DNA from: Rubripirellula tenax
GTDB lineage: Bacteria; Planctomycetota; Planctomycetia; Pirellulales; Pirellulaceae
Reading direction: 5' to 3'
Assembly (NCBI RefSeq): GCF_007860125.1
Contig: NZ_SJPW01000008.1
Location: 1-64,000, forward strand
Length of the DNA: 64,000 bases
Within the stretch, counting starts at the first letter, position 1; each line of letters begins with the position of its first letter. Below the pieces are notes generated by a model that had not been told where the DNA came from, did no database searches, and saw nothing but the letters and a program-made list of their open reading frames with translations. Below, one piece after another: positions 1 to 64,000 of this stretch. The translations under genes and the position numbers were made by a program.

Positions 1-104
1 CGACCATATCGCAAAGGTTATACCTGTTCCCATCCCGAACACAGTAGTCAAGCTTTGTGAGTCGATGATAGTGCCTACCAGTGCGAAAGTAGATATTGCC
101 AGAT
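1..104 (+). rRNA. rrf: 5S ribosomal RNA, 5' end cut by window edge
   Basis: The stretch contains the conserved 5S core (CCCATCCCGAACACAG followed by the GATGATAGTGCC and GCGAAAGTAGATATTGCCAG blocks). About 10 to 15 bases of the 5' strand of helix I lie outside the window, so the gene is partial. The 3' end is placed near 104 from the family consensus. It is followed at once by a rho-independent terminator, so this is the end of a transcription unit; whether 23S lies upstream cannot be seen. Confidence 0.93.
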
Positions 105-110
105 TTTAAA

Positions 111-147
111 AAACCTTCTTGTGACGATAGTCACAGGAAGGTTTTTT
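111..147 (+). terminator. rho-independent terminator after 5S rRNA
   Basis: Inverted repeat AAACCTTCTTGTGAC / GTCACAGGAAGGTTT with a four-base loop (GATA) and one G-T wobble pair, followed by a run of seven T. It sits directly behind the 5S rRNA. Confidence 0.93.
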
Positions 148-333
148 TATGCGCACACAAAATTGCCGTGCGACGCCGTAGCACGCTGTACTTGAGTCTT
201 GTCTTGAACTGTTTGACAGAACACGTGGCACCGCGACCCCGGTTACCTTGCAAGCCGGAAAATCTCACCTTGTAGTGGCATTTGTTAACTCGCCGATCTG
301 CTTGATCGCTAGAATCTCGGTCGGAGATCCATC

Positions 334-936
334 ATGCCTATATTAGAACGCGTCCGTGCGGTCGCTGGTTCGATTAAGTTCAATCTGCAAGTCCAGTCAC
401 TGCCAGATCGACGCTATTTGCGCAAGACCATGTTGCCAGCTATGGCCAAGGCGTGCCCAGCCAATGTTTTATTGGCTGGTACTCGGCGGTATACACGGCG
501 TTACCCGGCGGCGTTTGATCCGCATGTAACCAAGGTGTGGACGATCGACTTTGACCCTGGCGCCGAACGTTTCGGAAATGGGTCGCTCCATCACACCGGT
601 GATATGTGTGAAGTGGACCAAGTCTTTCAAGGTGTTTTGTTCGATGTGATTCACGTCAATGGCCTATTGGGGTTTGGCGTGAACGAGCCAGCGGAAGTTT
701 GTCGGATGGTCGAGGCGTGTCACCGTGCGCTAAAGCCGAATGGGTCGCTGATGCTTGGTTGGGACGTTGATTGCTCGCCAGATCCACTGGACAACCCGGA
801 TGTGATTCGTTTGTTTTCTCACCAGCAGATCGGCGACCTGCCGGCCCGCCACCGAGAAAGCCGAGTCAATGGTTTTGATCACGTATTCGATTGGTTTGAA
901 CGACGCGAAATTTCTTTTCCCGGTCTGATCATTTGA
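334..936 (+). CDS. class I SAM methyltransferase-like protein
   Basis: A 200-residue cytoplasmic protein without signal peptide. The order of motifs fits a small Rossmann-fold methyltransferase: a glycine-bearing first strand (VLLAGT, residues 45-50), an acidic strand end (WTIDFDP, 69-75), FDVIHVNGLLGF (103-114), and an LKPNGSLMLGWD strand (133-144) like the usual 'LKPGG' motif. Motif I is degenerate (AGTRRYT rather than GxGxG), so SAM binding is probable but not certain. Start chosen for the GGAG ribosome-binding site (in CGGAGATCC) just upstream of ATG. It stands alone between the 5S terminator and a secreted lyase-like gene on the same strand. The substrate cannot be predicted. Confidence 0.72.
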   Translation: MPILERVRAVAGSIKFNLQVQSLPDRRYLRKTMLPAMAKACPANVLLAGTRRYTRRYPAAFDPHVTKVWTIDFDPGAERFGNGSLHHTGDMCEVDQVFQGVLFDVIHVNGLLGFGVNEPAEVCRMVEACHRALKPNGSLMLGWDVDCSPDPLDNPDVIRLFSHQQIGDLPARHRESRVNGFDHVFDWFERREISFPGLII

Positions 937-1026
937 GCGATGGGCGAATACGATAAGGAAACCGTTTGCCCGTAAACGGCTCAGATCACCCTACCACACT
1001 CGTCCATACGCCATCCAATTGCTTTC

Positions 1027-2277
1027 ATGACACAGCATCTTCGTTCGTGCATTGTACCTTTCGCTGTCGTTTTCATCGCTGCTTCGTCCGTCGCTTTGGA
1101 TGGACATGCCTTTGAGCCCGACGGTGGCTTCTCGCATCCAGGTATCGCCCACCGTCGTGCTAGTATCGATTTTGTGAAAGAGAAGTTGAGGGCATCTGAG
1201 GAGCCTTGGTCGACGGCATGGAAGCAGTTGTGCGATTCGAGCTACGCCAGCCTGGATTGGGAAGCCCAGCCTCGAGCCCACGTCGAGCGGGGGCCCAGCA
1301 ACGATCCCAACATTGGATCATCGGAGTTCACGCAGGACGGCACAGCGGCGTACACGATGGCATTGCGATGGACGCTCTCGGGAGACGCCCGCTATGCCAA
1401 CAAGTCGGCTGAAATCATTGACGCTTGGTCAAGCACGCTGAAGTCGATCTCCAATCACGACGCGCGGCTGTTGGTCGGAATGGACGGCCAGAAGTACTTG
1501 AACGCTGCCGAACTGTTAAAACACACTTGGGACGGTTGGCCCGACCAGAATCAGGCACGATTTCGCGAAATGTTACTCGGCATTTGGTATCCCATCATCA
1601 AAGATTTCTATCCGTCCGCGAATGGCAATTGGGATGCGTCGATGCTTCAGACGATGATTGCGATGGGGATCTTTTTGGATGATCGTGAAATCTTCGATCG
1701 CGCCGCCGACTATTTCCTTTCGGGAGAAGGTAACGGTGCCGTTGCCAACTATTTCAACCAATTTGGTGAGTGTCAAGAATCGGGCCGCGATCAGGTTCAC
1801 ACACAAATGGGATTGGAGTTTCTTGCTAACACGTGCGAGTTTGCGTGGAACCAGGGCGTTGACCTGTACGGCGCCCACGACAACCGTTTGCTTTTGGGGT
1901 TCGAGTACACAGCCAAGTACAACCTTGGCCACGATGTTCCCTACGTCCCGTATCGCAGTTTTGAAGGGCGGTACCATTACAAGGAAATTTCGGATAACAG
2001 CCGCGGTTCATTGCGTTTGATGTACGAGAAGGTTTTTAATCACTTCGGCAATCGTAAGGGAATGTCCGCCGAATTTACCGAGCAAGCGGCGTTGAAGAAT
2101 CGCGAGCGAGTTTTTCAGAAACCCGATTCCGATCGTGATCGGGGGCGGAGCCGACGACGTCGGTCTGATTCGGATAGCGAAAGAGGTCGTCGCCGTGGTA
2201 GTCGTGGGCAGGGCTCGTTGCCGTGGGACACGCTGATGTTCGCCAATCAATCGACCGTTCTTTTCGCGATTCCGTAG
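1027..2277 (+). CDS. secreted alginate/glucuronan lyase-like protein (PL5/PL38 type)
   Basis: 416 residues with an N-terminal signal peptide (about 1-29, cleaved near GHAF). The rest is an alpha-helical toroid-like domain of the Alginate_lyase superfamily: N201-W202 in 'ANGNWDAS' and H258 in 'ESGRDQVHTQ' match the conserved Asn and His surroundings of this clan, where beta-elimination of uronate-containing glycans is the known activity. Residues about 366-396 are an Arg/Ser/Asp-rich low-complexity stretch close to the C-terminus that looks inserted in the fold. It lies 77 bp before the sugar porter gene on the same strand. Uronate in fucose-rich glycans would fit the neighbourhood, but the substrate is inferred only. 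Confidence 0.78.
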   Translation: MTQHLRSCIVPFAVVFIAASSVALDGHAFEPDGGFSHPGIAHRRASIDFVKEKLRASEEPWSTAWKQLCDSSYASLDWEAQPRAHVERGPSNDPNIGSSEFTQDGTAAYTMALRWTLSGDARYANKSAEIIDAWSSTLKSISNHDARLLVGMDGQKYLNAAELLKHTWDGWPDQNQARFREMLLGIWYPIIKDFYPSANGNWDASMLQTMIAMGIFLDDREIFDRAADYFLSGEGNGAVANYFNQFGECQESGRDQVHTQMGLEFLANTCEFAWNQGVDLYGAHDNRLLLGFEYTAKYNLGHDVPYVPYRSFEGRYHYKEISDNSRGSLRLMYEKVFNHFGNRKGMSAEFTEQAALKNRERVFQKPDSDRDRGRSRRRRSDSDSERGRRRGSRGQGSLPWDTLMFANQSTVLFAIP

Positions 2278-2354
2278 TGAGGCCTGCCTTTTTCGGCAAC
2301 CTGCATTTAGCTGCTACGTCTTCGTAAGTTTCGCACTCTCGTTTTGATCGGATC

Positions 2355-3683
2355 ATGATGCCCAGTCGACTTTTCCTTTGGTCGCTCACGTCCGCGCTGG
2401 CAGGATTTTTGTTCGGCTTTGACACGGTCGTGATTTCGGGCGCTGAGAAAACGATTCAGCAACTGTGGTCGCTCAGTCCCGGTCTTCACGGTTTGGCCAT
2501 GAGCATGGCGCTTTGGGGCACCGTGATCGGTTCGCTTGTTGGTGCTTGGCCGACGGATCACTTCGGTCGCAAGAAGACATTGCTTTGGATCGGAATTCTT
2601 TACCTGGTCTCGGCGGTCTGGTCGGGGTTAGCGACGGACGTCTATTCGTTCATGGTTGCCCGTTGGATCGGCGGACTGGGCGTCGGGATATCGACGGTCG
2701 CCGCACCGCTTTTTATCTCGGAAATCTCGCCGCCCGACCGGCGTGGCCGATTGGCGGGAATGTTTCAATTCAACATTGTTTTTGGAATCTTGGTCGCGTT
2801 CGCTTCGAACGCACTGCTTGGCGGAATCGGCGACAACGCATGGCGTTGGATGCTGGGCGTAGAAGCCATTCCCGCATTGATCTATAGCTTGATGTGCATC
2901 GGGCTTCCCGAGAGTCCAAGGTGGTTGATCTCGCACGGGAAGAACGAAGCCGAGGCGTCTCGCGTCATCGGGCTGGCAAATCCCCGTTTTTCAGAATCGG
3001 AAATCGACGGCCAGATACGGCAGATCCGAACGGATGCAGAGAAGTCAGTCGGTTCGGGGAAATTTTGGCAGATGCGACTGCGGACGCCGATTCTGCTTGC
3101 GTTCTTGATCGCGTTCTTCAACCAGCTATCGGGTATCAACGCGATTCTCTATTTCGCGCCGCGTATTTTTGAACTCACCGGACTCGGCCAGGAAGCAGCA
3201 TTGTTGCAGTCGGTCGGCATCGGGGTGACAAACTTAGTTTTCACGTTTGTGGGGCTTTGGTTGATCGATCGATTGGGGCGTCGGACGCTGTTGTTGATCG
3301 GATCGTTTGGGTACATCGTATCGCTGGGGATGTGCGCGTGGGCTTTTCAGACCGAGGCGTTCAAGATTGTGCCGGCGTGCATTTTCGCCTTCATCGCGGC
3401 GCACGCCGTCGGGCAAGGTGCTGTGATTTGGGTTTTCATTTCTGAAATCTTCCCGAACAAGCAGCGGGCAAAGGGGCAAACCCTGGGCAGCTTCACGCAC
3501 TGGATTTTCGCGGCGCTGTTGACGACGTTTTTTCCCAGCATGGTGACCGCGTTTCCGGCATCCCAAGTTTTCTTTTTCTTCTGTTTCATGATGGTGCTGC
3601 AACTGGTCTGGGTGATTTTTATGGTGCCCGAAACCAAAGGCGTGCCGTTGGAAGAGATGGAAGCGAAGCTGGGCATCGAATGA
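2355..3683 (+). CDS. MFS sugar porter (sugar:H+ symporter family)
   Basis: 442 residues with about twelve hydrophobic segments. Family marks of the sugar porter group are present: GFLFGFDTVVISGA in TM1, the DHFGRKK loop (motif A), PESPRWL in the central loop and PETKGVPLEEME at the C-terminus. The protein should import a monosaccharide across the inner membrane. It is convergent with the fucose kinase-aldolase-isomerase genes, so L-fucose (or another deoxysugar) is the likely cargo, although the sequence resembles XylE/GalP-type symporters rather than the FucP family. Two ATG codons follow each other at 2355 and 2358; the first is used here. Confidence 0.9.
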   Translation: MMPSRLFLWSLTSALAGFLFGFDTVVISGAEKTIQQLWSLSPGLHGLAMSMALWGTVIGSLVGAWPTDHFGRKKTLLWIGILYLVSAVWSGLATDVYSFMVARWIGGLGVGISTVAAPLFISEISPPDRRGRLAGMFQFNIVFGILVAFASNALLGGIGDNAWRWMLGVEAIPALIYSLMCIGLPESPRWLISHGKNEAEASRVIGLANPRFSESEIDGQIRQIRTDAEKSVGSGKFWQMRLRTPILLAFLIAFFNQLSGINAILYFAPRIFELTGLGQEAALLQSVGIGVTNLVFTFVGLWLIDRLGRRTLLLIGSFGYIVSLGMCAWAFQTEAFKIVPACIFAFIAAHAVGQGAVIWVFISEIFPNKQRAKGQTLGSFTHWIFAALLTTFFPSMVTAFPASQVFFFFCFMMVLQLVWVIFMVPETKGVPLEEMEAKLGIE

Positions 3684-3822
3684 GGTAGCGACTCAGGCGG
3701 CGCGTCAAAGTAGCCGACAAGCGATGAATGAATGTCGAGGGTCGTACAGCGATACCACGCTGGATTGGCGCAGCAATCCACGACAATGCGACACTTTCCG
3801 CTCGCCTTATGGACGCTCGTTG

Positions 3823-5298
3823 CTAACCGGTCAGCGCGTCGAGTCGTTCCCGCGCACTCTTCCACTGGGGATCGCAACTGGGCGAAAATGTGTCGATGGA
3901 ACACGAGCGACCAACGATTTCTCGCACTTCGTCGAGCGATTTCAGTTCGCCCATCGCAATCGCTTGGATCAAGACGTTGCCGATCGCCGTCGCTTCCACG
4001 GGGCCGGCAAGCACCGTGCGTCCCGACGCGTCGGCAGTGAACTGGTTCAGCAACTGGCTTTGGCTGCCGCCGCCAACAATGTGAAGTTTTGTGATCGTAC
4101 GGCCGGTCATTTGTTCGATCGTGTCGAGAGTCTTTGCATACAGCAAAGCTAGACTCTCGAAAATTGTGCGTGCAAATTGACCGTGAGTTTCAGGCTCGGG
4201 CTGGCCCGTTTCGCGGCAAAACTTTGTGATCGTTCGAGGCATGTTCTTCGGATTCAAAAAGCGAGGGTCGCCGGCGTCGATGATCGATCGAAAAGGTTCC
4301 CCCTCACTTGCCAGGCGATTGATCTCGGAATAATCGAGTTCGGTTCCGTCGAGTTGCCACAGGCGTCGCGATTCTTGCAGCAGCCAAAGTCCGACAATGT
4401 TCTTCAGGAATCGTGTCGTCCCGCCATATCCGGCTTCGTTGGTGTAGTTGTACTGCAGCACAGAGTCATTGATCAATGGTTCGGGAAGTTCGACGCCGAT
4501 CAGCGACCAGGTCCCCGAGCTTAGGTAGGCCCAGTCGTCGCCGGGTTGCGCAGGCACGGCGGCAACGGCCGACCCCGTATCATGCGAACAAGTGGCGATG
4601 GCTTGCGTTGCCCACAGGCCGGTTTCCTCCATGATTTCGTCGGTCAATTGCCCGAGCCGAGTTCCGGAGGGAACGATTTCTGGAAACAGCTTTTTCGGGA
4701 GACTGAAACGATCGATCAGTTTGGTCGACCAGTCATGTGTCGTCGGGTTATAGATCTGAGTCGTGCTGGCCAGGCTTACCTCGGATCGGGCCACGCCACA
4801 AAACAGGTAGTTGAAGTAGTCCGCGATATTTAAAAACTGATCGGCAACCGAAAGCGTGTCCGGGTTGTTTTCGACGTCGGCGATCAAATGGTAAAGCGTG
4901 TTGATCGACATGAATTGGATGCCAGTTTCGGCAAAAATCACTTCGCGACCGTCTTGTTCCAACGACTTGGCATACGTCGACTCGGTCCGCGCATCGCGGT
5001 ACTGGTACGGCGCCGCAACGAGTGGCTGTCTCTTGTTGAACAGAACGTAATCCACGCCCCACGAATCAACACTCAGCGACGACACGGCAACACCGCGCGA
5101 AGCCACTTGGCGAAGTCCCGACTTCAGTTCCTCGAAAATGCCCAGGACATTCCAGCGGAGCGAACCTTGGATTCGCGAAACACCGTTGGAGAATCGGTGG
5201 ACTTCGTCGAGTTCGATGCGCCCATCGGTGAGTGTGCCCAGGATGACTCGACCGCTCTCGGCTCCAAGATCACACGCGACATAGTGACGGCTGGTCAT
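3823..5298 (-). CDS. FGGY-family sugar kinase, rhamnulokinase-like, probably acting on L-fuculose
   Basis: 491 residues counted from ATG at 5298, where the conserved N-terminus (YVACDLGAESGRVILG, phosphate-binding motif) begins; the open frame extends upstream but only across the aldolase gene. FGGY kinase C-terminal features follow: CSHDTGSAVAAVP, the LSSGTWSLIGVE strand, and LHIVGGGSQSQLLNQF in the ATP domain. Overall the protein looks most like RhaB. Its ATG overlaps the aldolase stop (ATGA), so the two are translationally coupled. With fucose isomerase next door, its in vivo substrate is more likely L-fuculose, or both ketoses. The product would be the 1-phosphate that the aldolase splits. 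Confidence 0.9.
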   Translation of the reverse strand: MTSRHYVACDLGAESGRVILGTLTDGRIELDEVHRFSNGVSRIQGSLRWNVLGIFEELKSGLRQVASRGVAVSSLSVDSWGVDYVLFNKRQPLVAAPYQYRDARTESTYAKSLEQDGREVIFAETGIQFMSINTLYHLIADVENNPDTLSVADQFLNIADYFNYLFCGVARSEVSLASTTQIYNPTTHDWSTKLIDRFSLPKKLFPEIVPSGTRLGQLTDEIMEETGLWATQAIATCSHDTGSAVAAVPAQPGDDWAYLSSGTWSLIGVELPEPLINDSVLQYNYTNEAGYGGTTRFLKNIVGLWLLQESRRLWQLDGTELDYSEINRLASEGEPFRSIIDAGDPRFLNPKNMPRTITKFCRETGQPEPETHGQFARTIFESLALLYAKTLDTIEQMTGRTITKLHIVGGGSQSQLLNQFTADASGRTVLAGPVEATAIGNVLIQAIAMGELKSLDEVREIVGRSCSIDTFSPSCDPQWKSARERLDALTG

Positions 5299-6053
5299 AG
5301 CTTCAACGCTTGTTGGCGATAGTGTTCGTCGATTCGATTGGCGATCCGGTGGACTTCGGCAGGTTCCATAAACACGGGGCCGCCCAATGCCGCAGCGCCG
5401 ACGAAAATTTCGGCCGCTTTGTGTGCCATCACCATCGCGGCTTTGACCGCACCGGATGTCTTTCCGATCGTGATCAGGCCGTGATTCTGTAGCAAGATGA
5501 CTCGCGGTGGTGCCCCGTTGCGGTCCATGTACTCGTTCATGGCGTCTCGCATCACCTGGGAAAGTTTCAAGCCCGGGTCGGTGTAATCGACGAACAGCGA
5601 TTCCGATCCACAGCAAACGATTTCATCGGGAAACAGTCGTTTCGTGGCAAACGATTTCGCAAGTGGTGAGCAAAGGATTTGGTTCACCGCGATGCTGTGC
5701 GTATGGCCAACGAACTGGATGCCCGGCAACGTCAACAGGTACGCATGGAACAGAGTTTCGACGGATGGCTTCTTCGATGTCGAATCAACGCGACAAGCGA
5801 GCAAGCGATCTTCGACACCCTGGTCGCTGATATCGTCTTCGTCCAACATCGGAAGCAACGCGTCGAACCGGCACGCGACCGCATCGTTCTCGCTAAGCGT
5901 TTGCAAGCAGCTTCCGCTAGCTTTGACCAAGAACGTGTCGTTGTCGATTTTCGCTGACGTATTGCCTTCACCAAGAATCGCCAAGTGTCGATGCTCTTCG
6001 CCGAGGTAATGGGACAGCTCGAGCATCGCGGCAAGGGTTTCGGGATGGGGCAT
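5295..6053 (-). CDS. class II aldolase, L-fuculose/rhamnulose-1-phosphate aldolase type
   Basis: 252 residues, the usual length for the family. Visible active-site pieces: GEGNTSAK (28-35) for phosphate binding, catalytic Glu99, and the zinc ligands His117 and His119 (GHTHS) and His191 (NHGLI). It should cleave the ketose 1-phosphate to dihydroxyacetone phosphate and L-lactaldehyde. No N- or C-terminal extension that could be a microcompartment targeting helix is apparent, and no shell-protein genes lie nearby. It lies 59 bp downstream of fucI and overlaps the kinase start by four bases, so the three form one operon. Confidence 0.9.
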   Translation of the reverse strand: MPHPETLAAMLELSHYLGEEHRHLAILGEGNTSAKIDNDTFLVKASGSCLQTLSENDAVACRFDALLPMLDEDDISDQGVEDRLLACRVDSTSKKPSVETLFHAYLLTLPGIQFVGHTHSIAVNQILCSPLAKSFATKRLFPDEIVCCGSESLFVDYTDPGLKLSQVMRDAMNEYMDRNGAPPRVILLQNHGLITIGKTSGAVKAAMVMAHKAAEIFVGAAALGGPVFMEPAEVHRIANRIDEHYRQQALKL

Positions 6054-6112
6054 CAGTGGTCTGCTTAGAAGGAAGGTTTGCTTGCGGTCGTTTCGTTTAC
6101 TTTCGGCTGGTA

Positions 6113-7924
6113 CTACTTGCGCCCGTACAGCGGGCCAAAGTTTTCACAGGCACGGAAGTCGGCTGATTCCAGTCCGTCGGTTCCGAATGTGTTCCAAGCA
6201 CTGGGGCGGAATACTCGGCCCGCGTCGACATTGTGCATGTAAACCGGAATACGCAGTATCGATGCCAACGTGATGAACAAGTGTCCGACGTGGCCGGCCG
6301 TCATCACGCAGTGGTTGGCACCCCAGTGGTTCATCACTTCATACGTCGACGTGAACGCGCCGCGGCCTGTGACCGTTGGTGCAAACCATGTGGTCGGCCA
6401 AGTCGGATTGGTGCGTTGGTCCAGCGCGTCGTGAACGTCCGTCGGCAATTCGACGGTGTGCCCTTCGGCGATCTGCAATGCTGGACCCAAGCCGTCAACC
6501 AAATTGATGCGTGTCATGGTCGCCGGCATTCCGCCGCGAGTCTTGTAACGCGTACTCAAACCGCCACCCGGGAAGTACTCGGTGATCGACGGGTGCCACG
6601 TCGTCTCCTTCAAGCATTTGGCGACTTCTTCGTCCGTGATTTCCCAGAACGGTTTCATCGTCGGATTACCATCCGCATCGGATTGTTGTCCCGTTCCGTC
6701 CAGCGTCGCGGGTCCGGAATTGATCAGGTGCAACAGTCCGTCGCTGGCTAGGCCGTCGAGTTTGTGGCCGCCGCATGCCGACGCCACGGCATCGGGACTC
6801 CAATACGTTCGCAGGTCCGCAAACACTTGCGCCGTGTTGGTCAGCAAGTGTCCGAACAGCATCGTGGCCGCGTTCAGGGCGTCGTTTTCCGTCGCGACAA
6901 TGTACGGGGCTCGTTTGCCGTTCCAGTCGAACGACGTATTCAGAATCGCTTCTAGGAAATCACCGTTGGGGAAGTGGTCCGTCCATTGTCGTTGGCCTTG
7001 GAATCCCGAAGCGATGGCACCGTGGCCCTGTGCTTGTTCCTTCAGTCCCATTTCTGCCAGCTTCGGATTGCCGACCATCAAGTCGCGTGCAATCAGCGAC
7101 ATCTTTACGCTGTCGGACCATTCGCTATCGAGTTGCTCGCGAGAACGTTTGCCTTCGTCGCTGTTGTAGTCGTCACCTTCGGGGCAGTTCTCTTTTGTCC
7201 ACGCCAGCGCCTTTTTGTACTCGGCCGGATCAAACTGGCCTTTGTTCATTCGGCCGATGAATTCCGACATGTCGATGTCTTCGACTCGCATGCCCAGCCA
7301 TTTTTCCCAGAACGCGACATCGATCATCGATCCAGCGATGCCCATCGATGTTCCACCCATCGAAAGATACGACTTGCCACGCATCAGCGCCGCGGCTAGA
7401 CCGCAGCGGACGAAATCAAGAATCTTGGCTTGTACGTCGTCAGGCATCGTTGCATCGCCGGCTTCTTGCACGTCGCGACCGTAAATGCCAAAGGCGGGGA
7501 CGCCCTTCTGTGTGTGTCCGGCTAACACTGCGGCCAAATAAACCGCACCGGGGCGTTCGGTGCCATTGAACCCGAACACGGCCTTGGGGCGCGTCGGATC
7601 CATGTCCATCGTTTCCGAACCGTAGCACCAGCACGGCGTCACCGTCAGCGACACGCCGACATTTTGGCGGCGAAATTGGTCCTCACATGCCGCGGCTTCG
7701 GCAACACCACCAATGCAAGTATCGGCGATCACGCACTCGACGGCGTCTCCGTTGGGATACCGCAAGTTTTTTGAAATCAGCTCGGCGACCCGCCGAGCCA
7801 GATTCATCGTCTGATCTTCGAGTGATTCACGTACGCCGCCGAGTCGACCGTCGATGGTCGGGCGAATGCCAACCTTGGGGAGTTCGCCTTTCCAGACGGT
7901 TGGCGATGATGCTTGTTGACTCAT
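6113..7924 (-). CDS. fucI: L-fucose isomerase
   Basis: 603 residues, the usual length. Catalyses L-fucose to L-fuculose. The Mn2+ site can be recognised: Glu346 (ATENDALNA), Asp370 ([13 protein letters not shown]) and His538 (HWGANH), with the same 24-residue spacing between Glu and Asp as E. coli FucI Glu337/Asp361. Other family blocks are GIRPTIDGR near the N-terminus and [10 protein letters not shown] (190-199). It is the first well-supported enzyme gene of the operon and is read away from the XylR-type regulator gene. The start ATG overlaps the stop of a small upstream frame (ATGA). Confidence 0.96.
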
Positions 7925-8112
7925 GACTTGGCTTTGTTGCGTTTAAGGGAATAGTAGAGCAGACGGTAGTTGTACCAGCCAACGTCCGCGGAACGGATTT
8001 CTACAAAACTTTCGTGCTGAAGAAGATAGCGCGTCGAATCACTTTCTTCCAATAATTCCTGGAAATTGCTTCTCACGGAGCCGCGAAAGTAATAGTATGC
8101 GTCCAGTCGCAA
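7921..8112 (-). CDS. possible small protein upstream of and coupled to fucI
   Basis: A 63-codon frame starting at TTG. It ends in ATGA shared with the fucI start, the same junction used between aldolase and kinase, which is the main support. The peptide is rich in Tyr, Arg and Leu (MRLDAYYYF at the start, YRLLYYSLK near the end) and resembles no family I recognise. It could be a real small gene, a coupling leader, or chance. No clear ribosome-binding site precedes the TTG. Confidence 0.3.
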
Positions 8113-8202
8113 TGCATTTTTACACTACAATCGCGTGCTTTAGCAAGTTGGCAATAACATTTTGCGGCACCGTCGTATCGATTTGCGACACGGCGGAGTT
8201 CG
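8113..8202. promoter_or_regulatory. divergent promoter region between the fucose operon and its XylR-type regulator
   Basis: This AT-rich 90 bp separates two divergently read units. It ends with GGAG five bases before the ATG at 8203, a good ribosome-binding site for the regulator. It is the natural place for operator sites of the AraC-type DNA-binding domain, but I could not identify a convincing pair of direct repeats by eye. Confidence 0.45.
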
Positions 8203-9417
8203 ATGACTGAATCCATGAACCAAAAACATCGTCCTCAAATCGCCTTGCTGGTCGAAGCTTCACGTGCGTATGGGCGCGAGCTACTTCGTGGTGTCGCGTA
8301 CTTCGCCAGAACGCAAGTCGATTGGTCGCTTTTGCATCAAGAGATGATGCTCGATTCCGAGATTCCCGATTGGATAATGAGTTCTCGCATCGATGGAGTG
8401 ATCGCGCGAGTCGACACGCATACGATCAAGCCGCTGAAGAAGTTGAATGTTCCGATTGTCGATGTGCGATGTAATCGGAAATTTCCGGGAGTCCCACAAG
8501 TAGGGACCGACGATCGATCCGTTGCCGAGATCGCGTTCAAGCATCTTTGGAATCGTGGATTCCGTCGGTTCGCGTTCTGCGGCTTTCGCTTTGCAACCTA
8601 TTCCGAGTCGCGGCTTAAACACTTTCGAGCGCTGGTGGAGGAAGCCGGCTGTCCGTTCACCCATTACGAATCCGCGGGCGTCCCCGGCAGCTCAATCACC
8701 ACAATCGAACGAGCGGGGATCGTAGATATCGAACCTTTGGCAAAATGGTTGTGCACGCTCGAACGACCAACTGGCATGTTGGTTTGTAACGACATTCGCG
8801 GGCAGCAAGTGTTGAACGCTTGTCGAAAAGCGAGCATCGGCGTTCCTGATGATGTGGGTGTGATAGGCGTCGACGATGACGACGCGATTTGTTTGATGTG
8901 CGATCCGCCGTTGTCGAGTGTCCGTCCCGATGCGGAAGGCGTCGGCTATCGAGCAGCCGAACTGTTGCACTCGTTGATGTCGGGTTTGGCCAATGAAACG
9001 GAGATCGAGAACATTAAGCCAAAATCGGTTTCTGAAAGACTGTCGACGAAGGTGCTTGCGATTGATGATGTCGAACTGGCAAAGGTTTGCCGCTACATCC
9101 GGCAACATGCATGCGATGGAATCAACGTGGGCAACGTGATTGAAATCACATCACTTTCCCGACGTCAATTGGAACGACGTTTTCGTGAAGAGCTGGGCGT
9201 GACGCCGCACGAACAGATCACGATGACGCAGATTGCCCGTGTCAAACAGTTGCTGTCCGAAACCGACATGACGTTGGAGCAGATTGCGCCGAAGGCCGGT
9301 TATAGCCACAAGGAAAGTTTGAGCGCGGTTTTCAAACGAGAAACGGGAATCACGCCTGGCGATTTCCGGACTCAGCAGCACGCGGCTTCGTCCAAGCTGG
9401 CTGACGAAAAACCTTAG
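8203..9417 (+). CDS. XylR-like transcriptional regulator (periplasmic-binding-protein fold plus AraC HTH)
   Basis: 404 residues. Residues about 10-280 form a LacI-type sugar-binding fold (RPQIALLVEASRAYGRELLRG at the start, VGVIGVDDDD in the middle). The last 110 residues carry two AraC-type helix-turn-helix units (SLSRRQLERRFREELG and MTLEQIAPKAGYSHKE...FKRETGITPGDFR). This architecture is that of E. coli XylR and of many planctomycete sugar regulators. Divergent placement to the isomerase, aldolase and kinase operon suggests it senses L-fucose or a derivative and controls that operon and perhaps the degradation genes that follow. Confidence 0.92.
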   Translation: MTESMNQKHRPQIALLVEASRAYGRELLRGVAYFARTQVDWSLLHQEMMLDSEIPDWIMSSRIDGVIARVDTHTIKPLKKLNVPIVDVRCNRKFPGVPQVGTDDRSVAEIAFKHLWNRGFRRFAFCGFRFATYSESRLKHFRALVEEAGCPFTHYESAGVPGSSITTIERAGIVDIEPLAKWLCTLERPTGMLVCNDIRGQQVLNACRKASIGVPDDVGVIGVDDDDAICLMCDPPLSSVRPDAEGVGYRAAELLHSLMSGLANETEIENIKPKSVSERLSTKVLAIDDVELAKVCRYIRQHACDGINVGNVIEITSLSRRQLERRFREELGVTPHEQITMTQIARVKQLLSETDMTLEQIAPKAGYSHKESLSAVFKRETGITPGDFRTQQHAASSKLADEKP

Positions 9418-9480
9418 ATTGGTACGCACCGTTGTTAGACGTCGGGCCAACAAAATTCATAACAATTACCGAAAAAAGTG

Positions 9481-12432
9481 ATGCGAGAACCACTTCCTCT
9501 GACATCCGCCCTCTTGGCGTTTGTGCTGACATCAACATTTGTTTTTACATCGCCGTTGTTTGGCGCGGATCTGTACGTCAGTCCCGACGGAAACGACGTA
9601 AACGCGGGGACGGCTGATTCGCCCCTGGCCAGCCTAGCGCGGGCGAAGGCGTTGGCCCGGCCGGTTTTGGGTAAGGAAACGGTGACGGTGCATGTCGCCG
9701 ATGGCACGTACTACTTGCCCGAAACGCTTGCGTTTGAGCCCGGCGACTCGGGAACTCAAGAGTTTCCGGTCGTCTATCGGGCTGCCAACGAAGGCGGCGC
9801 GATACTAAGCGGTGGCACGCGTTTGGAATTGGTTTGGCAAGCCCACCGCGATGGAGTCTTCGTCGCCAAGACGCCGACCGGCTTGACGATCGACCAACTG
9901 TTCATCGACGGCCAGAACCAACGCATGGCGCGGTACCCGAACTTCGACGCGGCCAAGAAGACGGCGGCCTATCAAGGTTTCTCGGCCGATGCGTTCGCGA
10001 AATCGCGAGCGGACGGATGGGCCAACCCCGTCGGCGGATACATCCACGCGATGCACCGGTCCCGATGGGGCGGATACCACTATCGAATCACCGGCAAGGA
10101 TTCCGAAGGCGAGGTGACCTATGAAGGCGGCTGGCAGAACAATCGCCAAATGGGAATGCACGACGAGTTCCGGATGGTGGAAAACATCTTTGAAGAACTT
10201 GATGCGCCGGGCGAATGGTTCCACGACCCGAGCACACAGTCGCTCTACTACATGCCGTTCGCTGGGACAGATCTACACAGCGCGACCGTTGATGTCGTGC
10301 GTCTTCGTCATTTGATCGAGTTCCGCGGAACGGAAGAAAAGCCGGTTCGATTCATTGCGTTGCAGGGCTTCGTCATTCGCCATGCCGCTCGAACGTTCAT
10401 GGACACCAGCGAGTTGATGCTGCGATCGGACTGGGCGATCTATCGAGGCGGCTCAATCGTGCTGACGGGAACCGAAGACGTTCAGATTCTTGACACCGAA
10501 TTCGATCAAGTCGGTGGCAACGCGGTATTCGTTAGCAATTACAACCGCCGCGCGCTGGTCAAGGGTTGTCACATTCACGATGTCGGCGCGAGCGGAGTTT
10601 GCTTTGTCGGTGATCCTGATGCGGTCCGGGATCCTTTGTTTGGCTATGGCCGAAAAAATGATCTGTCAAAGATCGATCGCACACCCGGGCCGAAAACGAA
10701 CAACTACCCGGCGGACTCGCGCGTCGAAGACTGTTTGATTCATGGAATCGGTCGCGTCGAGAGACAACCGGCGGGCGTTCAAATCGAAATGGCTAGCCGC
10801 ATCACCGTTCGCGACTGTTCCGTTTACGATTGTGCCCGCGCGGGATTGAACGTCGGCGACGGAGCCTGGGGCGGTCATTTGATCGAAGGCTGTGACGTGT
10901 TCGACACGGTGCTAGAAACCCATGACCACGGTTCGTTCAATTCGTGGGGACGCGACCGTTATTGGCGAAGCGATCACTTGACGGCAAGCCAAGCTGCCGT
11001 CGACAAGGATCCCACGTTGCCATTTCTAGATGCCGTCGAAACGACCGTCATTCGCAATAACCGGTTTCGCTGCGACCACGGTTGGGACATCGATCTGGAT
11101 GACGGTTCGTCGAATTACGACATCTACAACAACTTGCTGTTGTCCGGTGGATTGAAGTTGCGAGAAGGCTTCCGCCGTCGGGCGTGGAACAACATTACCG
11201 TCAACAACGGACTGCATCCACACGTTTGGTTCAATCACAGCGACGACGAAGTCTTTGGCAATATTTTCATGTCAGCACCCAAGGGGGCGCGAATGCCAAG
11301 CGAAACGGCCAAGGGCAAACGCGTCGACGGCAATCTGTATTTTTCGAACGATCCGAGCATCAAAGATGTTCATGCTAAATATGGATGGGACGTCCACTCG
11401 ATCGTTGCCGACCCAGGATTTGTCAATCCAAAAGCGGGCGATTTCCGTGTCGCCGACGACTCGCCGGCGCTGCAGATCGGGTTCGCGAACTTTCCGATGG
11501 ATCAGTTCGGTGTTAAGAAACCGAGCCTTCGTGCGATCGCCGAAACGCCGGTGATTCCGACGTTGACGATTGTCGATGCCGAATCACCAGAACGGCGAAC
11601 GCAAGTCGCAAACGAAAAACCGTTCACATATTTCTGGCTGGGTGCAAAGCTGACTGAGTTGACCGGTGAAGCATTCTCGGCATTCGGTGTATCCAAAGAG
11701 GCCGGCGGCGTCGCCTTGTCAGACGTCAAACCGACCAGCGATGCGGCTCGATCGGGGCTAAAAGATGGCGACTTGATTCAGGGCATCAACGGATCCGGCG
11801 TCAAACGCGCTGTCGATCTGTTGGCCGTGTTTCAGAACGGCGACGGAGCGCCTGTGTCGTTGAAGTTGGTTCGCGACCAACAAGCGATGGAGTTGGTCAT
11901 TGAACCGACGGTCGTTGTTTCGTTTGAATCTTCGGAAACGGATGACGGCTTTTCAACGCTGGTCCCCGAAGCACAAACCAACCGAAACGTCGACACGAAT
12001 CTCGGCGTCAAAGAATCACCAACCCGCGTTCTGGTTGATGGCAAATTGAACCGCGGCTACGGCCCTGTTTTTCCAAACGGGGTCACGGGCGGCATCTACC
12101 GCATGGATCTCGGTTCACCCCAGTCCGTGACGGCCATCACGAGCTGGACGTCCAACGTGAACGGAATCCGCGGGGCGCAGAAGTACACGCTTTACGGCAG
12201 TCGCGCGGACAAGGATCCGGGATGGGATGTCGACGATGCATCACGCTTCACCGCGATCGGTTCGGTTGATACGACGTCGGTCAAGTCACAAGCCTTGAAT
12301 GCCGTCTCGGTGCGGGCAAAGACCGGGTCGGATTTGGGCGAGTTCCGCTGGGTCGTTTGGCGGACGTCGCCGGTATCGCCTCGATCGGAAAACTCGGCAT
12401 TCCAAGAATTGAACGTCCAAACGGCGCCTTAG
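9481..12432 (+). CDS. secreted GH141-like beta-helix glycosidase with C-terminal PDZ domain
   Basis: 983 residues from ATG 9481 (a GTG lies just before it). Signal peptide about 1-29, then YVSPDGNDVNAGT, a typical start of secreted right-handed beta-helix enzymes. Residues about 30-660 hold the beta-helix with the VENIFEELDAPGEW block shared with the second such gene at 58245; both resemble GH141, whose characterised members are an alpha-L-fucosidase and a xylanase. Residues about 717-810 look like a PDZ domain (GVALSDVKPTSDAARSGLKDG, then DLIQGINGSGV). The last 165 residues resemble a discoidin-like sandwich. It follows the regulator on the same strand and precedes a GH29 fucosidase. Family assignment rests on motif resemblance only. 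Confidence 0.8.
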   Translation: MREPLPLTSALLAFVLTSTFVFTSPLFGADLYVSPDGNDVNAGTADSPLASLARAKALARPVLGKETVTVHVADGTYYLPETLAFEPGDSGTQEFPVVYRAANEGGAILSGGTRLELVWQAHRDGVFVAKTPTGLTIDQLFIDGQNQRMARYPNFDAAKKTAAYQGFSADAFAKSRADGWANPVGGYIHAMHRSRWGGYHYRITGKDSEGEVTYEGGWQNNRQMGMHDEFRMVENIFEELDAPGEWFHDPSTQSLYYMPFAGTDLHSATVDVVRLRHLIEFRGTEEKPVRFIALQGFVIRHAARTFMDTSELMLRSDWAIYRGGSIVLTGTEDVQILDTEFDQVGGNAVFVSNYNRRALVKGCHIHDVGASGVCFVGDPDAVRDPLFGYGRKNDLSKIDRTPGPKTNNYPADSRVEDCLIHGIGRVERQPAGVQIEMASRITVRDCSVYDCARAGLNVGDGAWGGHLIEGCDVFDTVLETHDHGSFNSWGRDRYWRSDHLTASQAAVDKDPTLPFLDAVETTVIRNNRFRCDHGWDIDLDDGSSNYDIYNNLLLSGGLKLREGFRRRAWNNITVNNGLHPHVWFNHSDDEVFGNIFMSAPKGARMPSETAKGKRVDGNLYFSNDPSIKDVHAKYGWDVHSIVADPGFVNPKAGDFRVADDSPALQIGFANFPMDQFGVKKPSLRAIAETPVIPTLTIVDAESPERRTQVANEKPFTYFWLGAKLTELTGEAFSAFGVSKEAGGVALSDVKPTSDAARSGLKDGDLIQGINGSGVKRAVDLLAVFQNGDGAPVSLKLVRDQQAMELVIEPTVVVSFESSETDDGFSTLVPEAQTNRNVDTNLGVKESPTRVLVDGKLNRGYGPVFPNGVTGGIYRMDLGSPQSVTAITSWTSNVNGIRGAQKYTLYGSRADKDPGWDVDDASRFTAIGSVDTTSVKSQALNAVSVRAKTGSDLGEFRWVVWRTSPVSPRSENSAFQELNVQTAP

Positions 12433-12436
12433 CAAA

Positions 12437-12535
12437 GAGCGGAAAATAGGTGTCGGAAAGTCGCCGAACCTGTCCGCCAGTTCGCATTGAATAAACCGAT
12501 CGACGAAGCGATCGGACGACGATCATTTTCCGCTC
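12437..12535. repeat. nested inverted repeats between the GH141-like and GH29 genes
   Basis: An outer perfect inverted repeat, GAGCGGAAAAT at 12437-12447 and ATTTTCCGCTC at 12525-12535, encloses a second perfect hairpin CCGATCG / CGATCGG at 12496-12515 with a six-base loop. There is no T-run, so this is not a standard intrinsic terminator. It could be an mRNA processing or stability element, or an operator. Confidence 0.6.
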
Positions 12536-12605
12536 GGTCCTTCGTCTTTTGAAGACGCCCATTTCACTTCCCGTTCCACACCTCGTTCCATTTTTCTTAG
12601 GTTCC

Positions 12606-14360
12606 ATGAATATCAACCGATTACGTTTCACCGCGCTTGCATTGTTTGCGATGCTTGGCATCAACGATCTTTGTGCCCAAGATTCTTCGCCGGCCAAACA
12701 GTCTCGTGACGAACGGATGGCTTGGTGGCACGAAGCCAAGTTCGGCATGTTCGTTCACTGGGGCATCTATTCAACAACGGGCGGCGAGTACAACGGCCAA
12801 AAACTGCCCAACAGTGCCGAATGGATGATGAACAAGGGACGTATCCCGATCGCGGAGTACTCAAAGTATGCCACTCAATTCAATCCGGTAAAGTTTGATG
12901 CGGCCGAGTTCGTGGGTCGTGCCAAACAAGCCGGCATGAAGTACTTGGTGATCACGGCCAAGCATCACGACGGGTTCTCGATGTTTGGATCCACGTGCAA
13001 TCCTTACAACGTTGTCGAAGCGACTCCGTTCAAACGCGACATCATGAAAGAGTTGGCGGATGAGTGCCAGAAACAAGACATCAAGTTTGGTTTCTACTAT
13101 TCACAGGCCCAGGACTGGCACCACCCGGGCGGGTTCGGCAACAACTGGGACAAGACCTTCGAACGTGTCAGCACCGACGAGTATGTTCGCGACAAGGCGG
13201 TTCCCGAGGTCAAGCAGTTGCTTACCGAGTACGGTCCGATCGGAATTTTTTGGTGGGATACGCCACGTGCGATGAGCAAAGAGTCGTTCGACGCGTTGCA
13301 TTCGCTGACCAAACTGCAACCCAACGTGATCACCAACGACCGGTTGGGCGAAGGATACCGTGGCGACTACAAGACGTTTGAACGCAACATTCCTGCCGAA
13401 GCACCGGCAGGCGAAGACTGGGAAGTGTGCATGCCGATCAGCGGTAGTTGGGGATACAAGAAGGGCGACAACGACTTCAAGTCACCGCAAACGTTGATTC
13501 GTAACTTGGTCGACATCGCCGGCAAGGGCGGCAACTATCTGTTGAACGTCAGCCCCACCGGCGAAGGCACGTTGCTTCCGCAAGCGATCGAAAACTTGAA
13601 GGCCGTCGGCCAATGGATGGCCGTCAACAGCGAATCGATCTATGGAACCACCGCCAGCCCGTTGCCCAAACTTGAATGGGGACGCTGCACCGCGAAGACC
13701 ACCGATGGCCAAACGACGCTCTACTTGCACGTCTTCGATTGGCCCAGCGACGGAAAGTTGAACGTGCCCGGCTTGAAGACGGCGGTTCGTTCGGCCCGCT
13801 TGATTGCCAACAATGTATCAGTGGACGCGAAGTCCATCGATGACGGCGTCGAACTGTCGCTTCCCGGCGAAGCGACCGATCCGCACGCGAGTGTCATCGA
13901 GCTAAAACTTGACGGTAAACTTGAGGTCGAAGCGACGCTGCCCAAGCCCGACAAGAACGGTTTGTTGGTCCTGACCGCCGACAAAGCGTACATGCACAAC
14001 AACGAAGGAAGCCGCGAAGTTGGCGTTCGCATTCACGATGACATTCCGCATATCGGTTACTGGACCGACGATCAAGCATGGGCGGAATGGAGTGTCCAGA
14101 TGGATCAACCCGGCGACTATGAAGTCACGGCGGTCTTATCGGTCGAAGGTGAGAACACGCACTTCCAGTACGGATTGCCGGGCGGCTTCCAGACCGCAAA
14201 AGTGGATTCCACCGGCGGTTACGGCAACTACGTCGAAAAGAAGCTAGGCACGATCAAAGTCACGGATCCTGGTACGACCAGCATCCAAGTCAAACCGGTC
14301 CCCGGCCAATGGAATCCGATGAACTTGCGCCAATTGAGTCTGCAGCGAGTCGACCGTTAG
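12606..14360 (+). CDS. secreted GH29 alpha-L-fucosidase
   Basis: 584 residues counted from ATG 12606, chosen because it opens a clean signal peptide (about 1-24, ending LCAQ); an upstream in-frame start would add 19 residues ahead of it. GH29 marks: WWHEAKFGMFVHWGIYS, KHHDGFSMF (119-126) and the nucleophile Asp218 in IFWWDTPRAM. The domain is followed by a beta-sandwich and a C-terminal carbohydrate-binding-like segment (YWTDDQAWAEWSVQMDQPGDYEV). It releases terminal alpha-L-fucose. It begins a run of genes with four sulfatases on the same strand, which fits stepwise desulfation and defucosylation of a fucan. Confidence 0.95.
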   Translation: MNINRLRFTALALFAMLGINDLCAQDSSPAKQSRDERMAWWHEAKFGMFVHWGIYSTTGGEYNGQKLPNSAEWMMNKGRIPIAEYSKYATQFNPVKFDAAEFVGRAKQAGMKYLVITAKHHDGFSMFGSTCNPYNVVEATPFKRDIMKELADECQKQDIKFGFYYSQAQDWHHPGGFGNNWDKTFERVSTDEYVRDKAVPEVKQLLTEYGPIGIFWWDTPRAMSKESFDALHSLTKLQPNVITNDRLGEGYRGDYKTFERNIPAEAPAGEDWEVCMPISGSWGYKKGDNDFKSPQTLIRNLVDIAGKGGNYLLNVSPTGEGTLLPQAIENLKAVGQWMAVNSESIYGTTASPLPKLEWGRCTAKTTDGQTTLYLHVFDWPSDGKLNVPGLKTAVRSARLIANNVSVDAKSIDDGVELSLPGEATDPHASVIELKLDGKLEVEATLPKPDKNGLLVLTADKAYMHNNEGSREVGVRIHDDIPHIGYWTDDQAWAEWSVQMDQPGDYEVTAVLSVEGENTHFQYGLPGGFQTAKVDSTGGYGNYVEKKLGTIKVTDPGTTSIQVKPVPGQWNPMNLRQLSLQRVDR

Positions 14361-14437
14361 CGTTGAGTCACTGAGCGTCAGCGGTATTGGCCTTACGGTG
14401 CGCGGCTGCCCGTTTTTTTTCCCAGGAATCTGAAGCC

Positions 14438-16009
14438 ATGAAGCTCTTCTCGTGCATGTTGATATTCACGTTCCTGGTTGGCAGTTGCGCCAACGGCGCT
14501 GATACGGCGCCGGCGGCGCAGCCCAACGTTTTGTTCCTGTCGATTGATGACTTGAACGACTGGACGGGCGCGATGGGTGGCCATGCGTTGGCGAAGACGC
14601 CGAATCTGGACAAGTTGGCCCAGCAAGGAATCTTGTTCACCAACGCGCACTGTTCGCAAGCCGTTTGCACGGCGTCGCGGAACTCGGTGTTGAGCGGAAT
14701 TCACCCGAGCACCTCGGGTTGGTACACGTCGACGACCAGGATGCGGAAGACGTACGACCAAGTGATGGGGTCGGAACACCGAATGTTGCCCCAGCATTTC
14801 AAAGAGAACGGATATCAAACCTTTGCCGTCGGAAAGGTCTTTCATCAAGGCGTCTCGGATTATGGCGACCGAACGAAAGACTTTTGGACCGAGACGGCGC
14901 CGGGTTACAAAGTGCCCAAGAACTTGCTGGCGCGAGGCGATGGTTACGGCGGAAAGCACTTTTATCCGTTCCCGAAAAACGGCAGCCAGATTGTTGATCG
15001 ATACGGCAAGAAGTATGCCGATGGTCATTCGCTTTGCTACGGCGCATTAGACCGCGACGACATTCCTGGCGGCAAAATGTTTGACGAACAGATTGCCGAT
15101 TGGGCGGTTGAGCAGTTGCAACACGACCACGACAAACCGTTCTTTTTAGCCGTCGGTTTCGTTCGTCCGCATGTCCCGTACACCGCGCCCAAGGAGTATT
15201 TTGACTTGTACGATTTGGACGACATCCAAATTCCGAGCGTGCCCGATGACGAGATGTCGGACATTCCGATGATGGGAAAATCGATCGCCTATGGGACGCT
15301 GCGATCGGGCGACCACAATGCCGTCGTCAATCTCAGCGACACGTATTGGAAAGAAATGGTTTATGGATACTTGGCATGCGTTTCGTTCGTCGACGCCCAG
15401 GCCGGCAAGGTGCTCGATGCGCTGGCGACCAGCAAGTATCGCGACAACACGATCGTGGTCCTCTGGTCGGATCATGGACAACACTTGGGCGAGAAGAAGC
15501 ACTGGCGAAAACAAGCGTTGTGGGAAGAATCGACGCGAGTCCCGTTGATGATGAAGGTGCCTGGCGTCTCGCAACCGGCGACTCAAAGCAGCCAACCGGT
15601 CAGCCTGTTGGATCTGTATCCGACGCTCGTTGAACTATGCGAGTTGCCGAAATTCGAAAAGCTGGAGGGCGAGAGTCTGGTGCCGCTGATCGCTGACCCG
15701 TCGTCGGTGCGAACGCGGCCCGTGCTGAACAGTTGGTACTACGGAAACTATGCCGTGCGAAGTCATGATTGGCGGTACATTTGCTACCGAGACGGCACGG
15801 AAGAATTGTACGACCATCGAAGCGATCCGGGGGAACACGTCAATTTGGCCGGCAATCCCGAGCACGCGAACGTGATTGCCCAGCATCGCGAATGGATTCC
15901 CAAGACGGATGTGCTGCCGGCGGGAACGGATGCGTGGAAGAGCGATTCACTGGATCGCCGCATCGAAAAATGGAATGCCGACGACTCGCTGCCGGATTGG
16001 CTACAGTAG
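14438..16009 (+). CDS. secreted S1 sulfatase, iduronate-2-sulfatase-like
   Basis: 523 residues from ATG 14438, which starts a signal peptide (MKLFSCMLIFTFLVGSC...). NVLFLSIDDLNDW supplies the metal-binding Asp pair. Cys77 lies in CTASR, the C-x-P/A-x-R motif that is converted to formylglycine. Overall closest to the iduronate-2-sulfatase branch of family S1. It lies 77 bp after the GH29 gene. Likely removes sulfate esters from oligosaccharides in the periplasm or outside; position specificity cannot be read from sequence. Confidence 0.93.
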   Translation: MKLFSCMLIFTFLVGSCANGADTAPAAQPNVLFLSIDDLNDWTGAMGGHALAKTPNLDKLAQQGILFTNAHCSQAVCTASRNSVLSGIHPSTSGWYTSTTRMRKTYDQVMGSEHRMLPQHFKENGYQTFAVGKVFHQGVSDYGDRTKDFWTETAPGYKVPKNLLARGDGYGGKHFYPFPKNGSQIVDRYGKKYADGHSLCYGALDRDDIPGGKMFDEQIADWAVEQLQHDHDKPFFLAVGFVRPHVPYTAPKEYFDLYDLDDIQIPSVPDDEMSDIPMMGKSIAYGTLRSGDHNAVVNLSDTYWKEMVYGYLACVSFVDAQAGKVLDALATSKYRDNTIVVLWSDHGQHLGEKKHWRKQALWEESTRVPLMMKVPGVSQPATQSSQPVSLLDLYPTLVELCELPKFEKLEGESLVPLIADPSSVRTRPVLNSWYYGNYAVRSHDWRYICYRDGTEELYDHRSDPGEHVNLAGNPEHANVIAQHREWIPKTDVLPAGTDAWKSDSLDRRIEKWNADDSLPDWLQ

Positions 16010-16058
16010 TTCGATCGAAACTGATTCCATTTTCCACCAAGCATCCAAGGACTTCACC

Positions 16059-17492
16059 TTGTCGCGAAACAAATCTCTGCCCTTTTTGCTCACCAGCGTT
16101 TTGCAGGTTTGCATCGCCATTGCGATGACGATCGGTGCGAGTGCCGCGGCGCCGAACGTGATCCTGCTGATGAGCGACGACCAGGGCTGGGGCGATATCG
16201 GGTTCAACGGCAACGAGGACATCATCACGCCGAACCTTGACGCGATGGCCGCGGATGGAGTTCGTTTCGATCGCTTTTATGCCGCGGCGCCACTTTGCTC
16301 GCCGACACGTGGAAGCTGTTTGACGGGGCGGTTCCCGTTTCGATTTGGGATTTTGGCGGCTCACACTTCGGGGCTTCGCGTCGCAGAAATCACGATCGCC
16401 GAAATGCTGAAGAAGAAGGGTTACGCGACGGGCTTCTTCGGTAAGTGGCACATCGGCTGGGTCAAACCGGAAGAACGTGGAACGCGCGGACACTACTCGC
16501 CACCGTCGCATCACGGGTTCGACGAAGTGTTCGCAACGACCAGCGCCGTGCCGACTTGGGACCCAACCGTTACGCCCGAGGGATGGAAAAGCAACTCGAA
16601 CAAGCCGGGACAGCCTTGGAAGGGCGGATTCCCGTACATGCACAACGGAGTCGAGGCGACGGAGAATTTGGACGGTGACGATAGTCGCGTGATCATGGAC
16701 CGTGTGATCCCGTTCATCGAAGAACGCGTCGCGGCAGGACCGGACGAACGGTTCTTTGCGACCGTTTGGTTCCACACGCCGCATGAACCGGTTGTGGCCG
16801 GTGAAAAGTACAAGAGACTTTACGCGGATCGCGGCAATTCGCGTCAAAACTATTATGGCGCGATCACGGCGATGGACGAACAGGTCGGACGACTGCGCAG
16901 CAAACTCCGCGAGCTGAAGATTGAGAACGACACGCTCGTTTTTTTCTGTAGCGACAACGGCCCGTCCGATGGTTTGGCCAAGAAGGGTGTCGCGTCGGCG
17001 GGGCCGTTCAAGGGTCACAAGCACCAAATGTATGAAGGTGGAATCTTGGTGCCCGCATGTGCTGAGTGGCCGACCAGAATCAAGGCCGGCTCAACAACCA
17101 ACGTGCGTTGTTCGACGATCGATTACTTTCCAACGATCGCAAACGCCGTCGGTTTTTCGTTCTCGGATTCTCAGTCGCGTCCGATCGACGGAATCGACTT
17201 GATGCCAGTCATTCAAGGAGCGTCGGCGCAGCGCGACAAAGACATGTTCTTCGGTTTTCGCCGATTGCATGACGGAACCGATGGTCAGGCCGTGATCCGC
17301 GGTGACTTCAAGCTGTTGCGTGAAGCCAAGCGTGAAGGTCGAACGCGATTGTACGATCTGAAGAAGGATCCTTACGAAACGAACGACATCGGCGAGTCGA
17401 TGCCCGAGTTGTTTCAGTCGATGTCCAGTCGGCTCGAAGAATTAGACGCCAGTTGCCAACAGAGTCGCGACGGTGCGGACTACAGTTACTAA
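16059..17492 (+). CDS. secreted S1 sulfatase (arylsulfatase A-like), TTG start
   Basis: The best start is TTG 16059: it is preceded by AAGGA eight bases upstream and opens a signal peptide (SRNKSLPFLLTSVLQV...ASA), giving 477 residues. An upstream ATG in frame would place the start inside the previous sulfatase gene and is unlikely. NVILLMSDDQGWGD binds the metal; Cys80 in CSPTR is the formylglycine site. The C-terminus carries the usual LYDLKKDPYETND block. Part of the four-sulfatase run; spacing to the previous gene is 49 bp. Confidence 0.92.
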   Translation: MSRNKSLPFLLTSVLQVCIAIAMTIGASAAAPNVILLMSDDQGWGDIGFNGNEDIITPNLDAMAADGVRFDRFYAAAPLCSPTRGSCLTGRFPFRFGILAAHTSGLRVAEITIAEMLKKKGYATGFFGKWHIGWVKPEERGTRGHYSPPSHHGFDEVFATTSAVPTWDPTVTPEGWKSNSNKPGQPWKGGFPYMHNGVEATENLDGDDSRVIMDRVIPFIEERVAAGPDERFFATVWFHTPHEPVVAGEKYKRLYADRGNSRQNYYGAITAMDEQVGRLRSKLRELKIENDTLVFFCSDNGPSDGLAKKGVASAGPFKGHKHQMYEGGILVPACAEWPTRIKAGSTTNVRCSTIDYFPTIANAVGFSFSDSQSRPIDGIDLMPVIQGASAQRDKDMFFGFRRLHDGTDGQAVIRGDFKLLREAKREGRTRLYDLKKDPYETNDIGESMPELFQSMSSRLEELDASCQQSRDGADYSY

Positions 17493-17516
17493 CTTCCTTT
17501 AGGGAAACGATTGCTC

Positions 17517-19055
17517 ATGACAAACACGACTCTCCGATGGGACGCGCCCATGGCTTTGGCTGCGTTGGCACTCTTCGCCGCGTTCAGCTTTTCAGCGCGC
17601 GACGTGCGAGGGGCCGAGGCCGCCAAGCCGAACATCGTTTGGATACTCGCAGACGACTGGGGTTACGGGGACGTCCAGTGCTTGAATCCGAATCGCGGGA
17701 AGATCGCGACACCGGCGATGGACCGGCTTGCTGCGCAGGGGATGACGTTCACCGACGCGCATACGACGTCATCCGTTTGCACGCCCACTCGGTATGGCAT
17801 TCTGACGGGACGATACAACTGGCGGACGCATTTGCAAAAGAGCGTCCTGTACGGTTTTAGCGAACCATTGATCGCCGAAGATCGAATGACGGTCGCCGGA
17901 CTTCTGAAACAGAACGGATACGCGACGGGGGCCATCGGAAAGTGGCACTTGGGTTTGGACTTGCCATTCACCACCGACGAACGGCCGAAGGGTAACAACC
18001 CTGATAACATCGATTGGAAGGGGCGAGTGGGTGGAGGCCCGGTGGACCGTGGATTCGATTACTTCTATGGCATTTCAGCATCGCTGGACATGCCGCCCTA
18101 CATCTACATCGAGAACGATCGTTTCGTCGGGGAAGCAACGGCAACCAAAGCATTCCAACGAAAAGGGCCGGCCGAACCGGATTTTGAAGCAATCGATGTT
18201 TTGCCGATGATCGGGAAGAAGGCGGTTGAGTTTATTTCAAAGCAAGACTCGTCCAAGCCGTTCTTTGCCTATGTTGCTTTCACGTCGCCACACACGCCGA
18301 TCTTGCCGTCAAAAGAATGGCAGGGCAAAAGTGAACTCGGCAAGTACGGCGACTTTGTGATGCAGACCGATGCGGTCATCGGCGACATCGTTGCGGAAAT
18401 CGACCGAGCCGGTTTCGGCGACAACACGTTGGTGATCGTGACCAGCGACAATGGTTGCTCGAAGGCGGCCGGCATTGAAGCGATGCAGGCCAAGGGACAC
18501 TTTCCAAGCGCCAATCTTCGTGGATCGAAGGCCGACTTGTGGGATGGCGGACACCGTGTTCCGTTCATTGCCCGATGGCCGGGTGTTGTCCAGCCTGGAT
18601 CGAAGTCGGATCAAACGGTTTGCCAGGTCGATTTGATGGCGACGTGCGCAGACATCTTAGGCATCGCGATGCCCCCGGGCGCGGGTGAAGACAGCGTCAG
18701 TTTTCGAGCGGCGTTGTCGGACAAGCCGATCGCGTCGACTCGCAAGGGGCTGATTCACCATTCGATCGAGGGAAACTTTGCCTATCGCCAAGGCAAATGG
18801 AAACTGCTGTTGGCTCGCGGATCGGGTGGATGGACTGCGCCGCGAGAAAAGCAAGTGCCGGCCGGCAGCCCCGATGGCCAACTTTATGATATGAGTGCCG
18901 ATCCGGGTGAGACGAACAATCTGTTTGATTCCAAGCCTGAGATCGTGGCGATGCTGTTGGCCGACTTGACCGCCGATGTGGAACGAGGCCGCAGCACCGA
19001 CGGGCCGGACGCAACGAATGATGCACCGATCGTGGTCTGGAAAGGCAAGCAATAG
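17517..19055 (+). CDS. secreted S1 sulfatase (arylsulfatase A-like)
   Basis: 512 residues from ATG 17517; a TTG six bases earlier is also possible, and AGGGA at 17501 could serve either. Signal peptide spans about 1-33. NIVWILADDWGYGD is the metal-binding start and Cys88 in CTPTR is the formylglycine site; KWHLGLDL and TSDNGCS are the other family blocks. The gene follows 24 bp behind the previous sulfatase, so both are probably in one transcript. Confidence 0.93.
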   Translation: MTNTTLRWDAPMALAALALFAAFSFSARDVRGAEAAKPNIVWILADDWGYGDVQCLNPNRGKIATPAMDRLAAQGMTFTDAHTTSSVCTPTRYGILTGRYNWRTHLQKSVLYGFSEPLIAEDRMTVAGLLKQNGYATGAIGKWHLGLDLPFTTDERPKGNNPDNIDWKGRVGGGPVDRGFDYFYGISASLDMPPYIYIENDRFVGEATATKAFQRKGPAEPDFEAIDVLPMIGKKAVEFISKQDSSKPFFAYVAFTSPHTPILPSKEWQGKSELGKYGDFVMQTDAVIGDIVAEIDRAGFGDNTLVIVTSDNGCSKAAGIEAMQAKGHFPSANLRGSKADLWDGGHRVPFIARWPGVVQPGSKSDQTVCQVDLMATCADILGIAMPPGAGEDSVSFRAALSDKPIASTRKGLIHHSIEGNFAYRQGKWKLLLARGSGGWTAPREKQVPAGSPDGQLYDMSADPGETNNLFDSKPEIVAMLLADLTADVERGRSTDGPDATNDAPIVVWKGKQ

Positions 19056-19125
19056 GCATCCATGATGTTACGCTGGTCGTTGTTTGTGTTTTAAGACGAG
19101 TTTCTACGCAAAGGTTAGCTCGAGT

Positions 19126-20616
19126 ATGAAGTCCCGACATTCGTTTTGGTCTCGCGCGATCGCCGTGATTTTCTTGGTCGCCATGTCACTTTCGCCGGCA
19201 ATCTCGGCGGCTGATCCAGCAACGCCGAACTTTGTCGTCTTCTTGGTGGACGACCTTGGCTACATGGACATCGGGGCGAACAACCCGAATTGCTTCTACG
19301 AGACTCCCAATATCGATCGCCTCTCGGAATCAGCGATGCGGTTTACTGACGGATACGCCGCGAATCCGGTTTGCTCGCCAACTCGCTATAGCATGATGAC
19401 GGGCAAGTACCCGACACGTGCGGGTGCAACGAACTTTTTCTCGGGCAAGCGAAGCGGAACATTCAACCCCGCGCCGCTTACAAGTCACATGCCGCTCGAT
19501 GAAATCACGATCGCCCAGACGTTGAAGCAACGAGGCTACGGAACGTTCTTTGCCGGCAAGTGGCACCTTGGCGAATCGGAAGAGTACTTTCCACAGAACC
19601 GTGGCTTTGACGTTAACGTCGGTGGCCATACCGGCGGCGGCCCCTACACGGGCAAGCGGTACTTCGCACCGTTTCAAAATCCGCAGATCGAGGTCGAGAG
19701 TCCGGACGGGGACCATTTGCCCGATCGGTTGTCCCGCGACGCGGCCAGTTACATCGAAGCCAACAAAGACAGTCCGTTTTTGGTGTACCTGTCGTTCTAT
19801 TCCGTTCATACGCCCTTGATGGGTCGGCCCGATTTGGTGAAGAAGTATCAAGCGAAAGCTGCGGCGATCGAAGGCGTAGAGTTCGGCGAAGAAGAGCAAG
19901 TGCTCGGCAACTCGCCTCGGAAAGTTCGCGTGCTGCAAAAGCATGCCGTCTACGCAGCGATGGTCGAAGCGATGGACCAAGCGGTCGGCAAAGTGCTGAA
20001 ACAGCTTGTTGAATCGGGAGTTGCCGATAACACGGTCGTTGTCTTCACATCAGACAACGGCGGGTTGTCGACGTCCGAAGGCTTGCCCACCAGCAACCTG
20101 CCGCTGCGGGGTGGAAAGGGCTGGGTCTATGAAGGCGGCATTCGCGAACCGTGGATCATCCGTTACCCCGGTGTCACCAACCCAGGTTCGGTTTCGAAGC
20201 AACCGATCTGTTCGATCGACCTGTTTCCAACGATTGCGGCGGCGGCCGGTATCGAGTTCGATCATTTGGTAGACGGAGTCGATTTGCGACCAGCGCTCGA
20301 AGGCCGGTCGCTTGATCGGAAATCGTTGTTCTGGCACTACCCGCATTACAGCAACCAAGGTGGCATCCCCGGCGGCGCGATCCGCGAGGGCGACTACAAG
20401 CTGGTCGAGCGGTACGAAGACGGAAGGGTGCATCTTTACGACTTGGCGTCTGACATCGGCGAAGCGACCGACTTGGCCAGTGAGATGCCTGATCGCGTGG
20501 CCCAAATGCGAGATCGCTTGCACGCTTGGTACCAATCGGTGGACGCGAAGTTCTTGCAGCCCAAGGACGGCGCGGTTCCTTGGCAACCAGCGTTCAGAGA
20601 AACGCTGGAAAATTAG
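19126..20616 (+). CDS. secreted S1 sulfatase (arylsulfatase A-like)
   Basis: 496 residues from ATG 19126, which opens a signal peptide ending near SAA (about 1-29). NFVVFLVDDLGYMD, Cys83 in CSPTR (formylglycine site), GKWHLGE and FTSDNGG are all present. It closes the four-sulfatase run; no T-rich terminator is visible behind it, only a weak GC hairpin. Confidence 0.93.
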   Translation: MKSRHSFWSRAIAVIFLVAMSLSPAISAADPATPNFVVFLVDDLGYMDIGANNPNCFYETPNIDRLSESAMRFTDGYAANPVCSPTRYSMMTGKYPTRAGATNFFSGKRSGTFNPAPLTSHMPLDEITIAQTLKQRGYGTFFAGKWHLGESEEYFPQNRGFDVNVGGHTGGGPYTGKRYFAPFQNPQIEVESPDGDHLPDRLSRDAASYIEANKDSPFLVYLSFYSVHTPLMGRPDLVKKYQAKAAAIEGVEFGEEEQVLGNSPRKVRVLQKHAVYAAMVEAMDQAVGKVLKQLVESGVADNTVVVFTSDNGGLSTSEGLPTSNLPLRGGKGWVYEGGIREPWIIRYPGVTNPGSVSKQPICSIDLFPTIAAAAGIEFDHLVDGVDLRPALEGRSLDRKSLFWHYPHYSNQGGIPGGAIREGDYKLVERYEDGRVHLYDLASDIGEATDLASEMPDRVAQMRDRLHAWYQSVDAKFLQPKDGAVPWQPAFRETLEN

Positions 20617-20981
20617 ACTCTCGCGTGATTCGGGCTGAGTGTGCCACTTTGGGCGGAATTCGCTGGCCCTGAGGGGCTTCGGCGCCCCGGCGATGGTTTG
20701 TGAAACAATGCCGGTTTTGCAGATTCTTACTCTTTTACCGTTTCTATCCCCAAAGAAACTAAGCCTTTTCGCCTGACCTGGCCGATACTACCGGCACAAC
20801 CCGAAGTTTTCTAGTTCGGCGAGCTCCTTTCGGGGAGACGATTTGTTGGAAGGATCAAGGTCCTGAAGACAGTTCAACTGGAAATTGGGGGTGCCGGAAG
20901 CTGTTCCGGTACTGGGATGACGGTGGTCGGTTATGGATCGGCTGCCCGAGAAAAATTAACTGCAAGACGGTGGAACAAGCG
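20617..20981 (+). promoter_or_regulatory. 365-bp intergenic region upstream of the barrel gene
   Basis: No gene found. It holds a GGGGC/GCCCC hairpin at 20673-20688 without T-run, then T-rich blocks around 20720-20760, and an inverted repeat CCGGAAgctgTTCCGG near 20894-20909. The length, hairpins and the highly expressed type of gene downstream suggest a promoter with a long structured 5' leader, but no clear -35/-10 pair can be named. Confidence 0.4.
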
Positions 20982-22193
20982 ATGTCGGTACGGAAGCTGA
21001 CTGCAAGTCTACTCACAGCCCTGGCGTTGCTGGGCGGAGTCGCATCTGTGGAAGCCCAGGAGCATTTTCCTGCGGCGGACCCTTTCGCGTTCGATCCCGA
21101 CTTCAATTGGTTCGAGCCGGTCTATGACATGGACTTGGCCGACATGAAGCCGAGCAAGCGAGCGCCAACGGGCTGGTTCGCGACGTACGATCGCTTGAAC
21201 CTTTATGGGTCTCGTCCGGAATTGAACGAGCCGCAAATTGCTGGCTTGTCCGGTACGACGAACGCTCAAACGAAGCTCGACTCGGGCTGGGGGCATCGCT
21301 ACGAAATCGGCTACATGCTGCCGGGCGAGGACAAAGGTTGGACGTTCAACTGGACATCCAACGATGTTCACGAAACGTATGCTGTGCGTCGCGAACGACT
21401 CAACCGGTACAACGGTGGCCAAGTCGTCGGCGGCAGCGGAACCAGTGATACGTTCGGTGCATTCGGGTTTGAAACTCCGCCGGGAACTCGTAACAACGAG
21501 GGCTACAGCTATCGTTTCATCGATATCACCGACTCCTTGAACTTTATCAATTACGACAGCTACGAGCTGAACAAGACTTGGCGAATGGAACCGTATCACT
21601 ACGGCGGCATTCTCGAGCCTTTGGTGGGACTTCGATGGATGCGGCTTAACGACCACAACTATGCCGAAGATTTTGCCATCACCGGACTTTTGCCCGGAGA
21701 CCTGGGCGGAGCGGGCGACTCGGTCGCGGAACAGTTGACCACGGACGAAGCACTCACGACGAACGATATGCTGGGAGCTCAGGTTGGTTTCCGCTACACC
21801 AAGGCGGTGAATCGTTTCACCTACTCGAGTGACTTCAAGTGCTTCTTCGGCGGCAACTACCAGTGCTCGACCTACGACCGAACTATCGAGCGGGTGATTT
21901 ACGACAACCCAGTCACCATCGGCGACCCGCCGATCTTTATTCGATACGACCAGGATTCAGTTCGTCCGACCAACACTCGCAACGAAGAATTCTTTGTCGG
22001 CTTCGACGTTCGCGGTGAAGTCGGATATCAACTGACAAAGATGATCCAAGTCCGAGGTGGTTTCCAAGTCATTGACATCGCTCGCGGCGTTTGGCGAGGA
22101 GGAACCGGTTCGGGTGGTGCCCTGGGTTCGGGTGACAATGACCAAGATTACCTGATGGTCGGCGGTACCTTCGGACTCAGCCTAAACCACTGA
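20982..22193 (+). CDS. BBP7-like outer-membrane beta-barrel protein
   Basis: 403 residues from ATG 20982 (GTG 20970 is an alternative). Signal peptide about 1-26 (VRKLTASLLTALALLGGVASVEAQ). The rest alternates Trp/Tyr/Phe-rich strands and Asn/Gly/Asp turns, as in barrels: GWFATYDRLNLYGSRPE, HRYEIGYMLPGEDKGWTFNW, EPLVGLRWMRLND, EFFVGFDVRGEVGYQLTKM, and a final strand MVGGTFGLSLNH that ends in an aromatic/His residue. It resembles the planctomycete BBP7 group. Likely located in the outer membrane; function unknown. A strong terminator follows. Confidence 0.75.
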   Translation: MSVRKLTASLLTALALLGGVASVEAQEHFPAADPFAFDPDFNWFEPVYDMDLADMKPSKRAPTGWFATYDRLNLYGSRPELNEPQIAGLSGTTNAQTKLDSGWGHRYEIGYMLPGEDKGWTFNWTSNDVHETYAVRRERLNRYNGGQVVGGSGTSDTFGAFGFETPPGTRNNEGYSYRFIDITDSLNFINYDSYELNKTWRMEPYHYGGILEPLVGLRWMRLNDHNYAEDFAITGLLPGDLGGAGDSVAEQLTTDEALTTNDMLGAQVGFRYTKAVNRFTYSSDFKCFFGGNYQCSTYDRTIERVIYDNPVTIGDPPIFIRYDQDSVRPTNTRNEEFFVGFDVRGEVGYQLTKMIQVRGGFQVIDIARGVWRGGTGSGGALGSGDNDQDYLMVGGTFGLSLNH

Positions 22194-22250
22194 TCCGGCA
22201 GACCAATCGGGTCGGAAACAAAGAGTCAATCGCGGGGGCGAGAGACAACA

Positions 22251-22288
22251 ACAGCTTCGCGAGAGAAATCTCGCGAAGCTGTTTTTTT
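22251..22288 (+). terminator. rho-independent terminator of the barrel gene
   Basis: Perfect 13-bp stem ACAGCTTCGCGAG / CTCGCGAAGCTGT with loop AGAAAT, followed by seven T. It lies 57 bp behind the stop at 22193. Confidence 0.95.
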
Positions 22289-22409
22289 ATGCGCGCATAA
22301 AAAATCCCGAAGCGATGCCCAACATCAACAATACGGGCGGCCTCGGGAACGGGATCGACTGAGGTAAGCTCTATCCGAACCTATCCAGAGAATTCCTAAA
22401 CGACAAACC

Positions 22410-22592
22410 CTAAGACTTTGTCGCCAACATTCGCAGTTCTTCCAGTTCAACCGTCAAACGATGACGTAACGGGCTTTCGGGACGGAGCTCGTCTTCGAGC
22501 AACTCTTCGGCCTTGTCGAACGTTTCTTCTGTTCGCTCTTCGGTCTTCATCAACTCGCGAAACATAGATTCGACGGTGGACTCGGTAAGCAA
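22410..22592 (-). CDS. small acidic helical protein downstream of the FAAL fusion
   Basis: 60 residues from TTG 22592, selected because GAGGAG stands six bases before it; the same frame is open further upstream to another TTG at 22706 without such a site. The protein is rich in Glu, Leu and Arg (VESMFRELMKTEERTEETFD, then AEELLEDELRPE) and should be mostly helical, perhaps a coiled coil. It is the next frame downstream of the FAAL-ACP-synthase gene on the same strand. No family recognised. An inverted repeat AGGAAAC / GTTTCCT lies in its leader at about 22632-22649. Confidence 0.5.
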   Translation of the reverse strand: MLTESTVESMFRELMKTEERTEETFDKAEELLEDELRPESPLRHRLTVELEELRMLATKS

Positions 22593-22747
22593 GACAATCT
22601 CCTCGAGATTAGGGCAAGTGTCGTTGCTGCGAGGAAACCAAAGTTTCCTATCGCCATCCGCAGCAGCCGCACCCCCTAATTCTAGAACGGCGATCGGGCG
22701 CCGCAAGGGCTAAACCGGATTGCTGGGGTGAAGTGCTTCGCAACGCG

Positions 22748-25700
22748 CTAGGCTTTCGCCTCGAGTTCCAATCCGCCTGACGCAAGTTCGTTCAAGTGGT
22801 CGGCCGTTCGGGCTACCGTAAAGCGAATCTGTTCTTCACTATGCTCGCTGGTGATGAAGAACCGCAGCCGAGCGGCCGATTCATCGACGGCTGGGTACAA
22901 AATGGGTTGAACGTTGATGCCATCGCCCTTCAATCGATTTGACAAACGAAGTGCCAACATTGAATTGCCTGTGATCACCGGAACGACGGGGGTACCGCCG
23001 CTGTCGCCGGTGTCGAGTCCGGCTTCGCGGCACAGCGAGAGAAACAATTCGCTTCGACGTCGCAAACGATCGACGCGATCAGGTTCTTGGTCCAACGTGT
23101 CGATCGCGGCGAGGGCTGCGGCAACTTGTGCGGGTGGCATACCGACACTGAACACGAATCCGGGCGCCGTGTACCGCAGTAACTCGACAAGGGCTTCGCT
23201 GCCGGCGATGTAGCCGCCGCACGACGCCGCACTTTTGCTGAGCGTACCCATCCAGATATCGACGTCACGGGCGTTGATGCCAAAGTGTTCGGCCATCCCA
23301 CGGCCGGTCGGGCCCATCGTGCCGAAACTGTGCGCTTCGTCGACCATCAACATGGCGCGGTGTTTCTTTTTGACTTCGATGAACTTGGGAACGTCCGAGA
23401 AGTCACCGTCCATGCTGTAAACGCCCTCGATGACCACCAAAACGCGTCGGTATTGGTCGCGAAGTTCGGTCAGCATTCGGTCCAATGCCGCGTAATCGTT
23501 GTGCGGAAACGGTCGGCGTCGTGCACCGGACAACAACGCGCCTTGCACGATGCTGTTGTGGGACAGTGCGTCGTGAACGATCAAGTCGCCGGCACCCACC
23601 AAATGGCCAATCGTGGTTTCGTTGGTAGCGTGGCCGCCGACCATCAGGATCGAATTGTCGACGCCGATCCACTGGGCGATGCGTCGTTCAAGCTGTCCGT
23701 GAATGGGCTTTTCACCAGAAACCAACCGACTGGCCGAGACACTTGTGCCGTACTGGCGGACCGCGTTGGCGGCAGCGTCGGAAACGTCCGGGTGACCGCT
23801 CAAACCGAGATAGTTGTAACTCGCAAAGCTGATCAATTCACGCCCGTTGACGATCGTCTTATCACCAACGATGCCGTCGTGAACCGTGAAGTAGGGATTC
23901 GGCACGCCGGTCATCAACATTTGACGCATCGTCGTTTTCAGGCGGCGATATTCCGCAAACTGTTCGACGCTGTCCTCCGCTTCGACTGTCGTCGGTGGGC
24001 GACCGTTTTGAATGACGCTGCTGCGATTGTCGGATCCCGATGCGCCGTCGTCGTCGCTGATACCGCTGCGCAGCATCGCCTCGGCGCGTGCTTCGCCGCC
24101 GGGTGGCAAGTAGCGTTGAATGGCCATCGCCGTTTGGCCGATCGTCTCGATCTCATCCAGAACCTGTTCGGGAAATCGACCGCCAAACGTACGTTCCAAT
24201 TTGCGTGCAATTTCGAGTCGCTCGAGACTGTCCAGTCCCAAGTCCAGCACGATGTTGGTGCCAATGTTCAAGTGTCCCGCCCGTTCGCCGGCGACATGGC
24301 GAACATGATGCCCGATCACTTCAACGATCGCGGCGCTGACATCCGAAGCATCAATCGACTCGGTGCCGCTTGCAGAAGCCGCTTGCATCATCGGCGCGGC
24401 GTTCATCTTTGTACCACCGCCCGATTCTTCCCATCGAACCCACTTCGCGATCAACTTCAAGTCGCCGTCGCGTACCGCGTGCAGGCAAGCATGACGCTGG
24501 ATTTTGCCGCTGCTGGTCTTCGGGATGCTGCTGTTGCGGACCAGGTATACCGCATCGGGTGGCAGTTCATGTTCGGCGGTTACGGCGCGACGGATGGCTT
24601 GGATTTCCGAATCCCAATCCAAGTCGCGTGCCCGTACGGTTTCGGCAACGATCACAAGTTGCTCTCGTCCGTCGTGTTCCATTGCCACGGCGCCGACGGA
24701 TCCGGCTTGGACGGCCTCGGATGCTGCTTCGACGGTCTCTTCGATGTCCTGCGGGTAACGATTCACTCCGCGAACGATGATCATGTCCTTCAACCGGCCC
24801 GAAACGTACAGTTGATGGTCGTACAAGAATCCGAGGTCGCCGGTGCGAAGAAACGGACCGTCATCGTCGATCGTTGTGGCGTGGAACGTTTGTTCCGTGG
24901 CTTCTTTGCGTCGATAGTAGCCTTGGCCGACGGACGGGCTTTGCACCCAGATTTCGCCGATCGAATCGCTGGGCAGCTTTTCGCGGGTTTCCGGGTCGAC
25001 GATGATGACGCGCTCGCTGGACAGCACGGCGCCGCAGCCGACCAAATTCCGCGCCGACGCGTTGTCATCCGATACGGGGCGAACAATCTTTTCTTCTAAA
25101 GCGCGACCATCGAACGTCGTCATCACAGGACGCGGTGTCCGTGGGCCGCCGGTCACCAGCAGCGTTGTTTCGGCCATCCCGTAGCAGGGCAGCGATGCCT
25201 GTGGATTGAATCCATACTTCTGGAACCGCGCCGCAAACTCTTTCAACGTGGATGACCGAATCGGTTCGGCACCGTTGAATGCGATCCGCCAATTGGAAAG
25301 GTCAACGCCTTCCATCTCAGAATCGAGAATCTTATCGGCGCACAGCTGGTACGAAAAGTTCGGCCCGCCACTGATCGTCACGCCGTACTGCGAAATGCCC
25401 TGCAACCAACGTGCTGGGCGTTGCAGGAACGTCATCGGGCTCATCAGCACCGTGGTTCGGCCGGTATACATCGGCATCAACACGCCGCCGACCAGACCCA
25501 TGTCGTGGTACGTCGGCAACCAACTCATGCCGACGAAGTCGACTTCGGGATCAAACGCCTCGAGAATCAATTCGCTATTCGCGATCAGATTGCGATGGTT
25601 CAGCATCACTCCCTTGGGCGATCCCGTCGAGCCACTGGTGTATTGCAACACGGCCAAGGAATGTTCGCTCAATTTTGGCCGTTGCCACCCGCTAAGATTG

Positions 25701-26185
25701 CGACAATTCGGGTTGTCCGTCCCCAGCAATTGAACGCCGATCAAATCGTCGTGCTGTTGATCACCGGAAAGTTGGTCAACGATACTCGAAGTCGACAATG
25801 CCCAGCGTGCATTGGCGTCTACGACGATGGACCGAATCCGCGAAGCCTTGCGGTTTCTTCGCGGCGGATACGCGGGTACGGCTATCGCACCGGCTGCGTG
25901 GCACGCGAAGAAGCCAACAACAAATTCCAATCCGGGTGGATACAGCAACAAGATGCGATCGCCAGCTCGTACGCGACATTCCGTTTGTAGGTAGCCGGCC
26001 AAAGCACGGACTTCATCCCACAATTCGCCATACGTCAAACGCTGTTCCACCGATTCGGTGTCCGTGAAGACGTAGGCAGTCTCACTGTGGCGGTGCGCAG
26101 CCCAATGTTCGATCACTGAGATCAAGTGATCTCTTGGCGGCGGCTCGGGGCCAAAGTACGTATGCAAGTCCACGGAGCAAATCAC
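22748..26185 (-). CDS. three-domain protein: fatty acyl-AMP ligase, acyl carrier protein, alpha-oxoamine synthase
   Basis: 1145 residues from GTG 26185 (a GTG a few codons later is also possible). Residues 1-590 are an adenylating enzyme of the FAAL/FACL type (QYTSGSTGSPKG 181-192, GEIWVQSP, RTGDLGF, catalytic Lys561). Residues about 612-695 are an acyl carrier protein with Ser653 (LGLDSLE) for phosphopantetheine. Residues about 755-1145 are a PLP-dependent synthase of the serine palmitoyltransferase / KAPA synthase group, with MVDEAHSFGTMG and PLP lysine Lys984 (TLSKSAASCGGY). The parts suggest activation of a fatty acid, loading on the fused carrier, and decarboxylative condensation with an amino acid to an alpha-amino ketone. 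A divergent asparagine-synthetase-like gene faces it. Confidence 0.92.
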   Translation of the reverse strand: MICSVDLHTYFGPEPPPRDHLISVIEHWAAHRHSETAYVFTDTESVEQRLTYGELWDEVRALAGYLQTECRVRAGDRILLLYPPGLEFVVGFFACHAAGAIAVPAYPPRRNRKASRIRSIVVDANARWALSTSSIVDQLSGDQQHDDLIGVQLLGTDNPNCRNLSGWQRPKLSEHSLAVLQYTSGSTGSPKGVMLNHRNLIANSELILEAFDPEVDFVGMSWLPTYHDMGLVGGVLMPMYTGRTTVLMSPMTFLQRPARWLQGISQYGVTISGGPNFSYQLCADKILDSEMEGVDLSNWRIAFNGAEPIRSSTLKEFAARFQKYGFNPQASLPCYGMAETTLLVTGGPRTPRPVMTTFDGRALEEKIVRPVSDDNASARNLVGCGAVLSSERVIIVDPETREKLPSDSIGEIWVQSPSVGQGYYRRKEATEQTFHATTIDDDGPFLRTGDLGFLYDHQLYVSGRLKDMIIVRGVNRYPQDIEETVEAASEAVQAGSVGAVAMEHDGREQLVIVAETVRARDLDWDSEIQAIRRAVTAEHELPPDAVYLVRNSSIPKTSSGKIQRHACLHAVRDGDLKLIAKWVRWEESGGGTKMNAAPMMQAASASGTESIDASDVSAAIVEVIGHHVRHVAGERAGHLNIGTNIVLDLGLDSLERLEIARKLERTFGGRFPEQVLDEIETIGQTAMAIQRYLPPGGEARAEAMLRSGISDDDGASGSDNRSSVIQNGRPPTTVEAEDSVEQFAEYRRLKTTMRQMLMTGVPNPYFTVHDGIVGDKTIVNGRELISFASYNYLGLSGHPDVSDAAANAVRQYGTSVSASRLVSGEKPIHGQLERRIAQWIGVDNSILMVGGHATNETTIGHLVGAGDLIVHDALSHNSIVQGALLSGARRRPFPHNDYAALDRMLTELRDQYRRVLVVIEGVYSMDGDFSDVPKFIEVKKKHRAMLMVDEAHSFGTMGPTGRGMAEHFGINARDVDIWMGTLSKSAASCGGYIAGSEALVELLRYTAPGFVFSVGMPPAQVAAALAAIDTLDQEPDRVDRLRRRSELFLSLCREAGLDTGDSGGTPVVPVITGNSMLALRLSNRLKGDGINVQPILYPAVDESAARLRFFITSEHSEEQIRFTVARTADHLNELASGGLELEAKA

Positions 26186-26209
26186 CGTTCGGTCGGCGGG
26201 GGGAAAGGA

Positions 26210-26244
26210 CGTTATTCTAACTCGACGAATCCACTAGGATAACG
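26210..26244. promoter_or_regulatory. inverted repeat in the divergent FAAL / Asn-synthetase-like promoter region
   Basis: CGTTATTCTA at 26210-26219 and TAGGATAACG at 26235-26244 form a ten-base inverted repeat with one mismatch and a 15-base spacer. It lies 25 bp ahead of the FAAL start and about 205 bp ahead of the facing gene. Candidate shared operator; unproven. Confidence 0.4.
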
Positions 26245-26449
26245 GAACGGACATTCGCGTCACCTTGCCTGCGTGACTTTCCCCCAAAATATCAGGTTTG
26301 GGGAGGAAATGACGCTTTGGCCCAGTTTGTTCGCTAATCGCTTACGAAGTTCAGAATGTCAGAGTCCCAACGGGGGGAGCCCACGGGCATCCATGGGCCG
26401 GCCCTCGTTGCCCTACCTCTACTGCACCTATTTTCGGAATCACCGATCG

Positions 26450-27874
26450 ATGACGACTGCTAAATCAACCGGCACGAACGAATCGTCGCAACCGACAAAT
26501 GTGAATGATCGGTCGACAAAACTTTCCGCCAAATCGCCCGCGGTTGGCCAACCCTTGGAATTGATTGATCGCGTTGTGGATCTTTTGGACCCGACCGGCG
26601 ACATCTTGCTTGGTATGAATCGAAACCAAGCATGCGAAGCCGTTCGCAGCGGGAATGTCGAAGCGGTCCGTCGAATCGGCGGTCAATTCGCCATCCTGCA
26701 ACAATCCGGCAAGACGATCCGTATGGCCCGTTCGATCGGTCGACCGATGAGATACTTTTTGGCCAAACGCGCCGAAGGGCCTGCTTTGATCGTCGCCGAA
26801 CGGATGGACGAAATCGCCCAGCAGCTTGCCAAAGAAGGATTGGCGGACCAGTTCCGCCCGGCCTACACACGGATGGTTCCGGCCCATCACTTGTTGGAAC
26901 TGCAGTTGGTCGGATGTCCTGATCCGAATCCGAAGCTGCACCGATATTTTGCACCGCCTCGCAATCGGTTGCCCACCAACATTGAAGCCATCGGACGATC
27001 GTACATCGGTCGGCTCGCCGAAACGATTGACGCTTGGTTGGACACGATGCCGTCGGACGAACCGATCGGTGTCATGTTTAGTGGAGGCGTGGATAGCGGC
27101 GCCGTATTGATGGTGACGGATTTCTTGATCCGCCGTCGAGGACAATCGTCTTCGCGGCTAAAGGCGTTCACGTTGTCGGTCGATGGCAATGCGACCGATC
27201 CGCAACAAGCGACTGAGTTTTTGAAGCAGATCAACCGTGAAATGTTGCTGGAAATCATATCGGTTCCCAAAGCCGATGTTTCTTGGCGCGATGCGATCGC
27301 GGTGATCGAAGACTACAAACCGCTCGACGTGCAATCGGCGACGATGGGCTTGACGCTACTTCGTGAAGTTCGGCGCCGCTATCCCGATTGGCGCTGTCTG
27401 ATCGATGGCGACGGTGGCGACGAGAACTTAAAAGACTATCCGATCGAGGAAAATCCTGAATTGACAATCCGCAGTGTGCTTGGGAATCGGATGCTCTATC
27501 AAGAAGGCTGGGGCGTCGACGCGGTGAAACACTCGTTGACGTATAGCGGCGGGCAAAGCCGTGGCCATGTCCGCACAAGTGCGCCGGCGACGTCGCTGGG
27601 CTTCCGTGGTTTCAGCCCGTTTGCGGTGCCCGATGTGATCGAAGTCGCCGAGGCCATCCCGTTTGTCGATCTGACGGACTGGGATCATGAACGACTCTAC
27701 GGACTCAAAGGACAAGTCGTTGCATCGGGGGTCAAGCAGATCACGGGTGAAACGATGCCTGTGTTCCCAAAGCAGCGGTTCCAACGTGGTGCCGTTGATA
27801 AAGCAACGTTCGAGGCGGTGTTCCCAAAGTCCGACCGCGAGTATCGCGAAGCATTTGATCAACTGTTCGCGTAG
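26450..27874 (+). CDS. asparagine-synthetase-like PP-loop protein without catalytic Cys
   Basis: 474 residues from ATG 26450; the frame is open further upstream but those residues are not protein-like. The C-terminal half is an asparagine synthetase B fold: PP-loop SGGVDSG (211-217) for ATP, and IDGDGGDENL further on. Residues about 70-130 look like a degenerate N-terminal glutaminase domain (RRIGGQFAILQQSGKTIRMARSIG), but the essential Cys2 is missing, as in beta-lactam synthetase and other natural-product relatives. It therefore probably adenylates a carboxylate and joins it to an amine other than ammonia from glutamine. It is divergent from the FAAL-ACP-synthase gene. Confidence 0.8.
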   Translation: MTTAKSTGTNESSQPTNVNDRSTKLSAKSPAVGQPLELIDRVVDLLDPTGDILLGMNRNQACEAVRSGNVEAVRRIGGQFAILQQSGKTIRMARSIGRPMRYFLAKRAEGPALIVAERMDEIAQQLAKEGLADQFRPAYTRMVPAHHLLELQLVGCPDPNPKLHRYFAPPRNRLPTNIEAIGRSYIGRLAETIDAWLDTMPSDEPIGVMFSGGVDSGAVLMVTDFLIRRRGQSSSRLKAFTLSVDGNATDPQQATEFLKQINREMLLEIISVPKADVSWRDAIAVIEDYKPLDVQSATMGLTLLREVRRRYPDWRCLIDGDGGDENLKDYPIEENPELTIRSVLGNRMLYQEGWGVDAVKHSLTYSGGQSRGHVRTSAPATSLGFRGFSPFAVPDVIEVAEAIPFVDLTDWDHERLYGLKGQVVASGVKQITGETMPVFPKQRFQRGAVDKATFEAVFPKSDREYREAFDQLFA

Positions 27875-27917
27875 AGGCGAGCAGCGTCGCGGGGCACATT
27901 TGCCGACCGTTTTTGGG

Positions 27918-28835
27918 CTATTGGTCCAGTTCCAACGGCACCGCTTGAGTCGTTGGCGGTTTTGGCGCCGAGTGTGAATGGCCTGGTAAATTTTCGACCG
28001 CCACTGCCAACGCGACACCGATCAGTAGCGCGGCCGTTAACTTGCCGCGGTCGTGGTCGTGAAAGGCAACTTCGGGCAACAAGTCGGCCAACGAGATGCA
28101 AATGAAGAATCCGGCCGAAATCGCCAATCCCCATCCCAAAATCGCTGATCCGCCGTTCATCCGCATCACGCCAAAATAGAACAACGCTGCGCCGATCGGG
28201 CATGCCATTGCGAATGTCATATTTGCCAACGTTCGTTGCCCCGGCGTCCAGCCACCCTTCTGCATGACCGACGTGATCGAGAATGCGTCGAGCGGTTTGT
28301 GCAGCGCGACGGCCAGAAACGTTCCAACGCCAGCAAGCGGTAACCATGAACCGTGAGCCGCGTCGGCGACCACGCTTGCGGCCAACGCTACTCCGTCGAC
28401 CAACGTGTGCAGCCCCAAACCGAACAACATCGCCAGCCACCCCCAGCCCGCATTCGCGTGATTGTGAGGCTTGTTGTGCGAATGCGAATGATCACAGTCG
28501 GCCGCGTGATTGTGGTCGTGCGATAGCTCGTCCGCCGCGGAAGACTGGACCGATGGAGCGTCGTGTTGGTGGACATGGAAGAGGCGGATCAGCAAGAACA
28601 TCGACAGAACTCCGCCCAGAGTGGCTGCGCCCGCCTTTCGTGCCGAATCAAGTTCGACGGTCGCGTGAGGCAGTAGGTGCAGCGTTGCAATCCCCAGCAT
28701 CAACCCCGACACGAAACTCATCAACAATTGAGTCCGCAAGTGCGTCATTCGCATCAGCGTCGGTAACCATCCGCCCGCCATGGAGGCGATCACGATGACG
28801 ACGCAGTAAGTCAGAAGTAGCGGTTCAACCGTCAT
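27918..28835 (-). CDS. ZIP-family metal transporter
   Basis: 305 residues from ATG 28835, just before the first membrane segment (MTVEPLLLTYCVVIVIASMAGG). About eight hydrophobic segments; the third loop is a His-rich metal-binding stretch (DHNHAADCDHSHSHNKPHNH). TM4 and TM5 carry the metal path residues in GLGLHTLVDGVALA and AVALHKPLDAFS, both matching the HxxxD/HxxxE-like signature. It should import zinc or another divalent metal. Convergent with the Asn-synthetase-like gene with only 43 bp between. Confidence 0.9.
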   Translation of the reverse strand: MTVEPLLLTYCVVIVIASMAGGWLPTLMRMTHLRTQLLMSFVSGLMLGIATLHLLPHATVELDSARKAGAATLGGVLSMFLLIRLFHVHQHDAPSVQSSAADELSHDHNHAADCDHSHSHNKPHNHANAGWGWLAMLFGLGLHTLVDGVALAASVVADAAHGSWLPLAGVGTFLAVALHKPLDAFSITSVMQKGGWTPGQRTLANMTFAMACPIGAALFYFGVMRMNGGSAILGWGLAISAGFFICISLADLLPEVAFHDHDRGKLTAALLIGVALAVAVENLPGHSHSAPKPPTTQAVPLELDQ

Positions 28836-28940
28836 GGTAATGTCGCGGGAAGATTGCGAAAAACGATGCAATCCTACAGCGTAGGCGATCAGCGGAAACC
28901 TGGGAATCGGCGGTGGCATCCGTCCAAGAAACTACGGCGA

Positions 28941-31463
28941 CTAAAACAACCGAATTTCCCCGTCGCGGTCGTCAAGATCCCAGTCTGACGCAACCGCTTG
29001 AAAAATGTCGCCCGATTGAAAAATGTGATCGACCGCTTCTGTCGAAACCGATCCGAGATTTTCAGCTTCTAGATTTTCAGAACCTTCGTCTACCAATCGC
29101 GGTAACTGGTTGATGATCTGCAGCGCGTCCAACGCCGTGACTTGATAGTCGCCGTTGACGTCAAAAAACGACTCTCCCGGCGAATCGTTCACCGGATCTA
29201 AGTCGGGTGTGGTTTGTCGCGCCAATTGGTTGATCACCAGCAGAACGTCGCGAGCGGTGACGCCCTCGCCGTTGGAAACATCAAAACGATCGACCGGGTT
29301 TTGGAATTTTGCAGGCTCGTTGTCAAGCAGCGTGAACGATGCCGACGCCGAGTCGTAATTCGTGGCCGAGAACGTCAAATCAAATCGGATCGACCGTTCG
29401 GGCAAGTCATCGTCGATCGGTTGCACGGGCAGTCGAACTTCGCGTACGCCGGCAGGCAGTTCGATTGACGTGGCTAGATCCAATTGAGTCGTGTTAACGC
29501 CGACGACGCTCACGGTGATCGCTTCGTCGACGTCGGTGTTGGATCGCGTCAAAACGAAAAAGATCGCTGGCGTTCCTGCCTCGTTCGTCGATTCGCCGGT
29601 GAAGCTGGCGCTGAGCGACTCGGCATCCCGGACCTGGACATCGACCGAGCCTCCGCTGACGCCACTGCCGGTCGCCGAGATCGTGACGGACTGGACGCCG
29701 TCCAAAAGTGCATCGTCGACGGCCGCCACAGAAACGGTAGCCGACGTTTGGCCCGCAGGGATCACGACGGTTGCGGGAACAGTCGCTTCACCGATGTCGC
29801 TGGATGACAACGTGATCGTTTGGTCGGTTGTCGGCGCCGCTCCGGTACGACGGACGGTCAATGTTGCCGCGTCTGCGCCCTGGTCTTCGTCAATCGCCGG
29901 GATGTCAAGTTCTAGGATCAGTTCGGGCGGTTCGCTCACCGTGATCGTGAACATCTTTTCGCTTGCACCATTGTTGTCGTCGGTGACTCGCACCGTCACC
30001 GTCTTGTTTCCGGTGGTCGTGTAGGTGTGGCTGCCGTCGAACGAACCTTCGGTGACGGTTCCGTCACGCCCACCAAGTTGATCGACCGTTGCGGTTCCCG
30101 AGTCGATCGTCCCGTCGCCCCAATCGATCGTGAAAGGAAATTCCTCGACAGTGGCGGGGTTGCTACTGGGATTTGAGAAGCCTGGATCAATGAATGTGCC
30201 GATGTTTTCGATCGAGAACGGCTGATTAACGGTTTCGGTCCGATTGCCAACGACCGTCAATGTCGGCGCGACGTTGTCGACTCTGACGGTGCGGATGTCC
30301 TGGTAAACGATGTCTCCTTGGACCGCACCGGATATCGTCACCGAGATCGTGTAGTCTCCGTCGTCGGCGTAAACGTGATTCCCGGCCGCGGTTGCCGAAA
30401 GATCGACCACGTCCCAACCGATGTCGTCCATCGCTGCAAAATCCAGAATCGAAAATGCGGTCCGCGCATTGCCGACGATAACGGGGCCCATCAACGAAGG
30501 CTGGCCGGCGGGAACGGATTCGGCCCAGTGCTGTGGCGCCAGAGGGACGTTCCCCGAACCGACGTAGGCGGCTTTGGCGTTCGTTCCTGCGAACGAACCA
30601 CTCGTGGTGACGGTGTTCCAGGAATCGGACGTTCCGAAACCGAGTGCGTGTGCCAATTCGTGGGTCGCGATGCTGAGGAAATCGAGACCGTCGATGGGGA
30701 TCTCACTGGGATCGTCACCGACGTAGTACAGCGACTTCCTGGGCGCATCAAAGCTGATCGACGCGTACAGCGGTGCGATGTCGGTTGCCGGTGACGCTAG
30801 CACGCCCGGTTCACCGCGGCTGAAAATGGCGTTTTGGTTGGCGATCGCTTCGTTGCATTGGGCACCGGGAATGCACGTCCGGCTGAAGCTGATCGAGGCT
30901 CCTCCGCCGACACCGGCCGTGCCCGCCGGAAGGTCTCTAGCGCCGGCGTAAACAATGATCGTGTTCGCTGCGATCGTCGGATTCTCGGGTAAAGCGAACA
31001 GATCGCCTTCGACCTTTGCGGGAGACCCTTGCGACGGATGAAAAATTCTCGGCTTTACCGTCACGAACTGCTTCGGGGTGACGGCATCCAGCGTGTCGGT
31101 AAAACGAGACACGATGGCGTCGGCTGCCTGCTGAAGCTTCACCCGGCGAGGGTCACTGGCGCTGTTACCGAAGAAACCCGATGAATCTAGCGAATAGTCG
31201 AGAACAATTTTGATGTTGCCCGTCGCGTTGCCGCCTGTGACCGTCCCGGTGGACGTCGTCCCATCGCCCCAGTCAATCAGAGCCGTGGCATCGCCGACGA
31301 GTCCGGCCGTTGAAACGGGAATACTGAGCGAAAACGAATCGCCCTCTGCGATCATCATCCGCCGAGTCTCGAGCGATTCAAGTCGGCAATGACGACGTCT
31401 TAGAAGCTTCGGCCGAGAACACGGCCGAAGAAATCGCGGCATTTGCATGCTATCCCCATGCAT
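28941..31463 (-). CDS. large secreted metalloprotease-like protein with PKD, Calx-beta-like and dockerin domains
   Basis: 840 residues. The N-terminus is basic and carries LESLETRRMM (28-37), a motif common at the start of large planctomycete secreted proteins. Residues 38-85 are the first half of a PKD-like domain (IDWGDGTTSTGTV). A peptidase-like region follows, with HELAHALGFG (268-277), an HExxH zincin motif. The second half of the PKD fold resumes near residue 360 (GNHVYADDGDYTISVTISG). Then come a second PKD domain, two Calx-beta-like repeats, and a C-terminal dockerin pair (FDVSNGEGVTARDVLLVINQL and FDVNGDYQVTALDALQIINQL). Likely extracellular or cell-surface. Confidence 0.85.
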   Translation of the reverse strand: MHGDSMQMPRFLRPCSRPKLLRRRHCRLESLETRRMMIAEGDSFSLSIPVSTAGLVGDATALIDWGDGTTSTGTVTGGNATGNIKIVLDYSLDSSGFFGNSASDPRRVKLQQAADAIVSRFTDTLDAVTPKQFVTVKPRIFHPSQGSPAKVEGDLFALPENPTIAANTIIVYAGARDLPAGTAGVGGGASISFSRTCIPGAQCNEAIANQNAIFSRGEPGVLASPATDIAPLYASISFDAPRKSLYYVGDDPSEIPIDGLDFLSIATHELAHALGFGTSDSWNTVTTSGSFAGTNAKAAYVGSGNVPLAPQHWAESVPAGQPSLMGPVIVGNARTAFSILDFAAMDDIGWDVVDLSATAAGNHVYADDGDYTISVTISGAVQGDIVYQDIRTVRVDNVAPTLTVVGNRTETVNQPFSIENIGTFIDPGFSNPSSNPATVEEFPFTIDWGDGTIDSGTATVDQLGGRDGTVTEGSFDGSHTYTTTGNKTVTVRVTDDNNGASEKMFTITVSEPPELILELDIPAIDEDQGADAATLTVRRTGAAPTTDQTITLSSSDIGEATVPATVVIPAGQTSATVSVAAVDDALLDGVQSVTISATGSGVSGGSVDVQVRDAESLSASFTGESTNEAGTPAIFFVLTRSNTDVDEAITVSVVGVNTTQLDLATSIELPAGVREVRLPVQPIDDDLPERSIRFDLTFSATNYDSASASFTLLDNEPAKFQNPVDRFDVSNGEGVTARDVLLVINQLARQTTPDLDPVNDSPGESFFDVNGDYQVTALDALQIINQLPRLVDEGSENLEAENLGSVSTEAVDHIFQSGDIFQAVASDWDLDDRDGEIRLF

Positions 31464-31581
31464 AAGTAGATAAGACGAAGCCGCAGAATCGATCCCTCGA
31501 GTTCCGCAGAACGGAACCTGATCCTATCGGTTTCCCCGAATCGAACAAGCCGATTTTATCGACCGCGTCGTATCGCAGTGC

Positions 31582-31914
31582 CTATTCGGCATCCGGCGAT
31601 GGTGAACGTCGGAACACTGCGACAATGTCATCGACGGGGACGACGAACAATTGGTTGTCGTGTTCCAGGTCGACGGGGATCGCATTTTTGGGGTGAAACA
31701 GGATCTTGTCGTACTGGCGCAGCGGCAATTCGTCGTCGTTCTCAACGGCCGCACTGATAGTGACGATGCGTCCCGTAATCGTCGGGATCTCGGCTGCATC
31801 GGGCAATGCGATACCGCCTCGCGTCTCGCGTTTCGGTTCGTCCTTGCGAACGAGAACGCGGTCGCCGATTGGTTCGACGTGTTCAAACGCGTTGGCGGTC
31901 TTCTTCTTTCCCAT
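31582..31914 (-). CDS. groES: GroES-family co-chaperonin
   Basis: 110 residues from ATG 31914; GTG 31920 is an equally possible start (GGAGG lies nine bases before it, and GGAG five bases before the ATG). Cpn10 signature: EPIGDRVLVRKDEP near the N-terminus, RGGIALPDAAE as mobile loop, and LFVVPVDDIVAVF at the end. There is no groEL beside it, so it is a stand-alone copy. The C-terminal tail (RRSPSPDAE) is longer than usual. Confidence 0.88.
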   Translation of the reverse strand: MGKKKTANAFEHVEPIGDRVLVRKDEPKRETRGGIALPDAAEIPTITGRIVTISAAVENDDELPLRQYDKILFHPKNAIPVDLEHDNQLFVVPVDDIVAVFRRSPSPDAE

Positions 31915-32012
31915 CGTCACTCCGAGAGTCCTCCCGTAATACGGGCCGGTCGGGCATCGACCGGATACGCGATTGTGAACTTCAAATCAGGTTGCGCCGA
32001 GACGGCACAGGC

Positions 32013-33029
32013 TCAGTTCGGCACGAACGTCTTCGCGTGCGATTCGCGTTGGGCCAGTTCCAAGTCGTGCTGCGTCATGATGCGCGCGAGTTCTTCTAAA
32101 TCCGTCGTCGCCACCCAGCCCAGTTTGTCCTTGGCCTTCGACGCGTCGCCAAGCAACAGATCGACTTCGGCGGGGCGGAAGTATCGAGGATCAATTTCGA
32201 CGTGGTCTTCGTAGTTGAGTCCCAGTTGCTCGAACACCAGGCGACAGAAATCTCGCACCGATTCCGTGCGACCGGTCGCCAGCACAAAATCATCAGCTTC
32301 GCTGTGCTGAAGAATCCGCCACATGCCTTCGACGTAATCTTTGGCGTAACCCCAGTCGCGTTTCGCGTCCAGATTGCCGAGGTACAGTTTTTCCTGCAGA
32401 CCGACTTTGATTCGTCCGGCCGCACGCGTGATCTTGCGAGTCACGAAGGTCTCACCCCGCCGTTCAGATTCGTGGTTGAACAAAATTCCATTGCTGGCGA
32501 ACAGATCGTAACCGCGCCGATAGTTCACCGTTTGGTGATAGGCATACACTTTCGCACATGCATAAGGCGATTGCGGGTTGAAAGGAGTCGTTTCTTTCTG
32601 CGGCGTTTCCAAAACATCGCCATACATTTCACTGCTACTGGCTTGGTAGACCTTCACTTCCTTGTTTTTGTTCAACAACCGGGCCGCTTCCAATACATTC
32701 AGAGCGCCGACGCCAACGGTTTGCAGCGTGTAATTCGGTTGATCGTAGGAAACACGAACGTGGCTTTGAGCGCCGAGGTTGTAGATCTCGTCCGGCTCGA
32801 TTTCCAGAACCAAATTCGTCAGCGCTTGACCGTCCGTCAAATCGCCATAGTGCAAACGCAATCGCGATTCGGTGTGAACGTCTTGATAAAGGTGGTCGAT
32901 CCGTTCGGTCGAAAACGTGCTGCTGCGTCGTACCAGTCCATGAACTTCATAGCCCTTATCGAGCAACAGTTCCGTCAGATAGCTGCCGTCTTGGCCGGTG
33001 ATTCCGGTGATCAACGCTGATTTGGTCAT
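32013..33029 (-). CDS. gmd: GDP-mannose 4,6-dehydratase
   Basis: 338 residues. Short-chain dehydrogenase with the NAD(P) motif [16 protein letters not shown] (8-23) and active-site Tyr-x-x-x-Lys in [24 protein letters not shown] and the [14 protein letters not shown] block are typical of Gmd. It makes GDP-4-keto-6-deoxymannose, the substrate of the next gene. Together they give GDP-L-fucose, for polysaccharides. Gmd and Fcl are 54 bp apart on the same strand, with fcl upstream. Confidence 0.97.
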
Positions 33030-33083
33030 GATTGGGAAAGTAGGTTGGTGGCTGCTTCGTGGTAACGTGATTGAATGAGATTC

Positions 33084-34037
33084 TTAAACCGACCGTAGGT
33101 CGCCGGCTTTGTTTTCAGACAGGAAACTCTGGTACGTTCGTTTGAGTCCGTCGGCGAGAGATACTTTGTGTTTCCAGCCCGTCGAATGCAAGCGAGTCGC
33201 ATCGGTGCATTTTACGGGCGTGCCATCGGGCCGCGTCGGATCGGTGACGACTTTGCCTCGATAGCCGACGGTATCGGCGACCATTTGGGCGACTTCAAAA
33301 ATGGTATGGTCAACTCCGGTGCCAACATTGACCCAATCCGGTGGGTCGTCGTTCATGCACAGGTGTACCAGCGCGTCGGCCAAGTCGTCGACAAACAGAA
33401 ACTCGCGTCGTGGTGAACCCGTTCCCCAAATGGTAACCGACGGCGCCGATTCGACGGCCGCTTCGTGGAAACGACGAATCAACGCCGGTAAAACATGACT
33501 GTGTTCTGGATGATAGTTGTCGCCGGGGCCGTACAGGTTGGTCGGCATCGCGCTGTGGAACATCACGCCCTGCTGGCGACGATAATACTGGCAAAGCTTC
33601 AGACCCGAAATTTTTGCCAACGCATAGGCTTCGTTGGTGGGTTCCAACGGGCCCGTCAGCAGCGATTCTTCGCGGATCGGTTGCGGGCAATCGCGGGGAT
33701 AGATGCACGTGCTGCCCAGAAACAAGAATCGCCGGACACCGGCTGCATACGCCGCGTTGATGGCCGACATCGCCATGGTCACGTTCTGGGACAGAAACTC
33801 AACCGGGTACGTGTTGTTAGCAACAATCCCACCAACCTTGGCAGCGGCAAAAATAACGGTGGAAGGGCGATGCTGGTTGAAAAACGCCAGCGTCGCGTCC
33901 GAATCGCACAGATCCAAAGTCCCACGGTCGGCCGTGATCACTTCGCACGGTTCATCCGCAAGCCGTCGGCATAGCGCCGACCCGACCATTCCGCGGTGAC
34001 CCGCGACGTAGACCTTTCCGATGAGTTCTTTTTTCAT
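33084..34037 (-). CDS. fcl: GDP-L-fucose synthase
   Basis: 317 residues from ATG 34037, where the conserved start (GKVYVAGHRGMVGSALCRRL) begins. The glycine-rich NADP motif and Tyr-x-x-x-Lys (YALAKISGLKLCQYY) are present, as are the WGTGSPRREFLFVDDLA and NVGTG blocks of the family. It epimerises and reduces the Gmd product to GDP-L-fucose. The window thus holds both synthesis and breakdown of fucose. Confidence 0.97.
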   Translation of the reverse strand: MKKELIGKVYVAGHRGMVGSALCRRLADEPCEVITADRGTLDLCDSDATLAFFNQHRPSTVIFAAAKVGGIVANNTYPVEFLSQNVTMAMSAINAAYAAGVRRFLFLGSTCIYPRDCPQPIREESLLTGPLEPTNEAYALAKISGLKLCQYYRRQQGVMFHSAMPTNLYGPGDNYHPEHSHVLPALIRRFHEAAVESAPSVTIWGTGSPRREFLFVDDLADALVHLCMNDDPPDWVNVGTGVDHTIFEVAQMVADTVGYRGKVVTDPTRPDGTPVKCTDATRLHSTGWKHKVSLADGLKRTYQSFLSENKAGDLRSV

Positions 34038-34294
34038 GCCCCAAGGGTAATCCGCTCGCCCGTCGCTTGGAATGGAGGACAGGATGGTTTCGCTTGAGTC
34101 GCTCGGGGCGTCGGTTGGGAATGCGCTGATTATGCCGGTATCGTCGCCTTTTGCGTTTGGGGGAACTCGACAGGGGATAGTGGACATTTCCGCCTGGCTC
34201 GGTCGATCAGCTTGGTACACGTCTGCGTCAAGTCCGGAGGGTCGGGGTTTGTCGCCTGCGTAAACGTTAACGCCAGCATGGAAGAGACTGAGGG

Positions 34295-37200
34295 ATGCGC
34301 AAGGAAGTCAAAAGATCGCTACTGCTGTGGCCTGCCGCTGCATCAGCCACCATTACAGCCGCCGCTTGGATCGGAATCCAAGTACCGGTGTATCAATCGC
34401 TGCATCCCACGACGGCGTCGCAAGCTCCGGCGCAGTCGATGGCGTCCGTGCGAGTCGCTGCGTTTCGCCAATCGGTTGCTGCCTGGACGAAGAGTGCAAA
34501 GCGTTCGGCGTCGAAGCCGTCAGGGAAGTGCCTCTCGTCCGCGTCCTTGTCGTCCGCCGACATCACGCCGCTTGAACCGACCGGGCCGTCGACACAGCCG
34601 AGCGCAAACCTGATGTCGCTGAGTTCGGGATCGCTCGCCGATCGTAGCGAGTACGGATCGCGTGGCGTTCGGTTGCCTGCACGCGTCGCCAGCGTGTTTG
34701 GCGAAGGCGAACGATTGTTTCTGTTGGCGCCCGTCCGCGATCCGAAGCAAGAATTGGCCGGACTCGCACGTCAGCTTCACGATGAAGCCGCATCGCGTTT
34801 CGACGTTGCCAGCGGTACGTGCATCGTCAGCGACGTTCCCATGAGCACCCGGACTCTGCAAAGCTTGCGAAATCGCAGTCGCGTCATTCAAACGGCGCCC
34901 GTCGAAGCAAACGCAGTGGGGAGCGTCGAGGAAACCGTCGGGGCCGATACGTTTGAGTTGACGCCCGCCGCCATCAAGCCGAATGCCATCACCGTCGCGA
35001 CGCCAGTTGCCGAGAAGCCGCAGCCGAAAGTGGCGGCTCGGAAATCGAGTCTGCCCGAATCGAATCGCGTCTTGGCGAAACCGGCGCGGATCGAAAAGCC
35101 TGTGTTGGAGACATTGTTCGCAGGTGATGAAGAAGAACAGTCCTACGTCACCGACCTGCCGCAAATCAAAATGAGCGTACGGTCGGATCAACTGACAAAG
35201 AAGTCGGCCAGCGATTGGCCCGCCGGTTGGCCGGTGACATCGCAGCTAGACAATCAATTGCAATCGTTGACAGCATCGACGGTCGATCCGCAGATCGCGG
35301 ACTGGTCGCAACAAGTCCAGTCGGCGCTCGGCCAACTGAGATCGCTTCATCGCTTGGGTGACGCCGAAGCCGGCGATGTGTTGGCCGAACTGGATCTTGT
35401 CGCTCGTTCGGGCGAAATCGCAGCCGAGCGTTTGGACGATCGGGACCAGCAAACGAAGTGGTTGCAAGCCGTTCACGCGCTCAACCGTCGGCTTCGCGTG
35501 TGGCGGCCGGTTTGGGAAGTCACCCGAAACAGCCAGTCCACTTGGATGGTCTCTGATCAAGTCTCCGATGCGAAGCCGGCGTCGGTATCCACCGAGGAAG
35601 TTCTCGCCGCTGTTGAAATCGTCCGCAACGAATTGACGGAAACTGGCGACGAAGATGGCTGGGCGGCGTACCTGTTGCTAGACGAAATCCAAACGGCGGC
35701 CAATTCCCAATTTCGTGAAGTCGCTCGCCGCGAAGAGCGATCGATCGTCGCACAACGGTTGCTGTCGCGTTTGAGTTGGCACGCGTTGCAGGAAGACCAT
35801 TTACAGTGGTTGGACCGCGCGTCGGTGCGAACATTGGCCAGCGTGATCCGTCCTTGGGCCCGCGGCGCCGTGGATTACGCCGACTTGATGGACCAGATCG
35901 AACGTCAAGAAAGCGACGCACTCGACATGGCGGCTATCGAGATCGCAGACGCCGTTCAAACGCTTCGCTATGCCGACAATCCTCAAGCCGTTGAAATTGC
36001 TTCGTCGCTGGAATCGTACTACCGCAATGCGAACGTTCGAATCGCGATCAGCCAAACGATGCTGAACCGAATGCTGCCGACGATCGATCCCAAGAGTGTT
36101 CCGCTGAACACGACGATGTTGGGAACGCGCGTTCGCGGTACCAGTGACATCAGCAGCAACTTAGCGATCCAACTGACGCCCGCAGCAGATCGATGGGCGA
36201 TGCAATTGCAGACGCTTGGAAATGTGACGACACGATCGACCGGATTCAACGGACCCGTCGCGCTACGGACGACCGGTTCGTCGAGTTTCGTCGCCGCGAC
36301 ACCGATCGAAGTATCAAGTGATGGTGTTCGGACGGGCAACGTATCGGTGGACGTCCAAGGCAATACCCGATTGCGAGGCGTTCGATCCGACTATGACAGT
36401 TGGCCTTTGGTTGGGACGCTTGTTCGCTCGATCGCCGAGTCTCGCTATGATCAAGCGTCGCCGATGTCGAATCGCTTGGCGAACCGAAAGATCAAAACGG
36501 AAGTCAGCTCAGAAATCCAGACTCGGTTGAACGAACAAGTCGGCGCCGCGTCGGCACAATTGTCGTCCTTGGTTCTGGGGCCTTTGGGCAAATTGCAACT
36601 CGATCCCCAAGTGATCGACATGCAAACGACCAACGAGCGATTGTTGGCCCGCTATCGTTTGGCGGGCGACTGGCAGCTGGCTGCGTTCACTCCGCGTCCA
36701 CGGGCGCCACAGTCGAGTCTGATGAGTTTGCAAGTTCACCAGTCGGCCATCAACAACACGTTGGAACAATTGGTGCCAAGGGACAAACCGACGGCAATCG
36801 AGGAAGTACTGAGTCAGGCCGCTACCCTGTTCGGGCAAGAGCTTACGATGCCCGATGACATGCCCGAAGGCGTCACGATCCAGTTTGCTCGGACGCGACC
36901 GATCACCGTCGAAATCGAAGACGGCCAGTTGTGGGTGACGATGCGGATCGTTCGATTGAACCAAGGCTCGCGAGTCGACTTGACCCAGTTCATCGTTCGT
37001 GCCGCATTCACGCCCCAAGTCAACGGTTTGGAAGCGTCGCTCGTCCGCGAAGGGCACCTGCGAATCAGTGGACCGGGAATGTCGATGCGTGAACGCTTGC
37101 CGGTGCGAGCGATCTTCAACAAGGTACTCGCGCAAAGCCGCCCGCTGCCGTTGACGTTGCCCATGATGACCCAACACCCATCAATGAAAGGTCTCGCAGT

Positions 37201-37297
37201 AAGCCAGTTGGAACTGCGTGGCGGTTGGATCGGAATGGCCTTCAGCGAAGCGACGGCACCGCGAATCGCATTGCAGACGCTCGGCACGGATCGGTAA
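34295..37297 (+). CDS. large conserved-looking protein of unknown function with N-terminal membrane anchor
   Basis: 1000 residues. One hydrophobic segment at about 9-27 (LLLWPAAASATITAAAWIG) could be a signal or anchor. Residues 30-300 are Ser/Ala/Pro-rich and probably disordered. From about 310 on the sequence is a mostly helical region, followed by a beta-rich C-terminal half with repeated Leu/Val-Thr patterns (SSNLAIQLTPAADRWAMQLQ, VSVDVQGNTRLRG). No catalytic motif is visible. A good GAGGG ribosome-binding site precedes ATG 34295. I do not recognise a family; similar anchored proteins occur in planctomycetes, but function is unknown. Confidence 0.7.
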   Translation: MRKEVKRSLLLWPAAASATITAAAWIGIQVPVYQSLHPTTASQAPAQSMASVRVAAFRQSVAAWTKSAKRSASKPSGKCLSSASLSSADITPLEPTGPSTQPSANLMSLSSGSLADRSEYGSRGVRLPARVASVFGEGERLFLLAPVRDPKQELAGLARQLHDEAASRFDVASGTCIVSDVPMSTRTLQSLRNRSRVIQTAPVEANAVGSVEETVGADTFELTPAAIKPNAITVATPVAEKPQPKVAARKSSLPESNRVLAKPARIEKPVLETLFAGDEEEQSYVTDLPQIKMSVRSDQLTKKSASDWPAGWPVTSQLDNQLQSLTASTVDPQIADWSQQVQSALGQLRSLHRLGDAEAGDVLAELDLVARSGEIAAERLDDRDQQTKWLQAVHALNRRLRVWRPVWEVTRNSQSTWMVSDQVSDAKPASVSTEEVLAAVEIVRNELTETGDEDGWAAYLLLDEIQTAANSQFREVARREERSIVAQRLLSRLSWHALQEDHLQWLDRASVRTLASVIRPWARGAVDYADLMDQIERQESDALDMAAIEIADAVQTLRYADNPQAVEIASSLESYYRNANVRIAISQTMLNRMLPTIDPKSVPLNTTMLGTRVRGTSDISSNLAIQLTPAADRWAMQLQTLGNVTTRSTGFNGPVALRTTGSSSFVAATPIEVSSDGVRTGNVSVDVQGNTRLRGVRSDYDSWPLVGTLVRSIAESRYDQASPMSNRLANRKIKTEVSSEIQTRLNEQVGAASAQLSSLVLGPLGKLQLDPQVIDMQTTNERLLARYRLAGDWQLAAFTPRPRAPQSSLMSLQVHQSAINNTLEQLVPRDKPTAIEEVLSQAATLFGQELTMPDDMPEGVTIQFARTRPITVEIEDGQLWVTMRIVRLNQGSRVDLTQFIVRAAFTPQVNGLEASLVREGHLRISGPGMSMRERLPVRAIFNKVLAQSRPLPLTLPMMTQHPSMKGLAVSQLELRGGWIGMAFSEATAPRIALQTLGTDR

Positions 37298-37390
37298 ACC
37301 AGATCACAAACGTGGGGAAGGCATCTTGCCTGCCAATCCATTGAGCCAGGCGATCGCAGGTTGGAAGCCTACGCTAAGACTATGCTAAAA

Positions 37391-38488
37391 CTATGTAACG
37401 GTCCCTTTCGCGAACTCACAAATGTGTGCGTTCGCGACGGGTGCCGGGCAACTCCAAACCAAAAAGAACATAGCCTGTTTGCAGAGTCGTCCGGCCAAGT
37501 GCCCGTCGACGAAACCGGCTCCCTTGGCTGCGGTCAACGCCGCTTGCGTTGATCGCAAAGCCAAACGGTTTGCGTCACCGCGAATTTTTGCGGGGTCGCA
37601 ATCCGACAACGAAACTTCACCCCGACCTGCGCGCAGCAGCGATGCCTCCGATTGATCAACCTCCCGGGTCAACTCATCGCTTGCTTCGCGCAGGTCGGGT
37701 CGGCGTGACGCTTCGTCAGCCAATAACTTACTCGCCGCTCGCGACAGCCCCACCGCCAGCGCTGACGTCTGCAACCCGCCCGCGCCGCCGCTTTGGCTGC
37801 TCAACACATTCGTGACTGGGCCGACAAGGACATCGTCGCGTTGGATGCAAACATTGTCGAACCGAACTTGATCGGTACAGCTTCCCGATAGCGCGATCAG
37901 GTTCACGCCATCACCGGTGCTCACTCCCTGCATATCCGACGGCACGGCCGCCAAGATTTCACGCCCATCCGAAAGCGTTGCACCGATCACAAACACATCC
38001 GCGTAAGGTGCGCCCGTGACCCAAGGTGAAACCCCATCAAGGCGATACCCATCGGCCGTTGCTTGCGCGGCCAGGATGGGGGTCGCCAAGTGGCGACTGC
38101 TGGTCGTCAGATGGCTGATGCCGACGGTCGCGAATTTTTCTCCGCTGGCCAAATCACTGATCCAGCGATCGATCATGCTGGCATTGCCACTTGCCGATAT
38201 TCGTCGGAGCGCACCCATGAATTGCGTGATCACAAACGCGGTCGTCAAATCCGCTTCCGCCAATCGGATGTAGCCGCGAATCAGGTCCTCGTCGCTCCAT
38301 CCCAACCCACCCGCATTTTTGGGCAAGAACCAACGGTAGACGCCCGCCCGGCCGCACAACTGAAGCGACGCTTGCGGCCATGCGTGGGCCGATGCCGATT
38401 CGTCAGCTAGGATTCGCAAATCGTCTCGCAGCCGGGTGATCGCCGGTCCGGTGGGGGACTGCACGATCAGAAATTCGTCATCAGGCAT
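37391..38488 (-). CDS. acyl-CoA dehydrogenase family protein
   Basis: 365 residues from ATG 38488; the frame is open upstream but the extra residues do not look conserved. N-terminal helical part (residues 20-120), then the FAD-binding beta-domain with FATVGISHLTTSSRH, SPWVTGAPYADVFVIGATL and SGSCTDQVRFDNVCIQRDDVL, then a C-terminal helical bundle. The usual catalytic Glu position cannot be confirmed, so this may be a divergent flavoprotein rather than a true beta-oxidation enzyme. No other fatty-acid genes adjoin it; the divergent neighbour is the ATP-grasp gene. Confidence 0.8.
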   Translation of the reverse strand: MPDDEFLIVQSPTGPAITRLRDDLRILADESASAHAWPQASLQLCGRAGVYRWFLPKNAGGLGWSDEDLIRGYIRLAEADLTTAFVITQFMGALRRISASGNASMIDRWISDLASGEKFATVGISHLTTSSRHLATPILAAQATADGYRLDGVSPWVTGAPYADVFVIGATLSDGREILAAVPSDMQGVSTGDGVNLIALSGSCTDQVRFDNVCIQRDDVLVGPVTNVLSSQSGGAGGLQTSALAVGLSRAASKLLADEASRRPDLREASDELTREVDQSEASLLRAGRGEVSLSDCDPAKIRGDANRLALRSTQAALTAAKGAGFVDGHLAGRLCKQAMFFLVWSCPAPVANAHICEFAKGTVT

Positions 38489-38654
38489 CGCTAAACTCGT
38501 CAAAGGCGGAACGCTGTTCAAGACTAACTGCGTGAAGGGCTCGGGCCCAGCATGCGGGCGTGCCAAAGCGGGACGGCTGAGATATAACCAACGCTCAAAG
38601 TTCCATTTATTCTGTATGCGCCGAGGTTCGCGAGTTTTGAACTCTACCGTTTCC

Positions 38655-41204
38655 ATGATCAGCTCGCTCAGCAATTATCAGCCGTTGGCGAACCGATACG
38701 ACGAATGCATGACTTCGGACGGAAAAATCCGTCCGGCCTGGAGTCTATTGTCGAAGCAAGTCGACCAACTCGGCGTCGATGGGATGAGCGAGCGGAAGGC
38801 GACGATCGACCAAATGCTCAAAGAGAACGGTACAACGTTCCTTGTCGAAAACGAAAGCGACGGCCGGCAGAATCGACCTTGGCAACTGTCACCGGTACCG
38901 CTGGTGATCGACGCCAACTCGTGGGCGACCGTCGAATCCGGTCTGGCGCAGCGGACGCGATTGTTGGAAGCCCTTTTGAAGGATCTGCTCGGCCGCCAAC
39001 GCTTGATCAAAGAACGAATCGTTCCAGCAGAGCTGCTTGCGGCCAACCCGATTTTCCAACGTGCTTATCACGGCCTGCCCAGCTTCGGTGGCAAACGACT
39101 TCACATTACCGCCACCGATATGGCACGTGCGGCCGACGGTTCCTGGTGGGTGCTCGGCGATCGCACGAGAGCGCCAAGCGGGCTGGGATATTTGTTGGAA
39201 AACCGCATCATCACCAGCCGCGTTTATCCGAATCTGGTGCGTCAATGCAACACCCGCCGGTTGGCTCACTTTTTCGAATCGCTGCGCGACCACCTGCGAT
39301 CGCTCGCGCCGGCGATGCGAGAAAATCCTCGCGTCGCATTGCTGACGCCGGGCGAAGACAGTTACCGCGAATTCGAAGACGCTTACCTGGCCCGCTATCT
39401 CGGAGTGACGTTGGTTCAGGGCACTGACTTGGCCGTTCGCGGTGGTCGACTGAATCTGAAAACGTTGGGCGGTTTGTTGCCGATCGAAGTGCTGTGGCGC
39501 CATGTGTCGGATCGAAAGTGCGACCCGTTGGAATTGATGTCGCATTCATCCGAAGGTGTCTCGGGGCTATTGGGAGCCGTTCGCGAAGGCAAGCTAGCCG
39601 TCGCCAATGCCATCGGCAGCGTCATGGCCGAAGTGCCCGCGCTGATGCCGTTCTTGGCCGGTGCGAGTAAGTTTTTGTTGGACGAAGAACTGCAGTTGCC
39701 GTCGGTTGCCACGTACTGGTGCGGCGGTGCAAAAGAGCTTAGCCATGTGTTAGCGAACTTGGATTCGCTGACGGTCCGCAATGCCTTTGTCGTTACCGAG
39801 GCAGCGCCGGTGATCGTCGCCGACCTATCGCCCGAAGCGAAAAACGAACTGGTCGCTACACTCAAAGCTCGCCCCCGCGAATACGTCGCTCAGGAACGTT
39901 TACCGCACAGCACAACGCCGGTTTGGGATAACGGAGCGTGGCGACCTTGGCATGTGGCTATACGCTGCTTCCAGTTGCAAACGTCCAAAACTGTCGAGGT
40001 CTTGCCCGGTGCTTTGACGCGGCTCAGTCCCGTCGAAAACGTGCTCGGTCGGTCACCGGTCAGCGGTTTGTTGACCCAGGATTGCTGGATCGCGAACGAA
40101 CATCCCGTCGACAACGAAACAACGCTGCTGCCGGCGCCCGATGCGAAAGTCGCTCTGAAGCGATCGGGCGATGAGTTGCCCAGTCGTGTGGCCGAGCACC
40201 TGTTTTGGTTGGGGCGGTACGCCGAACGGGGCGAAGCGATCGCAAGATTACTGCGAACGACGCTGACGCGATTGGCCAGCGAGAACGAACTCGATGACCT
40301 GCCGGAATTGCCGCGTTTGATTGCCGCGCTGGCTGCGATTGGACAGATCGAGCCCGATTATGCGATCGCGCCGCTGGAAGTCTCGATGCCGAAGCTCGAA
40401 GACATCTTGCCTGCGTCCGTGCTGGACTCGAGCCAGAGTCGCGGCTTGCAAAGCACCATTCGATCGGTCGTGCATAATGCGTCGGTCGTCCGCGATCGAT
40501 TGTCGATCGACGCCTATCGGATCATCCAACATGCGTCGTCCGATTTGAATGCTCCATTGGCAGACCGAAACATTGGCCGGCTGATCGAGCGAATGAACGG
40601 ATTGATCGTTGACCTGCTGGCGTTCGCCGGTGTGCTTGGCGAAAGTTTCACGCGAACGCATGCGTGGCAGTTCTTGGAGTTGGGACGCCGCTTGGAGCGC
40701 GCGTATCAAACGGCCGAGTTATTATCAGCAACCTTAGTGCCCGTTGGCGAAGGGGTTCGCGCGGTATGCGAAGCCGTGCTGGAAACGTCGGATTCGCTTA
40801 TGACGTATCGATCACGATACTTGAATCTGGTTCGCGTCGCCCCCACGCTCGATCTGTTGGTGACCGACGAATCGAACCCTCGCTCGATCCGGTTTCAACT
40901 TGACGAGATCGCGAGAGTGTTCGCACAATTGCCCGAACAGTCTCGCCCGGTCGGGCTGGGCATTGACGAAAAGATTGCCTTGGAATTGAGACACCATTTG
41001 CAAATGGCAGATCCCAATGTTTTGTCCGGGGAAGATGAAAGTGCGCGAAGAGTACATTTGGAACAGCTCCTCGATCGGTTGATCCAACGTCTGCCCGAAT
41101 TGTCGAATGCGATTGCGGCCCGATACTTGATTCATACCGGCGCGACGCAAACATTGACGGGGGTCACAGCAGGCCTACCCGGCGTTTTCCCCAAAGAAGC
41201 CTAG
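38655..41204 (+). CDS. circularly permuted ATP-grasp protein fused to alpha-E domain
   Basis: 849 residues from ATG 38655. Residues about 30-480 are a circularly permuted ATP-grasp ligase (RAYHGLPSFGGKRLHITATDMARAADG, VALLTPGEDSYREFEDAYLARYLG, VLWRHVSDRKCDPLEL). Residues about 510-840 are the helical alpha-E domain, starting near SRVAEHLFWLGRYAERGEAIAR. In many bacteria these are two separate genes next to a transglutaminase, as here. Comparative genomics of amidoligases predicts they add an amino acid or peptide to a target, but the reaction is not known. The next gene is the transglutaminase, in the same direction. Confidence 0.9.
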   Translation: MISSLSNYQPLANRYDECMTSDGKIRPAWSLLSKQVDQLGVDGMSERKATIDQMLKENGTTFLVENESDGRQNRPWQLSPVPLVIDANSWATVESGLAQRTRLLEALLKDLLGRQRLIKERIVPAELLAANPIFQRAYHGLPSFGGKRLHITATDMARAADGSWWVLGDRTRAPSGLGYLLENRIITSRVYPNLVRQCNTRRLAHFFESLRDHLRSLAPAMRENPRVALLTPGEDSYREFEDAYLARYLGVTLVQGTDLAVRGGRLNLKTLGGLLPIEVLWRHVSDRKCDPLELMSHSSEGVSGLLGAVREGKLAVANAIGSVMAEVPALMPFLAGASKFLLDEELQLPSVATYWCGGAKELSHVLANLDSLTVRNAFVVTEAAPVIVADLSPEAKNELVATLKARPREYVAQERLPHSTTPVWDNGAWRPWHVAIRCFQLQTSKTVEVLPGALTRLSPVENVLGRSPVSGLLTQDCWIANEHPVDNETTLLPAPDAKVALKRSGDELPSRVAEHLFWLGRYAERGEAIARLLRTTLTRLASENELDDLPELPRLIAALAAIGQIEPDYAIAPLEVSMPKLEDILPASVLDSSQSRGLQSTIRSVVHNASVVRDRLSIDAYRIIQHASSDLNAPLADRNIGRLIERMNGLIVDLLAFAGVLGESFTRTHAWQFLELGRRLERAYQTAELLSATLVPVGEGVRAVCEAVLETSDSLMTYRSRYLNLVRVAPTLDLLVTDESNPRSIRFQLDEIARVFAQLPEQSRPVGLGIDEKIALELRHHLQMADPNVLSGEDESARRVHLEQLLDRLIQRLPELSNAIAARYLIHTGATQTLTGVTAGLPGVFPKEA

Positions 41205-41289
41205 GCGCGTTCCCATCGATACAAACGTTTACAATCTGCCCGCCCGCTATCGAATCACTCACCGTACGCACTATACGTACTCCGAGGCG

Positions 41290-42168
41290 GTGGCGATTTG
41301 CCAAAATCAATTGCGGATGCAGCCCCGCTCGAGCGGTCGCGTCGTCGTGCATACGTCATCTGTGTCGATCTATCCCAAGCCTGACAATACGTTCGAACAC
41401 AAAGACTATTTCGGCAACCAGGTCTACTCGTTCGCGATTGAGTCACTGCATCGCGAATTGAAAGTGACCGCATCAAGCAACGTATCGGTGGAGCCGATCG
41501 CGTTGCCGCTCGCGACGAAGCAAAACGGAGAGTCGTTTTTTGAAGGCGATATGCCTTGGGAAACGGTGGTCGAGCAATCCCGTACCGCGTTGACGCTACC
41601 GCTTCGGGTGCTGGAATATCGTTTCAATTCGCCTCGCATCACAGCCTCCGACGTGTTCGCGTCGTACGCGAAAAAATCGTTCACCCCCGGACGTGGCTTG
41701 TTCGCTGCGACCGAGGACCTAACGCGGCGAATTCACGATGATTTTGAATACAACACCGTCCTGACCGACGTGAACACGCCGACCGAAAAGTCGTTCGGCC
41801 TGCGCGCCGGCGTTTGCCAGGACTTCGCCCATATCCAGATCGCTTGTCTGCGATCGTTGGGTTTACCGTCTCGCTATGTCAGCGGCTATCTGCGAACGAT
41901 TCCGCCCGCCGGCACCGAACGCATGGTTGGCGCTGACGAATCCCATGCATGGTTGAGTGTCTACGCCGGCAAAGGTCATGGCTGGGTCGCCTGCGATCCT
42001 ACCAATGCCTGCTTTGCCGGAACCCAACACATCCCGATTTGCATCGGCCGCGATTATGGCGACGTCAGTCCCATGCGGGGCGTTGTGCTTGGCGGTGGAA
42101 CGACCTCGCTTCGCGTTAACGTCGACGTCGAACCGATTGATGCTGTTGTCGCGGCTTCCGGCGCGTGA
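41290..42168 (+). CDS. transglutaminase-like cysteine protease-fold protein, true start probably upstream
   Basis: 292 residues from GTG 41290, the first standard start. The frame is open back to the TGA at 41155-41157, and translation of 41245-41289 gives RYRITHRTHYTYSEA, the normal N-terminus of this family, so initiation is probably upstream at a rare codon (ATC 41215 or CTG 41236). The transglutaminase core has Cys in RAGVCQDFAHIQIACLRSLG, His in ADESHAWLSVY and Asp in VACDPTN, a complete triad. An N-terminal Transglut_N domain precedes it. It is in one unit with the ATP-grasp/alpha-E gene and overlaps the next gene by GTGA. Confidence 0.88.
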   Translation: MAICQNQLRMQPRSSGRVVVHTSSVSIYPKPDNTFEHKDYFGNQVYSFAIESLHRELKVTASSNVSVEPIALPLATKQNGESFFEGDMPWETVVEQSRTALTLPLRVLEYRFNSPRITASDVFASYAKKSFTPGRGLFAATEDLTRRIHDDFEYNTVLTDVNTPTEKSFGLRAGVCQDFAHIQIACLRSLGLPSRYVSGYLRTIPPAGTERMVGADESHAWLSVYAGKGHGWVACDPTNACFAGTQHIPICIGRDYGDVSPMRGVVLGGGTTSLRVNVDVEPIDAVVAASGA

Positions 42169-43307
42169 ACGCGGCTGAACCAACGACTGAGTTTGCGGCA
42201 CGCTGTGTTCGTTGTTTTCGGCCCGCCGATCGTTGCTACTGTGCGTCGGTGCCGCGCGTCAACAATCGAACTGATGTTCTGATCTTGCAGCATCGACGCG
42301 AGCGTGAGCATCCCTTCAACACGGCACGCATCGTCGACATGGCGCTGGATCGTTGTCGTCTGATGGTGGATCACAACGATGCGCTGGCCCGGCGATTGGG
42401 CGACATCACGCTTGCGCCCGACGCGGCGCTCCTTTACCCGACGGACGAAGCACCGTTGTTGATGGAACTAGCGCCCGAGTTACGGCCGAGTCAGTTGGTG
42501 GTGCTCGATGGTACTTGGCACCACACCAAAACGCTAATGCGTGACATCCCGCGACTGCAACAACTTCGCCAAGTTCGACTTGCGCCTCCGAAACCAGGCA
42601 ATTATCGAATTCGGCGCGAACCCAACGACCATGCTCTTTCGACGCTGGAAGCGGTGATCGCGGCGCTGGCCGAGAACGAGCCCGATACGCTGGGCTTGTC
42701 CGAACAGTTGTCCGCGTTGATGCAAGCATTCAACGGCATGGTCGACCAACAATTGCAGTGTCCCAAATCCAATTGGCGAGCCAACCAACGCCGCACGCCT
42801 GGCGCAGCTAACGTGCCCCGCTTGCTGTTGGGCGACCAATCCGACGTCGTCGTTGCTTACGGCGAACAGCAACAAGGCGACTATCGCTCTGATGCTCCAC
42901 CACCTCCCAAGGGTGAACCGCCGCGACCTGTCTACTGGGTCGCCCAGCGGATGGTCAGCGGCGAGACTTTCGAGATGGTGATCGACAACGACTGTTTGCA
43001 CGACGCCTACTTCGCCGATCGTCTGCAGCTTTCCCCATCGCAAATCGGTTCGGCGGTAACGCTGGACCAATTTCGAAGCCACTGGCAAAATTTCTTGCAT
43101 CCGACCGATACGATCGTGGTCCCCGGCCCAGGGACGGCCAAGCTGCTTTCGGCGAACCAGTTGTGTGACAATACGTGCTTGATCCTAAAGTCAATCAATG
43201 CACCGGAGTCACCGGAGATCGAATCCACGGATCCGATCAATCCAACTCGCGCCGCCGCAAGACTTGCAAACGCCATCGCCAAAACCATTCGCTACGGAAA
43301 GTCTTAG
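42165..43307 (+). CDS. DTW-domain protein (tRNA-uridine aminocarboxypropyltransferase-like) with C-terminal extension
   Basis: 380 residues from GTG 42165, which overlaps the transglutaminase stop. Residues 14-28 hold a Cys-rich metal-binding knot (CVRCFRPADRCYC). The catalytic DTW motif appears as VVLDGTWHHTKTL, followed by NYRIRREPNDHALSTLEA. This is the TapT family, which makes acp3U in tRNA from SAM. The domain ends near residue 190-200; the last 180 residues (from about SNWRANQRR on) are not part of TapT and match nothing I recognise. Coupling to the ATP-grasp and transglutaminase genes is by overlap. Confidence 0.87.
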   Translation: MNAAEPTTEFAARCVRCFRPADRCYCASVPRVNNRTDVLILQHRREREHPFNTARIVDMALDRCRLMVDHNDALARRLGDITLAPDAALLYPTDEAPLLMELAPELRPSQLVVLDGTWHHTKTLMRDIPRLQQLRQVRLAPPKPGNYRIRREPNDHALSTLEAVIAALAENEPDTLGLSEQLSALMQAFNGMVDQQLQCPKSNWRANQRRTPGAANVPRLLLGDQSDVVVAYGEQQQGDYRSDAPPPPKGEPPRPVYWVAQRMVSGETFEMVIDNDCLHDAYFADRLQLSPSQIGSAVTLDQFRSHWQNFLHPTDTIVVPGPGTAKLLSANQLCDNTCLILKSINAPESPEIESTDPINPTRAAARLANAIAKTIRYGKS

Positions 43308-43333
43308 CGATCAACTTCGTTGCTGCGTAGCGC

Positions 43334-44017
43334 TCAAGACGCGGCGCGAGTGGTTTCCCACTCACTCGTGTCCGGTTCGCTTCCGCAGCGGTTGACCTCG
43401 CGAATCGACTGGATCAACTGGATCGGCAGCAGGAACAAGCCCAGTCCGCATAGCGCCGACAAGGCAACCAACGAAACGCCTGTCGCCATCGCCGCACCGA
43501 TGGTCGCCATCACGGCCGCCATCAACGCGCCAAGTCCAACCAGCAGCGCCTTGAATTCCGTCGGGCCAAACGATGCCAACGTGAATTCGCCCGTCAACTT
43601 CGCACGCAGATTCGTCAGCACGGCCATCGCCATCAACACGATCACAGCCACCAAACCCAGATCCAGACGTCCACACGCAACCGCTAGACCGACCATCCAA
43701 TAGGTGAACGAGAGCGGGTCGGTGAAGTGGTCCAACAGTTCGCCACCGTTTCGACATTGGCCCGTGGTTCGTGCATGCCGGCCATCGATACAGTCGGCGA
43801 AATGGTTCCCGACGACGCCCACCGAGGCTACTAATCCGCCCCACCAGTACGTGGTCGATACCGCCAGCCCGACGGCGCCCAGGATCGCGAATCCGTGGCC
43901 GATCGCAACGATTCCTTCGGGCGGGAACCATCGTGGAATCGGCAAATGGGTGTACAAGGCGGAAAGGCGAGGGCCCACGATGGGATCCAGTACGCTCTTG
44001 GAAATACGCTTGCTCAT
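43334..44017 (-). CDS. CDP-alcohol phosphatidyltransferase family membrane protein
   Basis: 227 residues with six or so hydrophobic segments. The family signature D-x2-DG-x2-AR-x8-G-x3-D-x3-D is present without a gap: DCIDGRHARTTGQ, then NGGELLDHFTD. It transfers a phosphoalcohol from a CDP-activated donor to an alcohol acceptor in the membrane. The acceptor is not predictable. Convergent with the DTW gene (26 bp apart), and 75 bp downstream of cysNC on the same strand. Confidence 0.88.
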   Translation of the reverse strand: MSKRISKSVLDPIVGPRLSALYTHLPIPRWFPPEGIVAIGHGFAILGAVGLAVSTTYWWGGLVASVGVVGNHFADCIDGRHARTTGQCRNGGELLDHFTDPLSFTYWMVGLAVACGRLDLGLVAVIVLMAMAVLTNLRAKLTGEFTLASFGPTEFKALLVGLGALMAAVMATIGAAMATGVSLVALSALCGLGLFLLPIQLIQSIREVNRCGSEPDTSEWETTRAAS

Positions 44018-44092
44018 CAGAAGTTTCCTTGTTGGACGAATCTACCAACAAAGAACCCGCCGACGCCCACACGTAGCGCGAAATCTTTTCCT

Positions 44093-46039
44093 CTACTTCA
44101 CCATCGATTTGGAACGCAGCAGTTCGATCACCGCCTCGGCACACTGATCGACCGATCTCGACGACGTATCGAGCGTCAAATCAGGATCCGCGGGTGCTTC
44201 GTAGGGTGCCGTGACGCCAGGGAAATTCGGCAACTCGCCAGCATCCGCCTTCGCATACTGGCCCTTCGTATCCCGTTGGCGACAAACTTCGACGGGCGTC
44301 GCTACGTGGACAATCAAGAATCGGTCGTCGCCGATCAGCTTGGCGACCTTTTGCCGTACGTCGGCTGATGGTGCGACAAATGAAGCGATGCAAATCAGGC
44401 CGGCGTCGTTCAGCGCGTGAGCCAGGTGGCCGCTGCGTCGAAGGTTTTCGCTACGATCGTCTGCAGTGAACCCAAGGTCGCGGCTCAGCCCTCGTCGAAC
44501 GGCTTCGCCATCGATCATCGCGACTGCACGCCCTTGGTCAAACAGTTTTCGTTCGACGGCCAATCCGATCGCGGTCTTGCCGCTGCCCGTCAGCCCCGTC
44601 AACAAGACCGTTGCCGGTTTTTGTCCGAACCGGGCGGAACGCTCGTCGGTTGAGACTTGCGAAACTTCGACTGGGGTACCGTCGTCCGCCGATTGTTCGT
44701 CATCCCAGACCGTTTTCGTTTTGGCGTCGCCCGATTTATCCAAAATCATGCCCGCGGCGACGGTCGCGTTGGTGATTCGGTCGACAACGATGAAAGCACC
44801 CGTGCCGCGGTTGCGGCGGTAGGGGTCCAAGTGGATCGGCGCGGACAGCGAAACGCTGACACGACCGATTTCGTTCAATTCCAGCGTCGGCGCGGGACTG
44901 CGATGCAATGTGTTGACATCGACTCGGTATTTCAATGTTTCGATGGTTCCCGGCAGCGTTTGCGTGGTGTGTTTGACCAGATAGGTCTTGCCCGGCACCA
45001 TCGCATCGGCATTCATCCACACCAACATGGCGTCGAAGTCGGACTTCGATCGCGGCAGGTTGCCCGGTTTGACGAACATGTCGCCACGGCTTGCATCCAC
45101 TTCATCAGCCAGCGTCAACGTGATCGATAGCGGCGCGAATGCTTCTTCGATATCACCGTCGAACGTGACGATCCGCTTGACTTTCGACTTCTGGCCACTG
45201 GGCAGGATCATGACCTCTTCGCCGGCCCGAATGATGCCCGACGAGATCGTGCCACAGAAGCCGCGGAAGTTCAGGTCGGGGCGATTGACGTACTGGACCG
45301 GCATGCGGAAATCTTGCAGGTTCCGGTCGCTGCCGATGTAGACGTTTTCCAAAAAGTTCATCAGCGTGCTGCCGCTATACCACGGCATCTTCTCGCTGCG
45401 ATCGACGACGTTGTCCCCGTCCAAAGCGCTAATCGGGATGAAGTGTAAGTCGGGCAAATCCAATCGAGTCGCAAAGGCTCGATAGTCATCGCAAATTTCT
45501 TCGAACCGTTCTTCGCTGAAGTCGACCAAGTCCATCTTGTTGATCGCAACGACCACGTGGCGAATGCCAAGCAGCGACACGATGAACGAGTGCCGTTTCG
45601 TTTGAGTCAGCACGCCGTGATCGCGCCGCGCATCGATCAAAATGACGGCCAAGTCGGCCGACGAAGCACCTGTCGCCATATTGCGAGTGTATTGCTCGTG
45701 GCCGGGAGTGTCGGCGATGATGAATTTGCGTTTCGCGGTGCTGAAGTAGCGATACGCGACGTCGATCGTGATGCCTTGTTCCCGTTCGGCCTTCAAGCCG
45801 TCCATCAGCAGCGCGGTGTCGATCTTGCCGCCGGTCGTGCCGACCAGTTTCGAGTCGACTTCCAATTGCGTCAAATGGTCTTCGTAAACCATCTTGCTGT
45901 CATACAGCAAGCGACCGATCAGCGTACTCTTGCCATCGTCGACGCTGCCGCAGGTGATGAAACGAAGCAATTGCTTCTGCTCATGCTGCTTCAAGTAAGC
46001 GTCGATGTCGGTCGCGATCAGGTCAGATTTGTGTGACAT
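44093..46039 (-). CDS. cysNC: bifunctional sulfate adenylyltransferase subunit 1 / adenylylsulfate kinase
   Basis: 648 residues. The first two-thirds is the CysN GTPase: [19 protein letters not shown] (P-loop), [17 protein letters not shown] and NKMDLVDFS. Residues about 450-648 are APS kinase (CysC) with its own P-loop, [13 protein letters not shown]. Together with CysD it makes APS and then PAPS. The end of cysD and the start of cysNC are separated by a repeat-filled 97-bp spacer. PAPS could serve sulfur assimilation or sulfation. Confidence 0.97.
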
Positions 46040-46049
46040 GGGGAGAAGT

Positions 46050-46137
46050 AGGTATCAGGGATCAGGTGGCAGGTAACAGGAAAAAGGCATCGGCGACATC
46101 GTCATTGCTGTGACCTGTCGCCTGTAACCTGTTTCCT
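46050..46137. repeat. heptameric tandem repeats in inverted arms between cysD and cysNC
   Basis: One arm has four degenerate seven-base units: AGGTATC, AGGGATC, AGGTGGC, AGGTAAC, then AGG (46050-46080). The other arm, from 46114 to the cysD stop, reads CCTGTCG, CCTGTAA, CCTGTTT, CCT. The arms are roughly complementary and could fold as a hairpin. It begins ten bases before the cysNC start, so it fills the whole spacer. Confidence 0.8.
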
Positions 46138-47048
46138 CAAAAGTATCCTCGTCGTTTTTTCTCTTCCATACCTGCGCCGCCTTCGTCTTGGTCGATGATT
46201 CGTCCCTGGCGCTCGCTGGTGGTGGCCAACAACATTTCCTGGATCACTTCGGGCAACGTGGTCGCTTCGCTTTCGACGGCGCCCGACAACGGATAGCAAC
46301 CGAGAGTACGGAAACGAACCATCTTGGTTTCTTCTTTCTCACCCGGCAGCAGCGGCATCCGGTCATCGTCTCGCATCAACAACACGCCGTTACGATTGAC
46401 CACCCGGCGCGGCGCCGACAAGTACAACGGCACGATGGGGATGCTTTCCAAGTGGATGTATTGCCAAACATCTAACTCGGTCCAGTTGCTCATCGGGAAC
46501 ACGCGGATCGATTCGCCTTTGTTCACGCGACCGTTGTAGACGTTCCACAGTTCGGGCCGTTGGTTCTTGGGGTCCCAACGGTGCGACTTGTCGCGGAAGC
46601 TGAACACGCGTTCTTTGGCACGACTCTTTTCTTCGTCACGACGGGCACCACCGAAAGCGGCGTCGAACTGGTACTTGTCCAGCGCGGCTTTCAACGAATC
46701 GGTCTTCATGATTTCGGTGTGCCGTTCACTATCTTCCCACGGCTTGATTCCTAGTTTCAAGCCTTCGTGGTTGATGTGTACCAACAGGTCTAAGCCCAGT
46801 TCTTTGCGAGCGTAGTTTTCGCGAAAATCGATCATCTCGCGAAACTTGTACGTCGTATCCACGTGCAACAAGGGGAACGGCGGTTTGGCGGGATAGAACG
46901 CCTTCAGTGCCAAGTGGACCAGGACGGCGGAGTCTTTCCCGATGCTATAAAGCATCACCGGTTTTTTGAACTCGGTGATCACCTCGCGCATGATGTGGAT
47001 CGATTCCGCTTCCAGTTGCTTGAGGTGGGTAAGGTTGTAGTCCGACAT
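46137..47048 (-). CDS. cysD: sulfate adenylyltransferase subunit 2
   Basis: 303 residues, full length. PP-loop type ATP pyrophosphatase: [20 protein letters not shown] near residue 35, then [35 protein letters not shown] and the C-terminal [19 protein letters not shown]. It adenylates sulfate with CysN. First gene of the cysD-cysNC pair. Its stop codon lies at the edge of the heptamer repeats. Confidence 0.97.
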
Positions 47049-47144
47049 TTCGTCAAGAAGTTTTGTGTGCGGAAGTGAGTGAATCTGGGAGTATAAACAT
47101 CCCTGGAAACGGTAGTAGCCCAGTGATCGCGACGGCCTGGAATG

Positions 47145-47807
47145 CTACTCTTGGTAGCGTGTCGATTCTTTGGGCCAGATTTGCAAGATCACGCCTTCGG
47201 ATTCTTCGGCATCGCCAAGCGGATAAGCCGCCACTTTGCGAAGTTGAAGGTTCGCCAAAACGCCAAGGTGCCGCGCCTCGCCGCGTTCTTCCAACCACTT
47301 GGGACCCTTGATCAACAGCAGCCGATCGACGTTCATCCAGCGTTCTTCGATCCAACGACAGAACTTGGCGATGCTGCCGACGGCTCGTGAGACGACCGAC
47401 GTGAAACGAAAGTCCTCCAACAGGTCTTCGCCACGAGCACCATAGACAGTCACTTGGACGCCGATTTCACCAACGATTTCGCTAAGCACCTTGGCTCGTT
47501 TGGCGACCGATTCGGCCAAAGAGACTTCGATGTCCGGACGCAGAATCGCCAGCGGGATGCCCGGGATGCCGTTTCCGCTGCCCAAGTCCAGCACTTCTTC
47601 GCCGGCTTCCAACAGCGGTGCCAACTGCAAACAATCACGCAGGTCACGGCTGACGAACAAGTCCCACGTCGTGTGACGGGTCAGGTTGATGTCTTCGTTC
47701 CAGCGCCACATCACCGTAACATAGTGCTGGATTTTTTCCGCAACCGCATCGTCCAACTCGATCGAGTGCTCGGATAATGCGGTAACGAATTCGGGGTCGA
47801 GCGGCAT
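47145..47807 (-). CDS. rsmG: 16S rRNA (guanine-N7) methyltransferase G
   Basis: 220 residues from ATG 47807, where family similarity (LDPEFVTALSEHSIEL) begins. SAM-binding VLDLGSGNGIPGIPLAI, the WNEDINLTRH loop, and VSRAVGSIAKFCRW are diagnostic. It methylates G527 of 16S rRNA. 96 bp upstream of cysD, same strand, probably unrelated in function. A divergent small gene starts on the other side. Confidence 0.95.
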   Translation of the reverse strand: MPLDPEFVTALSEHSIELDDAVAEKIQHYVTVMWRWNEDINLTRHTTWDLFVSRDLRDCLQLAPLLEAGEEVLDLGSGNGIPGIPLAILRPDIEVSLAESVAKRAKVLSEIVGEIGVQVTVYGARGEDLLEDFRFTSVVSRAVGSIAKFCRWIEERWMNVDRLLLIKGPKWLEERGEARHLGVLANLQLRKVAAYPLGDAEESEGVILQIWPKESTRYQE

Positions 47808-47897
47808 GGTCGGTGGAATCGCGGAAAAGCGAGGCTGGCGGAAATTTGGCTGTGTGCCCAGATCATGACATATCCCACCCACTTACCGAAACCCAAC

Positions 47898-48302
47898 ATG
47901 ATCCAACACGTCTTTGTCTACGGAACGCTCAAAACGGGCCAGTGCCGGGCCACGATGTGGCCCGCCAAACCTATATCAATCGAGCCCGCATGGGTCCGCG
48001 GGCAATTGTTCGGGCGGTCCGACTATCCCGCGATGATGCCCGGCGAAGACCGCGTTCTGGGCGAAATCTGGCACTTCGCCGGTCTAGACATGCCCCGAGT
48101 GACGGAGGTTCTGGACCAAATCGAAGGAACAGGGCAAGTCGGGTTCCCCGATCTTTACGTGCGAGTCGTCGTGGACGTGTTCGGGATGGACGGTCATCTG
48201 ATCGCCGCCGCCAGCGCCTACCACTACGCAAAGTCCCCCGAAATTGACGGGTTTCGGCGCATCGATGCCACCGATTTTGCCCAGTGGCCCAGTACGTCTT
48301 AG
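47898..48302 (+). CDS. gamma-glutamylcyclotransferase-like (AIG2/GGCT fold) protein
   Basis: 134 residues from ATG 47898, directly at the conserved FVYGTLKTGQ motif. The second family mark is LDQIEG, with the likely catalytic Glu, and PDLYVRVVVDV follows as a beta strand. It belongs to the GGCT-like fold, which includes enzymes releasing 5-oxoproline from gamma-glutamyl compounds. Substrate unknown. It stands alone, divergent from rsmG. Confidence 0.87.
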   Translation: MIQHVFVYGTLKTGQCRATMWPAKPISIEPAWVRGQLFGRSDYPAMMPGEDRVLGEIWHFAGLDMPRVTEVLDQIEGTGQVGFPDLYVRVVVDVFGMDGHLIAAASAYHYAKSPEIDGFRRIDATDFAQWPSTS

Positions 48303-48345
48303 CGAAGCCAATCCCTGATCCGAGGCTACCAGCCCCTTGCCGAGG

Positions 48346-48963
48346 CTAACTGGGATGCCAAGGACGGACGTCGATCCACTTCATCCCCGCCGCTTCGGCA
48401 GCCTGGAACCCCAGCGGCGAATCTTCGAAAACCAAGCACTGGGTCGGTTCGACACCCATCCGACGCGCGGCCTCCAAGAACACGTCCGGCTCCGGCTTGT
48501 GCAGTTTTGTGTCTTCGGCGGTCACGATCGCGTCAAACAGTTCCGCGATTCCCATCTTCGCCAATTGGCGATCAATGATCGGCCGAATCCCACCGCTTGC
48601 CACCGACATCGGCATCCGGCCGTGGTGCCGTCGGGCCACGTCGACCACGATCTCCAGCGCCGGCAACTGGTCGATCAAGTTCGCAAACGCTGCTTCCTTT
48701 TCGGCGGCCAGTGCGTCCGCGTCGACGGAAACGTCTTGTTCCTGGGACAAGGTCGTGATGATTTTCTCGCTGGGCATGCCGCCCATCGAGTAGAAACGAC
48801 CTTCGGTAAAGACGATCCCGTGCCGTGACATTGTGTCACGCCACGCGACATAGTGCAGCGGCATCGAATGGCTGAGCGTGCCGTCGCAATCAAAAATCAA
48901 GCCGGCAAACTCGTTGGCATAGTCAGCGTCTTGCACGAAAGGTCTCTCCGAAGTGGGTTCCAT
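48346..48963 (-). CDS. HAD-family phosphatase, beta-phosphoglucomutase-like subfamily
   Basis: 205 residues from ATG 48963 (ATG/GTG 24 bases earlier is an alternative). HAD motif I is GLIFDCDGTLSHSMPLHY, motif II VASGG, motif III near KPEPDVFLEAARRMGV, and motif IV VFEDSPLGFQAAEAAG. Sugar phosphates are the usual substrates of this subfamily. No partner gene; it is the last clear gene before the scar at 49 kb. Confidence 0.9.
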   Translation of the reverse strand: MEPTSERPFVQDADYANEFAGLIFDCDGTLSHSMPLHYVAWRDTMSRHGIVFTEGRFYSMGGMPSEKIITTLSQEQDVSVDADALAAEKEAAFANLIDQLPALEIVVDVARRHHGRMPMSVASGGIRPIIDRQLAKMGIAELFDAIVTAEDTKLHKPEPDVFLEAARRMGVEPTQCLVFEDSPLGFQAAEAAGMKWIDVRPWHPS

Positions 48964-49109
48964 GAATTCAAAACGCAACCTAACCACTGCACCGCCCTTC
49001 GCAAATCCCCAAACTGCAAATCCCTCAGTCGCAGGTAGCTAGTGTCTGTCCAGAAATCGCATGGCCGCAGGAATTACGACTAATTTCGAAGAAAAGCTCC
49101 CCGAAGATC

Positions 49110-49127
49110 GAACCCGCAAGCGGGTTC
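49110..49127. repeat. short perfect hairpin in the scar region
   Basis: GAACCCGC at 49110-49117 and GCGGGTTC at 49120-49127 form a perfect eight-base stem with a two-base loop. There is no T-run. It lies between the HAD gene and the IS3-type stub; otherwise 48964-49157 holds nothing recognisable. Confidence 0.45.
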
Positions 49128-49157
49128 GCGCGTTGGAATTGTTGACTAAAAGCAATT

Positions 49158-49223
49158 TCAAACGCCATCACGTAGCTTCTTGATGATCTGTTCGGGTGAA
49201 TGTCGTCGTCGTTTCTTGCTCAT
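49158..49223 (-). pseudogene. N-terminal stub of an IS3-family transposase OrfA
   Basis: From ATG 49223 the frame reads MSKKRRRHSPEQIIKK then LRDGV and stop: this is the typical start of IS3-group OrfA proteins in planctomycetes (helix-turn-helix N-terminus). Only 21 codons remain before a stop; the rest of OrfA and all of OrfB are absent. The stub marks an old insertion or deletion junction next to a broken DUF1559 gene. Confidence 0.65.
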
Positions 49224-49252
49224 GGAAAATCCTTCGCCGGAATTGGCTCTAG

Positions 49253-49582
49253 ACTTTCATAACCCCTGGATCAGGTTTTGGGGAGCATTCCATCACCATC
49301 CTGCCACCAAACGATGTTTATTGCGGACGGCACAATGCGAAAGACCTGTCGTTCCCCGCACCCATGTCGAGTCGGCACTCAGGTGGTGTTCACGTCCTGA
49401 TGGGTGACGGAGCTGTGAAGTTCATCACCGATTCGATTGAAGCCGGAAGCCGCAACGCGGGCATGGTTTGGAATGGTGCGACAGGCATCGGACCTCGGGC
49501 GCCTGGCAAAGAGAGCCCCTATGGCCTGTGGGGAGCACTTGGAACTCGTGCCAACAAGGAAATTGCCAGCCTGGACGACTGA
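49253..49582 (+). pseudogene. C-terminal remnant of a DUF1559-family (type-II-secretion pseudopilin-like) protein
   Basis: From just after the in-frame TAG at 49250, 109 codons read SITILPPNDVYC, PMSSRHSGGVHVLMGDGAVK and FITDSIEA, ending in YGLWGALGTRANKEI. That is the C-terminus of planctomycete DUF1559 proteins. The N-terminal two thirds with the pilin-like methylation helix are missing, so the gene is a remnant. The missing part was probably lost in the event that left the IS3 stub 30 bp upstream. An ATG at 49364 could start a 72-residue piece. Confidence 0.75.
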
Positions 49583-49733
49583 TCCAAGTTGTGCTCGCTA
49601 TTATGCAAGAACACCCGGTGGCGTTGAGCGTGGCTCGTCGCCACCGGGTGGCATTACTGTAAAACGTCGTAAGAAAACTGTTCATTGTTTCATTTTTTAA
49701 CTTTCACTTCATCCAGATAGGTCGCGAACACTT

Positions 49734-49925
49734 ATGAAAACCACCTCCTTATCTTTGGCGTTGCTATTTCTATCCGTCACGGTGTCTTCTTTCACGGGAT
49801 GTGGAGAACCAGAAGTGAAATCCATCGCGGAAGGTATTTCGCCAAGTGAGATTGAGACTTACGAAACGAACCTGAAGGAAATGGAAGCACAAGCCATGAA
49901 CGACATGGCCGAAGATGGTGAATGA
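49734..49925 (+). CDS. small lipoprotein
   Basis: 63 residues. MKTTSLSLALLFLSVTVSSFTGC is a lipoprotein signal with the lipobox Cys at residue 23; the mature part is only about 40 residues and strongly acidic (EPEVKSIAEGISPSEIETYE). Small lipoprotein genes often follow DUF1559 genes in planctomycetes, so it is probably the surviving partner of the remnant upstream. Function unknown. Confidence 0.7.
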   Translation: MKTTSLSLALLFLSVTVSSFTGCGEPEVKSIAEGISPSEIETYETNLKEMEAQAMNDMAEDGE

Positions 49926-50167
49926 TCACAGGTCTTTGGGACATCACACCCGTGCAGATGGTCGAGAAACGCCCGCCTGAATTTTCGCCAGCATCTTAAC
50001 TGCTGGCCATCTAACAAGAAGGCAGCCTAAAGACATCGGGATCCCTCAACGGGCGCCCGAATGGATTCGGGTTCTGTGGGTCTGCTGCTGCACCGAACCG
50101 GGTAAACTCTGATCGTCCAGAACTCGGCAAACAAATCTGTCCGTTAAATATTGAAGGAAGTGATGCG

Positions 50168-51976
50168 ATGAAGGCGTTCATCTTGGGATTGATTGGTGCG
50201 GCGCTCATGGCGGTCACTGCACACTCCGCAGACATGGACGAGATGTGGGGTGAGAGCACGGTCAAGCTGCGTGCTGAAAACGCAGAGCGCGGCGAGCTCT
50301 TTGATGAGGGCAACTACGCGATGTTCATCCATTGGGGGTTGTACTCGCAGTTGGCTAACCGAGTGGACGGGAAAACGTACTACGGCATTGGCGAGTGGAT
50401 CATGGATCCAAAAATGGCCGGCATTCCTGTCAAGGATTACAAACAGCTAGCCGGAACCTTCAACCCGACCGATTTTGACGCCAAGGCCATCGCCCAGTTG
50501 GCGAAGGACGCGGGAATGAAGTACATCGTCATCACCGCGAAACACCATGACGGTTTCGCGATGTATCACTCCGAAGCATGCGACTTCAACATTGTCGATT
50601 CCACGCCCTGGAAAACCGACCCGATGAAGGAACTTTCTGCGGCCTGCCGCGAAGCCGGGCTGGGTTTCGGTTTTTACTATTCCCACAGCCAAGATTGGAC
50701 GTTCCCCGGTGGCCGAAAGGGTCCCGAAGTGGATGAAAACGGCAATCCGGCAACGTTCGACGACTACTTCACCAAAAAGTGTCTGCCGCAGGTCGAGGAA
50801 CTCACGACACAGTACGGTCCTATCGAATTGATCTGGTTCGACACGCCCGGCGGCATGGAGAAACACTACGTCCAACAGCTGGTGGACATTGTGCGAAAGA
50901 ATCAACCCAAGGCTCTCGTTTCCGGACGCGCCGGACATGATTTGGGTGACTATCAAACCATGGGCGACATGGAAGTTCCGCACCACAACATCGAAGGGAT
51001 GTGGGAAAGCGTCGACACCACCAACGATTCTTGGGCCTACGCGTGGTACGACCAGCGATGGAAGGCACCCAAAGAAATTTTGCACCGCCTGATTTCCTGC
51101 GTCGGTCGCGGCGGAACGTACATGCTCAATATCGGACCGACCGACACAGGCGCCGTTCCCGATCGCGCTGCCCGTTCATTACGCGACGCTGGCGAGTGGA
51201 TTCGGCGATATCCACAGGTGGTCTACGGCACCGATGCGTCGCCCTGGCAGCACGCGATGCCGTGGGGTGATGTAACCGTTCGGGAAGACCGAATGTTCCT
51301 GTCAGTGTTTGACTGGCCGGAATCGGGCAAGCTCTTCCTGCCCGGACTGAAAACCAAAATAGAATCGGTACGACTTCTGCAGGATGGAAAGGCCACTCCG
51401 ATCAAGTGGGACTCGGAAGAAGGGTGGAAAGTGCTTGAGCTTCCACCAGCCGCGCCGGAGCACCTGGTTTCCGTCATTGAGATTGATTTGGCAGATGCGC
51501 CGGAAGTGGATCCTACGTTTGGGCTCGATCCAAACACGGGAACGGAGATTCTTGCCGAGTTTGCAAACGTCGAAGGCGCGAAGATCGTGAAGCATCGCTG
51601 GATGGAAAAATTTGGAGAGTGGATATGCGTTTATCCAGCGACGAAGTGGAAGTCGGGCGACAAAGCGGTTTGGGAAGTCGATGTCCTGACGCCCGGCGAC
51701 TACGACGTCCGCCTTACCTATACCGGCGAGGGGCGTTTGGTTTGGGGTGTCGACGTTGTCGGAGGCGAGCACATCCAAAACCAACAGAACGCGTCGCACA
51801 ACTACCAAGAATTCCCCATCGGCTGGCTCAATTTTCCAGCACCCGGAAAGTACAAGGTGGCCGTGTCCTGTCTGGAAGGGAACATCGAAACCGCCATGCT
51901 CAAATCCATCCGTCTGACGCCATTGGACGAGTATCGGGGAACGCCTAAACGGATGGCTTCCGCCGCTTCGAAATAG
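50168..51976 (+). CDS. secreted GH29 alpha-L-fucosidase
   Basis: 602 residues; GAAGGAAG before the ATG is a strong ribosome-binding site. Signal peptide about 1-20 (ending AHSA). GH29 blocks: NYAMFIHWGLYS, KHHDGFAMY (125-133), and the likely nucleophile Asp225 in LIWFDTPGGM. A C-terminal beta-sandwich carries GEWICVYPATKWKSGDKAVWEV, an alpha-fucosidase-associated carbohydrate-binding-like part. It opens the second fucan-degradation locus; next gene 42 bp on. Confidence 0.95.
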   Translation: MKAFILGLIGAALMAVTAHSADMDEMWGESTVKLRAENAERGELFDEGNYAMFIHWGLYSQLANRVDGKTYYGIGEWIMDPKMAGIPVKDYKQLAGTFNPTDFDAKAIAQLAKDAGMKYIVITAKHHDGFAMYHSEACDFNIVDSTPWKTDPMKELSAACREAGLGFGFYYSHSQDWTFPGGRKGPEVDENGNPATFDDYFTKKCLPQVEELTTQYGPIELIWFDTPGGMEKHYVQQLVDIVRKNQPKALVSGRAGHDLGDYQTMGDMEVPHHNIEGMWESVDTTNDSWAYAWYDQRWKAPKEILHRLISCVGRGGTYMLNIGPTDTGAVPDRAARSLRDAGEWIRRYPQVVYGTDASPWQHAMPWGDVTVREDRMFLSVFDWPESGKLFLPGLKTKIESVRLLQDGKATPIKWDSEEGWKVLELPPAAPEHLVSVIEIDLADAPEVDPTFGLDPNTGTEILAEFANVEGAKIVKHRWMEKFGEWICVYPATKWKSGDKAVWEVDVLTPGDYDVRLTYTGEGRLVWGVDVVGGEHIQNQQNASHNYQEFPIGWLNFPAPGKYKVAVSCLEGNIETAMLKSIRLTPLDEYRGTPKRMASAASK

Positions 51977-52018
51977 ACTTGTCCAACACGACTGCACGCC
52001 GATCAAAACTGAAATTGA

Positions 52019-54181
52019 ATGAAGTTCTTACTGCGAACACTCTTGATAGTGATCCTGGGTACGCACGCGGCCCAGGCGGATGAAGCCCAAGAGAACTCTC
52101 AGCCAAAGCCAACTCGGAATACGAGTTTTGAATATCGCTTTTCCGATGACTTGGAACAGACTGCGGACTCGAAAGCTCGTCAGGAACTTTGGTTCCGCGA
52201 CGCGAAGTTCGGTGCGTTCATCCACTTTGGCGTTTATTCGACGCTGGAAGGCGAGTATCAGGGCCGTGGCTCGGATTTTCGTTATTCCGAGTGGATTCAG
52301 ATATCCGCCAAGATTCCTGCTAAGGAATACCATCAAGTCGCCGCGAAGTTTAATCCAGTGGAGTTCAATGCCGACCAGTGGGCGAAGACCTTTAAAGATT
52401 CCGGCATCCGCTACGTTGTCATCACGTCGAAACATCACGATGGATTCGCGCTCTTCAAATCGATGGTCAGCGACTACAACATTGTTGACTACACACCGTT
52501 CAAACGCGACATCATTAAAGAGCTGAGCGAGGCCTGCCACCGCCAGGGCCTGAAGTTCGGCGTCTACTATTCGCAGGCTCAGGACTGGGATGAACCGGAT
52601 GCGCCGTATCTGAACCAGCGAGCCAAGTTAAGCGATATCCATCCCGAGCTGCCGGCTGATTTTCAGCCCGACATGGATCGCTACATCATGAAAAAGAGTC
52701 TTCCCCAGGTCGAGGAGCTGGTGAAGAACTATGAACTGGATCTGATCTGGTTCGATACTCCGGTTGGCATGAATCTCCAGCGGGTCAAGCTGTTTAGCGA
52801 AATGGTTCGGAAATATCGTCCCGACTGCCTAATCAATTCCCGCATCATCCATAGTGGTAAAGGAAAGATCGAGGCGCAATATCTGCCGTTCTATGACTAC
52901 GTTTCGATTGGCGACAAAGAAGTCCCCACCCGAAAATTGCCGCTCTACGTCGAGTCGCCTGACAGCGTCAGTTCTTCCTTTGGCTACAAGACCAAAGGCG
53001 AGTGCTACTACCATACCGAAGAAGAAATGCTTCATCGTTTCGTGCATACCGTTTGCGCTGGCGGAAACGCGCTGATCAACAACGGCCCGATGGGCAGCGG
53101 CCGACTCGACCCAGAAGCAGTGCGGCTATACGGCGCGATCGGCGACTGGCTGAAAGTCAACGGCGAATCGATCTATGGGACCGTCCGCAATCCATTGCCA
53201 CAGCGACCGCAGTGGGGCGATATATCGGCAAGCAAGGATGGCAAGACGCTCTACTTGCATATTCTCCAGTGGCCAGAATCTGGAACGATCACGGTCAACG
53301 AACTGCCCTCCGGAGCAACCTCTGCTGTTTATCTGGCGAACGGTGAAAATGCGGTCTTTGCCCAGCAAGGTGATTCGCTCGAAATCACACTCCCCGCTAA
53401 CCCACTCAACCAGTACGACACCGTTGTCAAAGTGACGCTGGAAGCAACCGCCGATTCGGAAGTCAGTTCGACAGGCCGATCAAAGTCGGCGAAGGAGGCG
53501 TGGGCCAAACTGGCGGGAAAGTCCGCCAAGCGTCCCGAATTTGCTTTCGTTGAAAACGATCCGGCCTTGCCCAATGTGCTAATCTACGGCGATTCGATCT
53601 CGATCATGTACACCCAACGCGTCCGCGAAAAGCTCAATGGCAAAGCGAACGTGTACCGGCTGCATTGCAACGGCGGCGACTCGGGTTCATTCATCGCAAA
53701 GATGAAGAAAATGCACGAGACAATGAGGGACGAAAAACTTGATCAACCATGGACGTTCGATTGGGACGTGATCCATTTCAACGTTGGTTTACACGATCTC
53801 AAATACGTCTCAGGCAATAGACTCGACAAGAAGAACGGGAAGCAGGTTTCCTCGCTTGATACCTACCAAATGAATCTCGGCGACATCGTGGATTACTTGA
53901 AGAAGCTCGCTCCCGACGCAAAGCTGGTCTTCGCAACGACGACTCCCGTACCCGAAGGTGAACCGGGCCGGTTCGCGGGCGACGCGCAAAAGTACAACAA
54001 GGTGGCCGAACAGGTCATGCGTAAATTCCCGGAAATCACTATCAACGATCTCTACACCTTCACCAAGCCGAATCAACCAATCTGGTGGGCCAAACCGGGC
54101 GACGTTCACTACAAGATGGAAGGTCGCAGCGCCCAAGGCGACGAGGTGTCGCAAATCATTCTTGATTCACTGTCCAACTGA
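52019..54181 (+). CDS. GH29 alpha-L-fucosidase fused to SGNH-hydrolase domain
   Basis: 720 residues. Signal peptide about 1-20. Residues 50-490 are GH29, with FGAFIHFGVYS, KHHDGFALF (138-146) and Asp246 in LIWFDTPVGM. Residues about 515-718 are an SGNH hydrolase: Ser526 in YGDSIS, the Asn588-x-G-x-H-Asp block in FNVGLHD, and Asp695 and His697 in GDVHYKM, so all catalytic parts are present. One enzyme could thus remove both an ester group (acetyl is the likeliest) and fucose from the same glycan. The linker has no disorder-rich spacer. Confidence 0.92.
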   Translation: MKFLLRTLLIVILGTHAAQADEAQENSQPKPTRNTSFEYRFSDDLEQTADSKARQELWFRDAKFGAFIHFGVYSTLEGEYQGRGSDFRYSEWIQISAKIPAKEYHQVAAKFNPVEFNADQWAKTFKDSGIRYVVITSKHHDGFALFKSMVSDYNIVDYTPFKRDIIKELSEACHRQGLKFGVYYSQAQDWDEPDAPYLNQRAKLSDIHPELPADFQPDMDRYIMKKSLPQVEELVKNYELDLIWFDTPVGMNLQRVKLFSEMVRKYRPDCLINSRIIHSGKGKIEAQYLPFYDYVSIGDKEVPTRKLPLYVESPDSVSSSFGYKTKGECYYHTEEEMLHRFVHTVCAGGNALINNGPMGSGRLDPEAVRLYGAIGDWLKVNGESIYGTVRNPLPQRPQWGDISASKDGKTLYLHILQWPESGTITVNELPSGATSAVYLANGENAVFAQQGDSLEITLPANPLNQYDTVVKVTLEATADSEVSSTGRSKSAKEAWAKLAGKSAKRPEFAFVENDPALPNVLIYGDSISIMYTQRVREKLNGKANVYRLHCNGGDSGSFIAKMKKMHETMRDEKLDQPWTFDWDVIHFNVGLHDLKYVSGNRLDKKNGKQVSSLDTYQMNLGDIVDYLKKLAPDAKLVFATTTPVPEGEPGRFAGDAQKYNKVAEQVMRKFPEITINDLYTFTKPNQPIWWAKPGDVHYKMEGRSAQGDEVSQIILDSLSN

Positions 54182-54205
54182 AATCGTTCTAACAGAGAAA
54201 AGTCG

Positions 54206-55405
54206 ATGACAACCGGATCAACTTACCGGGCATTTCAAATAGTCGTTTTGACGATGGCTGCGGCGTCAACGTTTGTTGAGGCAGAGGATTTATCAAGTTC
54301 GTTAGATGACAAGTCGTTGCGTATCAGTGATGGCATTCAGTTTGTGCCTCAGGCATGTTTCCCCAAGTTTAGTTGGGACACCGTTCCAACCTACTACATG
54401 TTTGGAGACCCGAATCGGCTGTTGACTCCGAATCAGGTCAGCTTCATTGCCGAGCGAACGGGTTTCCTCTGCGTTGAAAAGTCACATGGGACGAAACCGC
54501 TTGGGGCTGCGGAATTAGGAGCAAAGCATGAGGCTGCGGCCTTCAAGAAAATCAATCCCGATGTGAAGGTCCTGTTTTACTTCAACGCAGCCTACGCATG
54601 GCCGTATACCTCTTACAACCAGGTTTTCACCAAAGCGCTTATTGATCAAGAACCTGAACTAAAGAAGTTTCTGATCCCGCACCCAAAAACCGGGCAGTTA
54701 GCAGAGCAGTTTGGTGCTTTTTGTTTTGATGTATTGAACCCCGATTTCCGAGACTGGTGGGTGGAAATCGTGACAAAGGGCGTTCGCGAATCCGGCTGTG
54801 ATGGTGCTTTCATTGATCAAATGCACGGCTCGGTGAAGCTGCGCAGAAACAAGAGTGTGGAGATCCAAAAGGCCATGGGTGAGATGATGGCCGCGCTGAA
54901 GAAGAGCCTAGGACCTGACAAAATTCTGCTTGCGAACAATGCCTACAGCGAGGATGCCAGATATGTGTATCCCGTCAGCGACGCAATCATGTTTGAAAAC
55001 TATGCGAACGTAAAATCCAGCAAGGAAAGCTTGCTGGCCGAGTGGGCAGAGATGCGAAGAAATGCCGAGCAGGGAAAGACCTCGGTTTTTCGCCTTGGTG
55101 TTGAGGGGACAGGCCGAAGAAATCTTAAGCCGAATATGCCAGAGCATGCGAAGGAAAAGGTGGAGTTCGCATTGGCTTGCTATCTGATCGGTGCGCAGCC
55201 TTATTCCTATTTCTTATACAGTTGGGGTTGGAAGGTGGCATCCGGCGCACTGGTAGATTATCCCGAATTTCACAAACCGCTCGGCCCGCCCAAGGGCCAA
55301 GCTCAGCGAACCACGCCCGATGGTTGGGAGTTCACCCGTGAGTTTGAGCACGCCAGCGTCTGGGTGAACACCGAAACCAGAGAGGCCAAAATCACTTGGC
55401 GATAA
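54206..55405 (+). CDS. putative secreted TIM-barrel glycoside hydrolase-like protein, unassigned
   Basis: 399 residues with a signal peptide about 1-26. The pattern of short strands with acidic ends suggests a TIM barrel: VKVLFYFNAAYAW, GCDGAFIDQMHGS (Asp and a following Asp may be catalytic), KILLANNAYSED and DAIMFENYANVK. This resembles uncharacterised 'putative glycosyl hydrolase' groups (GHL-type). It sits between the GH29-SGNH fusion and a sulfatase, 24 and 36 bp away, so a role in degrading the same glycan is likely. Codon use looks more A/T-rich than its neighbours, hinting at separate acquisition. Confidence 0.6.
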   Translation: MTTGSTYRAFQIVVLTMAAASTFVEAEDLSSSLDDKSLRISDGIQFVPQACFPKFSWDTVPTYYMFGDPNRLLTPNQVSFIAERTGFLCVEKSHGTKPLGAAELGAKHEAAAFKKINPDVKVLFYFNAAYAWPYTSYNQVFTKALIDQEPELKKFLIPHPKTGQLAEQFGAFCFDVLNPDFRDWWVEIVTKGVRESGCDGAFIDQMHGSVKLRRNKSVEIQKAMGEMMAALKKSLGPDKILLANNAYSEDARYVYPVSDAIMFENYANVKSSKESLLAEWAEMRRNAEQGKTSVFRLGVEGTGRRNLKPNMPEHAKEKVEFALACYLIGAQPYSYFLYSWGWKVASGALVDYPEFHKPLGPPKGQAQRTTPDGWEFTREFEHASVWVNTETREAKITWR

Positions 55406-55441
55406 CGATCAAACAACAATAACCTCACCGCGGATAACTTC

Positions 55442-57256
55442 ATGCAACTAAGACGCTTCATTCAGATTGCAATTCTAGCTGCGGTCTTTGTGCCCTCGGC
55501 TTTCTCGGCCGAAGGCCAACGACCCAATGTTATTGTCGTCATCACAGATGATCAGGGCTATGGCGATGTGGCCTTCACTGGTAACCCTGCCATCAAAACG
55601 CCGACCATCGACAAGTTGGCCAAGCAGGGGACGTTGCTGAACAACTTTCACGTCGATCCAACGTGCGCGCCGACCCGATCAGCGTTGATGACCGGCCGCT
55701 ATTCCGATCGCGTGGGCGTGTGGCACACCGTCCAGGGTCGCAACATGCTTCGCCGCCGCGAAACCACCATGGCCGATGTCTTTGCCGCCAACGGCTACGC
55801 CACCGCTCTGTTTGGCAAGTGGCACCTTGGCGACTGCTATCCGTATCGGCCCGAAGATCGTGGATTTCAGCACTGCGTCTTTCATCAAGCAGGCGGCGTC
55901 GGGCAAGCACCGGACTACTGGGGCAACGACTATTTCGACGACACCTACGTTGTCAACGGCAAGCACCAACGCTTCGAAGGTTTCTGTACCGACGTTTGGT
56001 TCGATGAAGGCATCAAATTCATCGAGGCCAACAAAGACAAGCCATTCTTTGCGTATATCTCGACCAACGCCCCGCATAGTCCGTACTTCTGCCCCGAGGA
56101 ATACAGCGATCCCTACGAAGGAAATTCGCAGGTTTCGATCGCCGAGTTCTATGGCATGATCACCAACGTCGACGACAACATGGCCAAGCTGATGAAAATT
56201 CTCGATGACAGGGGCATCGCCGACAATACGATCTTGGTTTTCATGACCGATAACGGCACCGCAGGTGGCTTGAAAGATGGTCGCGGTTTCGATGGCGGCA
56301 TGCGCGGCATGAAAAATTCAGAATATGAAGGCGGCCACCGCGTTCCCTTTATCATCCGCTGGCCCGACGGCAAAATCGAAGCGGGAAAAACAATCGATCG
56401 TCTGACGGCGCACATTGACATCCTGCCCACGTTTATCGACCTGTGCCATCTTGAGGCACCCAAAATTGAATTTGACGGCCGTAGCATTGCAGGTTTACTG
56501 CACACCGATGGCAAAGACTGGCCCGATCGTGCATTGGTGGTTGAATCGCAGCGCGTGGTGGATCCGATCAAATGGCGCAAGAGCGCTGTGATGGATGACC
56601 GCTGGCGATTGGTCAACGGCGAAGAACTTTATGACATGAAGTCGGATCCGAAGCAGGACACCGATGTTGCCACCGGGCATCCGGAGGTGATGGAACGTTT
56701 GCGCGGTGAATACGAAAAGTTCTGGACAGAAGTGTCGGCGGAACACGACCTGACCAGCTACATGGTCATCGGATCCGATCGATCACCCGTCGTCTCGTTC
56801 TCATCGCACGACTGGCTGATCGACAAGCTGCCACCGTGGAGCCAAGGCCATATTCAAAACGGCGATGTCGCGGAAGAATCGTTCTGGGCGATCGAGGTCG
56901 AACGGGATGGTGATTATGAAATCTCTCTGCGCCGCTGGCCGGTTGAAGCTGACAAGGGCATCAACGACGGCACCTATGGCAAAGCGTTTAACTACGAGCA
57001 GGCGCGTCTGCGTATCGGCGATGTCGATGAAACTCAAGACATTCCAAACGGAGCCAAGGAGGTCACGTTCAAAGTCAACTTAAAAAAGGGAATCACCAAA
57101 CTCGCACCTGTCTTCATTGGACCCGATCTGACGGCCACTCCGTACTATGCCTACGTGACGCACCAGCCCAAGACCGATTGGCAAACACCGCAAGGCATGG
57201 GCATTCCCGTCTACGACCCGTCCTTCGGACGCGTGCCACCTCCGCCAAAGAAATAG
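55442..57256 (+). CDS. secreted S1 sulfatase with C-terminal beta domain
   Basis: 604 residues. Signal peptide about 1-23. [14 protein letters not shown] is the metal-binding start, Cys75 in CAPTR (C-x-P-x-R) is the formylglycine site, and FGKWHLGD and MTDNGTAGG follow. After the catalytic part (to about 440) comes a 150-residue beta-rich domain ([22 protein letters not shown]). Fifth sulfatase in the window and the only one in this locus; spaced 36 bp from the previous gene and 12 bp from the next. Confidence 0.93.
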
Positions 57257-57268
57257 CTGGACCATCCG

Positions 57269-58240
57269 ATGAGACAAACATTAATTTTTTTGCTGGCGAT
57301 GATCTTCGGCGGTTCATGTGGCGCTGACGATGCAGTTCGTTCAACCAGCAAAGCGGAAACCCAGTGGAATGGAAAAAGTTTTCGCGATGTGACCTACAAG
57401 CAGGTCGGCAAGCGGAATCTTCGGATGGACATCTACATGCCGACTGTCGGTGGGTCCGAGAAATCGCCGGTCATCTATTACGTTCACGGCGGGGGATGGG
57501 CAGCCGGGAGCAAGCTGAACTTTGGAAACCGTCTGATGCTGCCCGTTTTTCAACAACTGGCCGACAGCGGCTTCGTATGCGTGTCCGTCGATTACCGATT
57601 TTGCAAGAAGGGATCTGGTGTATTGATGCGTGATTGCGTTACCGACGCCATGGACGGACTGCGTTTCTTGGTGAAGCACCAAGAACAATACGAAATCGAT
57701 CCCGGCCGGATCGTGGTCTTTGGCGATTCCGCGGGTGGACAGATTGCCCAGATGTTGACGTATGCATCGGCCGACGAGTTTCCTGGTGATCAGGAACTTG
57801 CTGCCTACGATGTTCGACCCCTTGCCGGAATATCGTGGTACGGCCCGTCGGACTTCACGGATGTCAATCTTTTCAAAACGGATCTCTCGGACAAAACCCC
57901 CGATCGTTTCGGCGCTCGGATTGCCGGCGACGAAGCCAGTTACGCAACAGAGCCGCAGGCCTTTGAGGAGATGAGTCCGTATTTTTGGATTGAAAAAGAC
58001 AGTCCACCTCTGCTGATGTTGCAAGGCGATACGGATGCGACGATCCCCTTGCCACATGCGATCCATTTGAAAGAAAAGGCTGACCGCATCGGTGCCAATG
58101 TCGAAATGACGATCGTGAAAAACGCTGGCCACAATTGGCGGAAGGCCGGCGGAGATCCAGATCCGGGTTTGGAATCGATTCAACACATGACAACGGAATA
58201 TGCACGGCGGCAGGTCAAGAATTTTGGAAAGCACCAATAG
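57269..58240 (+). CDS. secreted alpha/beta hydrolase, acetylesterase-like
   Basis: 323 residues with signal peptide about 1-20. HGGGW (73-77) forms the oxyanion hole, nucleophile Ser154 is in FGDSAGG, and the acid and His lie in GDTDATIPLPHA and KNAGHNW near the C-terminus. The HGGGW-GDSAGG pair is typical of carboxylesterases that remove acetyl groups from sugars. It lies 12 bp behind the sulfatase and 4 bp before the GH141-like gene, in one transcript. Deacetylation of fucan is the likely role. Confidence 0.9.
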   Translation: MRQTLIFLLAMIFGGSCGADDAVRSTSKAETQWNGKSFRDVTYKQVGKRNLRMDIYMPTVGGSEKSPVIYYVHGGGWAAGSKLNFGNRLMLPVFQQLADSGFVCVSVDYRFCKKGSGVLMRDCVTDAMDGLRFLVKHQEQYEIDPGRIVVFGDSAGGQIAQMLTYASADEFPGDQELAAYDVRPLAGISWYGPSDFTDVNLFKTDLSDKTPDRFGARIAGDEASYATEPQAFEEMSPYFWIEKDSPPLLMLQGDTDATIPLPHAIHLKEKADRIGANVEMTIVKNAGHNWRKAGGDPDPGLESIQHMTTEYARRQVKNFGKHQ

Positions 58241-58244
58241 CGTG

Positions 58245-60467
58245 ATGAGAAACGTCTTGAACCGAATCGTGAGCTTTCTGTTCGCACTGATGACTGTTTG
58301 TGCATGCATTGGCGATGCAACGGCGGATGAATTGCACGCCGCTGATTTCTTTGTGTCGCCTCAAGGGTCGGACGCGTGGTCGGGAACGCTATCGAAACCC
58401 GACTCATCGGGAAACGATGGTCCCTTCGCGACTCTCGGGAGGGCACGTGACGCGGTTCGACAATTGGTGAAGCGGCCAATGGCCGACGTGGTCGTACTGG
58501 TTCGCGGAGGAACCTACCAATTGACGAAGACGGTCGTGTTTGGAATCCAGGACTCTGGGCAAGGCGACTCGACCATCACCTATGCCGCCTATCCTGGCGA
58601 AACCCCGGTATTCAGTTCGGGGCAGGAGATCAAAGGTTGGACGAAGGTGACGGCGAAGTTGGCTGGTCTACCCGACGAAGCACAGGGGAACGTTTGGGAA
58701 GCGAACATATCGGATCGATTCCTCACGCTCTACGATGATGAAGGGATGCTGCCTCGGTCGCAGTCCGAACGTTTCGTTCCGTTGAAGAGTAGCACTGCCC
58801 GTGAGCTCCATTTTCCAAAGGGCAAGTTAAAGAACTGGTCCAATGTCGAAGATGTTGAGATTTTGGTCCGCCCGACGCGCGACTGGATGATGAATGTCCT
58901 GCCGATCGAGTCGGTGGACGAAGAAGCGGGGATCGCTCGCACCTCCGTTGATGCAACGTATGGGATGGTTAAACACGGTTGCTGGGTCGAGAATGTTTTA
59001 GAAGAGCTCGACGCACCCGGTGAATGGGCGCTCAATACGAAGGAAGGGAAGGTCTATCTTTGGCGACGAGGGAACTCGGCCGTGGTTGCGCCGAAACTCT
59101 TCGAGCTGATTCGCGTCGAAGGCACGATCGACAAACAGGGCCCCAGCGACGTTCCCGTCCGCAACCTCCGGTTTCGTGGCTTCACGTTCAAGCATGGTGA
59201 AAGATACACGCTTGCCGAGGATGACGCGGGATTGCAGCACGACTGGGATATGCTGGACAAAGACAACGCGCTCGTTCGACTGCGAGGTGCCGAAAAGTGC
59301 GCGATCGAGCAGTGTCACTTTCTTCACAGCGGAAGCGGCGCGATCCGCGTGGATTTGCATGGAATAGAAAACGAAATTTCCGGCAACCATATCGAACACA
59401 TGGGCGGTGGTGGCATTCTTCTTTGCGGATACGGCCCCGGCACAAAGGACGTGAATAGAAAAAACTTCGTCTACAACAACCACATCCATCATGTCGGACA
59501 AATCTATTGGCACTCGCCAGGGATCTTTCTCTGGCAAAGCGGCGCAAATCGTGTCGCCAACAACCTCATCCATCACACCAACTACACGGGACTGATCGTA
59601 TCGGGTTGCGTCATCCGCTTTTTTGCGATGCCGGATATGCGTGAACAGGTCCGCGCCATCCGGCGACATGAAGTCGGTGAACTGCCGACCGACTTGGGGC
59701 CGGGTGATGTGGACGCCTACCTGCACAGCCGCAACAATCTGATCGAAAACAACGAAATCCATCACGCAATGGAAAAGCTGGGTGACGGAAACGGGATCTA
59801 CATTCGTGGAGCCGGATCCGGCAACGTGATTCGCCGGAACTATGTCCATCACTTGGTTGCCGCGACGCAAAAGCAAGGCGCGATCCGGACCGACGGCGGT
59901 CAGATGGATACCCTGATTGCGGAAAACCTGATCTACAAATGCATGTCGCAAGGCATGACGTTGAAGCTGAACAACCGCTTCGAAAACAACATCATCGCCG
60001 ACGTGATTGCCCCCCGAGGCATCTACCTAAAAATCGTCGAGGGTCCGATGAATGGGGCAAGTAACAAACGAAACATCTTCTACTCGTCGCTGGCCGACTG
60101 CACCTTCATCACTGAACCGGGCTCCGGAAAAGGAAAGGTAGGCGAGGATACTCGGGGGCGCGTGACTGCGCGGATGCAAGACATCGATTCGGATCGAAAC
60201 CTGTATTTTTGCAAAGCAGACCCCAGCCTTGGCGAAGACACGCTGGAGAAACTGCAACGTGACGGCGTCGACATCAACGGCCGGTCGGTCGATCCGATGT
60301 TCGTCGATCCGGACAATGGTGACTTTCGATTGAAGCCGGGTTCGCCCGCACTGGAAATCGGGATTGTCCCAATCGACGTTTCCAAAATTGGACTGCGAAC
60401 TAAACAAACTGTGACTACGAAAGTGAATCCCGTTCCAACGACGGTTCCCGCACTCGATGACAAGTAG
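58245..60467 (+). CDS. secreted GH141-like beta-helix glycosidase
   Basis: 740 residues from ATG 58245, four bases behind the previous stop; it opens a signal peptide (MRNVLNRIVSFLFALMTVC...). FFVSPQGSDAWSGTLSKPD starts the mature enzyme, and WVENVLEELDAPGEWALN matches the first GH141-like protein of this window (at 9481). The beta-helix extends to about residue 700 (NNHIHHVGQIYWHSPG, VIRRNYVHHLVAA). There is no PDZ or extra domain. Fucosidase or other exo-glycosidase activity is inferred from family and locus. Confidence 0.82.
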   Translation: MRNVLNRIVSFLFALMTVCACIGDATADELHAADFFVSPQGSDAWSGTLSKPDSSGNDGPFATLGRARDAVRQLVKRPMADVVVLVRGGTYQLTKTVVFGIQDSGQGDSTITYAAYPGETPVFSSGQEIKGWTKVTAKLAGLPDEAQGNVWEANISDRFLTLYDDEGMLPRSQSERFVPLKSSTARELHFPKGKLKNWSNVEDVEILVRPTRDWMMNVLPIESVDEEAGIARTSVDATYGMVKHGCWVENVLEELDAPGEWALNTKEGKVYLWRRGNSAVVAPKLFELIRVEGTIDKQGPSDVPVRNLRFRGFTFKHGERYTLAEDDAGLQHDWDMLDKDNALVRLRGAEKCAIEQCHFLHSGSGAIRVDLHGIENEISGNHIEHMGGGGILLCGYGPGTKDVNRKNFVYNNHIHHVGQIYWHSPGIFLWQSGANRVANNLIHHTNYTGLIVSGCVIRFFAMPDMREQVRAIRRHEVGELPTDLGPGDVDAYLHSRNNLIENNEIHHAMEKLGDGNGIYIRGAGSGNVIRRNYVHHLVAATQKQGAIRTDGGQMDTLIAENLIYKCMSQGMTLKLNNRFENNIIADVIAPRGIYLKIVEGPMNGASNKRNIFYSSLADCTFITEPGSGKGKVGEDTRGRVTARMQDIDSDRNLYFCKADPSLGEDTLEKLQRDGVDINGRSVDPMFVDPDNGDFRLKPGSPALEIGIVPIDVSKIGLRTKQTVTTKVNPVPTTVPALDDK

Positions 60468-60733
60468 ACCGTGGAGGGGGCCCCAACGACCTTGATCCGA
60501 TGAACTTCCGATCAAGGATGGTCGTGCTTGTGCTCGCTAGCCTCCCCGCCGCGCACATCCCACACGCACTGATCCACAAGGACGCGAAAACCCCACATGG
60601 GTGCTGACTTTGGAGTAAGAACTCTGTTTCAAGCCTCGGAACTTGGCTCGGATACCGCAACAAGAGCAGTGATGCCCAGCAAAAAGATTGAGATGAAAGA
60701 CACAGCACACGTTTTAAAAGGCGGCATGGTAAA
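60468..60733. other. 266-bp intergenic region with one hairpin
   Basis: No gene supported. A perfect eight-base inverted repeat CCTTGATC / GATCAAGG (60490-60497 and 60510-60517) lies 23 bp behind the GH141-like stop, without T-run. A 35-codon frame at 60500-60607 starts like a signal peptide but is not convincing. The rest shows nothing recognisable. The break here suggests a new transcription unit for the genes that follow. Confidence 0.45.
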
Positions 60734-61609
60734 ATGAATGCTCTACGACGAGCGGTCGCATTGGCGATCGCGATCACACTTGTCATTTCGATTTCCAAAT
60801 TCGCGACTGCAAATGATGACGACAAACCGCATGTGGTTCTTGTTGTCGGCACGTTGCACTATTCGCCGGAATTGACGATGCCTGCCTTCGCCAAGGAATT
60901 GGAGCGTTTCGGGTTTCGCACGACCGTGGTGATGGGAGACGGCAATCCAGAGAAGAAGACGGAAAACGTTCTGCCCGGTATCGAAGCTTTGGCCGACGCT
61001 GACCTGGCAATCTTTTTCGTGCGTTTTTTGAAGCTGCCCGACAACGAGTGGCAGCCGATTGAAGACTATTTCAAGTCCGGCAAACCCGTCATTGGGCTTC
61101 GGACTGCAAGTCATTCGTTCAAGTATCCCAACGGCCATCGACGGTTCTCGTGGAACGACGATTTCGGACGTCGGGTTTTGGGCACTCCCTACATCGTGCA
61201 TCAGACGAGTGAGACGCGAATCAGCGTCATCGAGGAAGCGTTGCAGCACCCCATCATGACAAACGTCAAAGAAAAGAACTGGGTGTCGCCGGGGACACTC
61301 TATCTAACTCGTCTTCAAGACGGCTGCGTCCCCTTGGTGACCGGATCCGGCGACGGCAAAGCACGCACATTGAAGAAAGCGTTTGGGACGATCGAAGTGA
61401 AACCACATGAATCGGACGTCGTCGCCTGGGCGTGGGAGAATGAGTGGGGCAGTAAAGTGTTTGGAACGTCGTTCGGGCATCCTGGTGATTTCGGTGAGGA
61501 ATCTTTTGTGCGAATGTTGGTCAACGCGGTCCATTGGTCCGTCGATCGTCCGCTGCCAAGTGCCGCCGAGAAGGTTTCGACGTGGAAGATTGAACGCGCT
61601 GACAAGTAG
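60734..61609 (+). CDS. secreted ThuA-like domain protein
   Basis: 291 residues with a signal peptide (about 1-27, ending ATAN). ThuA-type (class I glutamine-amidotransferase-like) fold: HVVLVVGTLHYSPELTMPAFAKEL at the start, LAIFFVRFLKLPDNEW, KPVIGLRTASHSF in the middle and a final PGDFGEESFVRMLVNAVHW. The usual Cys-His pair of amidotransferases is not evident, as is normal in this group. In planctomycetes and verrucomicrobia ThuA proteins commonly sit beside SGNH proteins and PVC-type dehydrogenases, as here. Molecular function unknown. Confidence 0.85.
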   Translation: MNALRRAVALAIAITLVISISKFATANDDDKPHVVLVVGTLHYSPELTMPAFAKELERFGFRTTVVMGDGNPEKKTENVLPGIEALADADLAIFFVRFLKLPDNEWQPIEDYFKSGKPVIGLRTASHSFKYPNGHRRFSWNDDFGRRVLGTPYIVHQTSETRISVIEEALQHPIMTNVKEKNWVSPGTLYLTRLQDGCVPLVTGSGDGKARTLKKAFGTIEVKPHESDVVAWAWENEWGSKVFGTSFGHPGDFGEESFVRMLVNAVHWSVDRPLPSAAEKVSTWKIERADK

Positions 61610-61619
61610 GAATCCACGA

Positions 61620-62864
61620 ATGAATAACATCTTCCTCAGCACCGCGTTGATCATCGGTTGTCTCACCGCGCCAACGACGATTGCGGATTCGCCAGTCCGG
61701 CCTGGTGATCGGATCGCCATCATCGGCAATACCTTCGCCGATCAACTTCGGATTCACGGGTATTTAGAGGCGATGCTCTTGCAGCACTCTCGCGAGAATC
61801 CCGTTTCGATTCGCAACCTCGGATGGGGCGGCGATATGTTGGCTGCACGCGATCGACCGACGGGTTTCCCGACCGAAGAATCGACCCTGATGGCACACAA
61901 GACGGATGTGATCATCGCCTGCTTCGGAATGGGAGAATCGTTTGCCGGCGAGAAGGGACTCGATGATTTCACAAATCAGCTCAAGACGCTGATCGCCTCG
62001 CATGCCGGCAAGACGTACAACGGCAAATCAGAAGTGCGATTGATTTTGGTGTCACCCATTGCGTGCGAAGATATGGGAAAGCTGACGCCGGGACGGGACG
62101 AGCGGAATCGAGATTTGGCATCGTACACTCGAGCGATGCAAGATGTAGCGACAGATGCCGATGTCCCCTTTGTCAATCTGCTTGATGTGTCGCGTTATCT
62201 GATGGATGAACCGAAGGGACCGCAACTGACCACCAACGGGATTCACCTCAATGCCTTTGGGTACTGGGCGATCAGCCATACGTTCTTCGATCAATTGAGA
62301 TCCGACGATCGTTTCTCAGGTCGTCAGTCTTGGCTGCTACGAATAGATGCGGCGACGAAGGCGAGTGATGGACGCGGCGTTGACATCTCGGAACTGGCAA
62401 CCGGGCCGTCGGGTCTCAGCTTTCAGGTCACAGAGAAGTCCGCACCAACACTGCGTCCCCCAATCGACCAACAGTTGCCTCCACAACTTGAATTCGTTCG
62501 AGACACGCTGGTCGTCGAAAACCTCAAGCCTGGGAAATACCAGTTGACCGTTGATGGGGAGCTTGTCGCAACGGCCACCGCGGAAGCTTGGGCAGCGGGA
62601 TTGGCGATTGATGATTCACCCGTTCACAAAGCGGCCGAGGCGTTTCACGCAGTCGTAAACGATAAGAACCTGCAGTTCACCTATAGCTGGAAGGCACTGA
62701 ACCAGGTTCACATTGTCGGCGAGCGCCGCAAGTCTCCGAGTGGCAAGAATCTGCCTGCGGAGGTGATTGAGTTCAACCGACTTGCAAACGAACTTGACTC
62801 TTCGCTTGGTAAACCGATCGAACTTAAGACGCGGCGATGGCGAGTCTCTCTCACTTCGCAGTAA
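61620..62864 (+). CDS. SGNH-hydrolase-like protein lacking the nucleophile Ser
   Basis: 414 residues from ATG 61620; AGGA precedes it and the ATG is just behind the ThuA stop. Signal peptide about 1-22. Block I of the SGNH family should read GDSL/GDSI, but here it is IIGNTFADQL: Ser is replaced by Thr and Asp by Asn. Block II NLGWGGD, block III (FGMGES in place of GxND) and block V (NGIHLNAFGYWAIS) are recognisable. It is therefore probably a binding or structural protein, or uses a different mechanism. It lies between ThuA and the propeller protein. Confidence 0.83.
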   Translation: MNNIFLSTALIIGCLTAPTTIADSPVRPGDRIAIIGNTFADQLRIHGYLEAMLLQHSRENPVSIRNLGWGGDMLAARDRPTGFPTEESTLMAHKTDVIIACFGMGESFAGEKGLDDFTNQLKTLIASHAGKTYNGKSEVRLILVSPIACEDMGKLTPGRDERNRDLASYTRAMQDVATDADVPFVNLLDVSRYLMDEPKGPQLTTNGIHLNAFGYWAISHTFFDQLRSDDRFSGRQSWLLRIDAATKASDGRGVDISELATGPSGLSFQVTEKSAPTLRPPIDQQLPPQLEFVRDTLVVENLKPGKYQLTVDGELVATATAEAWAAGLAIDDSPVHKAAEAFHAVVNDKNLQFTYSWKALNQVHIVGERRKSPSGKNLPAEVIEFNRLANELDSSLGKPIELKTRRWRVSLTSQ

Positions 62865-62923
62865 ACACGCCGGGAAACGACGTGCATGGCAAGAATCGCA
62901 TCTTGAAATTGACGATAACACTT

Positions 62924-64000
62924 ATGAATCAAAGACTTCACGCTTTCAATGGGATCGGCTTGTTGCTGATTGGATTCTCGCTTGCGCAAACGACCTCTGC
63001 CGATGATGTTGGAGGCATCAAAATAGCGAACCTTCAAGGCGCCGACGTGGCGTTGATGGACAATCACGATCCGGATTCGCAGTTGGAAAATTTCGACCTG
63101 CTGCCGGGGTACCAGGCTAACCTTTTCGCCGCCGACCCGATGTTCGCCAACCCGGTTCATATGCACTGGGACTCGGCGGGACGGCTGTGGGTCGCTTGCT
63201 CGTGGGCTTACCCACAGCTCAAGCCCGGCGAAGTTGCCAACGACAAGATCGTCATCCTGGAAGACACTGATGATGACGGAGTCGCCGACAAGTCGACTGT
63301 TTTCGCGGAGGGTCTCTATCTGCCAACGGGCATCGAACTGGCCAACGGGGGTTGTTATGTCGGGCAATCACCTGACATCTTTTTCCTCAAAGATACCGAC
63401 GGGGACGACGTTGCGGATGTGAAGGAGCTGGTGCTGACCGGCTTTGGTATCGAGGACAGTCACCATTCCATCAGTGCTTGGCGTCGCGGTCCGGGCGGCT
63501 GGCTCTACTTTCAGGAAGGAATCTTTCTGCACGCTCAAGTGGAAACGCAATATGGAGTCTTGCGGAATTTCAACGGTGGCGTTTATCAGTTCAATCCTCG
63601 CACGCAGGAACTGCGAATGTTCTGCCGAGGGACGGGTGGCAATCCCTGGGGACACGTGTTCGATCGTTGGGGACAGTCCTTCATGGTGAACAATCCCCGA
63701 ATCATGTATCTGTCGCCGGCGACCGGGAACAGCGGCGAAGCGGTTCGGGTCAAGCCTCTCATCAGCACCGAGAAACAATGCGGCGGTGACTTGGCGACGG
63801 GGACTCATGTGGGAGATGACATTCGTGGACAGTTGCTGACGGGGCGGTTCAAGAGCCGCACGGTCGTTCGCTATGAGTTTATCGAGGACGGTGCCGGCTT
63901 CCGCGCCAACGTGCTCGAGCCACTGATTAGTTCCAGACACCCGAACTTTCGTCCGGTCGATGTGAAGACCGGACCGGATGGAGCGGTTTATGTGGCCGAC
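62924..64000 (+). CDS. PVC-type membrane-bound dehydrogenase / beta-propeller protein, 3' end beyond the window
   Basis: 359 codons of open frame reach the right edge without a stop. Start ATG 62924 opens a signal peptide (MNQRLHAFNGIGLLLIGFSLAQ). LLPGYQANLFAADPMFANPVHMHWDSAGRLWV is the typical start of the planctomycete 'membrane-bound dehydrogenase' family, followed by propeller blades (DTDDDGVADKSTVFAEGLYLPTGIE, DTDGDDVADVKELVLTG, GGVYQFNPRTQELRMFCRG). Family members usually end in HEAT repeats and a CxxCH haem motif; that part is outside the window. Probably exported. Confidence 0.85.
   Translation, partial: MNQRLHAFNGIGLLLIGFSLAQTTSADDVGGIKIANLQGADVALMDNHDPDSQLENFDLLPGYQANLFAADPMFANPVHMHWDSAGRLWVACSWAYPQLKPGEVANDKIVILEDTDDDGVADKSTVFAEGLYLPTGIELANGGCYVGQSPDIFFLKDTDGDDVADVKELVLTGFGIEDSHHSISAWRRGPGGWLYFQEGIFLHAQVETQYGVLRNFNGGVYQFNPRTQELRMFCRGTGGNPWGHVFDRWGQSFMVNNPRIMYLSPATGNSGEAVRVKPLISTEKQCGGDLATGTHVGDDIRGQLLTGRFKSRTVVRYEFIEDGAGFRANVLEPLISSRHPNFRPVDVKTGPDGAVYVAD

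Follow-up and report, generated by a model that had tools for sequence, protein, structure and literature searches.

In the window, a 64,000-nucleotide stretch of the Rubripirellula tenax genome, a gene for a fusion of a fatty acyl-AMP ligase (FAAL), an acyl carrier domain and an alpha-oxoamine synthase lies back to back with a gene for an ATP-dependent ligase resembling asparagine synthetase (AsnS) and beta-lactam synthetase. The question raised by this locus is whether the two divergent genes serve one pathway, in which, as the earlier note proposed, the fusion makes a long-chain aminoketone that the AsnS-like protein then amidates. It is probable that they are instead functionally separate neighbours: an aminoketone synthase fusion and the ligase of a pathway of three enzymes, split between loci, whose other members are a radical SAM (rSAM) protein resembling RaSEA and a flavoprotein homologous to PltM-type flavin halogenases. 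Presence, co-occurrence, adjacency elsewhere, predicted folds and conserved motifs were observed; from these we infer the single pathway, the chemistry of both parts, its order and the products.

The fusion enzyme and the small gene behind it

The fusion gene (22748..26185, minus strand), recognised by its open reading frame, Pfam domains and motifs, encodes 1145 amino acids. The FAAL part spans residues 21-582 (24440..26125, minus strand) and contains the Pfam domains AMP-binding and AMP-dom_DIP2-like. It is followed by the carrier domain, residues 630-686 (24128..24298, minus strand; PF00550, 2.3e-8), with Ser653 in the DSL motif of DLGLDSL, and by the alpha-oxoamine synthase part, residues 755-1131 (22793..23923, minus strand), identified by domain and motif matches, with Lys984 within GTLSKS. 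The Pfam spans are 26-424 for AMP-binding, 467-580 for PF23024, 630-686 for the carrier domain and 783-1121 for Aminotran_1_2. The three-part architecture described earlier, ending in a PLP synthase, is confirmed in its domains and in both residues. AMP-binding and PF23024 both score above their cut-offs, in keeping with a FAAL-type AMP-binding domain, and the best related solved structure is 7r7e (5e-161), others including 3kxw and FadD23/FadD32.

None of the best 25 NCBIfam models listed reaches its cut-off with the fusion. FAAL-type models give 319-446 bits, every one under its own cut-off; the serine palmitoyltransferase equivalogs give 307, 280 and 215 bits against cut-offs of 640, 500 and 670; and the BioF (8-amino-7-oxononanoate synthase) model gives 350 bits against 426. 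On the latter model a stand-alone gene of the same genome outscores the fusion (398 vs 353 bits), also without clearing the cut-off, so the fusion is unlikely to be the genome's BioF. All three catalytic parts are recognisable by their likeness to the oxoamine synthases serine palmitoyltransferase, AONS and KBL and to stand-alone FAALs; unlike these enzymes, the fusion carries them on a single polypeptide together with a carrier domain. The fusion may thus be described as a putative single-chain acyl-aminoketone (sphingoid-base-like) synthase. Its FAAL part would convert a fatty acid to acyl-AMP and transfer the acyl group to Ser653 in the carrier domain; the PLP domain, with Lys984, would then carry out a decarboxylative condensation of this acyl chain and an amino acid.

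The enzyme is near-universal in the window's order, being matched in 240/246 genomes (E<=1e-100). Spt-like proteins are present in 138 Planctomycetota MAGs according to a study of the Black Sea (PMC11334938). In other families the fusion has KsgA-like, riboflavin synthase, TIM-barrel, PQQ-repeat and TraB-like genes as neighbours, which give no clue to a pathway. Among the matches listed from openly licensed papers, titles and abstract starts describe neither the fusion nor the trio discussed below.

The earlier note also placed a small acidic protein after the fusion, and this is borne out. The reading frame (22410..22592, minus strand; 60 amino acids) has a TTG start at 22592, six bases past GAGGAG, and its profile finds matches close to the fusion in 18 of the 37 fusion loci, a set in which two pairs are the same contig and two loci stop directly downstream of the fusion. 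It is likely a real gene.

The AsnS-like ligase and the shared promoter region

The open reading frame of the divergent gene can start at a GTG at 26273 and ends at 27874 (plus strand). From the ATG at 26450, the unconserved leader of the protein is approximately 37 residues, resembling the approximately 33 residues of its congeners; the true gene is therefore probably 26450..27874 (plus strand), and the gap to the fusion would be approximately 264 bp, not 87. PF00733 is present and SGGVDSG intact, and position 2 is not Cys whichever start is used, which agrees with the earlier description of a Cys2-less PP-loop gene divergent from the fusion. The ATP-pyrophosphatase core (27041..27460, plus strand) is marked by PF00733 and by conservation of its motifs, SGGxDS and DGDGGDEN. 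In an alignment of 42 AsnS-like members, all with PF00733, S211, G212, G213, D215 and S216 are invariant, giving the SGGxDS loop of the AsnS/beta-lactam synthetase superfamily. The sole invariant Cys is Cys156 in GCPDP, and the glutaminase Cys2 is absent.

The predicted structure (pLDDT 81.8) has as its top Foldseek match the beta-lactam synthetase 1mc1 (E 1.5e-11), followed by human ASNS (3.4e-11), TsnB9 (2.4e-10) and carbapenam synthetase (1.5e-8), in alignments of approximately 440 columns with TM-scores of approximately 0.5-0.6. When the sequence profile was compared with the PDB, it matched asparagine synthetases only, at 1.4e-5. The modelled fold and the SGGxDS loop thus suggest a relative of the beta-lactam, carbapenam and asparagine synthetases, differing from them in the missing Cys2 and in its gene partners. 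Formation of amide or lactam bonds, attributed earlier to AsnS relatives of this Cys-less kind, is consistent with these domain and fold matches. The ligase would adenylate a carboxylate and, without the glutaminase Cys, couple it to an amine, either within that molecule or on a second one.

The shared promoter region (26186..26449) does contain the inverted repeat reported earlier, with arms at 26210-26219 and 26235-26244 that pair at 9/10 positions. It is weak, being one of five such pairs in 311 bp, and none of the 16 relatives aligned with it shows it as a repeat; in L035 and L076 one arm, TAGGATAACG, can be made out by eye. A conserved promoter repeat was rejected on this basis, and this counts against the aminoketone-amidation pathway as well.

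The company of the ligase across genomes

If the fusion supplied the substrate of the ligase, the two genes would be expected to travel together. Strong matches to the ligase occur in 47/246 genomes of the order, against 240 for the fusion. A search for the gene pair in other planctomycetes, suggested earlier, finds the two as divergent neighbours in only 13 of 83 distinct loci, all extending 2.5 kb or more upstream of the ligase, and no fusion beside the ligase in the other 70. The pair does exist beyond the window; across the full set of 16 loci that have it, 14 of them distinct, the ligases share 68-78% identity with that of the window. Since the divergent arrangement persists among such relatives, co-regulation of the two genes is possible. 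On the co-occurrence counts, a pathway of these two genes was judged very unlikely.

A different set of companions emerges. Strong matches to the rSAM protein are found in 43/246 genomes of the order and to the flavoprotein in 44/246; any of the three proteins occurs in 48 genomes, and all three in 40. The association of the ligase with the presence of either partner gives Fisher p-values of 1e-40 to 4e-42 over the 246 genomes, which overstate independence because the genomes are related. Adjacency is partial: the starts of the ligase and rSAM genes are <=3.5 kb apart in 20 of 42 genomes that contain the two, and those of the rSAM and flavoprotein genes in 31 of 41, and the ligase locus itself includes the rSAM gene in 37 of 100 cases and the flavoprotein gene in 32. 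Against a single pathway, five of the 47 ligase genomes are without an rSAM match and four without a flavoprotein match, seven genomes together; these consist of 160-960 contigs each, yet are rated 86-99% complete. A profile re-search for the rSAM protein found nothing in four of the first five and a short fragment in the fifth; in the four genomes without a flavoprotein match it revealed no close flavoprotein. In the window's own genome the trio is split, with the ligase gene beside the fusion and the other two lying together on another contig (C1), outside the window and so invisible to the earlier note; there the rSAM protein keeps CX3CX2C and the flavoprotein its Lys.

The association extends beyond the order. 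In another family of the class, all 11 ligase genomes have both partners: the rSAM gene lies in the examined loci in 9 genomes and elsewhere in 2, the flavoprotein gene in 4 and 7, respectively. By comparison, 8 ligase-free control genomes had no rSAM match better than 6.3e-8 and no flavoprotein match better than 2.7e-26. In Rhodothermota (the NCBI name), the phylum of Roseithermus, the ligase is present in 17/296 genomes, and of the 16 loci examined all have the rSAM gene within 6 kb and 15 the flavoprotein gene, three of the trio loci with an intervening gene; at the 16th the contig ends, and the flavoprotein lies elsewhere in that genome. That the ligase adjoins these two genes in a second phylum (where they, not the fusion, were looked for) also argues against amidation of the product of the fusion. 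The rSAM protein was also found in 8/8 further ligase genomes.

The partner enzymes and their possible product

In the rSAM protein, C41, C45 and C48 (CX3CX2C) are invariant in 32/32 members, and the model (pLDDT 91.7) matches radical SAM folds, best of all MgmA. The nearest NCBIfam model of the three members tested is RaSEA of archaeosine synthesis (TIGR01210; 97, 97 and 111 bits, the match of one member spanning positions 3-295 of 313), from which the trio protein differs in being bacterial; we know of no RaSEA structure. This likeness, the presence of MiaB and Elp3 among the fold matches and the unusually high conservation of the ligase (mean column identity 65%, much above the 45% of the flavoprotein and 39% of the rSAM protein) would suit a trio acting on nucleic acid or tRNA. 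The uneven conservation of the three also speaks against their forming one pathway. However, the RaSEA scores are about half the curated cut-off of 212 bits, and the flavoprotein comes closest to the phenol and tetracycline halogenases, which makes action on nucleic acid or tRNA highly improbable.

The flavoprotein profile matches PltM at 1.9e-79 and tetracycline 7-halogenase, which we take to be CtcP, at 2.7e-73, over approximately 415 positions. WxWxIP is a motif of flavin halogenases; the profile consensus, which alone was compared, has WxWxLR where PltM has WLWVIP, so halogenation by the flavoprotein is not assured. An invariant Lys in 31/31 members aligns with Lys87 of PltM, and the PltM variant K87A is reported to be inactive (PMC6424973). 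The trio flavoprotein thus shares the profile match and the Lys with the PltM phenol halogenase and tetracycline 7-halogenase, and differs in the WxWxLR consensus and its gene neighbours. It is also distinct from the vanadium enzyme of Rhodopirellula treated in another paper (PMC12871659).

The trio might also be imagined to modify a ribosomal peptide, with the ligase as cyclase and the other two as tailoring enzymes. Lasso peptides are cyclised by Cys-less AsnS relatives, and peptides are substrates of rSAM enzymes and flavin halogenases in known systems; the weak matches of the QhpG, LodB and GoxB models to the flavoprotein point the same way. However, when small ORFs lying up to 800 bp from the trio genes were clustered, the 15 largest clusters reach at most 11 of 130 loci, resemble by eye shadow frames of conserved genes and contain no precursor. 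On these 15 clusters a precursor near the trio was rejected, and the peptide reading is unlikely.

For the split pathway it is proposed that the AsnS-like ligase would form an amide or lactam, the flavoprotein would most likely halogenate (or hydroxylate) an aromatic ring, and the rSAM protein would make or break a C-C or C-N bond. The product would be an amide or lactam, perhaps a halogenated aromatic one. A more specific and rather doubtful version, drawn by analogy with ArcS and RaSEA on preQ0 in archaeal tRNA, is glutamine-free amidation: the ligase, deprived of its glutaminase, might couple an amino acid (e.g., lysine) via its amine to an aromatic carboxylate, the RaSEA-like enzyme might cleave the C-N bond in a radical reaction to leave a primary amide and the flavoprotein might halogenate the ring, giving a halogenated aromatic amide common to Planctomycetota and Rhodothermota.

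Among the matches listed from openly licensed papers, titles and abstracts do not name radical SAM, flavin-halogenase-like and AsnS-like proteins together. The earlier view of this locus as the best candidate for an undescribed system holds in part: the AsnS-like gene is apparently part of such a system, but with partners other than the fusion. As the fusion is so widespread in the order, its position next door does not point to a special pathway, and a misleading lead is thereby removed. What takes its place is a trio of three enzyme types in two phyla, whose partners often lie far apart on the chromosome, so that tools considering only neighbouring genes would miss it.

Fusion gene and its neighbourhood

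Contig C8, which carries the window, belongs to a genome of 8.0 Mb assembled in 42 contigs. The fusion gene (22748-26185, minus strand) encodes a protein of 1145 residues that combines a FAAL, a carrier domain and a PLP oxoamine synthase, and the two residues singled out in the earlier note, Ser653 and Lys984, proved correct when the sequence was checked. It faces the plus-strand gene of the ligase, a Cys2-less protein resembling asparagine and beta-lactam synthetases. An alternative GTG at 26273 would add 59 residues to this reading frame; the gene was placed at 26450-27874, with an ATG start, because this start gives the protein a leader similar in length to that of congeners, ahead of the conserved part, and residues 1-38 counted from this ATG are modelled with a pLDDT below 50. 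Elsewhere in the window, four tandem sulfatase genes (PF00884) occupy 14387-20616 on the plus strand, and the next gene, 20970-22193, has a BBP7 beta-barrel match under the cut-off and relatives in 11 of 41 clustered regions, the window counted.

Within the order, the fusion was matched in 240 of 246 genomes (E<=1e-100), not all demonstrably at full length, since an unbroken match of at least 949 of the 1145 residues was counted by eye in 91 genomes (best match listed) and the matches in the remaining listed genomes are partial or split. The median reading frame is 1149 residues (27 loci grouped as fusion). Among the six genomes lacking a match is G005, a single contig rated 95% complete. The oxoamine-synthase part scores under the curated cut-off of every NCBIfam model listed (BioF, 350 against 426 bits; SPT, 307 against 640; KBL, 294 against 460), and among solved structures it is closest to an AONS/KBL enzyme (1.9e-67) and a serine palmitoyltransferase (1.6e-63). 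Because of these scores and relatives, a decarboxylating condensation of an acyl chain with some amino acid is likely. A search of the openly licensed literature found no paper on FAAL together with an oxoamine synthase.

Downstream of the fusion, on the same strand, a gene at 22410-22592 with a TTG start, preceded six bases upstream by GAGGAG, encodes a conserved acidic protein of 60 residues with the motif ELRPESPLRHRL and no match to any Pfam or NCBIfam model. Of 37 loci carrying the fusion, 18 have a profile match to this protein close by, with four or more families of the order represented; 17 of the matches lie on the same strand at the downstream side and one (locus L070) on the other side. 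The protein is a possible partner of the fusion.

Probable partners of the ligase

It was proposed in the earlier note that fusion and ligase form a gene pair serving one pathway. The ligase was matched at 1e-5 in 49 of the 246 genomes, 47 strongly (E below 1e-160), the two weak matches (about 1e-6) being excluded from the counts. The locus set comprised 100 ligase loci, 97 distinct, and is biased towards the window's kin, since 80 of them are the best 80 of 521 confirmed relatives; the fusion stands divergent beside the ligase in 16 of the 100 (14 distinct), or in 13 of the 83 distinct loci having at least 2.5 kb upstream. Present in 47 against 240 genomes and infrequently adjacent, the ligase does not track the fusion, and the proposed shared pathway is judged unlikely.

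The ligase follows the genes of a RaSEA-like radical SAM enzyme and of a flavoprotein homologous to the PltM-type flavin halogenases. Neighbour clustering placed the radical SAM gene in 37 of the 100 loci (36 on the ligase strand, mostly directly downstream) and the flavoprotein gene in 32 (28 on that strand), with both in 30. In whole-genome searches with one member as query, the radical SAM enzyme matched strongly in 43 of 246 genomes (45 at 1e-5, the two near 1e-6 being left out of the counts) and the flavoprotein in 44 at 1e-25. The ligase shares 42 genomes with the former, 43 with the latter and 40 with both, 48 genomes having any of the three; these sets are drawn samples with many fragmented assemblies, and the co-occurrence statistics disregard kinship. 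Only G171 has the partners without the ligase. Five ligase genomes gave no radical SAM match (G040, G128, G163, G223, G228); a profile re-search found nothing in four of them and, in G163, a fragment of 61 positions adjoining the flavoprotein gene. A close flavoprotein match is absent from G004, G128, G211 and G223 (best 1.0e-23). Some of these absences may be real, because the assemblies, though fragmented, are rated 86-99% complete.

In the window's own genome, the radical SAM gene (C1:855179-856033) and the flavoprotein gene (C1:856030-857448) lie on another contig, on the same strand and overlapping by four bases. In genome G216 (locus L035), the ligase is flanked by the fusion on one side and by a radical SAM homologue on the other, a short frame of 227 residues as called, without a Pfam match. 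This arrangement hints that the ligase was already next to the fusion when its partner moved off. In another locus, L187 of genome G303, a fragment of a second ligase gene (8823-9077) upstream of the full copy (9626-11020) suggests duplication followed by decay.

The association extends beyond the order. Thirteen of 294 genomes of the window's phylum match the ligase at 1e-40, two from the window's own family and eleven from another family of the class; all eleven have both partners, not always close by. Eight ligase-free genomes of these two families gave no radical SAM match under 6.3e-8 and no flavoprotein match under 2.7e-26. In the phylum of Roseithermus (Rhodothermota per NCBI, the taxonomy behind the genome set not being stated), the ligase occurs in 17 of 296 genomes; 16 of their loci were examined, with the radical SAM gene within 6 kb in 16 and the flavoprotein gene in 15, and in three one gene separates ligase and radical SAM enzyme. 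The latter is also present in 8 of 8 further ligase genomes (labelled Rhodothermales, Bacteroidota or planctomycetes). Neighbour and small-ORF clusterings pointed to no additional gene or small peptide that accompanies the three, and no description of the trio was found in the openly licensed literature searched.

Identity and possible chemistry of the three proteins

In the PDB, the only chains matched by the ligase profile are asparagine synthetases (1.4e-5). Its model (pLDDT 81.8, with low confidence at residues 337-363 and some others) resembles beta-lactam synthetase, asparagine synthetase, TsnB9 and carbapenam synthetase at TM-scores of about 0.5-0.6. Cys156, in GCPDP, is invariant in 42 of 42 aligned members. 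For the radical SAM enzyme, RaSEA is the best NCBIfam model (three members tested) and no PDB sequence matched at 0.01; the top fold match of its model (pLDDT 91.7) is MgmA (2.8e-8, TM 0.59), followed by TsrM, MiaB and lipoyl synthase. The C-terminal Cys cluster of most aligned members is absent in three copies from the window's kin (L151:9180-10034, L154:9115-9993, L155:9283-10155). The flavoprotein differs from flavin halogenases in that their WxWxIP motif is changed in its profile consensus. Among solved structures, PltM and tetracycline 7-halogenase are well ahead of others. Lys87 of PltM, described as catalytic in PMC6424973, has an invariant equivalent in the flavoprotein.

The ligase would likely adenylate a carboxylate, which is then attacked by an amine; the flavoprotein would probably halogenate or hydroxylate a ring, and the radical SAM enzyme likely performs some radical step. 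According to PMC11298593, the RaSEA substrate is the preQ0-lysine adduct from ArcS, and RaSEA and ArcS form a complex. By analogy, it is hypothesized that ligase and radical SAM enzyme carry out a two-step amidation as ArcS and RaSEA do, which would account for a Cys-less ligase travelling with a RaSEA relative.
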